Assembly: GCA_011319805.1 (NCBI GenBank)
Contig: SJRY01000260.1
Coordinates: 124,001 to 188,000 of the forward strand
Length of the DNA: 64,000 nt
DNA from: Macrocybe gigantea
Taxonomy: Eukaryota; Basidiomycota; Agaricomycetes; Agaricales; Callistosporiaceae
Direction: 5' to 3'
The notes under the pieces were generated by a model. That model saw only the letters and a list, made by a program, of their open reading frames with translations. It was not told the DNA's origin and made no database searches. Positions 1-64,000 of the stretch are shown one piece after another. A program made the translations under genes and the position numbers. Numbering within the stretch: position 1 is the stretch's first letter; every line of letters starts with the position of its first letter.

Positions 1-151
1 CTCAACTGATGGACTCCGACTTGATTTTCGCTTCTCCCATTCTTTATGGTTTCGACCTGACTGACAAGCACTGGCGTAAGTCCTTCCGAAGGCTCACGGC
101 GTCCTCATTTGTTCTCACTTTGCCTAGTCAGGTTCAATGTACAGAATGTCA

Positions 152-424
152 TGTTGGACGTAGGCAGGGACCGAAGGGGCGCGTGAACGCAGGAATCTAA
201 ATGTATAGCCTCAGTGTGTCTGGTAGGACCACTGAGTATGTGATGTAAGTACCTAAATGTATACTACAAGGTACTTCAGTAAGGAATAGAAAATAAATAA
301 ATATACGGGACTCACGCCTCAGTGTGTCTGGTAGGACCACTGAGGCGGGCGACCAGAAGCGAGCGAAATTTTCTAGCCCGCTTACATAACGTGTTGAGGC
401 GGGAGCTCGACTCGACCTCCAACA
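152..424 (-). repeat. 3' LTR of copia 1
   Basis: This 273-bp terminal repeat matches 4781-5053 except at four CpG sites, where this copy keeps C and the other has T. It contains two copies of a hairpin-forming stretch, 209-236 and 317-345, each starting CCTCAGTG and ending CACTGAG(G). Confidence 0.97.
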
Positions 425-450
425 CTCCCCCTCGAGTCAACGACCGTCCG

Positions 451-3400
451 TCAGGCACCGACGCCCATCAAAGCTCGATGTTTTTCAAATTTTGGTCGCG
501 TGAGGGCTTTCGTCATCGAGTCGGCAACCATATCGGCCGTCGGGCAGTACTCGAGGCTCGCAGCGCCCATTTCGACGGTTTGGCGGACGAAATGGAAATG
601 GACGTCGATATGCTTCGTTCGTCCATGAAATTTGGCATCCTTCGACAGCGTAATCGCGCCTTGGTTGTCGCAGAAGAAAGTCGTCGGCTTTTGGAAAGGA
701 AAAATGAAGGAAATTTCGGTAAGTAATTTTTGAATCCAAATTAATTCTTTTGACGCGTGGGTAAGCGCCACGTATTCTGACTCCGTGCTCGATGTGGTTA
801 TTATAGGTTGCTTTTTGCTGCTCCACGACACAGCACCGTCTCCGACGAAGAAGACGTAACCGGAAATCGAGTGGCGGTGGAGCTGGGAAGCCCAGTCGGC
901 ATCCGAGTACCCGAAGACAGCGGTGTGTTTTCCGCCCAAGGTGAGTCTCATCTCTTTCGTCCCGATGAGGTATCTGACAACGCGTTTAGCCGCGTCGAGG
1001 TGTGTTGTGCTCGGCGCTTCGAAGTTCTGGGACAGCGTCGATACGGCGAACGCGATCTCGGGACGGGTCATAACGGCAGCATACATCAGCGACCCGATGA
1101 TTTCTCGATAGCGGGTCTTTTCGGCAGGCGTTAGGAGCTTCGGCGACACGGATGGCGATCCGGGGGTGAGGTCAACAGCGGGTTCCAGTGGTGTCGCGGC
1201 GACGCGTGCACTCTCGAGTCCGTACTTTTCTGCCATCTCCTCAATATAAGCTTTTTGGCTTAATGAAATCATTTTAGCCTCCAGGTCGTGCTCAATCTTG
1301 ACCCTGAGCAGCCAGTTGATTGGTCCGAGATCGACTATCTCGAAGTGCTCGGAGAGCTGGTGCTTCAAGATGCTGGCGGCTGGCTCAGAGTCAGCGAGGA
1401 TCGTGAAGTCGTCCGTTGCGGCGGCCATGATCGTGTATTTGTCACCGTCAGTTTTGTAGAAGACGGCGTGGTCCGCCTCCAGGCGCTTGAGTCCAAGCCC
1501 CTCGGCAATTCGTCGAACAGTCGCGTACCAGTCGTGTGCACCCTGTTTCGTCCCGTAAACCGGCGCAAGGAGCTTGCAGGCCACGGCATCCTCCTTGTCC
1601 TCCAGGTCCTTCGGCAATCTGTGGAATTCGAGGTACTGAGGGGGGAGCTTCATGTAGATGACAATGCCGGGAGGTAGTCGGGCGTTCAGGTAAGCATTTT
1701 TAGCATCGCACTGCGTGATGATAGCGCCTTTCGAGGCCCCTAATGATAATAAAATTCGTAGGGTTTCAGCGTGGACTGTGGGGGCGAAGGTGTCCTTGTA
1801 ATCGACTCCGAATCACTGCCGGAAGCCCTTTGCGACGAGGCGTGCCTTAAATCGAATGATCCGGCCTTCATCATCTCGCTTTCTACGGAACATATAGCGG
1901 CAAGGGATCACGTTGGCGTCCTTTGGGGGGATAACGAGCTCCCAGGTCTTCAGTTTCTCGAATTGGTCAAGTTCAGCCTGGATCACGCATCGCCAATCTT
2001 CACTCTCTTTGCCATTTAAGGCCTCGTCCAGGGTTGGTTCATCCTCGCTCGATACAAGGGCTGTCAACATGGCTTCTTCGAGCCAGTCGAGTGGATTGGT
2101 GCTCTCAGATGCATGTGCTTCGGGCAGTGGGTTTCGGTTGCGCTTTCCGCGACCGTATGTGTTCTCATCGAAGCTCGGGAGACCATCAAGGGAGTTTCGG
2201 CGTCTTTGCGCGTGAGGGGGCGGTTCTTCAGCTGGTGCCTCGACTTCGACGTGTTCGGGTGGCCTCACAGCTTCGGGCTCTCTCGGTTGCTGCTCTGGCT
2301 CTGGTCCGGGTTCAGGCTCGGGTTCGGGTTCAGATTCTGGCTCTCCGAGGATGTCTGGATTGAATGTGTCCCACTCCCCCTCAAGACTGACTTCCTCGGG
2401 GGTGAGTGCATCTTCCCTTGCGAGATAAACATCACGTTCTATGCTGATCCTGTGTTTCCTCGGCCAATAGATGCGGTAGCCCTTTGATTCCTCGTCGTAA
2501 CCGACGAATCGTCCCTTGCTGGCCTGCGGTTCGAGTTTCCCAACTTCGAGCTGCTTGACCCAGACTGGTGCACCCCAAGCCCATATGTTTGAGAGGTCTG
2601 GCTTGACTCCTGTCGCCATCTCGAGTGGCGTTTTTGCCTCGGATAGAGCGCTTGTTGGTACGCGATTCCGAATCCAGATGCTGTGGCAGACGGCTTCGGC
2701 CCAGAGGTATCCAGGAAGCTTCGCGTCAATGAGCATGGCTCGGGCATCCCCAATGTGAGTTCGATTGCCTCGTTCGCTTGCTCCATTTGATGATGAGGAG
2801 TCATGAATGTTTAGGTGATGAACTGTTCCAGCTTTCTCCAGGTGGTCATTGAATTTTCCACTCGTTAACTCGCCTGCTCGATCACACTGGAAGGTTTTGA
2901 TAACTGGTACGTCCCTCTGAGCTTTTACCCATGCCTCGTAATGCTTGTAGTTCTCGAATGCCTCGGATTTGTGCCGCATGAAGTAGACCTTCTCCTTGTG
3001 GCTCCATCGGTCTATAAATAGCAGGAACCAGTATTTTCCACCGAGCGAGCCTATGGATGCCTTGCCCCAGATGTCGGCTGAGATTTTCTCGCCGTATCGC
3101 TGGTATGTGGTCTTGCTCTCTTTCGGGAAGGATTGCCGAGTGATCTTGGCTTGGCTACAGATGTCGCAGTGGTCCTTTGAGGAGTCGGGGTCGAGTTCGA
3201 TTCCAGTGATCATCCCCTTTTGGACCATTTTCCATAAGTCATCGTGGTTGACGTGACCCATCCTATGGTGCAGCTCGTTGATCGAAATGAGACCAGATGA
3301 CACTGCTGCCGTTGGTGTAAGGGGAATGTTTGGTTCGACAACTCGGTAGAGTCCTCGGATGAGTGGAATATGGGCGACAATCGATCGATCAGGCTTCTGG

Positions 3401-4776
3401 ATAATAGAGCAGATCCCATCCTCTTGGTGGGATGCAAAACCACGGCGATCCATAGTTTGTACAGAGACCAGTGTGTAGGCCATGTGAGGTGTGTAATAAA
3501 CGTCTTTAAGAACACTTCTTGTTGGTTTTTCGGAACCGTTTGGCAGGTTGACAATGAGGTCTCCCTGTCCGAGGGCTTGGAATGTCTGTCCGTTTGCGGT
3601 GCGGATTGGCTCGGGATCAATAGTCCGATAGTTTAGGAGCCGATCCTGATCAGGGGTGAAGTGGTGGCTTGCGCTGCAATCGATAATAGTTCCGCTGTAG
3701 AATCCGGTTACCATAGCCTCCTGGATGGCTTTCTCCTGGAGGTCGGAGGTGCAACTGAGTGCGATCAGGGGTTCCTCAAGGTGGGCAGCCATTGCAACAT
3801 TTTCGGTTGGCTTCTCGGAGATGTTCGCACTGGAGGTGGCCTTTGACTTGGCCTTCTCCTTGTTGTGTTTGAACCATGCAGGCATGATGTGAGCTTTACC
3901 TCCCCCTTCCTCATAGCAGTCCTCCTTCGTATGACCAGTTCGGCCACACTTTGGGTTGGTGCATTTCCGTTCGTCTCGCTTCTTCCTTGGCTTTTGCCCC
4001 TTTCCTTTCTCGGGTAGTGCTGCTGCTGCTGCTGCGATCATAGCCGCGTTGGATTTGTTGATGTTGACTTCCATTTTGAGGGAGGTGGCCTCATTGATTA
4101 AGTAGGTCACGACCTCAGAGCTGGTAAGCTGTTTACCGGCAGTCTGGACAGCAGTTGAGTAGGTCTGGAAAATGTTTCGGAAGGTTGGTGCGAGAGATAG
4201 GGATGTACAGATATGGGAAATGAAGGATATGTCAGGGATCGGGCTTCCGGATTCAGTAAGATGCTCTCGGAGCTCAGTCATTCTCGTAAGGTGCTCGCGC
4301 ATGCTTCCGCCCTCGGTGATGCACATATTCTGGAGCTGGGTGATCAGGTTGATCTCGTGAAGGTTGCCTTTGTGGGAATGAATAGAGATAAGCTTTGTCC
4401 ACATGGCAGCAACAGTCTTTTCGTTCTTGATTTGGAGGAACGTGGTGCTGTCTACTGTTTGGTAGATGACCTCTTTTGCCGTTGCTTCCTTCACCTCCCA
4501 GTCATCAAGGGTCTTTGCGTGCTTCTCAACTTCTTCGTTGCTGAGCTTTGTGTGCTTCGGATCCCCTTCTAGATAGAAGTCCTGTCCATCAACAATTACC
4601 TCCTTCAGTTTTAGCACTGTTCCCGTGACATGCCGTTTGACGTTCTTCGACGTGAGATAGTTCACGATCCGCTCCTGCCATGTCGGCCAATTTGTGCTGT
4701 CGCTCCGGAGTTTCGGTAGTGTCACTGTCGTGTTCGTGTTAATGGTCGTAGTCATTTCAGGGTCTGCGGGGCCCAT
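451..4776 (-). CDS. copia 1 gag-pol polyprotein, one internal TGA
   Basis: The single frame holds 1,442 codons and is interrupted only by TGA at 1810-1812, in the RT domain just after the VAKGF motif. Domains in order are: Gag with a CCHC knuckle (Cx4Cx4Hx4C, about 3920-3970); protease region reading DCSASHHF instead of the usual DSGAS; integrase with an HHCC zinc domain (HHRMGH ... CDIC) and a DDE core (SADIWG, CDRAGE, ASERGNRT); RT (KARLVAKGF, ATDDFTI); and RNase H (SDADWAS, STESEY). The ATG at 4774-4776 lies inside the primer binding site. An acidic Pro/Glu repeat (about 2250-2340) links integrase and RT. The altered protease motif and the stop suggest a recently inactivated copy. It acts in cytoplasmic particles and in integration. 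Confidence 0.93.
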
Positions 4777-4780
4777 AACC
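4769..4780 (-). other. primer binding site of copia 1 (initiator tRNA-Met anticodon region)
   Basis: On the minus strand the 12 bases directly after the 5' LTR read GGTTATGGGCCC. That is complementary to the anticodon stem-loop of initiator tRNA-Met (GGGCCCAUAACC) rather than to a tRNA 3' end, the half-tRNA priming mode known for Drosophila copia. The gag ATG is inside this site. Confidence 0.75.
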
Positions 4781-5053
4781 TGTTGGACGTAGGCAGGGAC
4801 TGAAGGGGCGCGTGAATGCAGGAATCTAAATGTATAGCCTCAGTGTGTCTGGTAGGACCACTGAGTATGTGATGTAAGTACCTAAATGTATACTACAAGG
4901 TACTTCAGTAAGGAATAGAAAATAAATAAATATACGGGACTCATGCCTCAGTGTGTCTGGTAGGACCACTGAGGCGGGCGACCAGAAGCGAGCGAAATTT
5001 TCTAGCCTGCTTACATAACGTGTTGAGGCGGGAGCTCGACTCGACCTCCAACA
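4781..5053 (-). repeat. 5' LTR of copia 1
   Basis: This LTR drives the minus-strand element, so the promoter should lie here. The four differences from the other copy are gactga for gaccga, gaatgc for gaacgc, tcatgc for tcacgc and cctgct for cccgct. Each is CpG to TpG. The target duplication tgtca follows at 5054. Confidence 0.97.
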
Positions 5054-5068
5054 TGTCAGCGATATTGT

Positions 5069-5387
5069 TGTAGGAATGTGAAGGGCCCGCTGACACACAG
5101 TGGAGCAGGAACAGAGTGCAAGCAGCCGGATAGACCGTGAGCTAGACTCAGGTTAAGGTTGAGTAGGAAAATTTTCTTTTCATTTTAGTATATAAACTTA
5201 GATGCCATTCACTCACGCACCTCAGCCGTTTCATTACAAACGCTGAGGTGAGCCCCTTCTAGTTTATTTAAACCGCCCGTTATCTTATATAGATTTGTAC
5301 CAGCTCCTTTATTTTAGGTAACTAATACCTCAGCCGTTTCGTTACAAATGCTGAGCTCCTTTATTTTAGTCTCAATTAATTATTAGA
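5069..5387 (+). repeat. 5' LTR of copia 2
   Basis: The 319-bp repeat has a TATA-like sequence (tatataaa, 5189-5196) followed by two copies of a hairpin-forming stretch (5220-5248 and 5328-5355), each CCTCAGC..GTTT paired with AAACGCTGAG(G). Confidence 0.97.
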
Positions 5388-5399
5388 GGTTATGGGCCC
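5388..5399 (+). other. primer binding site of copia 2 (initiator tRNA-Met anticodon region)
   Basis: GGTTATGGGCCC follows the 5' LTR directly, the same site as in copia 1, and includes the gag ATG (5392-5394). Two different families therefore share the half-tRNA-iMet site fused to the start codon. Confidence 0.75.
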
Positions 5400-6513
5400 C
5401 GCGCCCACTGATTTCATGCTTGCTGCAGTTACCTCACTTGCCGACACACTTCCTACGTCTGTACCCAAGCTTGATCCATCTGGGTTGAACTGGGCTGTTT
5501 TCATCGTACGCTTCCAGGACGCTGTCGACGCAAAAGGACAATGGGGCCACTTCAATGGCTCATCACCCTGCCCAGCTGACCCTGACGAGAAGGAGATGCC
5601 TGAGGCAGATAGGAAGGCACGTGCTTCAGAAATTGCTGAATGGGACAAAAATGAGCACGTGGCTCGACAATTGCTTACTCAGAAAATTCCCGACTCTACC
5701 CTTATGCGTGTTCATGCCAAGACCACTGTTAAGGAGCGTTGGGATGCCATCGTTGCTGAATACACCAAGAAGGGAGCATACGCACAGACAGATCTTCGTG
5801 CATGCTTCTTGCAAAGTCATGTTGGCAAGGATGGGAACGTTTGCAAGTTTCTTGATGACCTGCGAGTGAAACGTGAAGAGTTAGCAAGTGTTGGCATGGA
5901 TATTGATGAAAAAGACTATACGTCGACCATAATATCATCCCTCCCTCTGATCCTGTCGAACTTTGCATCCAGCCTTCTTGCAATCACCAAATTCTCTGAA
6001 CGATCAATTTCCCCTGACGAATTGATCTCAGCTATCTCGGAAGAGTACGATCGTCTCCAGTCCCAGAAGTCAAAAAATGGGAATCCAAAAGGCAAGTCGG
6101 ATGACAAGGATGAAGCCTTGGCTGCATCTGGCTCGAAGGGCAAGGAGAAGGGCAAAAAGAGGGAACGAACCTGTTGGGGATGTGGCAAGACAGGCCACAT
6201 TAGGCGCAATTGCCCCGATGAAAAGCCAGATGATGAGAAGGGAAAGAGCAAGGGCGGAACAACCAGTGAGAAACCCAAGGGCTCGGCAAATGTTGCAGAA
6301 TCTGATTCGGAATCAGATGTGGTGCTTGCAGCCTGGGACTCTGATGATGACAATGCCTATGGGAATGGTCAGCTCTGCAACAGTGCCGATGACGTGCGGA
6401 ATGCGTATTTGGATGGACACATCAATGACGATGATCCAAATTGGCCTATTAAGGCTCCACATGCCTTCGCAAACTCCCTGAACAGCCGAGCTCAGTGCTC
6501 GACAACTTTCTAG
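5392..6513 (+). CDS. copia 2 Gag region
   Basis: This is a 373-codon frame starting at the ATG inside the primer binding site. It has a central Gag domain, a lysine-rich stretch and one CCHC zinc knuckle (CWGCGKTGHIRRNC, about 6172-6213). The frame ends at TAG 6511. The downstream protease-integrase-RT frame is shifted by -1 and opens after 6452, giving about 60 bp of overlap. In copia 1 Gag and Pol are in one frame, and I see no slippery heptamer in the overlap. A one-base loss in the A run near 6470 (gcaaac) is therefore the simpler explanation, and this would be the N-terminal part of a single polyprotein. Confidence 0.88.
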   Translation: MGPAPTDFMLAAVTSLADTLPTSVPKLDPSGLNWAVFIVRFQDAVDAKGQWGHFNGSSPCPADPDEKEMPEADRKARASEIAEWDKNEHVARQLLTQKIPDSTLMRVHAKTTVKERWDAIVAEYTKKGAYAQTDLRACFLQSHVGKDGNVCKFLDDLRVKREELASVGMDIDEKDYTSTIISSLPLILSNFASSLLAITKFSERSISPDELISAISEEYDRLQSQKSKNGNPKGKSDDKDEALAASGSKGKEKGKKRERTCWGCGKTGHIRRNCPDEKPDDEKGKSKGGTTSEKPKGSANVAESDSESDVVLAAWDSDDDNAYGNGQLCNSADDVRNAYLDGHINDDDPNWPIKAPHAFANSLNSRAQCSTTF

Positions 6514-9500
6514 CCCAAAGACAGGACCCTGAGGAGCTATCTGGGGGCAAGATGCCTGAGCAATCCTCGGCACTTGTCGTTGACCTGGACTCAGGGGGAG
6601 TCAATGGTGTGTATGCGCTTGAGCCTGCAATGGGAACTGCAGAATGCGAGCGAGTCGAGCTAAATGACTCGGGGTGCACGAAGCACCTGACACCATGCTG
6701 AGAGAAGCTACTGAACTATGAGGAAATCAGTCCACGGTCATTCCAAGGGGCCAACCAAGGTGGTTTTCAGGCTGTCGGCATGGGAGAATTGACCTTGGAC
6801 ATACCAAATGGTGCCGATTCATCCAAACTCCACCTCACTGAGGTATTCTATACTCCCAAAGTTGGATACACACTCGTCTCTATTGGAAAACTCGACGAAC
6901 TTGGGTTCTTTGTGACGTTTGGAGATGGGAAGTGCATTATCCATAAGGGAGAGGATGGGGAAAAGATTGGTGATTTTCCACGGGCTCGAAAAGGCCTATA
7001 CAAGGTTATCCATGATGACGATGAAGCGGATGTCACCGAACTCACACCTGATATTGAGGAGATCTCGCTAGAGAGTCTCCATCGTCGCCTTGGACACATC
7101 TCACTGAAAACTGCACTTCGGATGGTTGAGAATGGCTTCGTGACTGGCCTCTGCCTGGACCCAGGGGCTAAGAATGATTTCTTCTGTGAAGCCTGTGTCT
7201 ATGGTAAGGCAACCCGGAAGCCTGTGCCGAAAATTAGGCAAGGTGAGCATGCTGAGGACTTCGGGAACATTGTCATGTCGCATGTCTGGGGACCAGCACA
7301 AGTTCCGTCAATCCACGGAAAGAAGTACTACGTCTCCTTTATTGATGATGCGAAGTGCTGGGTTACGTTGTACTTCATGCACAAGAAAGACGAGGTTCTG
7401 CGGCATTTCAAGGCTTACCAAACCTGGTGCAAGATGCAACTCAGTGCCGATGTGAAGGTCCTGCAATCTGATCGTGGCGGCGAGTACCTAGGGAAGGAAT
7501 TCACCCTACACCTGGAGGATGAGGGCATCGCACAATGCCTTACTGTCCACAACACTCTGCAGCATAATGGCATAGCTGAGCGCTTGAACCGGACCATCCT
7601 GGAGAGAGTCCGAGCACTGCTACATGCAAGCGGTCACCCATGGAAGCTGTGGGCAGAGTGTGCTCGACATGTCGTCTGGCTAATGAACAGGTCAGCAATG
7701 AAGGCCCTAGAGGGAACAACTCCCTACGAGGCAGTTTTCGGAATAAAACCTGACTTACGTGGCCTGCGGGAATGGGGTGAAAAGTGCTGGGTAAGGCTTG
7801 ATGGCAAGGGACGAAAGCTTGGTGGCCGTGTTCGGCAGGGTTTCTGGCTGGGATTCGACGACCGGAGCAAGGGATGCCGGGTGTATTGGAAAGACAAGGG
7901 CAGCATCACAGTCGAATGCAATGTCTATTTCGATGAGACAGCTGCTGGTGGTAGTGGCCCAATTGAGGGGGAGGATGATGATGAAGACATCGGAATTATC
8001 CCACAGGCAGTGCTAGGGAACAATTCGGATCCATCACCACATGCATCAGAACCCGCATCTGTCAAGGCAACATGAACCTTTGATGGGCTGGATCCCTCCA
8101 ACATAATCGAAGGCAGGCGAACGCGCAAGGCCAGCACCAAGGTAAATGACATCTTGGCTGGCAAGGGAAGTGCTTCTCTGCGCCGTGGAGGACCAGCTGT
8201 CGAGTGAGGCATCCAGCTTCCCCATATCCCAGAAGCCCGCGATGACCAAGGTGAGGTCATATGCGCTGATGAAGACCTGTCAATCCCAGAGGAATATGCC
8301 TTCATGGCCGAAACCAGCGATGCCGAAGGACTTGAACCCCGAACCATCACCGAGGCCAAGCGCCATCCCAACTGGCTACAATGGGAGCAGGGGATCTTGC
8401 AAGAGGTAAAAACGCTGCATGATGCAGGAACCTGGGAGCTTGTCGAGCCACCACTGGGGGTGAATATTGTCGGGTCAAAGTGGGTTTTCCGTGCAAAGAA
8501 AGACGCCACTGGAAATGTTGTTCGCCACAAGGCCCGCCTCGTTGCACAAGGTTTCACCCAAGTCGAAGGTGTCGACTACTTCGACACGTATGCGCCCGTC
8601 GCTCGCCTGGCATCAATCCGAACTGTCCTGGCAATTGCAGCGGAATGGAACATGGGACTGTTCCAAATCGATATAAAAGGGGCCTACCTGTACGGACTCT
8701 TCGAGAATGGCGAGGTCATCTACATGTGACAGGCCCCTGGGTATGCAGCAAAAGGGAAGGAACGCCTGGTGTGCTGTCTTCGTTGCCCACTCTACGGTTT
8801 AAAGCAGTCTGGGTGGCGCTGGTACAAACGTTTGCGCAAGATCATGGAAGATCTCAGCTTTTCTGTTTGTGAAGTCGACGAGGCCGTCTTCTATCGGAAT
8901 GATAGCGACGGCTTAATTATCATTCTGTTCCATGTTGATGACGGGACGATTGCAGCTGACCATGGGTTGGCTGAAAAATTCACGAAGGACATCTCGAAAC
9001 ATGTCGAGATATCTGAGTTCAGGGAACTGCATTGGCTGCTGGGTATTGAGGTCAAGCGGGATGTCGAAAACGGTACGATTCACCTTTCACAGCACTCATA
9101 CATCGATTCCATCCTCCGTCGCTTCGGATTCGATGATCTGAAACCCGTCTCCATCCCTATGGATACTAATCTCCAGCTCTCCTTGATGCAATCGCCAAAG
9201 ACAACACCCGAGGTCGCACAGATGCGAAACATTCCCTATCGCGAGGCCGTTGGTGCCTTGATGTATGCCAACTTAGGAACATGGCCGGATATCTCGTTCG
9301 CGTTGCAAGTCGTTTCGTGTTTCCTGCAGAACCCTGGGCTGGTGCACTGGGAAGCAGTGAAGAAGATCTTCCGTTATCTGAAGGGAATGAAAGATCTGTG
9401 GCTAACTTACAGCGGACGAAAAAGCCCGATGGTTGGCTTTGCTGATGCTGATGGCAGCATGGCTGAAGACCGACGTGCTATATCGGGATATGCATTCCTG

Positions 9501-9893
9501 ATCAATGGCGGAGCCATTTCCTGGAGCTCAAAACAACAGGAGCTCGTGACATTGTCGACAGCAGAAGCGGAGTACGTGGCGGTAACGCATGCAGCGAAGG
9601 AGGCCTTGTGGCTGTGCTCACTAATTTCAGGAGTCTTCGGTGCTGACTTGCCCGCCACCATGCTTTTCTCAGACAACCAGTCAGCTATTGCGCTCGCCAA
9701 AGAACAGAAGTTTCATGCACGTACCAAACACATCGATGTTCGCTTCCACTTCGTATGCTGGGTCATCGAAGAAGGAAAAATTCGACTCGTTTATTGCCCT
9801 ACAAACGACATGGTTGCTGACACGCTCACGAAGGCCTTACCGTCAGCGAAAGTCAAGCATTTCGCATTGCATCTTGGCCTATCCGTGGCTTGA
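6453..9893 (+). pseudogene. copia 2 Pol region, four in-frame TGA stops
   Basis: One continuous reading frame is broken at TGA 6699, 8073, 8205 and 8727. Domains in order are: protease (NDSGCTKHL, about 6664-6690, with an intact DSG); GAG-pre-integrase and HHCC zinc finger (LHRRLGH, about 7078; CEACVYGK); DDE integrase core (SDRGGEY about 7468; HNGIAERLNRT about 7563); RT (KARLVAQGF about 8531; FHVDDG about 8929); and RNase H (ADADG, STAEAEY). At each stop the neighbouring sequence suggests a lost arginine, for example YM-stop-QAPGY where I recall relatives reading YMRQPPG. This is consistent with CGA to TGA. The element cannot now make a full polyprotein. Confidence 0.92.
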
Positions 9894-9900
9894 GGGGGAG

Positions 9901-10219
9901 TGTAGGAATGTGAAGGGCCTGCTGACACACAGTGGAGCAGGAACAGAGTGCAAGCGGCCGGATAGACCGTGAGCTAGACTCGGGTTAAGGTTGAGTAGGA
10001 AAATTTTCTTTTCGTTTTAGTATATAAACTTAGACGCCATTCACTCATGCACCTCAGCCGTTTCATTACAAACGCTGAGGTGAGCCCCTTCTAGTTTATT
10101 TAAACTGCCCGTTATCTTATATAGATTTGTACCAGCTCCTTTATTTTAGGTAACTAATACCTCAGCCGTTTCGTTACAAACGCTGAGCTCCTTTATTTTA
10201 GTCTCAATTAATTATTAGA
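9901..10219 (+). repeat. 3' LTR of copia 2
   Basis: It is identical to 5069-5387 except at eight positions. At each one copy has CG where the other has TG or CA. It ends attattaga, followed by the target duplication attgt. Confidence 0.97.
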
Positions 10220-11211
10220 ATTGTATGGAACGATAATATCTTTAAAAACCTGGCAATTGAAGACAGCAGAAAGAAATTATTGCAGCAGTTGATTGAGGTT
10301 CATGCCACAGACCGACCGTTTGATGATTTTATAGAGGGGAAAGGTCTCGGCCTCATCATCAACTTGTTCGGTGGGTGATTCCTCTTGCTTGTCTCTGCTT
10401 TTTCTGGCTCATTTTGAAAAAGGACCCCCAGGAGTGGGAAAATCCCTCACAGTAGAGGCAGCCAGTGAACGTAAGCTCTTTTGACCTATTTATGATGTCT
10501 CTATTCCCTTACATATTTATGTTTTTCGAAGATTTGAGACGGCCTCTGTATTTTATTGAGGGGGGAGACCTAGGAACAGATGCCGGCAACGTTGACAGGG
10601 AACTGAAGTCCATCCTGGGACTAGTTCCAAAGTGGAATGCGATACTTCTTATCGACGAAGCGGACGTCTTTTTAGAAAAGCATGGCAATCATGACTTGAA
10701 ATGAAACGCGATTGTGGCCGTGTTCTTGCGTAAGCTTGAGTACATCAATATATCCTTGAGTTATCTGCTATCCACGCGAGCTGATGCATGATTTAGATAT
10801 TTCCGTGGCATTCTCTTTTTGACAACGAATCGTGCGAAGGAGTTTGATCTAGCATTTCAATCCTGCATTCATTTGTCTTTGCACTATAAAGACCTAAATC
10901 CCGAAACCCGCATAATGATTTGGAAGGCCCTTTACGAGAAAGCTCGCGACCAGGAGAGCGATGAAATCTCCGAAGAGGAGTTGAAGGCTCTGGCCAAGCG
11001 TGAGCTCAACGGGCGTCAGATCAGGAACGTGGTCAAACTAGCTTCCTCTGTTGCACGGTCAGAGAAGATGCCCCTAGCTTACAGACACTGCGAAGACATA
11101 TTGACTTTGACCTGCAATCCTATCAATTCCGAACGAACCGAGCAAGGATACAAGATTGGTACGTTGAACTCAAGTGCTGCCCTGCGTCGATCCTCACTTG
11201 AGCAGCGGTAG

Positions 11212-12044
11212 GTTTCGTGAACAGCGCTACTGCGAATAGGGTGTTTGGGGTAATCCAGTTGTTGCCGTTGATCGTCTTCTGGTTCTTTTCCACCGCCTAA
11301 CCCACCTGCCGTACATTCCTTAAGCATTTAGAGAGATAGTATGACCTTTCCAGCAGTATAGTCAATTGAAATAGTTAGGCCTGAAGCAGTCACGACTTGA
11401 AAATTCACCGATTGGGATGCTAGTGACGACCTTTAACATTCCAGACATTCTGACATGGTAAGGAAGGCTGCGCGTCAGAACACGTTGGAGTTATTTTGAG
11501 ATTCATGATCATTACTGAACTGCCTTTGACGTCGTTACGTTGGTTCAGAAGATAATTGCAATTCTCCCACATTGAGGCAATGTTCTAATGCCACATCAAG
11601 CAATGGCCTCTGCCAAACTCTGTACTCTTACAAGCTACCTGCCGCGTTATTTTTCTTTTTATTATTGCCCATGATGCTGTGGCGTATCTCAATACCTGTG
11701 CATCATCACTACACAATGATTGAGTCCAAGCACACGGACGGTGAGCCAGACAAGGTTGAACATGATCTTCCTAGCGGTCTTGGTTCATGTGTTGCAGTCT
11801 CTTTCAAGGACATGAAATCGCAAAAGAGCATCCGTAAGATGTTCCAATGGACGTTGACACTGATGCTGTGGCTCGTTGTTTGGAAGGTGCATGTGTCCAC
11901 TCGCGATTATAGGTCATGACATCCGTGAAAGGGATATAAGTACCATATCAATGTCGGACCTTGTGTGAACTTTGGGACAAATGAGACTGACCTTTATCAG
12001 TGGCTGCTTATTCAGGAGTATGAGGAAACACATAAACCGGAACT
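11212..12044. other. gene-free stretch between the AAA pseudogene and the S9 peptidase
   Basis: I see no supported gene. Short open stretches at 11572-11919 (+) and around 11940-12040 (+) have protein-like composition (one reads NFGTNETDLYQWLL) but are broken by stops and resemble no family I can name. They may be relics. Confidence 0.4.
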
Positions 12045-14016
12045 ATGATGAGTCCGCAGAAAGCATGGTATGGGATGTGGTCGTCCGTCATCATGGCCGA
12101 AAAGATAGCTCACGGTGTAGGTCTCAGCTAAGAAGCTCCAAAGAACCCCTCATCTAATCTTATCCATCCTCGACCCTGCCAGACTGCAATACTGACCGAC
12201 GTGATCGTCGATCCTCTCACTTCCAGCGTCTATCACATTGAAAGCCGACCATCTGAAAACGGCAGGAGTGTGTTAGTGAATTCAATGACAGGAACAGATG
12301 TCGTCAGTCAGGAGTGGAACGTCCGCACAGGTGTCCATGAGTACGGAGGGGGTGCAGCGGTCATATACAACAGTGTCGCTTATTTCTCTCACTACACCGA
12401 TGGAAAGGTGTACAAAGTCGAGGAATGGAAGGATACACCTAAGCCCATCACTCCAGGTGCGAAAAAGCTTTTCATGTTTAGGGTCGTCGGTTAAAGCTAT
12501 TGATTCGTGTGCTAGACAACAAACCATATCGATACGCCAACCTAGTTGTTCATCCAGTTCACAGCCACTTGCTAGTTGCAGTCTTGGAAGATCACATGGT
12601 CGACCTTCCTTCTGCTGTAGTTACAACCCTATGTGTCATCGACAGCAAGGCTAGATCTATACAAACTTTGGTATCCGGAGCTGACTTCTATGCCTCACCA
12701 ACCTTCTCCCCAGACGGGACCCGTTTCACATGGCAGCAGTGGTTCCATCCGGATATGCCCTGGGAAGGTGCAGAAATCCACGTTGCAGACGTCGTCATCG
12801 ACTCGGAAGGGAAGCTCGGCATCAAGAATGATGTCCACGTCGCTGGCGAGAGGATCAACATCAGTTCTGCATTCCCTCTTTGGGCCACCAATGACACCCT
12901 GGTCTTCACATCCGACCAGTCTGGCTATATCAATCCATGGAAGTATTCATATTCCAGCAAGAAAGCTTCCGCATTGTTCGATAAGCCAATAGAAAAGGAC
13001 TTCGGAAGCCCCGGGTGGTCGTTCAGCATCTTCCCTTATGCGATTCTGGACAAAGAGGGGAAGTTTGCGGTATTCTCTGCTGCATATGATGGTCGCTCGG
13101 CGTTCTTTCTTGTCGATCTTGTCAGGGGGGAGGAACCACAGCTTCTAGAGATGCCTTATGTCAGGATTCACACACCCCGCTCCATCTCGCGTGAGCGAAA
13201 CGAAGTCGCTTTCATCGGGGACAAAGTGGATGAGAGCCCCAGCATTGTCCGTTGCAGCCTTACCATGGCTAATAGCCCTGCATCAGCAAATATATCACTG
13301 TCTTCAATCAAACCACCACCCTCGCCTCTTTTCCCTGTGGAATTCGTCTCCACACCTAGACCCATCACTCTTCAGGCCCCGGATGGTAAGGAGAAACTCC
13401 ACGTCATTTACTACGGGCCTCACAACCCAAACTACGAGGGATCGAGCTTGGACGAGAAACCGCCTTGCATTGTGCATGTCCACGGCAGTCCGACTGACGT
13501 GCTCAGCCAAGGTCTGAGCTGGAAGACGCAGTATTTCACGTCCCGAGGGTGGGCCTGGTAAGCGAGAACTCTTGTCTAGGACAAGAATGAGTAACACTGA
13601 TAAAATTGGTGCTAGGCTGGACGTCAACTATGGAGGCTCCTCTGGCTATGGCAGAGCTTACATCAAGCGACTCGAGGGTAAATGGGGTATTGTCGACGTC
13701 AAAGACTGCATCCACATGGTGCACACGCTGTCCCGTGGACCATACAACCTCATCGACCCGAAGCACGTCATCATCCGTGGCAGTTCGGCAGGCGGATACA
13801 CCATCCTTGCCGCACTTACGATCGGGTCCGATCTGACCACCTTCGCTGCTGGCATGTCGTCCTATGGCGTGTCAGACCTGAAGATGCTGTGTAACTTTTC
13901 ACACAAGTTTGAGTCGCGGTATCTCGAGAAGCTCGTCGGTGGCACATATGAACAGGTCCCAGAGTTGTATAGAGAGAGATCACCAATTACGCATGCAGAC
14001 AAGATTGTGGCGCCGC

Positions 14017-14045
14017 CACTGTGAGCCCCGAGGGGGCGGAATAAA
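14017..14045 (+). repeat. left terminal inverted repeat of the CACTA element
   Basis: It starts CACTG and contains the G-rich block gagggggcgga. It pairs with 31784-31812 on the opposite strand with about six mismatches in 29. The host duplication CGC lies immediately outside, at 14014-14016. Confidence 0.9.
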
Positions 14046-15627
14046 TGACAGCGGGGGCCTGAAAGCTGAAAAAGTGGCGAAAGAGGTCAGATTTCGAAGG
14101 GTCGGAATGTGGTCGGTCTTGTAGCCAGAAAATTACAACTTTAATAGCAGTAAATTATTGATTATATTTGCATGAAAAAAAACTGACGATACGAGGACCA
14201 AAAAAACTGTACCTTTTGATGAGAAACGAAATGCGAAATACTTGTCGAATGGTGTCAGTTTATTGAGACACTTTTTGGCTGAGAATTGAGATGTTTAGAG
14301 TCAAGGACGTGGATGACGGTTTCTGATGTTTTGAAGTGACTTTTCAGCCATTTAGAGGCGACTACAAGCAAGCAGTGAATGTTGAAAAAAATCAACGTCG
14401 AGCAGCTGAATTGACAGACTAAATGAGTGATGACCAGAGCATACGCGTCGAAGAAACTGTCCCCGATGCGAATGTCACAGCTGAGTTGTTATGGTGCAAC
14501 TTGAGGATTCTCGTTGTGGCCTGCTCGTCAAACACTTGCCAGTCATTGAACAATGCTGCCCGCTCTCATTCGACCTGAACTCTTTTTCCTTATCGCATCA
14601 ACGCCGAAAAGCAGGAAAAAGAGGGAAATCGCAGCTGGCGCTTTCAAAAACGCCCTAGCATCATCAAAGCTGGTGATTTTGAACTGGTCGGGGCAATCCA
14701 AACCGAGATGGGTCTTAATGTAAGTTAACGGATGTCGTTTTGTCATTTGTATCTTCCAACTAACGACGTCGGTAGGGGCGGACTCCATAAATCCCCAAGT
14801 GAGCAAGCGAGTCATTGGACTTGGCAGGCCTTTCGCAATGGGCATGCATTCGCGACCGTACACATATTCGACGTCGATCTGAGGGTTGCGATTTGCTATG
14901 GGAACGGGGGAGAATGGAGCAAGAAAAAGCTGGACTTGAAGCAGCAGTGTCATCGTTTGGAGGGGGATGAGATTTGAACATGGACTTGCTGCAGTTTCCT
15001 GTCGATCGGTCCTTGCTTCCAATTTTGCTGCATACCTTTGATTTGCAAATACGTTTATTCACCAAAGCCTACACAAAAGTACGTTCATGCACTGAAGATG
15101 AGGGATGAGCACGTCAGATGACATGAAATTTGTATACAACGATTAAACTCACTACAATAAACAGTTGTCGATTGGGACGGCGATATCGTGGATGGTGTTG
15201 ACTCCGAATCACTGTTCACCCACATGGCCTACACCTGAAGACTTCAAATTTAATAATCGCAAGGCGAAGGAGATTGCGATGCGCCTTCAGGAGGCAAGTT
15301 GTGCCGAAAATGTACATGGCGTTGATTATCTTTGGTAGCCTTCGATGGCCATAAAAACCTGTATTCGTTTTCGGAGTACATTTTCACCGCGAGGGAGGTT
15401 CATGTCAGCAGTAGCTCTCCATGGTGCAGTTACTGCTGCCACCGATGCATCGCCACGGCGCTCATATTTGACGTGTCTTGCGACTCTTGCGGGGCCGATT
15501 CACAGCACTCGAGGACAGAGAAGATACATTTATTTCATTTCGTGATGAGGAAAAGACTGAACTAAAGATGTTTATAACCTGTTCATCATCAGATACACGT
15601 AAGACCAAGCTCGTTCAAAAGGCTAAC
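14046..15627. other. left subterminal region of the CACTA element
   Basis: No gene can be supported. A minus-strand open stretch (14543-15022, 159 codons) has protein-like composition but no motif I recognise and no clear exon context. The region lies beyond the transposase 3' end. Such regions usually hold short transposase-binding repeats, but I could not resolve a repeat unit by eye. Confidence 0.4.
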
Positions 15628-18600
15628 CTATTCATCCATAAGCTGATTCGTCTTGGTGCCTCCATCACCGTGATCGATGATTGCCCAAAGATTCCCGCAT
15701 TGGATTCGACCTACCAAGCACTTGACAGTACTTAGGTCGACTACCTCCTGAACCGCATTCTATGCATCCTTGCAGATTGGGACACCGATTGGAGTTATAT
15801 CTTGCACTGCAAGCTGTCTAATCAAGGCCAGCAGCAGGATCGTAGGGGCCGCCAACTTCAACTGATCCGATTGGGGAAGTCGGACCACAAAAATGCGCAT
15901 GAGTTGCCCATAAAAATTCTGCCAGACAAAAACGGGTTGTCGGCGACATTGATGGGCATACTTATCAACCTGTAGCACATACTTTCGATTCCTACATCAA
16001 TTATTTGTTCGCAGATGGAAGGAAGTACGCACTCGAATGTAGGACGCATCGCGGTTACCATCATACATTGCTACCAGATCGCGCACTTGAATGGAGTCTC
16101 CACCGCCATCTATTGCAACTCTCCCATATTGGATTATGGTCGCATCGTTTGTAAACACTTCTCGAACAATCTTCATCATTGAATCGTAGCGAGTCACCAG
16201 GTGCAAAATAATCTTCCTGTAGATTTCAGTGGGAAGAGGCCCATTTCGCCTTGGTCCAGAAAGGATCAGGTCAGGATCTTGGAAGGATTAGCTTTTGTCC
16301 TGACTGGAAATCGAATGATACCTACATGCTTCTGTCGTGAACTGGTTATCCAGTTTCTTTGGGTGCTCCAGTGAGATTTCTTTTGCAAGATTGTACATAA
16401 GTTTGATTTGAGAAAGATGAGCTGTCGCTGTCATATAATTGCTGATTGAGACGTAGGGGTTTCGGCGACTGGCGACGGCCGACAAAAGATCGTTGCATTG
16501 GCGCTCTATCGGAAAGGCCCAATATGCCCAAACAGGTCCCATTGCTCTGATACCATCTCCGATATGGAGCAACGCATGGATCATGAGAGGACAGGCAGAC
16601 AGTCATGCCGGATCATGCCGATAGTACAGCCTGGAGTTCTCCCGATGAGTAAATGCCAGAATGAAATTGAATAACGACTCACGTTTCGTATTTGATTACC
16701 CATGACTTGAAACCATTGTCAATGTCATCAACTTCTTCATCGGATATTTCGAATTGCAAACACAAGTTAAGCAGTCAGACGAGCTCGACGAAGTGATCAT
16801 AATATGCTTTGTCCGTAAAGGCATGCTCCAGCAGGATGGGCGCAAGATAGAGGGTCCACACTGATCGCATTTCAGCGGTAACCTTTCCGGGGCGCGTTGC
16901 TAGGTTCGGGACTCGAGTACCGAATGCAGATGGGATTGTCTTGCCAGCCTTATAAGATGCTTCCCTGATTGCATCCCATACATTTCGGTCTATGACATAG
17001 GCATTGCCCTCGCATTCCAGCTGCTTGAATTTGCCAGTCCAGAATGCTACGAGGTTGGGTATGAGATTCTCCCAGATAAGGTGCATGAAATCGAAAGGAA
17101 ATGACCATGGAAAGGAAAGAGAGCTTAGACAGCTCAATAGCGGCATTCCCTTGATGCCACACCTTTTCGACAACCTCTCTGCTGCGGCCTTGGTGGGTGC
17201 AATCTGGACTTCTTCGGCTTGTTGTATAAACTTGTCATGAGTCCGCAAGGGTAGGTCGTATGGATCGTATGACTGGTTGGACCCGGGAATATTGTCACAG
17301 TGGAGAGGTATGTAGTGAACGCGACACGCAACAGTTCGAATACCTTTGATCTCGCACAGGTGGCATGGGAAAACGGCATTTGGACCTTTCATTCACATAA
17401 CCAAGGCCATAGCTAGTATGTCACCGAACCCGAGGATTACATAGGCATGCATATTGAAGAGTCTTTGGATGAGGGAATCGAATGCGGGGATGCCTATGGC
17501 AAGTCAGATCATCTCTAAAGCACAGGGAAGCATGAAAGAATCCCAGTCCCATGGCTTCTTAGGACCGGGTATAACACCTAGACGCAGCTCCTTTCCTTTC
17601 CGAAAACGAATATCGGGGGCAAGATTATAAATGAACATGATGAGGGGCCAGGAGGTCTGCGGGCGATTCTTGAACACAGCGAACCCATCCATTGAGAACC
17701 CAAGAGCAATATCGCGCTCATCCGAAAAATGAAAAAAATCTAGGGTCTTGCCATCGACGGTTACAAATTCTTCGAGGAGAGAGCAGTAATGGCTGCCATC
17801 GAAGACGTCAGTGACAATGCCAGGCTCGTGTTTATGCTCCGCACAATAGCGCAGGGCTTGGGCAAATTCAACATTGGCCATCATTCCTCACAGTCGTGGA
17901 ATGATGGGGAGATATTCAAAGTACTTGCGTGCCTTGCCACCTTCTGTCCATCTCGGTTTGTTACAGTTGGGACATGTGTTGCAATCTTCATATGCGCTGG
18001 TAAAACAGACGCAGGAATTGACGCAACAATCATATCGCTCGGGCTCGAGACTGGACATAAACGCCACTCTCTGTTTTGTCTTCTTCAGAGAAAGATGGTG
18101 TGGGGATGGGCAGGCCACTTGCACTTTATCGAAGACAGCTTCGGTAAGTGGCCCTTCGGTCTTGAGCGCATACATGCAGAGAGTGCTAAGGTCCTCCTCC
18201 CGGAAAGACTGCCCATCTGAAAAGTATGGTTGAGGATGATAAAGCGAGAAGGGGGATATTGAAACACACTTATGGAAGCCATTGTGCGATAAAACTCTTC
18301 ACTTGGCCCGTCATAAGTCGAGACACCCGCCAACGGAAAATCTTCAAGATTCATATCTTCAAGATTGCCAGAGTCGTGTTCCCTATTATCTTCTTCGTCT
18401 TCACTGTCTTCTTTGTTGAAATCTTCATCGTCAATGGCCTCATCCGATTCGCTATCCTCGACTTGGAAATTGGCACACCAGCGAGTGTCCCTCAGCCGAG
18501 TCTTTTGCTCTTGAGTGAACTTGCAAGCGTGCGACACAATCTCGTCTTGGGGTGGAGAGCTGATGCCTTCATTCCCGGAATACTGTTCATTAAGGATAGG

Positions 18601-18666
18601 ATTGATGGCGGACTCTAGCTCAGATTCAGGAGTAGGGGATTGCTGGCTTGATCGATGGGTACAAAT

Positions 18667-18986
18667 TGTTAGGCTAGACGAATCTCAGAAGGACTCGGGC
18701 AGACTAAGTGCGAGAGTGGTCTTGAGATGATGGCAAAAGGAATATTAAGCCTAGCGCTACTGGTACATCTGGGAGTCCTTATATACATTACAGTACTCGA
18801 GCACGGACCATGGGCTGCGCAATGCTGTGGACTGCGGATGAGTAAGACTGGAAGGAGATGACTCAGGATGACTAGGGAAGTGGGATGACTCGATGGCTGC
18901 GTGCTGCGCAGCATGATGGGGGAGATAAGGGATGTGGGAAAGATAAGATACGAAAATGAATAGTCCTTTGGGCGGCGTCTGTAACA
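18667..18986 (-). repeat. 3' LTR of the gypsy element
   Basis: This 320-bp repeat differs from the other LTR at two sites: gtgcgag versus gtgcaag and gcgtgct versus gcgcgct. Each is a CpG transition. Confidence 0.96.
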
Positions 18987-19023
18987 TCACCCTCTCTTTA
19001 GATTCGCGTCCTCGTGAAAAACC

Positions 19024-19422
19024 TTAGTCCAGCTGTCCCCACCCAGTATTGGTCTCCCAGGCGGTCGCGGCACGCGGGGCCCATGTATGAATGAGCTCTT
19101 CATTATAGGCGCGAATGTGGTGGAGTGTGGTGGCGAGGAGTTTAAGTCGCCGGTTTTCTGTGCGAAGCATTTCCATTGCTTCGCGAAGCGCGATACGTTC
19201 AGCTGCAGTGGGGCCGGTCCCATCAGGGGTTCTCCCGGTCCAGAGGTGCGTGCGGACGGTCATAACATAGCGCATATATGCGCCGAGTGTGATGGCGAGG
19301 GGGTCCATGTAGTCGCTAGCATTGAGAATCCTTGCCAGATTCTCGAGGTCGCTTGGGCGGTTGGGGGTAGGTGCGCGGCTGCCCTCGCTGCTGTCGATGC
19401 TGATGGGGGCGTTGGTGGTCAT
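19024..19422 (-). CDS. extra ORF after gypsy Pol, ATGA overlap, unknown function
   Basis: This is a 132-codon ORF between Pol and the 3' LTR. Its ATG (19422-19420) overlaps the Pol stop TGA (19421-19419) as ATGA, an arrangement that allows translation by termination-reinitiation. The product has a helical, Arg/Glu-rich middle (TAAERIALREAMEML) and ends WETNTGWGQLD. No domain is recognised, and I see no signal peptide or membrane segment. It lies in the usual place for an accessory gene and is intact although Pol is not. Confidence 0.6.
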   Translation of the reverse strand: MTTNAPISIDSSEGSRAPTPNRPSDLENLARILNASDYMDPLAITLGAYMRYVMTVRTHLWTGRTPDGTGPTAAERIALREAMEMLRTENRRLKLLATTLHHIRAYNEELIHTWAPRAATAWETNTGWGQLD

Positions 19423-22400
19423 GAAGTGCGATTTTTGGTCTTCTTCCCTCTTGTCGTGATCCTTTTATCCTGGTTCGCAGTCTTCTTTAGGAAGTGGTCT
19501 AGAGCTTGCTGCGCATTCCCCAGCTCCTTCTCTTTGATCCATGTGTTCTCTTCGTGTCCGTATCCTTTCCATTTGACCAGGAATAGTGTCCCCCTCCCTT
19601 GTTTCTTCCTTTTTAGGATCTCTTCTATCTCGTACTCTTCTTCATCATTTATGATTTGAGGGGGTGGTGGTGATGGTCGCTCTTGTATCTTGAAACGGGG
19701 TCCTTTGTAAGGCGTGAGCAGTGTTTCATTGAACACGGGGTGTATCAGCTGCCATGATGCTGGGAGTTCCAGGCGATATGCCGAGGCTCCTTTCTTTTCA
19801 ACCACCTTGAACGGTCCATATCGGAGTGCCGATAACTTCTTTGATGGTCGGTTGACTGTGATGTTGGTGGCCTCTAGCCATACTCTATCCCCTTTCTTGT
19901 ATTCACGGGCTGGTCTTCGCCTCACATCGTAATTGTCTTTGGCTCGTGTTTGTGCATACTGCAGCGCAGCATTTGCTTCCTTCCGTATTTGGTTCATTCT
20001 TTTGACGAAGTCCTTTGCTGCGGGGTTATTTCCTTCTGTCGTCTGTGGCTCTCCCTTCCAGGGGTGTATTCCATAGTTGAGGTAGAATGGTGTCTCCTTC
20101 GTTCCCTGGTGTGCTTTGTCATTGTACTGGTACTCTGCGATTGCTATCCATTCTGCCCAATCGTCCTGTAAGTTGTTTGTGAAGCTTCTGAGGAAGGCTT
20201 CTGTTTCTTGGTGGGATCATTCCGCCTGTCCATCTGTCTGTGGGTGATAGGCCGTCGATAGGTTTTGCTTGGTTCCGAGTAATTTTAGAAGTGCTGTCAT
20301 GAATCGCGCTGCGAACTGGGGTCCTCGATCACTGATGATCTTTCGTGGGATTCCGTGAAGCCGCCACACATTGTCTCGGTATAGTCGTGCGAGGCCTTCT
20401 GCTGTGAGTTTGGTCTTTGTGGGAACTAGATGGATCATCTTGGTCAGGCGGTCTGTGACTGCAGCGATGGCATTGAAGCCATTCGAGCTGGGTAGCGGTC
20501 CTATGAGATCTACTCCGATATCTTCCCATGGTTGCTGTGGGACTTCGTGCGGGTGTAAGGGTGCGTGTTTCTTTTGTCGGATAATTTTGTTTCGCTGACA
20601 TGTCTCGCATCCATTGACATACTTCTTGATGTCCGTTAGCATTGATGGCCACCAATAGGTGCGGTTTATGAGCTCGTGCATGCGGTATTGTCCTGGGTGT
20701 CCTCCGATGGGTGTGTCATGGTGTTCAAACATGATGTCTTCCTTCAGTTTGTTGTCTGGAGGAACGTAGATTTTTCCTCCCACATATACGATGTGGTCGT
20801 CTTCTGTGAACCAGTGTGGTTTTTCCTTTAGTCCTGTTGTTACGATCGTTTCCCTTCGTGCGCATTGTCGAATTTGTTCTATCCTTGAGGATTCGATCAT
20901 CGTGATTCCTCTTGTTTGTATTGTTTCGTTATTTTCTGCTTCTCCTTTCCGTGGGTGTTCGTCCTCGAACATCATAAATTCAAAGTCTCGTTCATTATTC
21001 TCTTCCAGATGTCGAATGAATGCTGCTTCTTTGATCATTTGTATGTCGTCCTTCTCTGCTAGGTTTTCTTCATATCCCGCCATCCGTGACAGGACGTCCG
21101 CTTTTCCATTCGCCTTTCCTGGTACGTGTCATAGTTCGTAGTCGTATTCTTGTAATTTCAGGTACCAGCCAATCTGTCTCGAATTGAGTCGCTGTGGCTT
21201 CCGGAAGTATGATAGGTTTTTGTGATCCGTCAATATTTCAAACTTCTCTCGAGCTTCGAGGAGGTATTGTCTCCATGTCTTTAGTGCGACCATTATTGCA
21301 AGAAGTTCCTTGTCGTAGATTTCGTAGTTCTGCTCTGCTGGGGTCATGCATCTCGAAATGAATGCAATTGGATGCCATAGTCCTTTCTGCTGTTGTGATA
21401 GTACCGCTCCAATGGCATATCCTGAGGCGTCTGTTTCGACTCGGAATTTTCCTTCTGTTTGTGGTAGTGCTAGAATGGGTGCTGAGGTTATATGTCGGAT
21501 CAGCTCTTTGAAAGCGTTCTGTTGCTTGTCTGTCCACTGGAATGCTTTGTTTCCAGTCAACTCCGTCAGGGGTTTGGCGACCTTTGCATATCCCCTGATG
21601 AATCGTCGGTAAAAGTTCGTGAATCCTAGGAACTTTTGTAGTTCTTTCTTCGTCTTTGGGGTTGGCCAGGATTGTACGGCTGTGATCTTTTCTGGTTCCA
21701 TTTCTACCTTCCCTTCTCCTACGATGTATCCTAGTACTGGGACTTTTGATGATTCCCAGACGCATTTCGGTCCTTTGATGAACAGGTCATTCTTGTTCAG
21801 TATTTCCATGACTTCTATGGTATTCTTTTGGAGTTCCTCTCGTGTTCGTCCGATGATTATGATGTCATCCATATAGATTATGCACACTCTTCTTCGTATT
21901 TGGTCTTGGAAGAGGCTCGCCATCATTCGGCTAAAAGTGCCTGGTGCGTTGCACTGTCCAAAATACATGACTGTCGGTTCGAAGAGTCCTCTTGCTGTTA
22001 GGAAGGCTGCCTTCCATTCGTCCCCTTTCCGGATGCGCACGTTATTGTATCCCCAGATAATGTCGATCTTGCTAAAGTATTTTGCTCCTTGTAGTACGTC
22101 GAGGAGTTCGCTGATGCGTGGTAGTGGGAACTTGTCCTTGACTGTGTATTTATTTATCTCCCGGTAGTCTTGGATGAGTCGTTTGCTTCCATCCTTCTTA
22201 TTGCGAAAGAAGCAGGGTGCTGCGTAAGGTGATTTCGATGGGCGTATTTTTCCTGTTCGTAATCCTTCTTCGACGAAGGCATCTAGTTCCTCTAGCTCTT
22301 TCTGTGTCATCGGGTAGACCTTGCTCGGTATCGTTTTGGGTGCATCCTTCGTTAGGTTTATTTCATGGTCCCATTCTTTATGGTCTGGTAAGCGGTCAAA

Positions 22401-23062
22401 GTTCTTCTCCTTGAAGAGGTGTTTGAATCTGATCAGATATGGGGGTATCTGGGTTCCTGTCTTGTCGCTGGCTGTGGTTTTCGCTGATTCAGCCATCTTC
22501 TGTATCTTAATCGTCTGGTGGTTTATTTTGCACGTTTTAGGGCATCTGTCGAAGACAACTTCTCCTGTCCTCCATTTGATTGTTGGATTGTGGTAGACAA
22601 GCCAGTCATGTCCTAGTAGCATGTCGGTTTTTCCGATGTCGAGTACGATGGCTTCCATGCGCTCCTTGTGTCCTTTAATGTCGATGTGGACCTCCGCTAC
22701 TCGGTCTGCTGTTTTCTGGTGGTTGGGTGATCCGTCTGCATTTATGATGGGAATCTTCTTGATTCGTCGTGTCTTCAGTCCTGTTTTTGCTACTATCGCG
22801 GTGTTGATGCAGGTCCTATCCGCTCCGCTATCGACTTCTGGTGTTATCGTTGTGGTTCCTTTTCGTGTTCGTATCCTCGCTGGTACTGCAAGTTCTTTCC
22901 TCTTTGGTGGTTTGTCCCCTTGGATGGTTTTCCTTGGTGCTTCAGATCGCTTGGCAGGAATGGTGTATTTCAGAGTATGGGATGATCTACATCCGGTATC
23001 GAAGCGAGTCTGTTTCAGTTGTATGGGTCGCGATTTAGCACCTCCTAGTCGGACCCTTCGGC
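19419..23062 (-). pseudogene. gypsy Pol (protease, RT, RNase H, integrase, chromodomain), two TGA stops
   Basis: The Pol frame is open through the Gag end, consistent with a -1 shift, and runs to TGA 19419, broken at TGA 21129 and 20217. Domains are: aspartic protease VDSGADRTC (about 22830); RT with IIYMDDIII (about 21885); RNase H VETDASGYAIGAVL (about 21440) and DHKNLSYF; an HHCC integrase zinc finger (HHDTPIGGHPGQ ... CETCQRNK, about 20730-20590); the DDE core (DLIGPLPSS; SDRGPQFAARF); and a C-terminal chromodomain (YEIEEILKRKKQG ... FLVKWKGY ... NTWI, about 19640-19530). At each TGA the expected residue is arginine (YEL-R-HVPGK and GQAE-R-SHQE). The chromodomain probably directs integration to modified histones. 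Confidence 0.93.
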
Positions 23063-24802
23063 AAAACCCTCTTTATCAGAGCTTTCTTCATCCTTGTCTT
23101 CTTCGTCCTCTCCTTCTTCTTCTTTCACTTCTCTGACCCGGGATTTTCCTTTCTTCTTCTTCTTGCAGTTCCGTGCATAATGTCCCTTTAAGCCACAGTT
23201 GAAACATGTGACATTTGCTGCTCCTTTTCGTGGTTCCGGGCAGTTTCGTGAGATGTGTCCTGGTTTATTGCAGTTGAAGCAGTTGTTGCTTCGTACTTTG
23301 TCGACTTCCATGGCCTGTCCTGCTCCTCGGCTTGGATTTCCGGCCTTGCGCTGATTGCTTGTGAATTCTCCTCTCATCACATTTCTGTGTTCATCGATGT
23401 TTCGTCCAATCGCTCGAACTGTCTTGATATATTCATCTCCATCTGTTGGAAGTGTGGAGATCGAGTGTACGGCTTCTGCTGTCCTTCGGTTTAAACTCTT
23501 CTCGAGTAGGAAACGAGGGGCTGTTCCTGTCATTCCTGCTTTCCCTGCGAGGTCCACGAATTCATCCAGAAATTCGTCGATGGGTCGGTTTCCCTGTCTG
23601 ATGTTGAATAGTTTGCTTCCTGCTTGTGATGGCGACATGACGTTGCTGAATCGTGTCTCTATCTCGGTTATGAAGTCGGCCCATGTGCTTTGGTTGGTAG
23701 TGGTGTCGATCTTCTTTGATGCCCAGTGGGCTCCGGGTCCGTCGGTCATTCTAGACAGGACCGCTCCAATCTTCTGTGTATCCGTGAGGTCTCCATGTGC
23801 GGTTATGTAGAGTTTCATCTTCCTCCACCAAATATCGAAGGATGTTCGATCTCCTGTAAAGGATTTCGGGTCGGCGATGATTCCCTTGTACTCTGTCGTC
23901 ATCCTTTGGGGGTTTTCTTCGTCGTTCTCTTGGTCTTGGTCTTCCTGTTCCTGGATCTGTTGTTCTTGGGTCTGCTGTGCTTGTACTTGGGCTTGCTGTT
24001 CTTGGAGCTGTTTCTGTCTTCGCTCCTCTCTCTGTTCTTTCCAGTAGTCTAGGTCGACTCCTGCGATCCTACAAGCTTGTTCAAAATCAGCCCACTCTGC
24101 AGCGGTCGGTCCGGTTGTCTTTGGTAATCCTTTTCGCTCCCTCCACCGATAGTATTCGTCCCAGTCGCTGTTGCTTACTTTCGCCACGGTGGTGCGATTC
24201 TCTCCTTATGCAGTGCTTCGGCGGATTGGTCCTCTGAAGGGATTCGGCGGTTTTGTTCCTGTGTGTCCTTGACTCTGGTGTCGTTCTCATTGGTTCTGTC
24301 GTATGCTCTGTGCGTTGTGCCCTCTCTGTATCAGTATGTCTTCCTCCTGTGTTCGGCGATTATAGTTCTCGATCTGTTGTCGCCTAAAATCTCGGGCTTG
24401 TGTTCGTTCTTCTCTTGTTTTCTTGCGGATGGGTTCGTCCTCTTCTTCGGCAAGAAGATTCTGGTCTGACCACAGCTCTTCTGGGCTTATCCCGTATTCT
24501 CCTTCTAGGAAAAGTTCTGCAATGAGTTGTGCTGCTCCTTCGCTGAGGATCTCAGCGGGCTCGTCTGTGGTGGTGAAGGCAAACTCTCTCAGAAATGCCT
24601 GTTCTTCGTCGTCGCTACTTGGTGTAGGCGTGCGCTCTCTCTTTCGTTTGTTTGGATTGCTAGTGTCTCTGCGGATGGCGTGGACTGTCTCTGCGAATGG
24701 CGTGGACTGCAATGTCTGGTCTACTTCTCTGAGCCAAGTGCTCTCGTCGCTCGTGCTAGTGCTCGCTGGGTCGGCGACCGCTTGTCGTCGAATGTTGATC
24801 AA
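23045..24802 (-). CDS. gypsy Gag, with TGA and TAA near its middle
   Basis: One frame runs from ATG 24802 to TAG 23045, broken by TGA 24287-24289 and TAA 24206-24208. The first 171 codons are acidic and charged. The second part begins DWDEYYRWRERKG and holds the capsid-like retrotransposon Gag domain (about 23870-23560) and two CCHC knuckles (CFNCNKPGHISRNC near 23280-23240 and CFNCGLKGHYARNC near 23205-23165), then a basic and an acidic tail. There is no ATG at the head of the second part (the first candidate codon is GTG 24187), so I read both parts as one Gag with two nonsense mutations rather than two genes. The frame overlaps Pol, which is in the -1 frame. Confidence 0.8.
23063..23069 (-). 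promoter_or_regulatory. candidate -1 ribosomal frameshift heptamer G GGT TTT
   Basis: On the minus strand GGGTTTT sits 16 bases before the Gag stop, in the X XXY YYZ phase relative to Gag (ga-G GGT TTT). A -1 shift there enters the Pol frame, which is open onward to the protease. Function is inferred; no downstream pseudoknot was modelled. Confidence 0.55.
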
Positions 24803-24868
24803 GTCTTTGATAAAGCGTGACGTGGTGTGTGTGTGAGTCTGAGCGAGTCTCGACGAGGCTTAATATCT

Positions 24869-25188
24869 TGTTAGGCTAGACGAATCTCAGAAGGACTCGG
24901 GCAGACTAAGTGCAAGAGTGGTCTTGAGATGATGGCAAAAGGAATATTAAGCCTAGCGCTACTGGTACATCTGGGAGTCCTTATATACATTACAGTACTC
25001 GAGCACGGACCATGGGCTGCGCAATGCTGTGGACTGCGGATGAGTAAGACTGGAAGGAGATGACTCAGGATGACTAGGGAAGTGGGATGACTCGATGGCT
25101 GCGCGCTGCGCAGCATGATGGGGGAGATAAGGGATGTGGGAAAGATAAGATACGAAAATGAATAGTCCTTTGGGCGGCGTCTGTAACA
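24869..25188 (-). repeat. 5' LTR of the gypsy element
   Basis: It is the partner of 18667-18986 and lies upstream of Gag for the minus-strand element. The duplication caaat follows at 25189-25193. Confidence 0.96.
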
Positions 25189-26258
25189 CAAATGAATCAT
25201 CCTTGAAAGATGCTTGCGGGGGAGGAGAATGATGGGAGGGGCTTGGGTTTGGGGGTGCAATTGCCTTCCTTCTCTTCCTGGCCTGTCCGCTCTCGTCGCC
25301 AGTCGCTGTAGACATCGGCAGCCTCTGTTTTGAACTGGTGCCTTCATCTAGAAACGATACCTCCTGATGATCAATGAGATCCATTTCGGTAAGAATGTTT
25401 TTGCCAAGATGTCGGACCGTCTTCAAGTTACGGTGCCTCTGGGCAGTCTTTGAATGATAATTGCCTCCACATCCGCAATCACAAGGAATTTTTTTCGGGG
25501 GTTTGGACTGTCGTGGGGGCATGTTAGGGCGAGGAGAACAAGTTGACGTGTTAGTTAGAAGGACTTACTTATATCCTTCGGATCACAGGTAGTTTAGCAG
25601 CAGACGGAACATATCAATGCACGTAAGCTATCTGCTTCAGGTATTATGCAACGTTGGACAATGCGGACATGGGCAACTCGAACATACCAGGTTGAGCTGC
25701 TCAATATCGACACAAAGAACCTCCGGAAAATTACATCAAGTGCCCATGGAACTGAACTTCTGCACAGAGTATACTCCTGAAAAAATATACTGGGGGATTC
25801 AGTGTCGTCCTTCGGAGGGAAATAAGGAATCCTCGGGAATGTTGAGGATGATGCGGAGTCAAGACCCCAATGGACACCTTGACCATCCCCCCGTCGCTTA
25901 CCTGCCCCATCCTCAACTGGTGAGTACCTCTCCTCTTCATTGCCCTCTCCAATCTGGACTCGAGTCTTAACTTCGTGTTAACTCGAGAGGGTCTCAACTT
26001 CATGTTGGCCCTGGCAAATTCACTTCGTGTGCTTGCCCTCCTCCCCTGTTGATCTTGATCGAGTCTCAGTGTACTGTCATTGGAATGATCCACGATGCTT
26101 TTCCTCTGTGTGACCTTGTTTGAGTCACCGATGGCTCTAGAAGCAAGCACAGGAGAATCCCATCTCACTCTCGCCTTCCGGCTCTCTTCAAAACTAGATT
26201 CCGTGAGTTCATTTTTCGTTCCTCCCAGATTGGTTTTAAACAACTTCTCAGTGTTCAG

Positions 26259-28560
26259 ATGGCTTCATTATTCTTCAATGGACGCTCCGCAATTGATACC
26301 GCCAGGGTTTTAGCGAAGCGCAGGTTTGACAGTGAGGCTTTTCAGCTTTCTGCCATACTTTATTTTTTTCTGACGCCCTGGCAGAACCCCTTCTACCTTG
26401 GGATGGCCGTGTTGCAGCAGTGATGGGCAAAGTCGTCTGTACCACACCTAACGGGGATTACATTCCTTTCCCGCCCCTGGGCCAATGTGACGTTCACCTG
26501 TGAGCTGATTATCGTTACGGCGAAGATGACCCAATGTTGTGGCCGCAACCATATATGGGTGACTACCCACATCTGGGCTGCATACCGATGAAACCATCTG
26601 ATCCCAGTGACCCCCTTTCCATCATGTGGTGGGATCCGACGATGGATGATTTTGCACCTATCTCTAACAGCTTAGTCAGTGGGATCGGATACCTGGCAAA
26701 GACAAAGTTTGATGTTTTGGAGATGATGATGAGGGCACTGCGTAGATGAGTAGAGGAATATAAGAAACGTGCTAAAGTACCGGATGCGTCCCTTCTTGCA
26801 CTGGAAAAAGGAATGCATCACGCCTGTGTCCGCCTCGGCTCTCTACCATCGTCATTTGTTGAGATGAGGTTCGGGGTCACCAAATTCCAAAGATACTACC
26901 TCGAAATCCATGCATTATTGGATTATCTGGAGATTTACGTGCCTCGTGTGGTGGGCCAAATGACCGTCGCAACACACACTGAAGACTGCATTGGCATTTT
27001 TACCAATGTCCCACACGTGGCTTACGATTACGCCGCGGCTGGAATTCCAGTTTGGCTTCTATGCACTGAGGAGGATTTCTTAGCCACGGCAGTAGACATC
27101 AATATCCTGTCCTTCACCCAACCTGTCTTTGCTGCGGACTGCGTATGCACAGCTAAAAATGACCCTCCCTTCCCGACAATCTTTTCCAGTCCTGCGAACT
27201 CTCCGGCCAAGCATATAGCGATCCATCGCTACTCGCAGACGTGGCTTGTCTTTAGAGATCCTTTCGATGCTTATGCCAACTCTGTTCCCATGGATCCATT
27301 CATGCTAGGTCGTCAGGCCCCGACAGAGTCAATAGGTCGAACGATGGAGGAGTTGATGAAACCTCAAACAATGCCACCTGCAATGCAGAAGAAGGGAACA
27401 ACAAGTGCGAACATTCGTGAGTTATGGATAATTCGTTGTTGTGGCAACCAGCTCACCAGTCTTTAACAGCGTCAAAGTGTCAAAAAGCGTCAGCGTCAAT
27501 ATCGACGAGCAGCTGTGACAAATATGCCCCTCTTGAAAGCCCTATGGCTCCCTTCACAATCCCCGTCTGGGCAGCCGCCTTGAAAGTGGTGGATAGGACA
27601 CTGTCGCGGATCATTCAGGATGCAATACAATTTCGTACTTGCGGCCACTATACCTTTCCGGATCCCGGTCTCTTTGTCACTCCCGCCAGCGACGACAGGA
27701 AAGCAAAGTTTTTCGAGGCTTGGCTATGGCTATGCCCTGCTTGGTTATGGCATGTCCTGAGCAATGCATCGAGCACCATGTCCGCCCAATATTGGCGTGA
27801 TTATCTTTCAATGGGTTATATTGCGACCCATAATGATGATAGCGCAGCAGCGAAACGACGCAGGCAGATCGTTGCTTACATGGAACCGAATCGTGACTTT
27901 CCTGGAGTGATGGAGCCACGCGCCATTGTCGGTGAGCCTCTGAAGTGGTTGGGACAGGAATTTCTGCCTAGCTCGCTTCCTCCATTGAACATCACCCGCG
28001 AGATTCTTTGGAAACTTTACGAGTTGAATTTTCGATATGATTTACTCGCTTTAGATCGCCACGCCTATGCCAGTGGCGACACGTCTGATGTGGACACCAT
28101 TCTCGCCTGACAAGATCTCCTCGCCGCTTGCTTTCCATCCTGTCAGGTTCTCACCGCCATTGACATACCTCCGGTCAATAGCGGGCTAGCAGTGAATGAT
28201 TGGCAAGTTCGCCTACCTTTTGTCATAGCTCTCGCGCAGGTCATGCATATGTGGAAAGGCCCCAAACCTGACCTCCTCGTCTCACCTCCCGATGCCAACA
28301 CATGTACTGAAGAAATTGCAAATGAACTGGAGCGTGGATGTGCGCAATATTTTACACAAACTTTCTTCGACTTTTTCGGCAGAGCTGCCATGATCCCACA
28401 TCGCATTTATCCTTGAAAACCTCTACTTTACGACGTGTTACAGACCAATGCAATAATCCAGTTGTCCCATTCACTTCTCCTTGGCCTGATAAATCTGTAC
28501 ATGGACCAGCGAATCGGTGATGATTTGAAGAATTCCGATGGCCTAAATATGTTTGAATCA
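26259..28560 (+). pseudogene. CACTA cargo gene 1: large conserved basidiomycete protein of unknown function, four TGA stops
   Basis: It begins with ATG 26259 (MASLFFNGRSAIDTARVLAKR). An intron with a GTGAG donor (26332-26384) is followed by a long exon with PWDGRVAAVMG, GDYIPFPPLGQCDVHL, GEDDPMLWPQPY, MWWDPTMDDF, FQRYYLEIHALLDYLEIYVPR and AAGIPVWLL. After another intron near 27420-27480 come PFTIPVWAAALKVVDRTL and a C-terminal part. I recall this motif series from a large family of uncharacterised agaricomycete proteins, but I know no function for it. In-frame TGA stops at 26501, 26747, 28108 and 28414 all fit CGA to TGA. Because the gene lies inside the inverted repeats and shares the transposase's decay, I infer it is cargo of the element rather than a host gene. 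Confidence 0.75.
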
Positions 28561-29045
28561 GTAAGTTTCAGTCTCTTGACCAGAAAGGTTTCTTACCGGT
28601 GCGACGACGCCCAGCTTTGCCATTTTCTTCAAAGGCTCCTCATCGTCTGGGTCTTCCAGCTTCCTCTTACCTAAAAGGACATTCAAGATCTTCGAATCAT
28701 AACAAAATATGCAGATACTCACCGTTTTTGACAGGTACTGGTTGGAACCGAACTTTTGCAGAATGGGTTTGCTTTGTCGCACTCGCTTGAGTTGCTGCCC
28801 TTCCACACATGCTGCATGGGCATTTGGCCAACCGTCCTTTGCTTGCAGTGGCTGTCATGAAGAAGATGGGCACTCTTATCAAAAGAACATAGGAAGCCAC
28901 CCATACCTGCTTCAACAGCGTCAACAGCGCTTTCTGGCTCCGTCTCGGACTCAATTTCTACAGCCGGCCTTCCCGACGGCCATCGCTGGGTATCGGGAAT
29001 AGTATAAGAGTCAAAAGAAGAAGAGCTTCGACTATGGGTATTCAT
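28558..29045 (-). CDS. CACTA cargo gene 2: small Cys-containing, NLS-bearing protein of unknown function
   Basis: Three exons on the minus strand give about 125 codons. Exon 1 starts at ATG 29045 (MNTHSRSSSSFDSY) and ends in an acidic ESETEPES stretch. The middle exon holds CPCSMCGRAA, and the last exon holds GKRKLEDPDDEEPLKKMAK, a plausible bipartite nuclear signal. Introns have GT donors (gtatgg, gtgagt) and AG acceptors, and the frame is free of stops. Its 3' end abuts or overlaps the 3' end of cargo gene 1 on the other strand. The CxCxxC pair could bind metal, which is inference. No family is recognised. Confidence 0.5.
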
Positions 29046-29687
29046 GCTGGAATGCTGGGTGCAATACGATAGAGGGAGACGTTTTATATCTAACGGGCTA
29101 ATTGATTTCCTTTTCAGGCTAGTTGTGTCCGGATGGGACTTGCTCACCATAACACGATGCTCCGAAGTGGTTTTGATGCCAGAAATTCTGTGGTTCGGCC
29201 TTCCCTGACAATATATTTTACAGCAGCGCTTGGTAGAAAAACCGCAGACCACTATCTGCGTGCTCCCCGATCAGCTAGCAGGATTTTTTCGGAACTTATC
29301 CACTCGATCGCCGCTTCTGCTATGATTCCGCGATGGACGAATTGCAAGTATTCTCCATGTCCACAAAGCCTGCTATGGATTGAACATCAGCTCAACTTTG
29401 GATTCTGCATTACAAGGTTAGATGCACCGTTCCTCCCTCCGTGTCTATCTATTAGTCTCAATACCATTGCAGGACAAAGATACGAAAAGGTTTGCATTTT
29501 TTTGCATTCCGTATACACTTGCTAAACGCTTCGGAACTTATCATGCTCGCTTGACCGTTTTTTTTTTTCGACTGATGTGCACCTATTCCATTTCTGCACA
29601 GGCTCCTTGTCCATTTCGTAATTTTTGCCTTGGTTAAAAGCCCAAGAAGCTCGAGTGCAGTCCAGCTTCCTGCCCATTCACCCCACC
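29046..29687. other. spacer between cargo genes 2 and 3
   Basis: About 640 bp probably serving as the divergent promoter region for cargo 2 (-) and cargo 3 (+). It contains a 10-base T run (tttttttttt near 29560). I see no gene. Confidence 0.5.
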
Positions 29688-31345
29688 ATGGTCACCAAAG
29701 CACGAAATACCTCGAAGGTTATGCCCTCAGCATCAAAGGAGAACCGCGTGCCGGGGACACGGGCCCTCACTGCCGTGAAGTCCACGGTAAGTATGACTTT
29801 GTTACAGAATGACATCATTGCTGGCTGACTACGATACATTGCAGAAGGCAGATGCGATTACCCACCCTGCTTTGGTCGAGAAGCTGCAAGGCCAGCACGC
29901 TCCGAACGCTGGCCCACCTGCCAGAACCGTGAGTGGCCTTCTTATTATAACCTTCAGATTCATTGCTAACTATGATACGTGGCAGAGGACAGGTCCAATT
30001 GCCCACCCTGCTCTGGCTGAGAAGTCGCAAGGTCAGCGCCCTTCAAACATTGCCTCATCTGCCAGAACTGTAAGTATCCTTTCTATTACAGCCCTCAATT
30101 CCTACATCCACTCCTACAGATCTCGAAAGGCAGTAAGGCGTTAAAGACATATGCTGCGTGACACCGCAAAACGAATGCGGCTAAAGCATCTGTTATCGGC
30201 CCATCCGTACCAACTGTGAAGGCGCCCGTGAACACAAAACTCAATAGTTCGGTCGGTAACATGACAGCGAAACAGCAAATTGCATTTTTGAAAGGTCTGT
30301 ACGGATAATTTCATTCCCGTGTCCATTAGGTGATCAAAAGGTTCATTTTCAGCCAAGCTCAACCTTTATGAGAAGAGAGAGGCTGCACGTAAACATGTGG
30401 ATCCGGCCGCTTCCATTGCAATGATCGAAGAGCCTGAAGGATGCTACAACCTTTGTGAGGCCATGCAACTTACCAGCAACAAGCCACTTTATAGCAAGAT
30501 CAGGGTATGTGTCTGGCTGTATTCGACGTGTGCGCACATTTCTGAAGAGATTTTATAGGCTCTCATCCGAAAGCTCTTGCAAAAGTACGGTATCAAGATG
30601 GGCGCAACATATGACTCTGTCAAGAAAAAGGTCCTTCTCGTAATTTGTGCCTCGGTATGTTTTTTTATGAGTGTTGGGCATTTCCCTGAAGTACACCCGC
30701 AGGCTGAACAAAAGATACCATATCTGGAGCGATTCGTGGGCTCATGGCCCGTCCTAAGAATGGTCCGAACGATTCTCAAGAACCAATGATACTACCGCCG
30801 AGGCAACCCCGACAGTGATGATGACAACAATGGCATCAAGAATCAAGTTCCCGTTCTCAATGGCATGGATGTGGAGGTCGCGGCTGAGGGTGGGAATGGT
30901 CCTGATGAGGATCAGGAGATGGACAATGTTGAGGATGATGGTGACAGTACGTGCCCAATCATTATACTGAAAATGCTGAACTCCTTTTCCTTTCCGTTAT
31001 CTCTCAGGCTACAATCTTGACATAGACATGGAGAACTCCCATGGTGACGTGTACGATGATTACAATGACCTGAATATGGAAGCTTATGATGAAGACAGCA
31101 GGAACGGTGATCTCGGCAGGTATGAGTACTATTACAACAATGACGACGAGGCTATGGAGCCTGAAGGTGGCGGTGACGCTGATGAGGATATGGAATCTGA
31201 AGGTGGTGACGACGACGATGAAGCTATGGAGCCCGAAGCCGGCGATGGCGATATCGAGCACCCAAATGCACTGGCGTCCCACACTCGTTCCAGGAACCGC
31301 CGTACTGCCGCCAAAGCCATAGAAAGTGACGTCGATTCTGCTTAA
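29688..31345 (+). pseudogene. CACTA cargo gene 3: multi-exon protein with acidic tail, two TGA stops
   Basis: Exon 1 is 29688-29786 (MVTKARNTSKVMPSASKEN). Exons 2 (29845-29928) and 3 (29986-30069) are both 84 nt, phase 0, and homologous (ITHPALVEKLQGQ versus IAHPALAEKSQGQ), a tandem exon duplication. Later exons give KLNLYEKREAARKHVDP, a helical segment (ALIRKLLQKYGIKMGATYDS) and IPYLERFVGSWPVLRMVRTIL, resembling a repeat family I recall from uncharacterised agaricomycete proteins. The last exons encode a strongly acidic tail (EAMEPEGGGDADEDMESEGG) and end SRNRRTAAKAIESDVDSA. TGA at 30159 and 30787 replace a probable arginine (AA-R-HRKT; NQ-R-YYRR). All visible splice sites are GT-AG. The function is unknown; the acidic tail and basic N-terminus suggest a chromatin or nuclear protein, which is inference. 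Confidence 0.68.
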
Positions 31346-31783
31346 TTATACATAAATTTAATGAACTTTTTACCTACCTCTTTCTCTCCTTTGCGTCACA
31401 TTTTCCTTACAATTTCTCTATTAATTTTCAGCTTCTTAGTGCCATAATTTAAGCCAATCAAAGATGTGCTCAATAATTTTAAATGGCAATATTTTCGCTC
31501 TTGGTGTTCGAAAAAAACCTCCATCACAAATTGAGATGAATAGATGAAATGGGTATTAATATTTCGAACCTTTTGAGCTGAATTCGGGGGCTGAATGGGA
31601 ACAAAATTCACCATAAATTTCCACTGTTTCCTGTCTACTTTTAAGCCACTTTACAGCAAGAAATACTGACTATCCTGGTCTAAAAATCGGCCTCTCCAGG
31701 TCCGGTTTCTTGATGAAATCTACCGAGTTTTTCAACGTTTTGATGTACAGAAAATTGATCTTGTCAGGCAGAAATGAGTCGAT

Positions 31784-31812
31784 TTTTTTCCGCCCCCATC
31801 GGTCTTACAGTG
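31784..31812 (-). repeat. right terminal inverted repeat of the CACTA element
   Basis: It ends ttacagtg on the plus strand, the complement of CACTGTAA, and includes ccgccccc, the complement of the left-end G block. CGC follows at 31813-31815. Confidence 0.9.
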
Positions 31813-32110
31813 CGCTCTTGGTGGGTCGCCTCTTCTACTTCCCCCCCGCTGGCACGACGACATTCTGACATGTTATTCCCCGTTGCAGATTTTGCAGGGC
31901 GAAATCGACAAGGTAGTGCCAAAGGAACAAGCAGAGACGATCCACGAAAGCATCAAGTCCAGGGGAGGTGTCGTCGAGTACAAGCTATATCCTGGAGAAG
32001 GACACGGCTGGCGACAGGAGAAGAACATAGCAGACTCCCTTGATAGGGAGATAGCCTTCTATGAGAAGGTCCTGGGTTTGCGCGACGAGACTGCTAAGTC
32101 AACGATGTGA

Positions 32111-33356
32111 AAAGAAATGACAAGCATACAATGAATCGTTGTATCCACGGCTGAACATTTTCATTGCACGTCAATCCTTTCCACGCATTACCTCCAGATG
32201 ACCACTTGTCAGGAGTGTGCTACTTGATACAAACATACACTTTGCCATGAATGATTCTGGAGTACCGCTCGAGGAATAACTGATTAAGGATCAAGGCAGT
32301 TGAGCAACGACGACTATACTCGAAGAGTGCAACAGATGTCGACTCCGTTGCGTGAAGTAGAGAACCATATCGGCTCTCAGAGCCTTACAATAGTTGAGAT
32401 CAATTTGGTTCATCATCAGACACTCTCTTCGCTACCACTTCCTTTAGTTTCTGTAGTAACTCACATTGTGATACTGCATCACGTAGAAAAGTCCAGGGCC
32501 GCAATTCATGTCAACTCGACTTCTAACGGATACTAGCCAGGCCCTTCTTCGAATCCTTCCTTCGCCATAGCATTCTTCAGGCGCTATAGCATTCCTCCCT
32601 AAGGAGCAAGCTCGTCATTGGGGCTGGTAGCCGCAAGTGCAATCGTTGTGCTACCTTTGTGTTGGCCGACGACACGCAGGATGTCCACCTGTCTATTCCA
32701 TATTTCGGCACAAACGAATGCCAGGCATATCTGTCTGTGCTCTATAACCTCTTCATCCAAGTCAGCGTCGTTGGGTTCAGAATCGAGAATTGTTTGGCAC
32801 ATCGCAACAGTGCATCAGAATCGACGCTGCGCCTCGTACGTAGACGTCTGGCCTGCGAGAAAGCCAGTAGTCTGCCGCTTTCCAAGTCGCATACTACAGT
32901 ACACGTTATCCAGATGCCCGCAAAAATGGAAAAACTGCTACGTACGTAGTCGAAGCCAGTCGGCACCACGACGACTTAGAAACAACAGTAGTGGTCACCG
33001 CCTTTGCTAGACGGGAGGAAAGCCGTCTCTGATGTGGCCACACGAACGAATAAGAAAACTTACAGTGCTTCCGTCAAAATAAATACTTACCACCTTTTTG
33101 AGGTCTGGAGTAAGACTTACAACCGGCTGATCATCGACAGAGTTGATCGCCTGTCAATGTCCCTTTGTTGCGAAAATATAAATAAGCATAGAACAAGACC
33201 TATTCGAAATAAGTACAGAATTCACTAATGTTTGGGACTCTTTTAATATCCCAGTTATTCACAGGATGGTCTTTGCAGGTTTCACAGAACGAAGGAAGAG
33301 TGAAAAATTTCAAGGTGCATGGTTTGTACAAATGTGAACGGTGAATAATCGAAGCA
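32111..33356. other. gene-poor stretch after the S9 peptidase
   Basis: No gene can be supported. Minus-strand open pieces at 32599-32802 (ILDSEPNDADLDEEVIEHRQ) and 32742-32969 look like exon fragments of a protein gene but join to nothing I recognise. Confidence 0.4.
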
Positions 33357-34667
33357 TCAGAGATGTCCATTCTCTATGGCAGAGTTGACGAGCTGATTGA
33401 GATGATTGAGATCCTCCTGGTGCGGAACATCAGGTGAAGGTAAGATGTCAGCAAGCGAATCTTACCGCAGTGAGTGGGATGGGAACAGGCGGGATGGGTA
33501 GCTCTGCTGTGGAGGGCACTGTTTGGATAATTTCATCATTCTCCGTGACGTACTCCCCGTCTGCGTCTTGAGCGTCGTCGAATGGCTCTTCTGCGACGTC
33601 TCCTACGACTATGAGCGACTCAGAGGAATGTAAAGGAGGAAATATCAGATAGAAGGGCCTACCATGGCTGCCGAGGTGGATGCCATTGGCGTGGGCAGTA
33701 TCGGCTAGTGAGACAAGTATGACATCGGACAAGAAGAAATGTAAGAAAAGCGAGAAAACGTACGGGGGGCGCGTTGCTCGCCCGTTACTTCATTTTCTAT
33801 TACCAGCGTCAGACATGTATGGACATTCAAAAGAGCAAGCTATACCTTTGTTAGATTCCCTAGGGCTCAGGAGTCCAACGGTGCTTGTGCTCGCAGCAGG
33901 TCCCCCCGCCATCGCACCCTCCACACTCTTACTCTTGCCCGCTGCAGACACCGGCTTCTTTGTAAGCACCACTCCGTCAAAAACCACTCGACGCCTCGTA
34001 GGAAGGGGGGCCGACGATGGCTTCTTTCTCTGCCGTCCGCGCGGTCGCTTTGTCGACGGTTGTGCCGGTGTCGTCGTCGAGGCAGCCGCTGTCCTCCGTC
34101 GCGTCCTCGTCGGCGTGCTCGTGGTTGCATCCGCACCAGCACCAGCACCAGCAAGTGACGCAACGATGGCCCCTCCTCAGCAGCAGCCCCGGAGCCGAGC
34201 CGCTGCCTCTTCCTCGCGGGCGTCCGTGCACCAGCGGCGTTCTCAGCGTCAGAGAACCGGATGCGCTTCTCGCGATGGCGCATATTGTAGTCCGAGACGA
34301 CGGGCTCCTGTTCACGCTTGTAGACAACCTTTGGAGGGGCGGAGAGGCTCAGCCCCGCGGCGGCTTTTGACCGGCTTTGCGGCGTCGAGGGCGCCGTCCG
34401 CTTGCGCGGCGAGGGCGTCGGAGCGACTTGTTCGAGCGCTGTATCGACTGGTGGGAGAGAAAAGGACAGAAAGAAGTGAACGTTGAGGAAGAAGGTCTAT
34501 GAAGTCGTGTCTCGGAACGAGCACGTACGACCGCTTTTCTCTACCGATTGGAGAAATGCAATCATGTCTTCTCTTCTACCAGTGAGATGCGTGTCGCTGA
34601 GGTCCCTGCATATCGTACGCAATGTTTCGGCTTTGAGGTTTGCCCATGGAAATTTTAGCCCCCTCAT
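33357..34667 (-). CDS. hypothetical nuclear protein with SAP-like N-terminus and AT-hook, possible one-base frameshift
   Basis: The start is ATG 34667 (MRGLKFPWANLKAETLRTICRDL). The first about 45 residues resemble a SAP-type DNA-binding helix pair (LKAETLRTICRDL ... TGRREDMIAFL). After one intron (donor gtacgt near 34530) comes a Pro/Ser/Arg-rich region (PTPSPRKRTAPSTPQSRSKAA), MRHREKRIRFSD, and an AT-hook-like KRPRGRQRKKP (about 34040). Further short exons near 33730-33690 and 33615-33480 (acidic, DVAEEPFDDAQDADGEY) and a last exon ending LNHLNQLVNSAIENGHL (stop 33357) complete it. The frame changes by one base near 34175, in a G run; adding one G joins the two halves. A role in chromatin is inferred from the AT-hook only, and the family is not identified. 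Confidence 0.6.
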
Positions 34668-34959
34668 GATGGCGATGTCGGTGCGGTGGTAAATAAATGA
34701 ATTGGGGTCGGAACTCCGACAAAGCTTTTTGATGATGCCTGATGCCAATTTCACCACCTCTACGCACGGCAGATACTGACAATCGAAAACGCAACAGCAG
34801 GGAGAACGTAAGACGTGCAGATATCTACACCGCTACCACAACCGTAAATCTCCTCGAAAACCCACAACTGTATCAACAATCGCGATACTTGTCAGAGCAT
34901 CACTATGCTCATGGTTATGTTGAAGAGTGTCCATAGGCACGAAGACCGTGACAGAACGG

Positions 34960-35820
34960 CGAGACCACCAATCGTCAGGAATCGTCAGGACCGACTAACC
35001 ACGATGGATGAGTCTTTTCGGTCCTTGATCCAAGCATCTCTCCTAGATATCCGCCGATGGATGGGCCGAACCAGTAGGACTGGATGTAGTGAAGATGATA
35101 CTCTCGTCCAATTTCCATGCCTCGGAGCAGAGGACCAGGAACTGGTAGAGGTAGAGCGGGTTCCCCAAGGTATCTAGTTTCATGTCGTACATGCGAGAGT
35201 AGCACAAGGCACTCGGAAGGCATGTGGATCGCCGAACCCGTAGCGAGGGGAACGGTATGCCAAGCAAGCAGGCCCAGGGCTGGCATCTCTGCCAGGTTGT
35301 GCGATGTACGCCTCCGACTCCTCTAAGGAACGCATGGCCTTGATATCGGGCGTCAGGGTCCAGCTAGGCAGGACTGGCGACAAAACGAGAAGAAGTTCGG
35401 GGGGGGGCATGTCGCGGTGCCGGGTGTGCGCGACGACGTATTTTCGTATTTGGCAAAAGGATCCTGTGGCTGGTACGGGCACAAGACAGACATTTGTCTT
35501 GGCTCAGGTATTGAACAGCGGGATGGGTGGAAAGATTGTGACGCGGTGCTCCAGCGAACTTTAACGTTTGCCTGGGAAGTCGATACTATCAATATCAGAG
35601 TCGCGCGACCATGGGAGCAGCACATGCATCTGTCCGTAGAAGGAAGGCAGAGAAGAGTTATGTGGACGGAACTCGGAGTTCTCCGATCCGGAGTGCGTGT
35701 GGCATAGTGGAGGTGGAGATGACCCTTTAGCTCTCGTCAGTGCTGGATATTCATCGCGATCAACGCAGCACTCCGCTTGCTTTGGGAGACGCCGTTCCGA
35801 AGCCAGCAAGTCGACAAGTG
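34960..35820 (-). pseudogene. possible decayed aquaglyceroporin (MIP) gene
   Basis: On the minus strand, scattered over all three frames, are pieces that resemble parts of fungal aquaglyceroporins: RTPGTA (about 35420), a TGSAIHMP stretch in the place of the second NPA loop (about 35225), and SYWFGPSIGGYLGEML (about 35060). The frame shifts several times, no intact NPA box is visible, and no clear splice sites join the pieces. If real, it is a long-dead glycerol or water channel. The match is by eye and weak, and the region may simply be non-coding. Confidence 0.25.
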
Positions 35821-35975
35821 AGCATCTCGCGATCTGCAGTTCCGCCTATCTTCCGAACTGGACATTTATGCAGGCGACGACGAGCAATCGAATGCATCTT
35901 CAAACTTCCGGATAATCACCACAAATACGCTCTATTTTTCTCATTCTCGACTTTTTTTTTTGGCTCGCCGCAGAT

Positions 35976-38864
35976 ATGAGGCAGGTCCCCGATCGCTCGA
36001 TACGCATCTGCGCAGATCGAGGAGGCACCTTTTGCGACCTTCATGCGCAAGTGCAGCTTGTAGATCCTCTGGGAACGCTACTTATCGCCGTGCCCAAAAT
36101 AGATCGTACCCTGATCCTGACAACCCAGAAGAGCGCAAGGAAATTGTCGTCAAACTATGCAAGTCGATCTTGGTCTATATCTAGCCGATCAACGCTCACC
36201 ACCTTTTTTCTTCAGTGTCACAAGACCCTGGCAATTACCAGGATGCACCAACAGAAGGCATACGACGTGTCTTGGAGATTGTCACCGGAGAGAAGATACC
36301 CAGAGGCTCAATTTTGGAGACCGAGAAAATAGGTCAGGGCGCAACTACTCTCGCACTGTTGGCTTTTGTCATTTAAACGGCGCTCATATAACAACAGACT
36401 ACATAAGACTATCAACCACAGTTGCTACGAATGCTCTCCTAGAACGCAAAGGACACAGACACGCGCTCTTGATCACCAAGGGTTTCAAAGACCTCCTTCT
36501 CATAGGAAACCAGTCCCGCCCCCGCATATTCGATCTCAACATCCGCCGCCCGCCGCCTCTATACTCCGCCGTCGTTGAGGTGGATGAGCGTGTGACGCTC
36601 GTGGGTTACACATCCGATCCCCAAGCAGAGGAGCACGCCGTCCAGTTTGACGAGAACGGCAAGGTTGTGAGGGGGTATAGGGGCGAGGGGTGGGATGGAA
36701 AGGGTGACGCCGAGGGCCCAGGCGAGATTGTAAGAGGGCTCTCAGGCGAAGCGGTGAGGATTCTCAAGGAGCCAGGTGCGCTGTTCTTCTGCCTTCGGAG
36801 TCGTCACAACTGACGACTCTTACAGATTTGGTACAGGTCGAGAAGGACCTCAGAACACTATACGACCAAGGCTATCGCTCGATCGCTATCGTGCTCGTGC
36901 ACTCGTACACGTACCCCGAGCACGAGCGTGGCATTGGCTCCCTCGCGCGTTCGCTCGGGTTCACGCACGTCTCCGAGTCCGCACGGCTGCTGCCAATGAT
37001 CAAGATGGTCCCGCGTGGCGTGTCGTCCACAGCGGACGCGTACCTCACGCCGATTCTTCGCGAGTACCTCGACGGCTTTTTCCGCGGATTTGACGCGAAG
37101 CTCAAGGACGGCCGCTTGCACAGCCCGAGAGTCGAGTTCATGGGCTCCGATGGCGGCCTCGTCGATTTTGCGAATTTTTCGGGGCTGAAGAGCATACTGA
37201 GCGGCCCGGCCGGCGGTGTGGTTGGGTATGCGCTGACGAGCTGGGACGAGAAGATCAAGCAGCCGGTTATCGGGTATGAAAGGCTGGTTTGTTCGGCGGA
37301 TTCTAATACGCTGATTCTCTTTTTGTCTTGGGAAGGTTGGATGTGGGAGGGACATCTACGGACGTTTCGAGGTTCGACGGGAGATACGAAGTTGTGTATG
37401 AGACAACGACTGCCGGCGTAACCATTCAATCCCCGCAGCTGGACATCAACACCGTTGCGGCGGGCGGTGGATCTCGTCTGTCGTTCCGTAATGGACTTTT
37501 CCTCGCTGGGCCAGAAAGTGCCGGTGCAGAACCAGGTCCGGCGTGCTACCGGTAGGAATCAGCATCTTTCAAAGGCTATCCTTTCATATGCAATAATGCT
37601 ATAATAGGAAGGGAGGGCCTCTGGCGGTCACGGATGCAAATCTTCTACTCGGACGTCTCATCCCAGATTACTTCCCCAAGATTTTTGGCAAGTCTGAACA
37701 CGAGCCCCTGGATACTGAGGCTTCCAAGACGGCGTTTGGGAAACTTGCTCAGGAGATCAACGGCCAGAGCGAGAACCAGCTCTCCCTGGATGAGATCGTT
37801 TATGGGTTAGCTGCTATTTCTTTCTGCAACCACTCCGAAGTGGACAACATTGACGTGTTTGTTGGAAAGATTTATCAAGGTTGCAAATGAGACCATGTGT
37901 CGTCCTATACGGGCTTTAACAGAAGCCAAGGGACATGCCACCTCGAAACATGTGTAAGTTCCTTCTGTAGGATGGCTCGTGTTGTTTTCTGAATATTGGA
38001 CCATGCAGCCTCGCGAGCTTCGGTGGGGCTGGCGGACAGCATGCATGCGAGATTGCAAGCCTTTTGGGAATCAAAACAATTCTTATTCACAGATACAGCT
38101 CGATCCTCTCCGCTTATGGTCTTGCTCTTGCGGATAGGTAAGCATCTATCCTTGTGCTCTCAGTATCGTCCTAACCGCAAGGTTCTTTTTCTTTCTGCTG
38201 CTCAGGGCGCATGAGCTTCAAGAACCATGCTCGACGTTCTACACTCCGCAGAACCGGCCGTCGCTCATCGCCCGCCTGGATAGGATGACAGATCGTGTGA
38301 AGGAGGAGCTCAAGAAGCAAGGGTTCGAGGGCAGCCGCGTGCATGTCGAACGGATGCTCAATATGCGTTTCGAAGGAACTGACACGGCGTTGATGATTTT
38401 GCCCACCGCGCGGGATGGAGACGGTAAGGAGGACTTTGAGGCGGCCTTCAAGAGGGTGTACAAGCAGGAGTTTGGCTTCCTGCTGGAGACCAAGACGATC
38501 ATTGTCGACGATATCAAGGTGAGTAGCACGTCGTTCTGTCAGCATTGTTTAGCCATTGAGTGCCTTCAAGGTCCGTGGCATCGGGAAAACGTTCGATACT
38601 CTCGGCGAGTCAGTCTATGCACAGGTAGCACGTCTGCAGAAGCGGTTTATCGATCCAAAGACGAGTGCGGACTCGACGTACAGCGTGTACTTCGACAAGG
38701 TTGGGCGCGTGGACGACACGCCCGTGTTTTTGCTGGACAGGCTGGAAGTCGGGGACGAGGTGAAGGGGCCGGCGATGATCATCGATGACACGCAGACGAT
38801 TGTGCTTGTGCCTGGGGCGAGCGCGATGCTAACGAGCAAGCATCTGTATATTACGCTGCGGTGA
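35976..38864 (+). CDS. 5-oxoprolinase-like protein, HyuA half only
   Basis: Eleven exons are predicted: 35976-36046, 36103-36158, 36216-36332, 36398-36775, 36826-37273, 37336-37551, 37608-37805, 37870-37953, 38009-38137, 38206-38518 and 38571-38864. They sum to 2,304 nt (767 aa) without a stop. Sequence landmarks of the ATP-dependent 5-oxoprolinase/hydantoinase A part are [11 protein letters not shown] at the start, [38 protein letters not shown] and [13 protein letters not shown]. The enzyme opens 5-oxoproline to glutamate in the glutathione cycle. Normal fungal 5-oxoprolinases are about 1,280 residues with a C-terminal HyuB domain; here the frame stops at TLR-TGA right after the HyuA part and no HyuB sequence follows. 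The last codons (gcg|gtgaga) look like a splice donor whose downstream exon has been lost. Introns 1 and 2 appear to be GC-AG. Confidence 0.87.
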
Positions 38865-40008
38865 GACAAGGTGATTTCATCTAAGTCCTTTACTCCCCAA
38901 GTTTGTTCCCTTCTCAGTCGCGCTCATTTTTCACCTTCTAGAGTCAATAATTTTTGCACTACGGACGTTCCACAGAGGAAGCAGTTTTAACAAGGGTGTA
39001 ATTTTAGACAAAAAAATCTCACTATTTGGATTGAAATAATATAACATCTAATCAGCATAAATAGTCTCTGGAGATAACGAACGAACTAGGCTTTACGGCG
39101 CCGCACTTATAAAGTACCACGTCGCTACCAACGCAGCTCGCCCATGTTGGCGACGTTGATGGCAACGGGGAACCGGAGCTTAGGTAGGCGTTCTCTTCTA
39201 GCTGCCTGAATTCTGTATGCCGTGCGGCACATGTGATCCCACTCTTATCTTATGGGTATACGAACCTGTCCGTCGACGAGCATGATTCTCAAAAAGCAAA
39301 TAGCATGACTCATGCACAGTCCAAAACTTGGAATGAAGGATCTGGCATGCAGCATGCCAGTGCTAATCAGGGGGGAGATAACGCCGTACCAGGCGTGCTG
39401 GTTGGGCATCTCCCTTCAAGGCCTTCTGCTTGACCTTTCGGATTGCGAGCAACGCTCCGCTATCAAGAGAGCCAGAAAGCGTTTCCTTGTTTATGTTATC
39501 GCACTTCCGACTATATTTCACTCATCGAAGGGCAGAATCTTCGCTTGCAGACATTACAAGCCGTGGCAGATTTGGATTGAGCTCTGAACGACGGCGTGCA
39601 CTCTCACTTTTCTAAAGGCGATGGTTGGGTGCATACAAGGTGCATCTATCTTCATCGTGGTTGACAATAAAGTTCAAGGACGTTTCAGATCATTGTGTTC
39701 AAATGCGACAGAATTGTCTGCATGGTGCGACCCTGGAAGCAACTGCCATGAGGCTGACCGAGCTCCTGCATATCCTAAACGCTCACTCATCAATCTCTTT
39801 GTGAGCGTCATCCGTGTTCTTATCTGTAAAGGTGTGCAGGCCTCGTTTAGTGTCAGCTCACGGTTGCCAGTGAATGCCATCACTTCGCAGAAAGACGTGC
39901 GGCACACGTATATCGATACCATTGGGACGCAATGCGCACATCCTAAACCCCTACAGTGATCTAATCATCGCGGGGGAAAACCCCAACGGGCATAAGTTTT
40001 CCAATCCG
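38865..40008. other. gene-free stretch downstream of the truncated oxoprolinase
   Basis: I looked here for the missing HyuB domain and found nothing like it. Short open stretches (39312-39587, 39621-39959 +) show no motif. There is no obvious transposon boundary. Confidence 0.5.
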
Positions 40009-40469
40009 TCAACCCCATGGTTTCATCACCCATAACTTGTCATGGTTGCTTGGGTAGCTCCCAGTGAGAAGAGCCGCGTTTAGGTTTGAACAAGATTTTC
40101 TCATGGGTAAGAGGAGGCGTTTTCGTTTGCTCTCGCGACGTCGACTTCCACGGTGGTTGGGATGACGGGGGTCTCTATATTTCGGATACACCTCCCTCAG
40201 AGACGGAGAGGGAGGACCGGTCAGAAATGGGTCATTGTCCGTTCGTAGGCCCGGGTGTTGCGATCCAGGTGCGGCTTGTTGGTTTTCCGCGGCGTGAGCT
40301 CTATTTGGAAGTGCTAGGTGAGCATCAGAGGCATAATGGAACGCATAGTTGCTTACTGTCCCGATTGCTGCTGCGGATGCTGCCGCGGGACGAGTTGACT
40401 TGCCTGCGCAGGCTTCAAGGGATAGGCGGACGCAATGCCACCGAGGAAGAGTAGGACTGCCAAACGCAT
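40009..40469 (-). CDS. small secreted protein, 134 aa, with signal peptide and dibasic clusters
   Basis: Exon 1 (40469-40357) encodes MRLAVLLFLGGIASAYPLKP, a typical signal peptide with likely cleavage after ASA. Intron 40356-40301 (56 bp, GTAAGC...TAG) leads to exon 2 (40300-40009) ending VMKPWG-stop. The mature part is basic and Pro-rich (PKYRDPRHPNHRGSRRR, ESKRKRLLLP) with a single Cys (MRKSCSN). Kex2-type dibasic sites suggest it could be processed. It could be an effector-like or cell-wall protein; no family is recognised. The signal peptide and clean splicing support a real gene. Confidence 0.55.
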
Positions 40470-42757
40470 GTCTGTTGTTGTTGTGTTTTTCTTTGGTCTG
40501 AAGGATAGAAAGTACCAGCTTTCCCTGCCTTGAGCTGTACTGGCAAGTTGTGTTGCGCTTTTATAACTCGTTCATCGTCGCCGTAAGCGAGTGATACGAG
40601 AGGCCTTGATGTGCTATAGCTGTTGGATGTTGCACCTGTCTAGCAACGAGGTCGCTAACACTTCGCTAACCCACGAAAGCCTCTGATGGACTGAGCTTGA
40701 TACCGTCGTCGGTCCGGGAGACCGGATGCTCAAACAAGTGTCTATCGATATCTTGCGGACCGCAGGCTGCGGTGACTCTTCCGCCTCACCTTATCGCATG
40801 TTCGATCCTGGAAAACTTGCGCAAGCAGAGGCCCGCAGACTGGCGTGAGTCACCAATTACACGTCATAAATCAGTGACATGTTGTAGATGGCTTGCCGAC
40901 CTGCATTGGCCGCGAAAGCCCATGGAACAGCTTCCGAATGAACTGCGCAGGACGGAGTCCAACTTGAACCGTTCATTTTGGGATTCCACTACAAGATGAT
41001 GTCTGCATTCGGGAACGTGCCAAGGGCCATGGGAGAAACCATAAAGAAATATGTTTCAAAGTGCGAGAACACATCGGAACGGGTCGGGTTCCAATTGGGC
41101 CTTTATGTGCCATTTGACGAGACAACTGGCTGCATGCATGTCCTCGCATTATATTCAAATCGTAATATGGAGAATAAACTAGAGGGCCTAAATGGATATG
41201 ACGAGCGAGAGGTCATCTCGAGCGTGGAAAAGATACAGGACCTGGAGCCGTCATGGCCAAAGTGATATTTCGATATACGGGAGGAGTGGAAACCGTCTTG
41301 GGAGGAGCGGTTGGAGTTTCGTCAAAGGTGAGGTGGGTTACTTGCTTAATCGCCCGTCCCGCCCCGCTTTCATCCTTCTCATCATATTTGCTGGCTCCAC
41401 GCCGCAATGGCTGATTGCTTTCCTAGGCAAGCCGGTTTTTAGCTCACAATTTCCTTACCATCCTGCCAGATGGGTCTTAAAACATATTGTCCATAGCGTC
41501 CAGATAATCGACTTGTGGATCCTTGTGAATGTCATGGAACATACCTCCTAGAACTCGTGGGCCGTAAGGAGCAGCGGATTCGGAGGTAAACACTGGCAGC
41601 CCGAGCCGTCAACCAATGAGGAATGTCAAGTGACGACCGCATGGTTGGGCCAATGATGCCCAGTCAAGACGCGTTAAGGTGCAAGGTAAACAGGAGCCCC
41701 ACTGCTCCATCATCCCACCAACCATGACCCTGGCAGGATCGCAGCTACTACTGGGGAATTGCTTCCTCATCTTGTGATGGCTTCGCCTCAAGGGCTCAAC
41801 TGACGCGAGAGTCGATGCAACGCTCCGTAGAGTGTGATCACAATGCGCTGTGCATCTTGAGTGTCTCCTGTTTATTTCTCCATCGCATCAATGTCGCAAT
41901 CACGGTGCAAACATCAGCGGTAACCACTCCTCCATTCAGCCATATCTTCAACGGACATCCCTGGACTCTTTGTTATCAGAATGACGAAGATCGATGTCCT
42001 ACTCACCCACCGCCATCGCGGTCTGGCTAAAGAGATAAAAAGATATCGCATCGATAAGACGGATGGGTTATCGGAGAAAACACAGCAGCGCCGGCGATAA
42101 TATCGATAACAAGCGATGTCAGAGTGCGGACAAAGTCATCCAATATATTCGTGGTAGTGTTCTCTGCCTTGTGTTACAGCTCATATATCCTTCTACGTGC
42201 TTGTTGACACATCCCGAGTTTCATTAAAATTATTACTTCAACCATCGTCTCAATGAGGGAAGGAAACGATGTTCAGGCATTTCATGCGATCCATGCCATC
42301 AAACTGTAGACATCATTCGTCGTCAGGTGTTCGGTGCTAGAAGAGCACGTGGAATAGTGTGCAGGATTGAGCGTCCTCCTCCGATGTTCACTCGAACACC
42401 AAAGCCCTGGCAACCTCGTGCACGTTGAAGAGGTTTACCCTCGCTCGCCGGTGAAGCGTTAACGTCACGGAGAATGACCAGGTCCAAATGGCGTGTCTGT
42501 TCCCACAAATGCAGGATCCTTCCCGCCAGAAATGGTTAGGCGATCGAACGGGTTGCTATGTGCTCCATATTGGGGCGGTCGATGATCATGACGGGACCTT
42601 GCAAGGGTAATTTTAATTGTCAGATGCACCAACCTCCCATATCTTCGGTTCAGGACACTTTTGTTTCTTCTCAAAGCTTCTGAAGTGGTACACCTCTCTG
42701 CCATCCTCTCTTTTCCCTCCGTCATTGTATGCGTGCTAGCCAAGAACAGGCGGAGCT
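40470..42757. other. gene-poor stretch, 2.3 kb
   Basis: No gene can be supported. Possible exon pieces lie around 40690-40845 and 40890-41000 (+), separated by a good GT-AG interval (gtgagt...tgtag), and 40978-41265 (+) is an open stretch of 95 codons. None resembles a known family. The final about 100 bp is the F-box gene's promoter side. Confidence 0.4.
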
Positions 42758-44688
42758 ATGTCTTTCTTCAACCGTCGTCGCTCCTTGCATCACCCTCAAG
42801 CACCTCAAGTTCCCTTTCCCTTCGCCCCTGTGGAGAACATCTATGATTCCAAATCCAAGCAGCCTACCTCATCTGGAAACAGGAAAGTTTCCGGGCCAAC
42901 GAGGATGATGCGTCGTGTATCCGTCCTCCTAACGAACCGCAGGAAAGCGCGTCCTCCTGATCTCCGAGTCATGCCGTTCGCCATACCATCTGACCTCGAA
43001 CAGCGGTGGCAAGCCATTGGTGATAATGGGTCCATAGCCGACTCGGATGACTCCATAGATGACATACGCCGACCTAGCGGCCTCGGACGGCGCGCGTCAA
43101 TTTCCTCGAATCGTTCCTTGCCACCTTCGCCCTTCCTTCCAACTGACAAGCATTCACCATTTCACCTAGGGCGTTCGTCAGGCTACGAACGAACGCGTGC
43201 CCTAAGCTCTCCGAACCTGTTCGGTACATTTCCCAAGCTGCCCAGCGCCAAATCGGATAAATCAACCCCCCCAGCACTAAGAAATCGCGTCTGGCCGGCT
43301 GCACCCATCCCGATTGAGGTCTTAACCGTCATCCTATCGTTTCTACCGCGGAGTGTCGTGGCCTCCCTCGCACCCCTATCGCGCAGGTTTTGCAAAGCCG
43401 CTCGGACGGTTTTGTATCGCACTCTTGACCTTTCCACCTTGAAAGAGCAGGAACAGGTCGAGAGCCTGGTGACTCTTCTTGCGTCTCGGCGAGACTTGAC
43501 AGATCTCGTTCGGACGTTCGAGTGCCACACGTGGCCCTCTTTTTATCTATCGCAGGCATCTCCGGACGGATTATATCGCCACATCTCGTCTATTACGCTC
43601 ACTGCCGCATTCACATTCGCTTTCCAGAACATGCATGCCCTCCAGTCGCTCACGTTACCCTCCTTTGACTACCCATTCCTGAAAAACCACTCCGCCTTTG
43701 GCCTGCAGAGACTTACATTTTTGAACGGCACGCTGACGGCCGAGGAGTCGACCAAGCTCTTCACTTGGCTAGATGGTCAAACGAACATTACGCACCTCGC
43801 TTTCCCTAACTTGGCCGACCAGCACGATGCCACGGCCCAAGAGGCGCAAGAAGAGCACTTGCTCAGCTCGAGCCTCTTTCTCTTTCCTTCACCTCCCGGA
43901 CTCTCGCCCACCTCGGCAGCGACGTTCATGTCTCCGCCCATCACGCCCACGTCCCCGTTCAACTCGCCCACCCTTCTCCCGATGCTGACGTCTCTCACCG
44001 CCACGCCGTCCATCGTGACGTCTCTCCTCGCTCCTGAGCCGCGCTCGGGCGCGCCGCGGCCGCGCAGCATCACGTCGGTCTGCATCAACATCAACACGAC
44101 GCTGTATTCGGGTTTACGCCCTGTGACGCTCATGTCGTCCCTCCAGGGCGTGATGCACCTCGGGATTAGGTTCGGGCCCGCCGTGGACAGGCGGACGATC
44201 GGCAAGGTGCTCAACACGGCGGGGGTGACGCTCACGTTGCCCCCGCCTCGCGAGGCTCCCTTCTCTTCGTCGTGCTCCGCCTCTGAGTCGTCGCATTCCG
44301 CATGGGCCACGGAAGACCATGTCGAGGACAGCAAATGCCTAAGGTCGCTGACGATCGAATTCACGGACTCGACAGCCGATGCTGTTTTGGTGCGTCAATC
44401 ATTCCTTGATCAGGTGCCATTCATCGGTCACTGAGCAGTCCTTTAATTCGTTTTTCATAGGCGTTGTACAAGATCGTCAACTCTGTGCTGCCTCGCTGCA
44501 GAGGACTCATCTCCCTTCACCTGAAACTCTCCTTGTCATCGGGTGGCAGAGCCGCCATGTTACATACAGACACTCCTTTATCGAAGCTGTCGCCGCGCGA
44601 TGAAGCCCAAGTTCAGCTCTGTCTCAAGAGTTGTCCCACCCTTCAATCCATCACCTTGATTTCCGGCTGTAGATGGACGAAGTCCTAG
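42758..44688 (+). CDS. F-box protein, 619 aa
   Basis: Exon 1 is 42758-44389 and exon 2 is 44461-44688; intron 44390-44460 starts GTGCGT and ends CATAG. The sum is exactly 620 codons. A long basic, Ser/Pro-rich N-terminus (RRASISSNRSLPPSPF) precedes an F-box-like motif at about residues 185-225 (PIPIEVLTVILSFLPRSVVA, then LAPLSRRFCKAARTVLYRTL). The rest resembles degenerate leucine-rich substrate-binding sequence (LQSLTLPSF, LISLHLKLSL). Such proteins connect targets to SCF ubiquitin ligases through Skp1; the target is not predictable. It faces the DUF262 gene tail to tail. Confidence 0.8.
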
Positions 44689-45204
44689 ACCGACTCAGCA
44701 GTCGTTCCTGCGTTTTATTTACTCTTTCATAGTTCCTTCATTTCCTGCTCTCGCTCATTGTTTCGCTTTCGTACATATAGGGATAAGATACACCTAGTTC
44801 GAGGATAGGCAGTACGCATGAAAAAGTACATAGTTCTTTACAGTACCTAATTACTATTTAACGAGCTAGAGGCTGCCTAAATTATATGGAGGGTAACATT
44901 ACAGGTGCATGGTTACTTATGATGTGAGGGTCTAGAGAAACTGGGATGGTAGCGAGAATTTTCAGAAACGAAAAGTGTTGTCATCTTCAAGAGTTCGGTG
45001 TGGCAGTGCTCCACATAGGAAATGTGGTCGTATATGACGATTTTTTAGTAATGTGAGTCAGTCCTGGATCTCCGACCTTGCAGGTAAGGTGGATGGCCGA
45101 GCGGAAGTAGCCGCTACGCCTTCACGGATGTGTGCTGAGAGGAACGTCGGAACCTGCGGAGAGCCGGACAAGGCTTTGATAAAGGAAAAGCACGTCAGGC
45201 GTTT
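44689..45204. other. convergent intergenic region
   Basis: It lies between the 3' ends of the F-box gene (+) and the DUF262 gene (-), and presumably holds both polyadenylation regions. No coding or repeat signal is seen. Confidence 0.6.
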
Positions 45205-48200
45205 TCATTGACACGCATAAGACAGGAGCTGCTCACCAGTTAATGGAGAAAATGCGACGACAGGATGCGACACGGTGGTGCCGGAGGGTGAGTCCGCTCT
45301 CGTACTTGTCACACTAGCATTGGACGTGATGGCAGCACCAGCAGCATTGGTCTGTGGATTCGCGTCTGGGCTGGCCGTGTCCATCTGGACGACGACCGTC
45401 TTGTCGACCGAAACTGGTTTTGTGTGGTTCTCTCGACGGTCGGCGAAGATGGTCGACTGCTCCGGTGCTCGAGGTGCAGTGGTGCTGACGGATGTTCTTT
45501 CGAGCTCGTGGGTGCGGAGAATCGTGGGCGTCGGCTGAGGCGTCGGCTGTTGCTGAGGCTGGTGAACGTTCGTCGACGACGGGCATGCTCGAGGCACTGT
45601 TGCTGGGCGCTTGTTGACTGGCTGGGATAGGAGTGTAGACTCCGAGAAGTTACAATGCGAATGAAGGTCTGTACTGGAACAGGTCGCGCTTGCGAGCCCA
45701 GAAGCGTCGCTGGAGGCGGAGGGGTGGGATGCAGGGGGTGTGGGCCTCTGACGGGGATCGCGCGTGGCCTGTGTAGATGATGCCAGTCGCTGCATATTCA
45801 TATGCTCCACCTGTGCTTTCGCGACACGGAGAGGGTGCAACCTGCCGCCATGTGAGACGCTACCGGGGACGTCATGTGAAGTTGAAAGCTCAGGTGTACG
45901 TTGCGTAGCCCTTACCCCAGCGGTTGGAACCGAGGCAGGTGGTGAAGCAGACGGCGGAGCCCCCTTTGATGACGAGGCCGTGTCAGCTGTATTTGGACGG
46001 TCGGGCTTGCTTCTAGCACGGAACGACATAGTCGAAATGACCTCGTTCGTCCGTTGCAGTACTGAAGCGGGGCAGTTCGCCGCGTCATATGAACGTTTCC
46101 TATCTGTGTGAACGGGCTTATCATGCGGCAGATTAGGGCTCGGGGCTTGGCTCTTGACCGGTTTCGCCGCGGCCGCAGACGAGGTCGATGACGGTTTTGA
46201 AGATGGGATGGCCATTTGAGAGGAGGGCGTTTTGGACAAATTGCCAGGTTTCCACTTCTTCGTGCCCTTAGATAATCCCGAAGCATTGGCTGGAGTGCGT
46301 TTGACGGTTGTCTTGGCCTTGCTAGGAGAGGCAGTGGATGTCATTTTGAAAGACCTTCTCTTTTTGGGAGGAGCGGACTGATGCTCTGATTCACGAGGGA
46401 AAGATACCACGATGACAGAATTGTCGTCATCGCTGTCGTCTGCACTGCGCTTTCGTTTGTTCCTTTTCTTAGTTTCTTTAGGTTGTTCCGACGCAGAAAG
46501 CGCTCGTTGTGGTTGCTCTATCGCGATAGCCACAGGAACATCACCATTTGCATCAGTTGGGAGCTGCGATTTGTCTAGACTTTTCAACTTAAGGATGAAG
46601 TTCAGCATGTGCCTGAAAACGTTCGTCTTCATCTTGATCTCTTTGTAGTGTTTGCGCACGTCCGCCTTCATCATTTGCACAGCGCCTAGTATCTGTGCAA
46701 ACGACCATTCCGTTCTGTAACGATAGATGATGTATGCGCTCATGACAAAGTCAACTCGCGCGGCCTCGGTGATGCCGCCAAGCTTTTCACCGGCTTTCGT
46801 CGTCTTGATCAGGTGGCGTAGAATAGCAATGCTCTGGATGAACGCCGCTCGCAATCTTGCAGTCACTTCTTTGCGACCGTTGAGAAACTTTTCCACGCGT
46901 GTGTGAGTAGGTTCTTTCGGTGGATCCGATGTTGTCATGAACAAAACCTCTGAGAGCGACCGGAAGTCTTTCTGTCGTACCGGGAGAGATTCTGCAGGGT
47001 TCGCCATAGCATTGGGGTGGAGGATTTCAAGGACAGTCCGCACGAGATCGCCATGTGGGCCAGTGGTAGCGAGTAATCGTTCTGTAGAGTCTGACTCAGA
47101 GGCACAGATGAGCTTAGTGGCATCAACGCCCACCTGTGGGTGATAAAGTGACACCCAATTGGACACGCTATGATGTTATGAGCAAGAAATCAATCTTCTT
47201 TGACCAGATAAGATATCGCACTTGGAATATTTCGCGCTCATCTTGAATGCCGAGACTGTCATATTCAACACATTGAATCTGAGTAGTATCAAATCGATGC
47301 TTCTCAGCTGATGTGAAGAGTTTTCGACCTGTTTTCTTCATCGGATTCGAATACCATGCTTTGCGATATGTTATGCTGCGGGAAGAAGCTTAGCGGACGT
47401 CCAGCTAGCAGAGTTCAAAGACACTGACGAGTCTTTGTCTGTGGATGATTCGTCAGATGATGAAGGAGGGCCTGAACAAGGTTAGGGGTTAACTCACGAC
47501 CAATCTAAGGCCAGATATATCTCAATAAGCAAAATAGTGATGGTCGCGAAGTAAAGCAACACGAACGTTACCAAGAACGAACCTGTAATACTCAAATTAG
47601 ATACAAACTTACAGATACTGACAGGATATTACTCTTTAATGGATGTCAATCTTTGCTTTCCATCTATACAGACGCGTATGTCTTGACCATCTTCGTCGCG
47701 CCTTATACCTATATTCCAGTGAGTGATAAAAGAAGTTCAGGGCACGCAGGACAACATAGATGAAGATCAATGACGAACAGAAGATTATGGGAGGAATGTG
47801 ATAATTGTGCATAAGCGAATCGATGAGATTCTCCTGTTTCGCCGGTTTCCAGACCACACCTGAATGTCAGGAGGCTTAGAAAGGAAAACGAAAGCAGACG
47901 ACAAAGAAGAAACACGCGCCTCGCTGATATTCCGGATTCAGATCAATCAGGCCTTTGTGAAGTTGATCTGGTTGGTAAAAGAAAGGATAAATTTCATCCA
48001 TTTATTTGTAGAGTAAGAGTGTCACCGAAAAGAGCGTAGGCGGCATATGTTGTGTTACGGGGAGGTCGGAGGCGCGGCTCGCTGCGTGGTTTGGCACGTC
48101 CTCGACCTGCAGTTCCCCGCGCTGGTTTGGAAGGGGTTGGCAGGATAACGGGAGGAGCTGGCGGGGGGGGCGATCTTGAAAACAGGTCGTCCTCGTCTTC

Positions 48201-48245
48201 CGTGTCCGATATCTCGGTCAATTCAGAGTAATCCGAAAGCGACAT
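45205..48245 (-). CDS. DUF262 (ParB/Srx-like fold) domain protein with long disordered tail
   Basis: The gene starts at ATG 48245 (MSLSDYSELTEISDTEDEDD) and is assembled from many small exons: 48245-48026; 47967-47920 (ending NPEYQR); 47859-47779 (VVWKPAKQENLIDSLMHNYH); 47708-47633 (RVCIDGKQRLTSI); one or two unresolved exons around 47395-47230 (YRKAWYSNP, FDTTQIQCVEY, DEREIFQ); 47167-47134 (RVQLGVTLSP); and a large last exon 47081-45205. The DGKQR motif and the flanking EYQR and VQLG blocks are the DUF262 signature, shared with the nuclease family that includes GmrS. The last exon continues the fungal DUF262 helical part and then a 400-residue Ser/Thr/Pro/Lys-rich tail with nuclear-type basic clusters (KKRNKRKRSADD, PPKKRRSF). 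A nuclear nucleic-acid role is inferred. The gene is divergent from SMC2, with a 600-bp shared upstream region. Confidence 0.8.
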
Positions 48246-48847
48246 CGCGGAGTGTGCTAGTACTGCGGAGTAGAAAGCTAGTTTTCTTTGCTTTGTGGAA
48301 GGTCTTGGACGTGGAGAACGAGGACAAGGGCGATAGCAATGAAGATGGAAAAAGGAGAGATGAAAGGAAGGGTGGTCAGCTTGGATTTGTTTGTGCAGAG
48401 ATAAAAGCAAAGGAAGTGAATGTGCCTCCACCACAAGATCTCCGCATTTTTTTGTTTGTATCATTCCTTGTGCCTTATCGGCCAAAAGTTCACCCTTCTC
48501 CGCCTCCTCCTCTATGCGGCTGATACTCTATTAGCTCAGGGTTAGCGCCCACAAACCGGATCTCGGGCGCGACATTTTCACTCGCATCTGCAGCCCGGAA
48601 AATTATAAAACAAGGTGTTGAAGGCAAGATGTGGTTTCGGAGAAACTCTTGCGATGAATCTATCAAGTCTTGGTCTCCATGGGGAGGCTAGGGGCGTCTT
48701 TAGGCCTCCAGATCGCCATCGTCCATATAGAGGTGTAGTGACGCCACCACGCGGTGACCGGGGTCTATCAGCGGTGATTGCCGGCTTGTTGATCGCGCCA
48801 CCGACGCGCCGCGACGCGACTTCCAACTCAAACTCTCTCCGCCTGCC
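48246..48847. promoter_or_regulatory. shared upstream region of the divergent DUF262 and SMC2 genes
   Basis: The 602 bp separate the two start codons. The part near SMC2 is GC-rich (cgcgccaccgacgcgccgcg at about 48795). No TATA box stands out. It may act as a bidirectional promoter, judging only from the layout. Confidence 0.45.
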
Positions 48848-51800
48848 ATGCGCATCGAAGAGCTCGTCTTAGAGGGTGCAGTAGTGTTTCTTCTCTCTCT
48901 ATAGTCTCTTTTATTGAATCTGACTTATATAGGGTTTAAATCATACCCCGTCCGCACCCAAATCACCGGCTGGGATCCATCGTTTAATGCCATCACTGGT
49001 CTCAATGGATCCGGGAAATCCAACATTCTCGACGCGATATGCTTCGTTCTAGGTATTACCAACATGGCTCAGGCGTGTAGCTATTCACTCGATTGTCACT
49101 GATGTACGACGACGTTCTGACATTTATACTCCAGATGCGAGCTTCTACGCAACAAGACCTCATCTATAAACGTGGACAAGCCGGCGTTACGAAAGCCAGT
49201 GTTACCATTGTATTCGACAACTCGGATCGCTCTCAGAGCCCCGTAGGAATGGAGGACCATAGACAAATCACAGTAACACGTCAGGTGTGCCGCGAACACC
49301 AATTCATGTTTTGGTTCGTCTCTCATTGAAACACATACGGAAGATTGCCCTGCCAAACGTATCCAAGTATCTGCTCAATGGACACAAATCTACACAAGAT
49401 AATATCCTCAAACTCTTCCAATCTGTCCAACTGAACATCAATAATCCCAACTTTGTCATTATGCAAGGTCGTATAACAAAGGTCATTCCACTACACCTGA
49501 TCATATGCGGTGCAAACGAGCTGACGGACTAAAATAGGTGCTGAACATGCGGCCCCAGGAAATTCTAGGCATGATCGAAGAAGCCGCTGGAACGCGCATG
49601 TTCGAAGAACGCAAGGACAGGGCAAAGAAGACCATGGCCAAGAAAGACAAACGAGTGCAGGAGATTGTCTCTTTGCTCGAGGAAGAGATCACTCCCAAGC
49701 TGGAGAAGCTACGTGCCGAAAAACGTTCGTATATCCAGTATCAAAAGTCGTTGACCGAGTTGGAGAAGATCGGAAGAGTCTTACATGCTCACGAGTGGTA
49801 CGAAGGCACAGAGAGGATACACAAAATGGAGGAGGAGATTGAGAGGAAAAAGCGGGAGATCAAAGCGGTGCAGGAGAGAAAGAAGAAAGCCCATAAGGAG
49901 TGTGAGGCGGCGGAGAAGGACGCGGAGGACGTCACGAAACGGAGGGACGCAGAATTGAGCAAAGGCGGAAAACTGAAGAAATTGGAGGAAGAGGTCGGTG
50001 AACTAGGCAAGACGTTAGTCAAAGTCAAAACGCAAGCCGACATCAAAGAGGGGACGATAAAGGATGAAGAAGCCAACACCAAGGGACTGGAAGGCGAGCT
50101 GCAGGAGGTGCGTCATCGCAGTACTCTTTCTCCGGTTGGCGTCTCTGACCATTTTTTTCAGCTTTCCTCCTCGCTCACTGAAAAAGCGAATCAAGTCGAA
50201 AGCATCAATGGAGCTTATAACGCAGTCAAGGACGAGCACACGACGAACCAGACCAAGCTCACCACCGCGGAAGAACTCCTGCAGAGCCTCCTGACCGGTC
50301 TTTCGTCGTCAGGGGCCAACAACACCGGCGGAGGCTACATGGGTCAGATCGCGGAAGCGCAAAGTCGCATGAAGCAGGCAGAGGCGGAGGAAGAGCAATC
50401 CAAAGTCAAGCTCGCAATGAACGAGAAAGAACTCAAGGTTCTTGACGTGCGGTGGAAGGAGGTCGAGCGCGAGGCGCGCGACGGGAAGAAGAACGTCGAG
50501 TCCCTCCGAGCTGTGGTGGAGCAGTGTCGGAAGAAGCTGGCCAACTGTGGGTGGAATGCGGAGATGGAGGAAGCGAGCGAGGAGAAGCTCAGAGAGGCCA
50601 AGGCCGAAGTTCGAGCGCTTTCTGACGTATGTTCCACCTCGCAGCCGTTGTATCATTTACCTTGACTCTGTTTCGCCTGCAGGAATACGAACGCCTGAAG
50701 CAAAGCCTCGGGCGGCTCAACTTTGAATACGCGGACCCGAGGCCCAACTTTGACAGACGTAAAGTGCACGGCTTCGCTGCCTCGCTCGTCACACTCGAGG
50801 AGAAACACTACAACAAGGCGACCGCGTTGGAAGTCGCCGCCGGCGGTAAACTGTTAATGTCGTCGTCGAGGACGAGCTCGTTGGCAAGGACCTCCTTTCC
50901 AATGGACGACTAAAGAAACGAGTCACCATCATCCCACTCAACAAAATCAACCCATTCAGGCTTGCACCTCAGGTACACGATTCCGACATGGAGCAGGGGC
51001 TCACTGATGGGAACATTTCTCTAGAAATTGCAAGCTGCACAAAGGATCGCGCCGGGAAAGGTCCATCAGGCTCTGTCATTGGTGGGATACCCCGAAGAGG
51101 TCGCGCAAGCCATGGCGTACGTTTTCAGCGACACGCTCATATGCGAAGACGCCGAATCGGCGAAAAAGGTCACCTTCGCGCCCGAAGTGGGTGTGCGGTC
51201 CGTCACGCTGGACGGCGACGTGTACGACCCGTCCGGCACGTTGAGCGGAGGCTCGGCTCCCAGCGGGAGTGGGATCCTGATCAGGGTCCAGGAGCTGATG
51301 GAAGTCGGGAGCCGGCTTACGGTTGCGAGGCAAACGCTGGAGACGCTGGAGCGGGGCCAGGAGCAGAGCCGGAGGGCTCGGGACGAGTGGAGGAGGCTCG
51401 TCCAGGAGCTGGAGATGAAGGAGCATGAGGTGAAGCTGATGGAGCAGCAGGTCGAGGGTAGTAATGCGACAAGGGTATGTTTAAATTTCCATTTGGTTTC
51501 GCTTCAGTCGCAGAGCTTTGCTTTCTAGATCGGTGCGCAAATGGAAGAGATGAAGACAACGATCGACGAATTGAAAACCGCAGTGCAGGCCGCCAAAGGC
51601 AAGCAAAAAGCGGCTCGGGATGAGTGCAAGAAGTTTGAACGGGATATGGCGGAGTTTAAGAATAACAAGGAAGGGAAGATTGAAGAGCTCAAGGTAACAT
51701 ATGGTTTCCGATGCGTCTGTTGCTGGAATAATCTCTCGACGTGGCCTGACTGTGATTTTATGCAGGCAAACATCTCAAAGCAAAAGGCAGCGCTGCAGAA

Positions 51801-53334
51801 ACACGCTGTAGTCCTCAAAACGCAACAGAAGGAGTTGCAGACCGCAAAACTTGAATTTGGTAAGAAAGAGGCTTATTTTTTTCGGCCATGGCATTTGATC
51901 TTTCTTTCAGAGCAAATGGAAAAGGACATTGAAGGCGCAAAGCAGCACATTGAGGAAGCGAGGTCGAACGTCGCGAAGCTTCGGAAGGAACTCGGAAAGC
52001 TGAACGAGCAAGTTGCTGTGCACGAGGTATGTCTTGCTGCGGTCGAGGGAACCCGCGATTTATGTGACATGACGATGCCCAACAGGCTGCATATGCTAAA
52101 GCGGAAAAGAAACTGCAAGACGAGCGAGCGACGCTGAGCCGCTTCGACAATGAGCTCAAGGAGCTAGCGAACGTGATGAAAGAAAAGAAACATGCCGTAT
52201 CGCAGGCTGAGCGCGACGTGATGCAACTTGATCATGGAATCCAATCGTTGATAAAGGAGCGGAGTGCCCAACAGAACTTTGTGATCGGGTTGGAAAAACA
52301 ATACGAGTATATTCAAGAAGACAAAGAGTGCGTTTCTGTCTCGTTTTGTACGATGAGTACGTCATGGAACGAGAAATGTATCTTCAGGCAGTTCGGCCGG
52401 GAAGGAGGGCCCTATGATTTTGCCAACCTGGACGTCGAGCGGATGAAAGAAAAGGCCAAAGAGCTTGAAGAGTCTCAGAAGGGTTTGAAGAAGAAAATCA
52501 ACACCAAGGTCATGAACATGATCGAAAAGTGGTTTTTTTTATTCTCGTCCATTGGATACGGAACTGATGAGTTGGCGCCCTTGATGTAGTGTCGAGAAGC
52601 GGGAGTCTGAACTGAAAAAGAACTTGTCGACTGTGCTGAAAGACAAGGAGAAGATCGAAGCGACTATTGAGGAGCTGGACAGGTACAAGAGAGACGCGTT
52701 GCAGAAGACCTGGGAGAAGGTGGACGGGTGAGTGACCGTCGTAATTCCCATGAATTTCCAGGCTCGAGCATGTTTTTCGTCCATCCCAGCGATTTCGGCG
52801 GCATTTTCGCCGAACTTTTGCCGGGCAACTTTGCAAAGCTGCAGCCGCCTGAGGGTCAGGATCTCATGGACGGTTTGGAAGTCAAAGTACGGCTCGGAAC
52901 CGTGTGGAAACAAAGTTTGACGGAGCTGAGTGGCGGTCAAAGGTGCGTCGGCACAAACTTCCCTTTTTGGGCTGATGTCATTTTTGTACTACGGCAGGTC
53001 ACTCATCGCCTTGTCCTTGATCATGGCGCTTTTGCAGTTCAAACCGGCTCCGATGTACATTCTGGACGAGATCGACGCCGCGCTGGATCTGTCCCACACG
53101 CAGCACATAGGCCAGCTGTTCCGCACCAGGTTCAAAGGATCCCAGTTCATCGTCGTCTCCCTCAAGGAAGGTCTTTTCACGAACGCAAACGTGCTTTTCC
53201 GAGCGAGGTTCCGAGACGGCACTTCCATCGTCGAGAGGACGGCGCAGAGATCAACGTCGTCGCTGTACATCAACGGCGAGAGAGATGGGGATGATGACGA
53301 CCAGAGGAGCAGGCAAAAGAGAGGTGGCGGTTGA
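48848..53334 (+). CDS. smc2: condensin subunit SMC2, with one apparent frameshift
   Basis: Exon 1 (48848-48875) encodes MRIEELVLE, and exon 2 continues [11 protein letters not shown] with Walker [10 protein letters not shown] (about 48990). Then come the Q-loop exon ([25 protein letters not shown], about 49460-49590), the first coiled coil (about 49600-50630), the hinge ([20 protein letters not shown] ... [10 protein letters not shown], about 51060-51270), the second coiled coil in several exons (51280-52730), the signature LTELSGGQR (about 52920), Walker [12 protein letters not shown] (about 53058) and a short C-terminus. This order and length (about 1,200 residues) identify condensin SMC2, which drives mitotic chromosome compaction with SMC4. 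At 50851-50855 the frame is lost: AGGKL must continue [14 protein letters not shown], which is one base out, so a base is missing. Since the gene is essential, an assembly error is likely. Intron 2 (49073-49134) appears to be GC-AG. Confidence 0.92.
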
Positions 53335-56139
53335 GATGTTTCCGGCTGATTTTCCGTCTTGCTCTGCCTGGATCTCTTCTGTTTTGATGTAACTTATGGC
53401 CCAATTGTATTATAAACGCAGCAAGTCTGACTGGCAGGGCAGGGTGGTGGGGAATGTGACCACAAAGCCAAGCACATCGGAGCTACGATGTCTCAGTGGA
53501 AGTACGATGGTGCCTTCGCCGGTCTCTCTATGATGCAATTCTCGCTCTGCAAGTCTTCCAATCTGACTTTTCTCCTTATCTCCGAACATGGACTGAATCA
53601 CGACATGTCTACTCACACATGGACCACTCCGGGACTATTACATCGCAGCATCCGTATAACCACCCACAAGTCCAGATGTCCAATCCTGGGGCCTTCAAAC
53701 GTATCGTCCAGAATCTTCAGTTCAACGGCACTCGAAAGTGATAAGCCGTACTTGTCTATCATAGCGCTTTGGGTGGACTCAGATGCAAAAATGGCGGTGA
53801 AGAGGAGGATGATAGATGTCTGCTGGAATGATAGGTTACTCTAGCATTATTGTGATCGCCATTGCGACGCATGCCATGGCGACATAGGGAGAGAGCCTTT
53901 CGCCTACATCACGCCAGTCAGCACTGAGCAATATGCGAGACTGAATGATGTGTTTCGCACCTATTCGAGCAGACATGAAAAAGAGCCCCAGGAACCTATC
54001 GTTGGGAGTTACAAATACGCATTAAATTCATGTTTAAGACGCAATGGACGTGATTCCACACTCACCCTTGTTTATTCCTATCAACTAGCCGCGGCGCGAC
54101 GGCGCGCACGTATGTACATGTGCAAATGACCAGCAGGATGACAAGAAGTAACGATTGGAAGTTGAACAATGCAGACTAGATTACCAAATTTCAGAATTGA
54201 ATCCTCGGAGGAACCGTGATGGGACATACCATTGTCGTCGTTGGTTGCTGTTGCAGCCTTCAAGTACCAGAAGCTGCCACACTTGCCATCGTATGCAAGA
54301 GGCTGCTGGTAAATAGAGCCAAATAGCGCTTGACATGCCCACTGAACTTGCTTTCCGTTTTTTCTGAAGTTCAAATCATGCTCATATTCCGTTACTTGAC
54401 AGTTCTGCCCAAGATCTATTGCGATCTGACCACGCTCCCGGAAGAACTTGGTTGACTTCCGGTTATTAGATGCTCAACATATGTCGATAATTTCCGTGAG
54501 CTGCTCCTGAATGTCAGATTTAACTTATCGCTGGATAACTCGGGCAGAAGACAACATTCGTATGATTCGCAGTTATGCTTTCATCTGTCGTCAACGCTCT
54601 TCAGGCGTCCATCGCACGGATGACGGGAATTTTGAAGCCCGTCATATCATGAGTATCGCAAGTCCCAGAGTCCCAGACGCATGCATGGTCTGTGAGAAAG
54701 CAAGCTTCCTCAAGAGATGTCGATATCTGCGGCGTTATCGGTGCATTTTATTTGGGCTATCAGGCTATCTTGCTTGACGTGCTTGGGCTGTCTTGATTGG
54801 CAACCGTCCCTCCCACACTCGGATTGAACATCGATGCTTCTCTCACGCGACGTTGGGGGAAGGCCGCGCACATCACGACGCGGACAACAACTTGCGACAT
54901 GTCGCTAGAGTGGTTCCGGCGCGTTGTGCTCCGGCCATCGATTGCATATCCTTGCATACTCCGGGTGAAGGATTTTTTTTTTCATTTCTGTTGCTCGCGG
55001 ATCATCTGACGATGGGGCAACTCGATTTCCGTTCCATCTCCGCTACATGCGATGCGTGCCACGTCGACTCATGCCTTGCGGGCCGTATACGCTACTCGTG
55101 GACTGGTGAGACCCGCCTCATTCGCAGGCTGGGGAGCACCAAAGCCAAAGTAGGACTTACGAATCGCATGGACTCCTTAGCTCCTATGATCCCACCATTG
55201 GCGGAAAGGAAGATTGAGTTCGCTGCTTTAGCTTGGCAACTGATGGAAGGACGCGAGAACACAGTTTTCTTTTGATATCTCATGCTCACAATGCGGTGTA
55301 TATGCGCAGCATTACACCTCTTATCGTCCTCATACTAACACTGGTTGATGGACTGGTATGACATATATAAGAAATGTGAGTTATCTTGATTGAATGGAGA
55401 ACTTTGTCTGACGGCGTGCCGCACAACTCATCAGAGTTTGCAGATTTCCATTGTGTGACCAGATATCCTTCTCTGATCCGTTTGGCGATCACCATGTGCT
55501 ATGCCAGCCTTGGGTTGCTTCTCGTCCATCGGGAATGTTCGTGTTGGTACATCGATGCACAACGTTATCAGTTATACTCTCAAGGTATCGTAGCGTGTCC
55601 CACATGACCTACCGGTCGAATTTGAAGTACACGGTGCCAGGTAGATCTTTGAGTACGTTTTTCTCAATCCGAGATACCGAGATTGCCGAGACATCTTAAC
55701 GCCACCGTCCCGGAGACCAGGGATTCTTGGCGGCATATAATGAAACTTTTCTGTGAGTCTAGTCTTCACAATTCGGAGGAGCTCGCTAATACGAAGCAGG
55801 CTGATTTACTCATTAAGCTCTTAACTCTACATGTGATGGCCTTTGTTTCCGATGGAAAATATGCACGGCGAATGATCCGTGAAGGCCAGTGTGGAAGTCG
55901 TGCGACGACTGAATGGAACGCTAAGAGAGGGAATTGTCTTCTTTGGCCTATCGCGCTTTCTTCCCCTGCGTTGCATACGCTCCCTGGGACCGTTTGATGG
56001 TGCGATCTTGAGGCTGTCTCGCCTATCTGGAGTATATGCTCCGTCCTGCTATCTGTCATGCGACGTGCCGTTTCGCTGATAAGCAGGAATCCTTGGAGCG
56101 TGGAACAAGCCACGCTGGGCACCTAGCTTGCCACACAAT
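53335..56139. other. gene-poor stretch, 2.8 kb, with one possible exon
   Basis: No complete gene can be supported. A minus-strand open stretch (about 54440-54228; GQNCQVTEYEHDLNF, CGSFWYLKAATATNDDN) has two Cys and a GT donor at its end, and could be one exon of a small secreted protein or a relic. Elsewhere there are only short unpatterned ORFs. Confidence 0.4.
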
Positions 56140-59100
56140 ATGTCAGACAAGGGAGGTACCAGGTCTGTCGACGGTCCTGCCTTGGAAAAGGGCACCGAGG
56201 AAGGTTCGTCATATGTTTACTCTCCTCGACGTTGCAAGCTCACAGCCAAGATAGAGATTTCTGCTGTCGTTCTGCCCGATTTCGATGACCCTAACATCGA
56301 TAAAGAGGCAGCCTTGGCCGGAGTGTTGGGCAAGAACGATTCTTTTTTCTCCTCTTTTCTGCTCCTTACAGTATTTGTGTTCTCGGTTGATAGAGGATGA
56401 CTCACCCTATCCTGAAGTTCGTTCTGCTGTCGCCAATACAGATGATCCTGACCTCCCTGTATCCACTTTTCGCTCTTGGTTACTAGGCATCCTCTGGGCC
56501 ATTGTCATCCCGGTGCGTGCTTCGTCTCTTCAACGATGCCGGATACTGACGGCGTTCTAGGGCCTGAACCAATTCTTTTTCTTCCGCTACCCTGCTGTGA
56601 CGGTTACTGGTGTATGCTCGTTCTCTTTCGTCTGAATCAGTCGAGTGACACGTGAAGACAGATCGTAGCCCAATTGCTCGTCTTCCCCATTGGAAGAGTT
56701 TGGGCTAGGGTTGTGCCGAATGTCAAGGTTTTGGGAATCTCGTTGAATCCAGGACCGTTTTCTATCAAGGAACACGTAGGTCCTTTCTGAGATGGAAAGC
56801 TTGTGCAGGCTTGACAGGAATGATAGGTCTTGATTACGATAATGGCGTCTGTTGGCGCATACAGTGCTTATGCTACCGATATTGTCGCCGTCCAGCGGGT
56901 CTATTACAACCAGAATTACAATTTCAGCTGTAAGTATCTTTGTATTCCCTCCGGTGGTGGCTTAGGGCCATGAAACCAGACCAATGGATGGTCGTCATGT
57001 CCACTCAGCTTATCGGGTTCTCTATCGGCGGTATCGCAAGACGTTTCCTGGTGCAGCCGCCTTCCATGAGTGAGTCCAATTTCCACACGCGATACGTATT
57101 AGATCTGAACCTCGGTTCAGTTTGGCCAAATAACTTGGTTACCTGCGCTTTGTTTAATACCCTTCATGCGCAACAGTATGCTGGCATTGGAAAGCGCGGC
57201 GGTCTCAGCCGCGAACGGTTTTTCTTGTACGCGTTTTTAGGATCGGCGTCCTGGTATTTCCTGCCAGGATATCTCTTCCAGGCTCTGAGCTACTTCTCTT
57301 GGGTCTGCTGGATTGCTCCGGACAATATTCCAGTCAATCAGATGTTCGGTTATGTTCACGGCATGGGGATGAGTCTCATAACGTTCGACTGGGCACAGGT
57401 AAGCGATAGAAGAATGCTTTGATGTTCAGTCTCTCAATAGTTTCGTCCAGATCGCGTATATCGGCTCTCCTCTTGCAACTCCCTGGTGGGCTGAGGCAAA
57501 CATTGCGGTCGGATTCACTTTCTTCTTCTGTGCGTCCTCGCACCCATGTTGCTTTAAACGTAAGGGCTAATGTCGAGCTGAAGGGATCGTCACGCCAGCT
57601 CTCTATGTATGAATCCGCTCACTTCTAAAGGAAGTTTAGCGCTAATGTCTGTATCACAGTACAGCAATGCATGGCAAAGCAAATATATGCCGTAAGTCTT
57701 TGGCACAGACAATCATGCTAGTCATCTGCTGATTCCTCACAGAATATCTTCACGAGGATCTTACGACAACACCGGAGCCACCTATAATGTCACACGAATC
57801 GTCAACCCAGATGCCACCTTCAACGAAGAAGAGTACAAGAATTATAGCCCACTCTTCATATCAACGACATTTGCTATCTCCTATGGCCTTTCGTTCGCCT
57901 CGATAACAGCTACGCTGACCCACGCTTTCCTTTATTTCCGGAAGCAAATTTGGTCGCAAGCTCGGCGAGCTATGAACGAACAGCCCGATATCCACGCACG
58001 TTTGATGTCCCGTTATCCTCAAGTTCCAGAGTGGTGGTACTTATGCATTTTCCGTACGTCTGGTCAAAGAGGGTTGGTGGTCCCTACTCATAATATCGCC
58101 AGTGACCATGTTTGCCTTTGGCATTATATCCATTGAGGTTTGGGATACCAAGGTGAGTTTGACTGGCCACTCTTGTTCAACGTCACTGAAAGACGTTGGC
58201 GATTAGTTCCCTGTGTAAGCGGTGCAAATATATTGGTCATTGATGTTTAATCTGAACTGAATTGTCATCCTTCAGCCAATACTTTATACTTGCCCTCGTA
58301 ATCTGTAAGCGCAGCTTCCACCTGCCAAACTCAACGACACCGACACATGGATTTTCCTAGCATTTGCCTATGTGATACCCATCGGCATGATTCAAGCCAT
58401 CACCAACCAGCAAGTAGGGCTGAACGTCATCACTGAGCTTATCATCGGTTATGCGTTACCTGGTCGGCCCGTTGCGATGATGATGTTCAAGACGTGGGGT
58501 TACATTACTATGGCACAAGGTTCATCCTTCCGTGTAGTCAAAGTTGTCGTTCTCTGACCTCATCGATCCAGCGTTGACCTTTACTTCCGACTTTAAGCTC
58601 GGACATTACATGAAGATTCCTCCAAGGTATTTTGGCCTTCATTCCCGATCAGGAAAAGTCTCCCATTAAAAGTTTTTACAAGATCTATGTTTTTTGCCCA
58701 AGTTGTGGCGACAGTCATCGCCGGAACGGTACAACTTGGCGTGCAGTCTTGGATGTTCTCCAATATCCCGGAAATCTGTAGCCCTGACCAGAAAGACGGC
58801 TTCATATGTCCTTCGACAGAAGTCTTTGGAACGGCGAGCATCATCTGGGGAGTCATTGGCCCCGCTAGGCAATTCTCGAAGGGCCAGATTTACTATGGTG
58901 CGTCCTGTATTGGTCTCTGGGGGCTTCAGTCGTGAATCGTACATCCTCTACAGGCCTTTCCTTCTTCTTCCTTATCGGATTCGCGTGTCCCCTCGTAACT
59001 TATTTGTTAACCTTGAAGTATCCCGATAGCTGGCTGAGATATGTGAAGTCCGTAGCAAATTCAGTCCCGGATGGTTATCGCATTTTGACCAACGACGTCA

Positions 59101-59585
59101 CCTTTCTAGCTTCCCCGTCATATTTTCTGGCACAGGTGCCATCCCACCAGCCAGCGCCGTCAACTACGTGCCTTGGGCGATTATCGGCTTCGTCTTCCAA
59201 TATCTCATCCGAAGGCGCCATTTCTCCTGGTGGACCAAGTACAACTATGTACTCTCCGCCGCACTTGACTCGGGCGTCGCGGTCTCGGCGGTTCTTATCT
59301 TCTTTATCTTACAGTATCCGGCTAATGGAACGATCGGACTGAACACCATCCAAGCTTGGTGGGGAAATACGTGGGTATCCTGGTCATGAGTCTTTTTGAG
59401 GAAGAAGCCGACGTGAAATCGTGTTCTCTTTTCTTCAGGGTTCCGTTCACCACTGCGGACGCTAAAGGTACCCCGATGTTGCAGGTCGCCGAAGGGGACT
59501 TTTTCGGGTAAGTTTCTTAGTTTCTACCTTGTTGTCTGATTCTTGATACAGGCACTCATCTGGTAGTCCGAGGACCTGGCAATGA
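56140..59585 (+). CDS. OPT family oligopeptide transporter
   Basis: A gene of at least ten exons begins at ATG 56140 ([12 protein letters not shown]). A cytosolic acidic N-terminus leads to [12 protein letters not shown] and then the membrane domain: [146 protein letters not shown], and [21 protein letters not shown]. These blocks are characteristic of fungal peptide or iron-complex OPT permeases with about 16 membrane segments. A last short exon ends at TGA 59583. It imports small peptides, driven by protons, at the plasma membrane; the substrate cannot be told from sequence. No frame defects were found, though the first donor and some small exons remain to be fixed. Confidence 0.9.
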
Positions 59586-59762
59586 ATACACCCCAGTGCG
59601 CGGGATTTCGACTTGTAACGTCTCCACTCGCAGGTGTTGTTAGTGCACGGTCGTTGATCTTTGTCTTACATACCTCCCAGATGTAAGCTTATGTTGTTGC
59701 TTTTTTCGTTTCACTGTGTAGTTATAATGCAAGGGCATTTAAAGCACTGAAACTGTGAGAGA

Positions 59763-61144
59763 TGGAGTACTATTTACTGCTCGCTGGCCTTGCTGCTGCT
59801 TTGGTGCTCCAGAAGAAGAGACAGGGCGATCCCACCCAATATGTCTTACTATAAGATGTGTTACAGGGCACTGCGGACGCGGCGGAGGGTGCATTGCCTC
59901 CATCAGTTTGGTTGTTTGGCGAGGTCCGAAACTTGGTGACCGACATCAAAATTTGCCCCTCCGCCATGATAGCATATAATAGTCTGCTCATGGGCGTCTA
60001 GGCGGGACTGCGAGTTGATCTCCCACCCACCTTCCCAATCCAAACCAAAGAGGTCCTGCTGTGCAGCGGCTTCGTCGTCGACGGTATCGTGCATTGTCCT
60101 GGTTTAGACAACGGAGATTTCTTCCTTCTTCAAGACGAGACCTCCAGTCCGTTCCACGAGTTATTCAAGAACCCAACGTCGTTTGCTTTTGCTCGATCTT
60201 TTTCTGAAGTTTAGGAAATTATGAGAAGAAGTGCTGGTGAGGATGTGGCGTTGCTGCTGCCGTTCTCTACTGGCACGGCTAAGACTTGTTCTGAGGTCTT
60301 AATATTCTCATTCCGACTGCTGTCGCGGTTTCGGCTCTCGTGCCTGGCGTTGCTGCAGAGGAAGTGTGCTGGGTGGATGCGTGAGTCGTTTCGGGCATCA
60401 GTTCCTCATCGTATTAAACCCGTTTAATTCCTTCGTAGGGTTGGTATGCGGAAATGCACACAACGGCTACCATATTCTGCACGAGTCGCAATAGGTGCTT
60501 CGATCCGTGAGCTTAGACTTCATTTCTATGGCCACGTTGTGCTAAAGAAGCCGTCAATCTTCCTTTGCCTCTGTTCACGTCACAGTCGGCACGCTTTTGC
60601 TCAGCATTATACTCTTCCTCATCCTCTACAGCCGGCGGTCGCGCAGGGAGATGGCGACGGTGTACCATGTGGACGCCGCGCAGGTGCGAGGCCCTCCGAC
60701 GACGATTGCGACGAGCTTCGACCCCCGGACGTCGACCATCCGCCACTCGGCCACGTACCCAGGAACGCCTGGCATCGTGATAAGCCATGTGCCGTCAGAT
60801 TCGGCGCCTTCGCCGAAAGGGTCTGAGCTTCAACGATCGCCCTCCCTCAGATCGACGAGATACGGCTCCAGGCCGCCGCAGACAGCTCCAGTGCCGCAGT
60901 CTTACGCTGGCGGATATCCATTCCCCGGTTACTCTCCTGTGAGGCTTCTTCTGATGCACATACATCACCGGCTTGATTTTTGCTGATGGGTTCTTGGTGT
61001 ATAACCAATTTTTTCCTTTGTCCTACAGAAACTAGCGCCACATCAGCCTCGCACAGCGTTTGCGCCCAGTTTTCCAAGACCCTTGTACACAGGACAACCT
61101 GTTCAGAGGGATGACCTCAGGGAAGTGCACAGAGACGTTGTGTA
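59763..61144 (+). CDS. single-pass membrane protein with Ser/Pro-rich cytoplasmic tail (hypothetical)
   Basis: The 3' part is secure: an exon (about 60591-60939) joined to the previous one gives a transmembrane helix (GASILGTLLLSIILFLILYS) followed by basic RRSRRE and a disordered tail (PSDSAPSPKGSELQRSPSLR, PQTAPVPQSYAGGYPFPGY). The last exon (61029-61144) ends REVHRDVV. The layout of ectodomain, one helix and a basic stop-transfer matches many uncharacterised basidiomycete surface proteins. The 5' part is less sure. ATG 59763 starts MEYYLLLAGLAAALVL, a likely signal peptide, and the region around 59880-60300 contains ectodomain-like pieces (VRNLVTDIKICPSA), but exons there cross stops and were not resolved. 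Confidence 0.55.
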
Positions 61145-61537
61145 AGCTGCGTGCAAGCTCGGTCACGAGCATCTTCGAGGCTGGGACTTGAAGGGCTGTG
61201 GAGAAGGTCGTGGTCGCGGTCACCTTGTGAGGAAGAGATGTACTGTACAATTGCCTTCGACGAAACAAGGACAAAAAAAAATAAAGATGAACGTCACAAC
61301 GTGCTTGATCCTCCTGAATGCCACCGTCGTGATGGCACTTGCACGAGGCATAACAGCAGATTTGTGGGTCTATCAAGGCTTTATATAAAGAATGAGATGG
61401 ATCATTGTATTCTGACCATTACCTCTGCCACTTGACTCTGTATACTCGGCGGAGTTTTCCGAAAAGCGTTGATGGTATTTTGTGCTGGTTGTTGGCCAGG
61501 GTCGAGCTCCCCATCCTTCTCGTCGTCGTCTCTTCCG

Positions 61538-64000
61538 ATGCCCAGCTTGTTCTCTCGCTCCCGGACGAACTCGACGCCGAACAAGAAATCTTCGCTGCCC
61601 ACCGCAGAAAAATCCGGTGCCCTGGATGAGTTTGGGAGGATCTCTGGCAGACTCACCAATTTCGCCTCGACTCTGAACAGCCCGGCCTCGAGCTCGAAAA
61701 AGGATAAGAAGAGGGCGAAGGACTTGGAGAAACGATCAAGGACGCTCAGCAATGTCAGAGATCATCCGGAATTGAGCCACGGTGCGCAGACGCCGCTGCC
61801 GACAATACCGGACGGCTCGTTTCTACCACTCAACCTCGAGCGACCCAGGGACGACACGGCCAACGCGGAGCAGGCCAAAGAGCACGACTACGGTTATTTA
61901 TCGTACGAACGTCACGTAGTTCTCGGTCTAGAACAGGTGGAACAGCTCGTTAACGTCGTCTCCGAGGAGCTGGGAACACGAGGCGGCATAACCACTCCTT
62001 TCATTTTTTCTACCACGGCGCTGGATATTTCGTCGTCAGCTATTAGGAGATTGATTCGGTCTTTTTTGAACGTGTATTTGCCCGGCAATTCGGGGATAAG
62101 GAGGGAGGAGACGGAGAAGAAGTGGAGAGAAGAGGCGAGGTTCGGTGGACCCCACGAGCTTGGAATGTGTCTTCGGTGGGGCCTTGCAAGGGTTGTCAGG
62201 ACGGTTGGAGGACAGGACGTTCGTGGTCTTATTTCTTGGGACCATTATGCAGAATGGCGAGATTCCGAAGCAGGTATGTTGCCCATATAGACTTTCTTCA
62301 CAATGTTCACCACGTTATTTTACCTTTTCCGATCTTCCTATACACGATCGTGCATTAACTTGCCGTCGCAGCTCTCAATTACCCCGCTGCTCATTTCGCA
62401 AACTTTTTGAGCGACCTCGTGCCATCTCTTCAATCGATCCTGATCACCGTCCTCACGCTCTTATCTCGGCTCACCGCGAACAGCACGACATCCGGACACA
62501 CCCCGCCGACGCTCTCTCCTCTTTTCGGGCCGCTCATATTCGGCCTTGGGCCCGCCACCCTCTCCTTCCATCACACTTATATCCATTATCTGCGCGCCGC
62601 CTATGCCATGGAACACATCCTCCTCGCCTTCATCCGCTGGCAGGATAGCCCTCGAGCGAGAACCGGGACCTCGGGCGACATCAACCTGTCCGGAAGCGCC
62701 GCGGCGCTCGGCGTTCCGATGCGGCTCAAAGAATGGATAAAGGGCTACCCAGCGATGCTCCCATCCCTGCAAGAGCAGCCGAAAAACCAGATGCCGCAGC
62801 CGAGGAGGGGAACACGGGTGGTCCGGGTCATGAGCGTGCGCCGAAACGTCAGGATGTACTCGCCTGATCTAGTGAAGAGCGCCGGAACGTGGGCGCACCG
62901 GAGCAAGCCCGTCGGAGCGGACAATGCGCTTGCGCTGTCCAAGGAATGGCAGCGCATCGTTCCGCCGGCGCTGAAGCTGCCCCCACGGTATTCAGAAGCT
63001 TACAAGAAGCGGATGAACCTCCCGCCGAACTTCCATCCTGACAGCTTCATGAATCCGCCCAGTCTCAGCGCAGCTCCGTCGGCTTCTTCGTATTCTTCTG
63101 GCACGAGCGCATCCCTGCGGAGCGAAGCCGATTATCTCGGTCTGGGTATCGGTCCCAGAGAGGGTGATGACCGGTTCAGGAGCCTGACCGATCTGAAGTG
63201 GGGAGAGTTCGAATCCATGGGCTTTGGCGGACTCGGAGACGAGAAGAAGTTGGAGTTTGATTTGACGGAGAGCGCTAGATCGGTGAGTCCTCTATTAAGC
63301 ATGGACATCGGATATGTTTTTTTGACCGGATGAATGCAGGAGCGGGCTGCGAAGCGAACAACACTGTCATGGAACGATTTTTCCTCGACCGGATTCACAC
63401 GCACCGACGGCGCACTGAGCGCGACCCTCCAGTTCAGCACTCCGCTATCCAAAACGATTTCGTCGTGGCCGTCCCATAGCGAGGAGGTATCCAAGAAATT
63501 GAAGAAGACTCAAAAGTCCCTGCCGCCGTTTGGATGGGATACGGATCCTGTCATTGGGAATGAGGAAGTCATTGAGGAAGCTTTCGTGGACGTGTTTTGT
63601 GACCTTGTGTATGGAGGTGGATGGATGGATCTAGAGCGCGGCGAAGATCTTGACAGAGATTGCAACTGGGCTCTTGTACGTCTGTACTTATGCCTTCGTG
63701 AAGGTCAAACTGACGGTTCCATCTCCCCTGTCGTCATCAGATTGAGTATAAATCCCTTCCTACTTCTCAATCAACTGTCTCTGGTTTGACTGATCCACGC
63801 ACGTCCACCACGCTCGTTCTATTCGAGGAATTCGTTCCATTGGAGTATCGACAACAGTTGGCCGTCAAATCGTCAACGAGACGACGTCTTCCATCATTTT
63901 TTTCCTCTCCAGGAAAGTCAAAGCAATGGAAGCAGGCCGCGACGCTGAACGGTCGCCCTTATATCGTTGGCCATGTCCCAGCCAGCCCGTCCTATCGCGA
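61538..64000 (+). CDS. Msb1/Mug8-type protein, 3' end outside window
   Basis: The preferred start is ATG 61538 (MPSLFSRSRTNSTPNKK), with in-frame ATG 61472 as an alternative. Exons are 61538-about 62272, about 62372-63281, 63341-about 63675, and a further exon running off the edge, joined by short GT-AG introns. The first 500 residues match the fungal Msb1/Mug8 domain (YLSYERHVVLGLEQVEQLVNV, SSAIRRLIRSFLNVYLPG, ELGMCLRWGLARVVRTVGGQ, RGLISWDHYAEWRDSEA), a divergent RhoGAP-like fold. Budding-yeast Msb1 and fission-yeast Mug8 act in Cdc42/Rho1 polarity and cell-wall synthesis, so a role in polarised hyphal growth is likely by homology. The middle is Ser-rich and disordered. No frame defects were seen. 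Confidence 0.78.

Follow-up and report, generated by a model that had tools for sequence, protein, structure and literature searches.

The CACTA element and its transposase

The window, a stretch of 64,000 nucleotides from the agaric Macrocybe gigantea (contig SJRY01000260.1), contains a CACTA (EnSpm) element at 14017-31812, recognised by its CACTG ends (CACTGTRAG..), a target site duplication (TSD) CGC and a host gene that is restored without it. The left terminal inverted repeat (TIR), CACTGTGAGCCCCGAGGGGGCGG, lies at 14017..14039 (+) and the right one, given as its reverse complement CACTGTAAGACCGATGGGGGCGG, at 31790..31812 (-); 18 of 23 bases are equal between the two. The CGC duplication occupies 14014-14016 and 31813-31815. 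Both termini show the CACT(A/G) start of the CACTA / EnSpm superfamily (CACTGTGAG / CACTGTAAG at 14017 and 31812), and its TSDs of 2-3 bp are found here as 3 bp, namely CGC in the window, TAG on contig C256 and TTA on contig C3. The element splits a host S9 peptidase gene of the prolyl-oligopeptidase type into a 5' part (12132..14016, (+)) and a 3' part beyond the right TIR (31816-32110). Joining the flanks makes this gene whole again, which represents an intact empty site. The near copies on C256 and C3 carry both TIRs and their own 3-bp TSDs. Within the window's own element family, to which the observed TIRs belong, the right TIR follows cargo 3 by about 1 kb in six copies (C259, C256, C3, C145, C33, C75). 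C145 and C3 have an outer flank in common, thus representing one insertion or a duplicate.

Membership in Plavaka was considered and rejected, since the ends are CACTG..CAGTG and not the TGT..ACA or CATCA..TGATG described for Plavaka (PMC12730594). For Puccinia striiformis, the same source reports EnSpm families that have 3-bp duplications and end in CAC..GTG; it reports EnSpm from Agaricus bisporus as well. CNIRT6 of Cryptococcus is likewise a fungal CACTA element with CACTG ends; in contrast to the window element, the available text of its report mentions a single transposase gene, CNAG_01367, without a cargo module (PMC12810828).

The tnp2-type (Transposase_21) CACTA transposase gene is located on the (-) strand at 14543..25522, with its start codon at 25522 and an approximate 3' end. 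It is disrupted by stops and by a nested Ty3/gypsy LTR element (18667..25188, (-)), which lies inside the transposase gene but does not belong to the CACTA unit. The LTRs of this insertion (18667-18986 and 24869-25188) differ by 2 mismatches in 321 aligned bases and are flanked by the TSD CAAAT (18662-18666 and 25189-25193); the insertion is young. In the Pfam scan, one window piece matches Transposase_21 (tnp2) at E 7.7e-7 (29.0 bits, cutoff 28.6), whereas the other two pieces of the transposase, like the scanned N-terminal piece, yielded no match. The related C35 transposase ORF matches at E 1.4e-21. DDE residues together with C2C and H(3-4)H motifs are a feature of CACTA / EnSpm transposases (PMC12730594).

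Three cargo genes

Between the TIRs lie three further genes, cargo 1 (+), cargo 2 (-) and cargo 3 (+), which agree in place and strand with the original prediction. Two of them were said to share the decay of the transposase, and indeed cargo 1 and cargo 3 are both interrupted by in-frame stops in the window. None of the three proteins reaches the cutoff of any Pfam family.

Cargo 1 (26259..28416, (+)) encodes about 650-700 residues and is head to head with the transposase. A public protein search returned 164 matches at E <= 0.001. Where labelled, the relatives among the matches listed are hypothetical or uncharacterised, except for one UniRef 'DUF429', a label that is unsupported by a Pfam scan of that protein. 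Its structure was predicted with confidence, but the model resembles no known fold clearly. A non-enzymatic scaffold had been considered on the basis of the full alignment, in which only two of the nearly invariant residues are charged. This reading was dropped because the N-terminal alignment has eight nearly invariant charged residues, R40, D42, R44, D49, H63, R170, E174 and D289 (P0015).

Cargo 2 (28597..29045, (-)) is a small protein with three modelled exons, all open and without in-frame stops; its 3' end is approximate. It contains the motif CPCSMCGR and a basic KRK..KK stretch resembling a nuclear signal. Cargo 2 was located at six loci of the genome, in all of them on the strand opposite to cargo 1. 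The other element families have ORFs at the equivalent place and strand only, with no detectable sequence relative of the window-family cargo 2. Cargo 3 (29688..31345, (+)) has several exons and encodes a coiled region, a conserved core with a W..LKNQR.YR motif, a long acidic tail and a basic C-terminus. Motifs of cargo 1 and of part of cargo 3 had been attributed to abundant agaricomycete proteins; this holds for cargo 1 but not for cargo 3, which when searched yielded no public homologue at E <= 0.001.

Layout, co-divergence and selection

All evidence on neighbours, layout and co-divergence comes from one genome. Here, cargo 1 is found within 10 kb of tnp2 at 11 of 13 related tnp2 loci (at least 45% identity), head to head in every one of the 11, and is absent near all six more distant tnp2-like loci. 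A chance estimate for this association is 9e-21, which assumes independent loci, and element copies are not independent. Cargo 3 was found at 10 loci by genome search, adjoining cargo 1 on the same strand in each; an additional locus, C248, was recognised by reading the sequence. The layout of transposase, cargo 1 and cargo 3 is kept across several diverged families, whose transposases differ by 33-52%. Moreover, the divergence of cargo 1 tracks that of the transposase: among 10 loci (45 pairs) their distances correlate with r 0.96 (0 of 5000 permutations), and among five family representatives with r 0.79 (3 of 120 permutations).

Between subfamilies, dN/dS was 0.16-0.17 for the transposase, 0.24-0.26 for cargo 1, 0.26-0.31 for the cargo 3 core and 0.47-0.53 for cargo 2, the tests of transposase and cargo 1 covering one exon each (~204 and ~224 codons, respectively). 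In all eight C75-pair tests (values 0.16-0.53), the bootstrap interval stays below 1 and the coding frame gives a lower dN/dS than either shifted frame. Not every shifted-frame control comes close to 1 (cargo 1 frame +1, 0.56-0.62; cargo 3 frame +2, 0.64-0.73), and the lower control falls within the real-frame bootstrap interval in one of two cargo-3 tests and in both cargo-2 tests. Because of such controls, the case for purifying selection is graded by gene: it is firm for the transposase and for cargo 1, fair in cargo 3 and weak in cargo 2. Recent pairs are higher (C35-C275, 0.63 and 0.71; near copies, 0.12 to 0.90), as copies in decay would be expected to show.

In this genome, the cargo genes move inside the TIRs together with the transposase. 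The near copies with TSDs of their own and the lowest dN/dS in the coding frame place the module beyond chance. That the cargo genes are parts of the transposon, as had been proposed, is well supported here by family-wide layout, selection and co-divergence. Common layout, correlated distances and low dN/dS make them very probably integral, selected genes of a four-gene element and not passengers. Chance capture of host genes is also a habit of plant Pack-type elements. Mobilisation of host gene fragments by plant CACTA elements has been published (PMC1947982), and the stops in window cargo 1 and cargo 3 would suit host genes trapped passively between CACTA ends and now decaying, but this explanation is largely refuted and highly improbable given the one layout across diverged families, the purifying selection with co-divergence, and the decay of the window cargo in company with its own transposase.

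Cargo 1 without transposase and the proposed roles

The families had been expected to sit always next to CACTA transposases. For cargo 1 this fails: of its 21 loci, 11 have a transposase and 10 have none. Nor are the latter mostly isolated host genes. One is a CACTA remnant (C33) that retains the right TIR, six precede a TET/JBP-like dioxygenase gene located 1.4-1.8 kb downstream, two run to contig ends and one is a decayed copy. Five of the six TET/JBP-linked copies lie inside repeats with a common right end, which has 20 matches in the genome and no inverted partner nearby. The transposase-free copies have 3.5-9.3 kb in common at 95-99.9% identity. They had been considered as host genes, against which the common right end, the long shared sequence and the dioxygenase partner argue. 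Two of them, C124 and C59, show a dN/dS of 0.16, and this purifying selection in the absence of a transposase argues for a role of cargo 1 apart from the CACTA transposase.

A search of the genome with a 136-residue query of one TET type gave 16 loci, none of them in the window and none closer than 10 kb to a tnp2-linked cargo-1 locus. As far as this TET type is concerned, the window element was thus rejected as a TET-carrying fungal transposon. Like such DNA transposons, EnSpm families among them, it carries a non-transposase gene (PMC12730594), but the genes it carries are of other families, and in this genome TET-like genes were found beside cargo 1 only in units that lack tnp2. A third, unidentified protein is encoded as well by the Harbinger families of Puccinia that carry TET (PMC12730594).

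The dioxygenase partner, the low dN/dS without transposase and the grouping of five transposase-free copies (C59, C124, C331, C332, C294) in one clade (support 100/99) might indicate that cargo 1 was originally a gene of the host or of another mobile or subtelomeric repeat, acting with the dioxygenase, and was recruited by CACTA. However, the clade falls among CACTA-linked copies, beside C257 (a join of limited firmness, 84/96), in a tree with a midpoint root only, and this position would suit at least equally well a transfer out of CACTA into the other repeat; we regard recruitment as unlikely.

In maize En/Spm, also of the CACTA superfamily, transposition requires the products of both tnpA and tnpD, and TNPA is stabilised on DNA by TNPD (PMC1636069). 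The window cargo set would parallel this need for at least one further element protein, even though in maize a single transcription unit gives rise to the proteins as splice forms and the cargo genes are three separate genes on both strands. The likeness to TNPA is one of role and not of direct sequence comparison. By this precedent, and by the basic nuclear-type stretches in cargo 2 and cargo 3, the cargo proteins could be strict co-factors among which the TNPA function is divided and which bind subterminal repeats, taking no part in silencing. We consider this possible but doubtful, as cargo 1 is kept under selection without transposase. TNPA moreover reactivates a methylated promoter, so both roles are compatible (PMC1636069).

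We favour an autonomous-type CACTA lineage of Agaricales with the order TIR - transposase (reverse) - cargo 1 (forward) - cargo 2 (reverse) - cargo 3 (forward) - TIR, and as a whole this four-gene lineage with nuclear helper proteins is the likely explanation. The transposase would cut the CACTG ends. Cargo 2, with its Cys motif and basic signal, and cargo 3 would be nuclear proteins in a TNPA-like role, binding element DNA or chromatin. Cargo 1 would aid expression or transposition of the element, most likely by countering silencing, since its one other repeated partner here is the TET/JBP-like gene. The proposed role of the cargo proteins as accessory factors in transposition or chromatin is plausible; that they are, as a class, helpers of transposition or anti-silencing is about an even call, and an anti-silencing function of cargo 1 in particular is a tentative assignment. 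VANC of the Arabidopsis VANDAL elements, a transposon protein that counters silencing, offers a possible parallel by analogy and not by sequence comparison (PMC10398659). More speculatively still, cargo 1 may represent a new class of mushroom transposon-borne anti-silencing factor of roughly 670 residues without a recognised fold, partnered either by a CACTA transposase and two small nuclear proteins or by a TET/JBP-like DNA dioxygenase, and linking two kinds of fungal repeat to one counter-defence pathway.

The large uncharacterised cargo-1 family hereby gains a likely home, its relatives in this genome being very probably selected genes of a CACTA lineage, and a four-gene variant is added to CACTA biology outside plants. 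That cargo 1 should pair with a TET/JBP-like gene is unexpected. How fungal DNA transposons evade silencing can be tested concretely on the module, this pairing included.

The element in the window and its further copies

The three cargo genes are enclosed, together with the transposase (tnp2, Transposase_21 type), by a CACTA element with both ends present (window 14017-31812). Its ends read CACTGTGAGCCCCGAGGGGGCGG and, on the opposite strand, CACTGTAAGACCGATGGGGGCGG, with 18 of 23 bases equal. CGC borders the element at either side, and fusing the flanks with a single CGC gives an uninterrupted S9 peptidase gene (..ITHADKIVAPLL, intron, ILQGEIDKVVPK..), the 3' part of which matches Pfam Peptidase_S9 at E 5.8e-9. 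The transposase starts at 25522 on the minus strand and is recognized as Transposase_21 barely over the cutoff, in one of several scanned pieces. Its gene is broken by a young Ty3/gypsy element (18667-25188, target duplication CAAAT) whose LTRs show 2 mismatches in 321 aligned bases. Cargo 1 (plus strand) begins at 26259 and is oriented head to head relative to the transposase; cargo 2 runs backward from 29045 and cargo 3 occupies 29688-31345 on the plus strand. Elsewhere in the window, Ty1/copia-type polyprotein ORFs are found at 6702-9893 (integrase, reverse transcriptase and RNase H recognized by eye), and broken ORFs at 10202-11211 resemble, by eye, a fragment of an AAA-type ATPase gene.

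Copies were sought in the whole genome (41.2 Mb, 333 contigs), where repeat counts are lower bounds. The pattern of the terminal inverted repeat (TIR) is present at both element ends in the window (contig C259) and on contig C256; the copy on C3 has one exact occurrence and a second with a single mismatch. Target duplications differ across these three insertions (CGC, TAG, TTA), so that at least three separate insertions carried the module as a whole. Past cargo 3, the right TIR is also found on C145, C33 and C75, the TIRs being observed within the window's own element family. We regard C145 as an allele or duplicate and not as an independent insertion, because its outer flank (stretch L073) is common with that of C3 (L069), which suggests either alleles that were assembled apart or a duplicated segment. 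On C256 gypsy sequence likewise adjoins the transposase (L060), and this copy terminates beside an ORF resembling, by eye, an SR-protein kinase (L047, L050; beyond 71077).

Association of the cargo genes with the transposase

Searching the genome with a full tnp2 relative (identity >=45%) revealed 13 tnp2 loci: C35, C275, C75, C256, C259, C3 (114 kb), C145, C248, C169, C257 (two tnp2 pieces counted as one locus), C244, C62 and the start of contig C3. Cargo 1 lies within 10 kb at 11 of the 13, in head-to-head orientation in every pair. It is missing from C62, a locus with ten stops, and from the copy located at base 4 of C3, where any gene facing the transposase head to head would fall outside the contig. 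Cargo 1 is absent at all six more distant tnp2-like loci (C22, C111, C4, C38, C230, C227; 23-33% identity). Counted from cargo 1, tnp2 is found beside 11 of 21 loci (own genome, E <= 0.01). Of the ten loci without tnp2, six have a TET/JBP-like gene downstream (described below); the others are C33, which has the second half of cargo 1 and, after it, cargo genes 2 and 3 and then the right TIR; C332 and C294, each ending with its contig; and a decayed copy on C146 (61 kb).

Searches detected cargo 3 at ten loci (C259, C256, C145, C3, C75, C33, C35, C275, C257, C244), always downstream of cargo 1 and in the same orientation. On C248 it was located by reading 2.5 kb at the predicted spot (tblastn E 3.4e-5); C169 is not part of this tally. 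Cargo 2 is present at six loci, on the strand opposite to cargo 1 at all six. Its position and strand are taken on C169 and C248 by an acidic ORF (65% identity to each other) with no similarity detected to the window cargo 2, and inspection by eye shows, at the cargo-2 position on C35, a small ORF whose end is basic.

Protein distances of cargo 1 and the transposase correlate with r 0.96 (45 pairs from 10 loci; none of 5000 permutations reached it), a value inflated by near-duplicate loci; with one locus per family r is 0.79, reached by 3 of 120 permutations (rounded distances).

Tests of selection on the four genes

Comparing subfamily C75 with the others, in two tests per gene, gave dN/dS values of 0.17 and 0.16 for the transposase (204 and 203 codons), 0.26 and 0.24 for one exon of cargo 1 (223 and 224 codons), 0.31 and 0.26 for the cargo 3 core (111 and 110 codons) and 0.53 and 0.47 for cargo 2 (90 codons). 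All bootstrap intervals of these tests are below 1, the highest upper limit being 0.95 (cargo 2), and in eight of eight tests the real frame scores lower than both shifted frames, which span 0.56-2.16. For both tests of cargo 2 and one of the two on cargo 3, the lower shifted-frame value falls inside the bootstrap interval. Judged by these intervals against the shifted-frame controls, the case for selection is firm for two genes, the transposase and cargo 1; for cargo 3 it is fair, and for cargo 2 weak. The broken, poorly aligned C3 copy of cargo 2 was omitted from these tests; other cargo-2 comparisons that include it gave 0.68-1.15. The C169-C248 acidic ORF shows a weak signal (0.35; shifted frames 0.48 and 1.74, reverse strand 0.54), and the recent pair C35-C275 yields 0.63 and 0.71.

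Cargo proteins and a TET/JBP-like partner of cargo 1

Cargo 1 has 164 protein matches at E <= 0.001; the organisms named among the 120 listed are species of Phlegmacium, Panaeolus, Mycena and Favolaschia, and the two matched species looked up in the taxonomy are both Agaricales. None of nine scanned homologues reaches any Pfam cutoff, and P0113, a homologue labelled DUF429 in UniRef, yields no Pfam family up to E 1. Structure models of the homologue P0002 (pLDDT 89.7, pTM 0.87) and of a homologue of the N-terminal domain (pLDDT 90.4, pTM 0.87) found no clear match in structure comparison. Nearly invariant positions include two charged residues in the full alignment versus eight in the N-terminal one, so that cargo 1 may be either an enzyme or a scaffold. 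Cargo 3, which bears an acidic tail, gave no family in the Pfam scan and no public homologue at E <= 0.001; its core W..LKNQR.YR is common to the window, C35 and C248 copies.

At six transposase-free loci (C48, C59, C124, C146 at 234 kb, C231, C331) a TET/JBP-like gene follows cargo 1 at 1.4-1.8 kb on the same strand. By eye we read in it what we take to be the HxD..H..R motif of 2-oxoglutarate dioxygenases. Its best Pfam family is Tet_JBP, below the cutoff (E 0.077), and four of the six PDB matches listed are Tet-type dioxygenases (E 0.06-0.15). Kojima 2025 (PMC12730594) describes comparably weak similarity for distinct TET/JBP-like proteins encoded by Agaricomycete transposons. The gene occurs at 16 loci in the genome, including the six adjoining cargo 1. 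Five of the six units have the right end ..AAGTCTTAATAACC in common, to which the C331 unit shows no match, and all six are located no more than about 25 kb from a contig end. The unit at L067 4863-8748, one of the six, has the same arrangement as those in C48, C124, C146, C231 and C331, and proline-rich low-complexity ORFs are seen upstream in these repeats. The tree includes five transposase-free cargo-1 copies, which group as a single clade (100/99). Cargo 1 in TET/JBP-linked units is under purifying selection (C124-C59, dN/dS 0.16, interval 0.10-0.23).

In the single genome from which all context evidence is drawn, that of Macrocybe gigantea, we show a CACTA variant with four genes. Its cargo genes are inherited along with the transposase, and of these cargo 1 and cargo 3, at a minimum, are also selected together with it. 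The cargo genes may aid transposition or overcome silencing. For cargo 1 a role against silencing would be attractive, because of the precedent of TNPA, the maize Spm element protein (PMC1636069), and because of the pairing with the TET/JBP-like gene.
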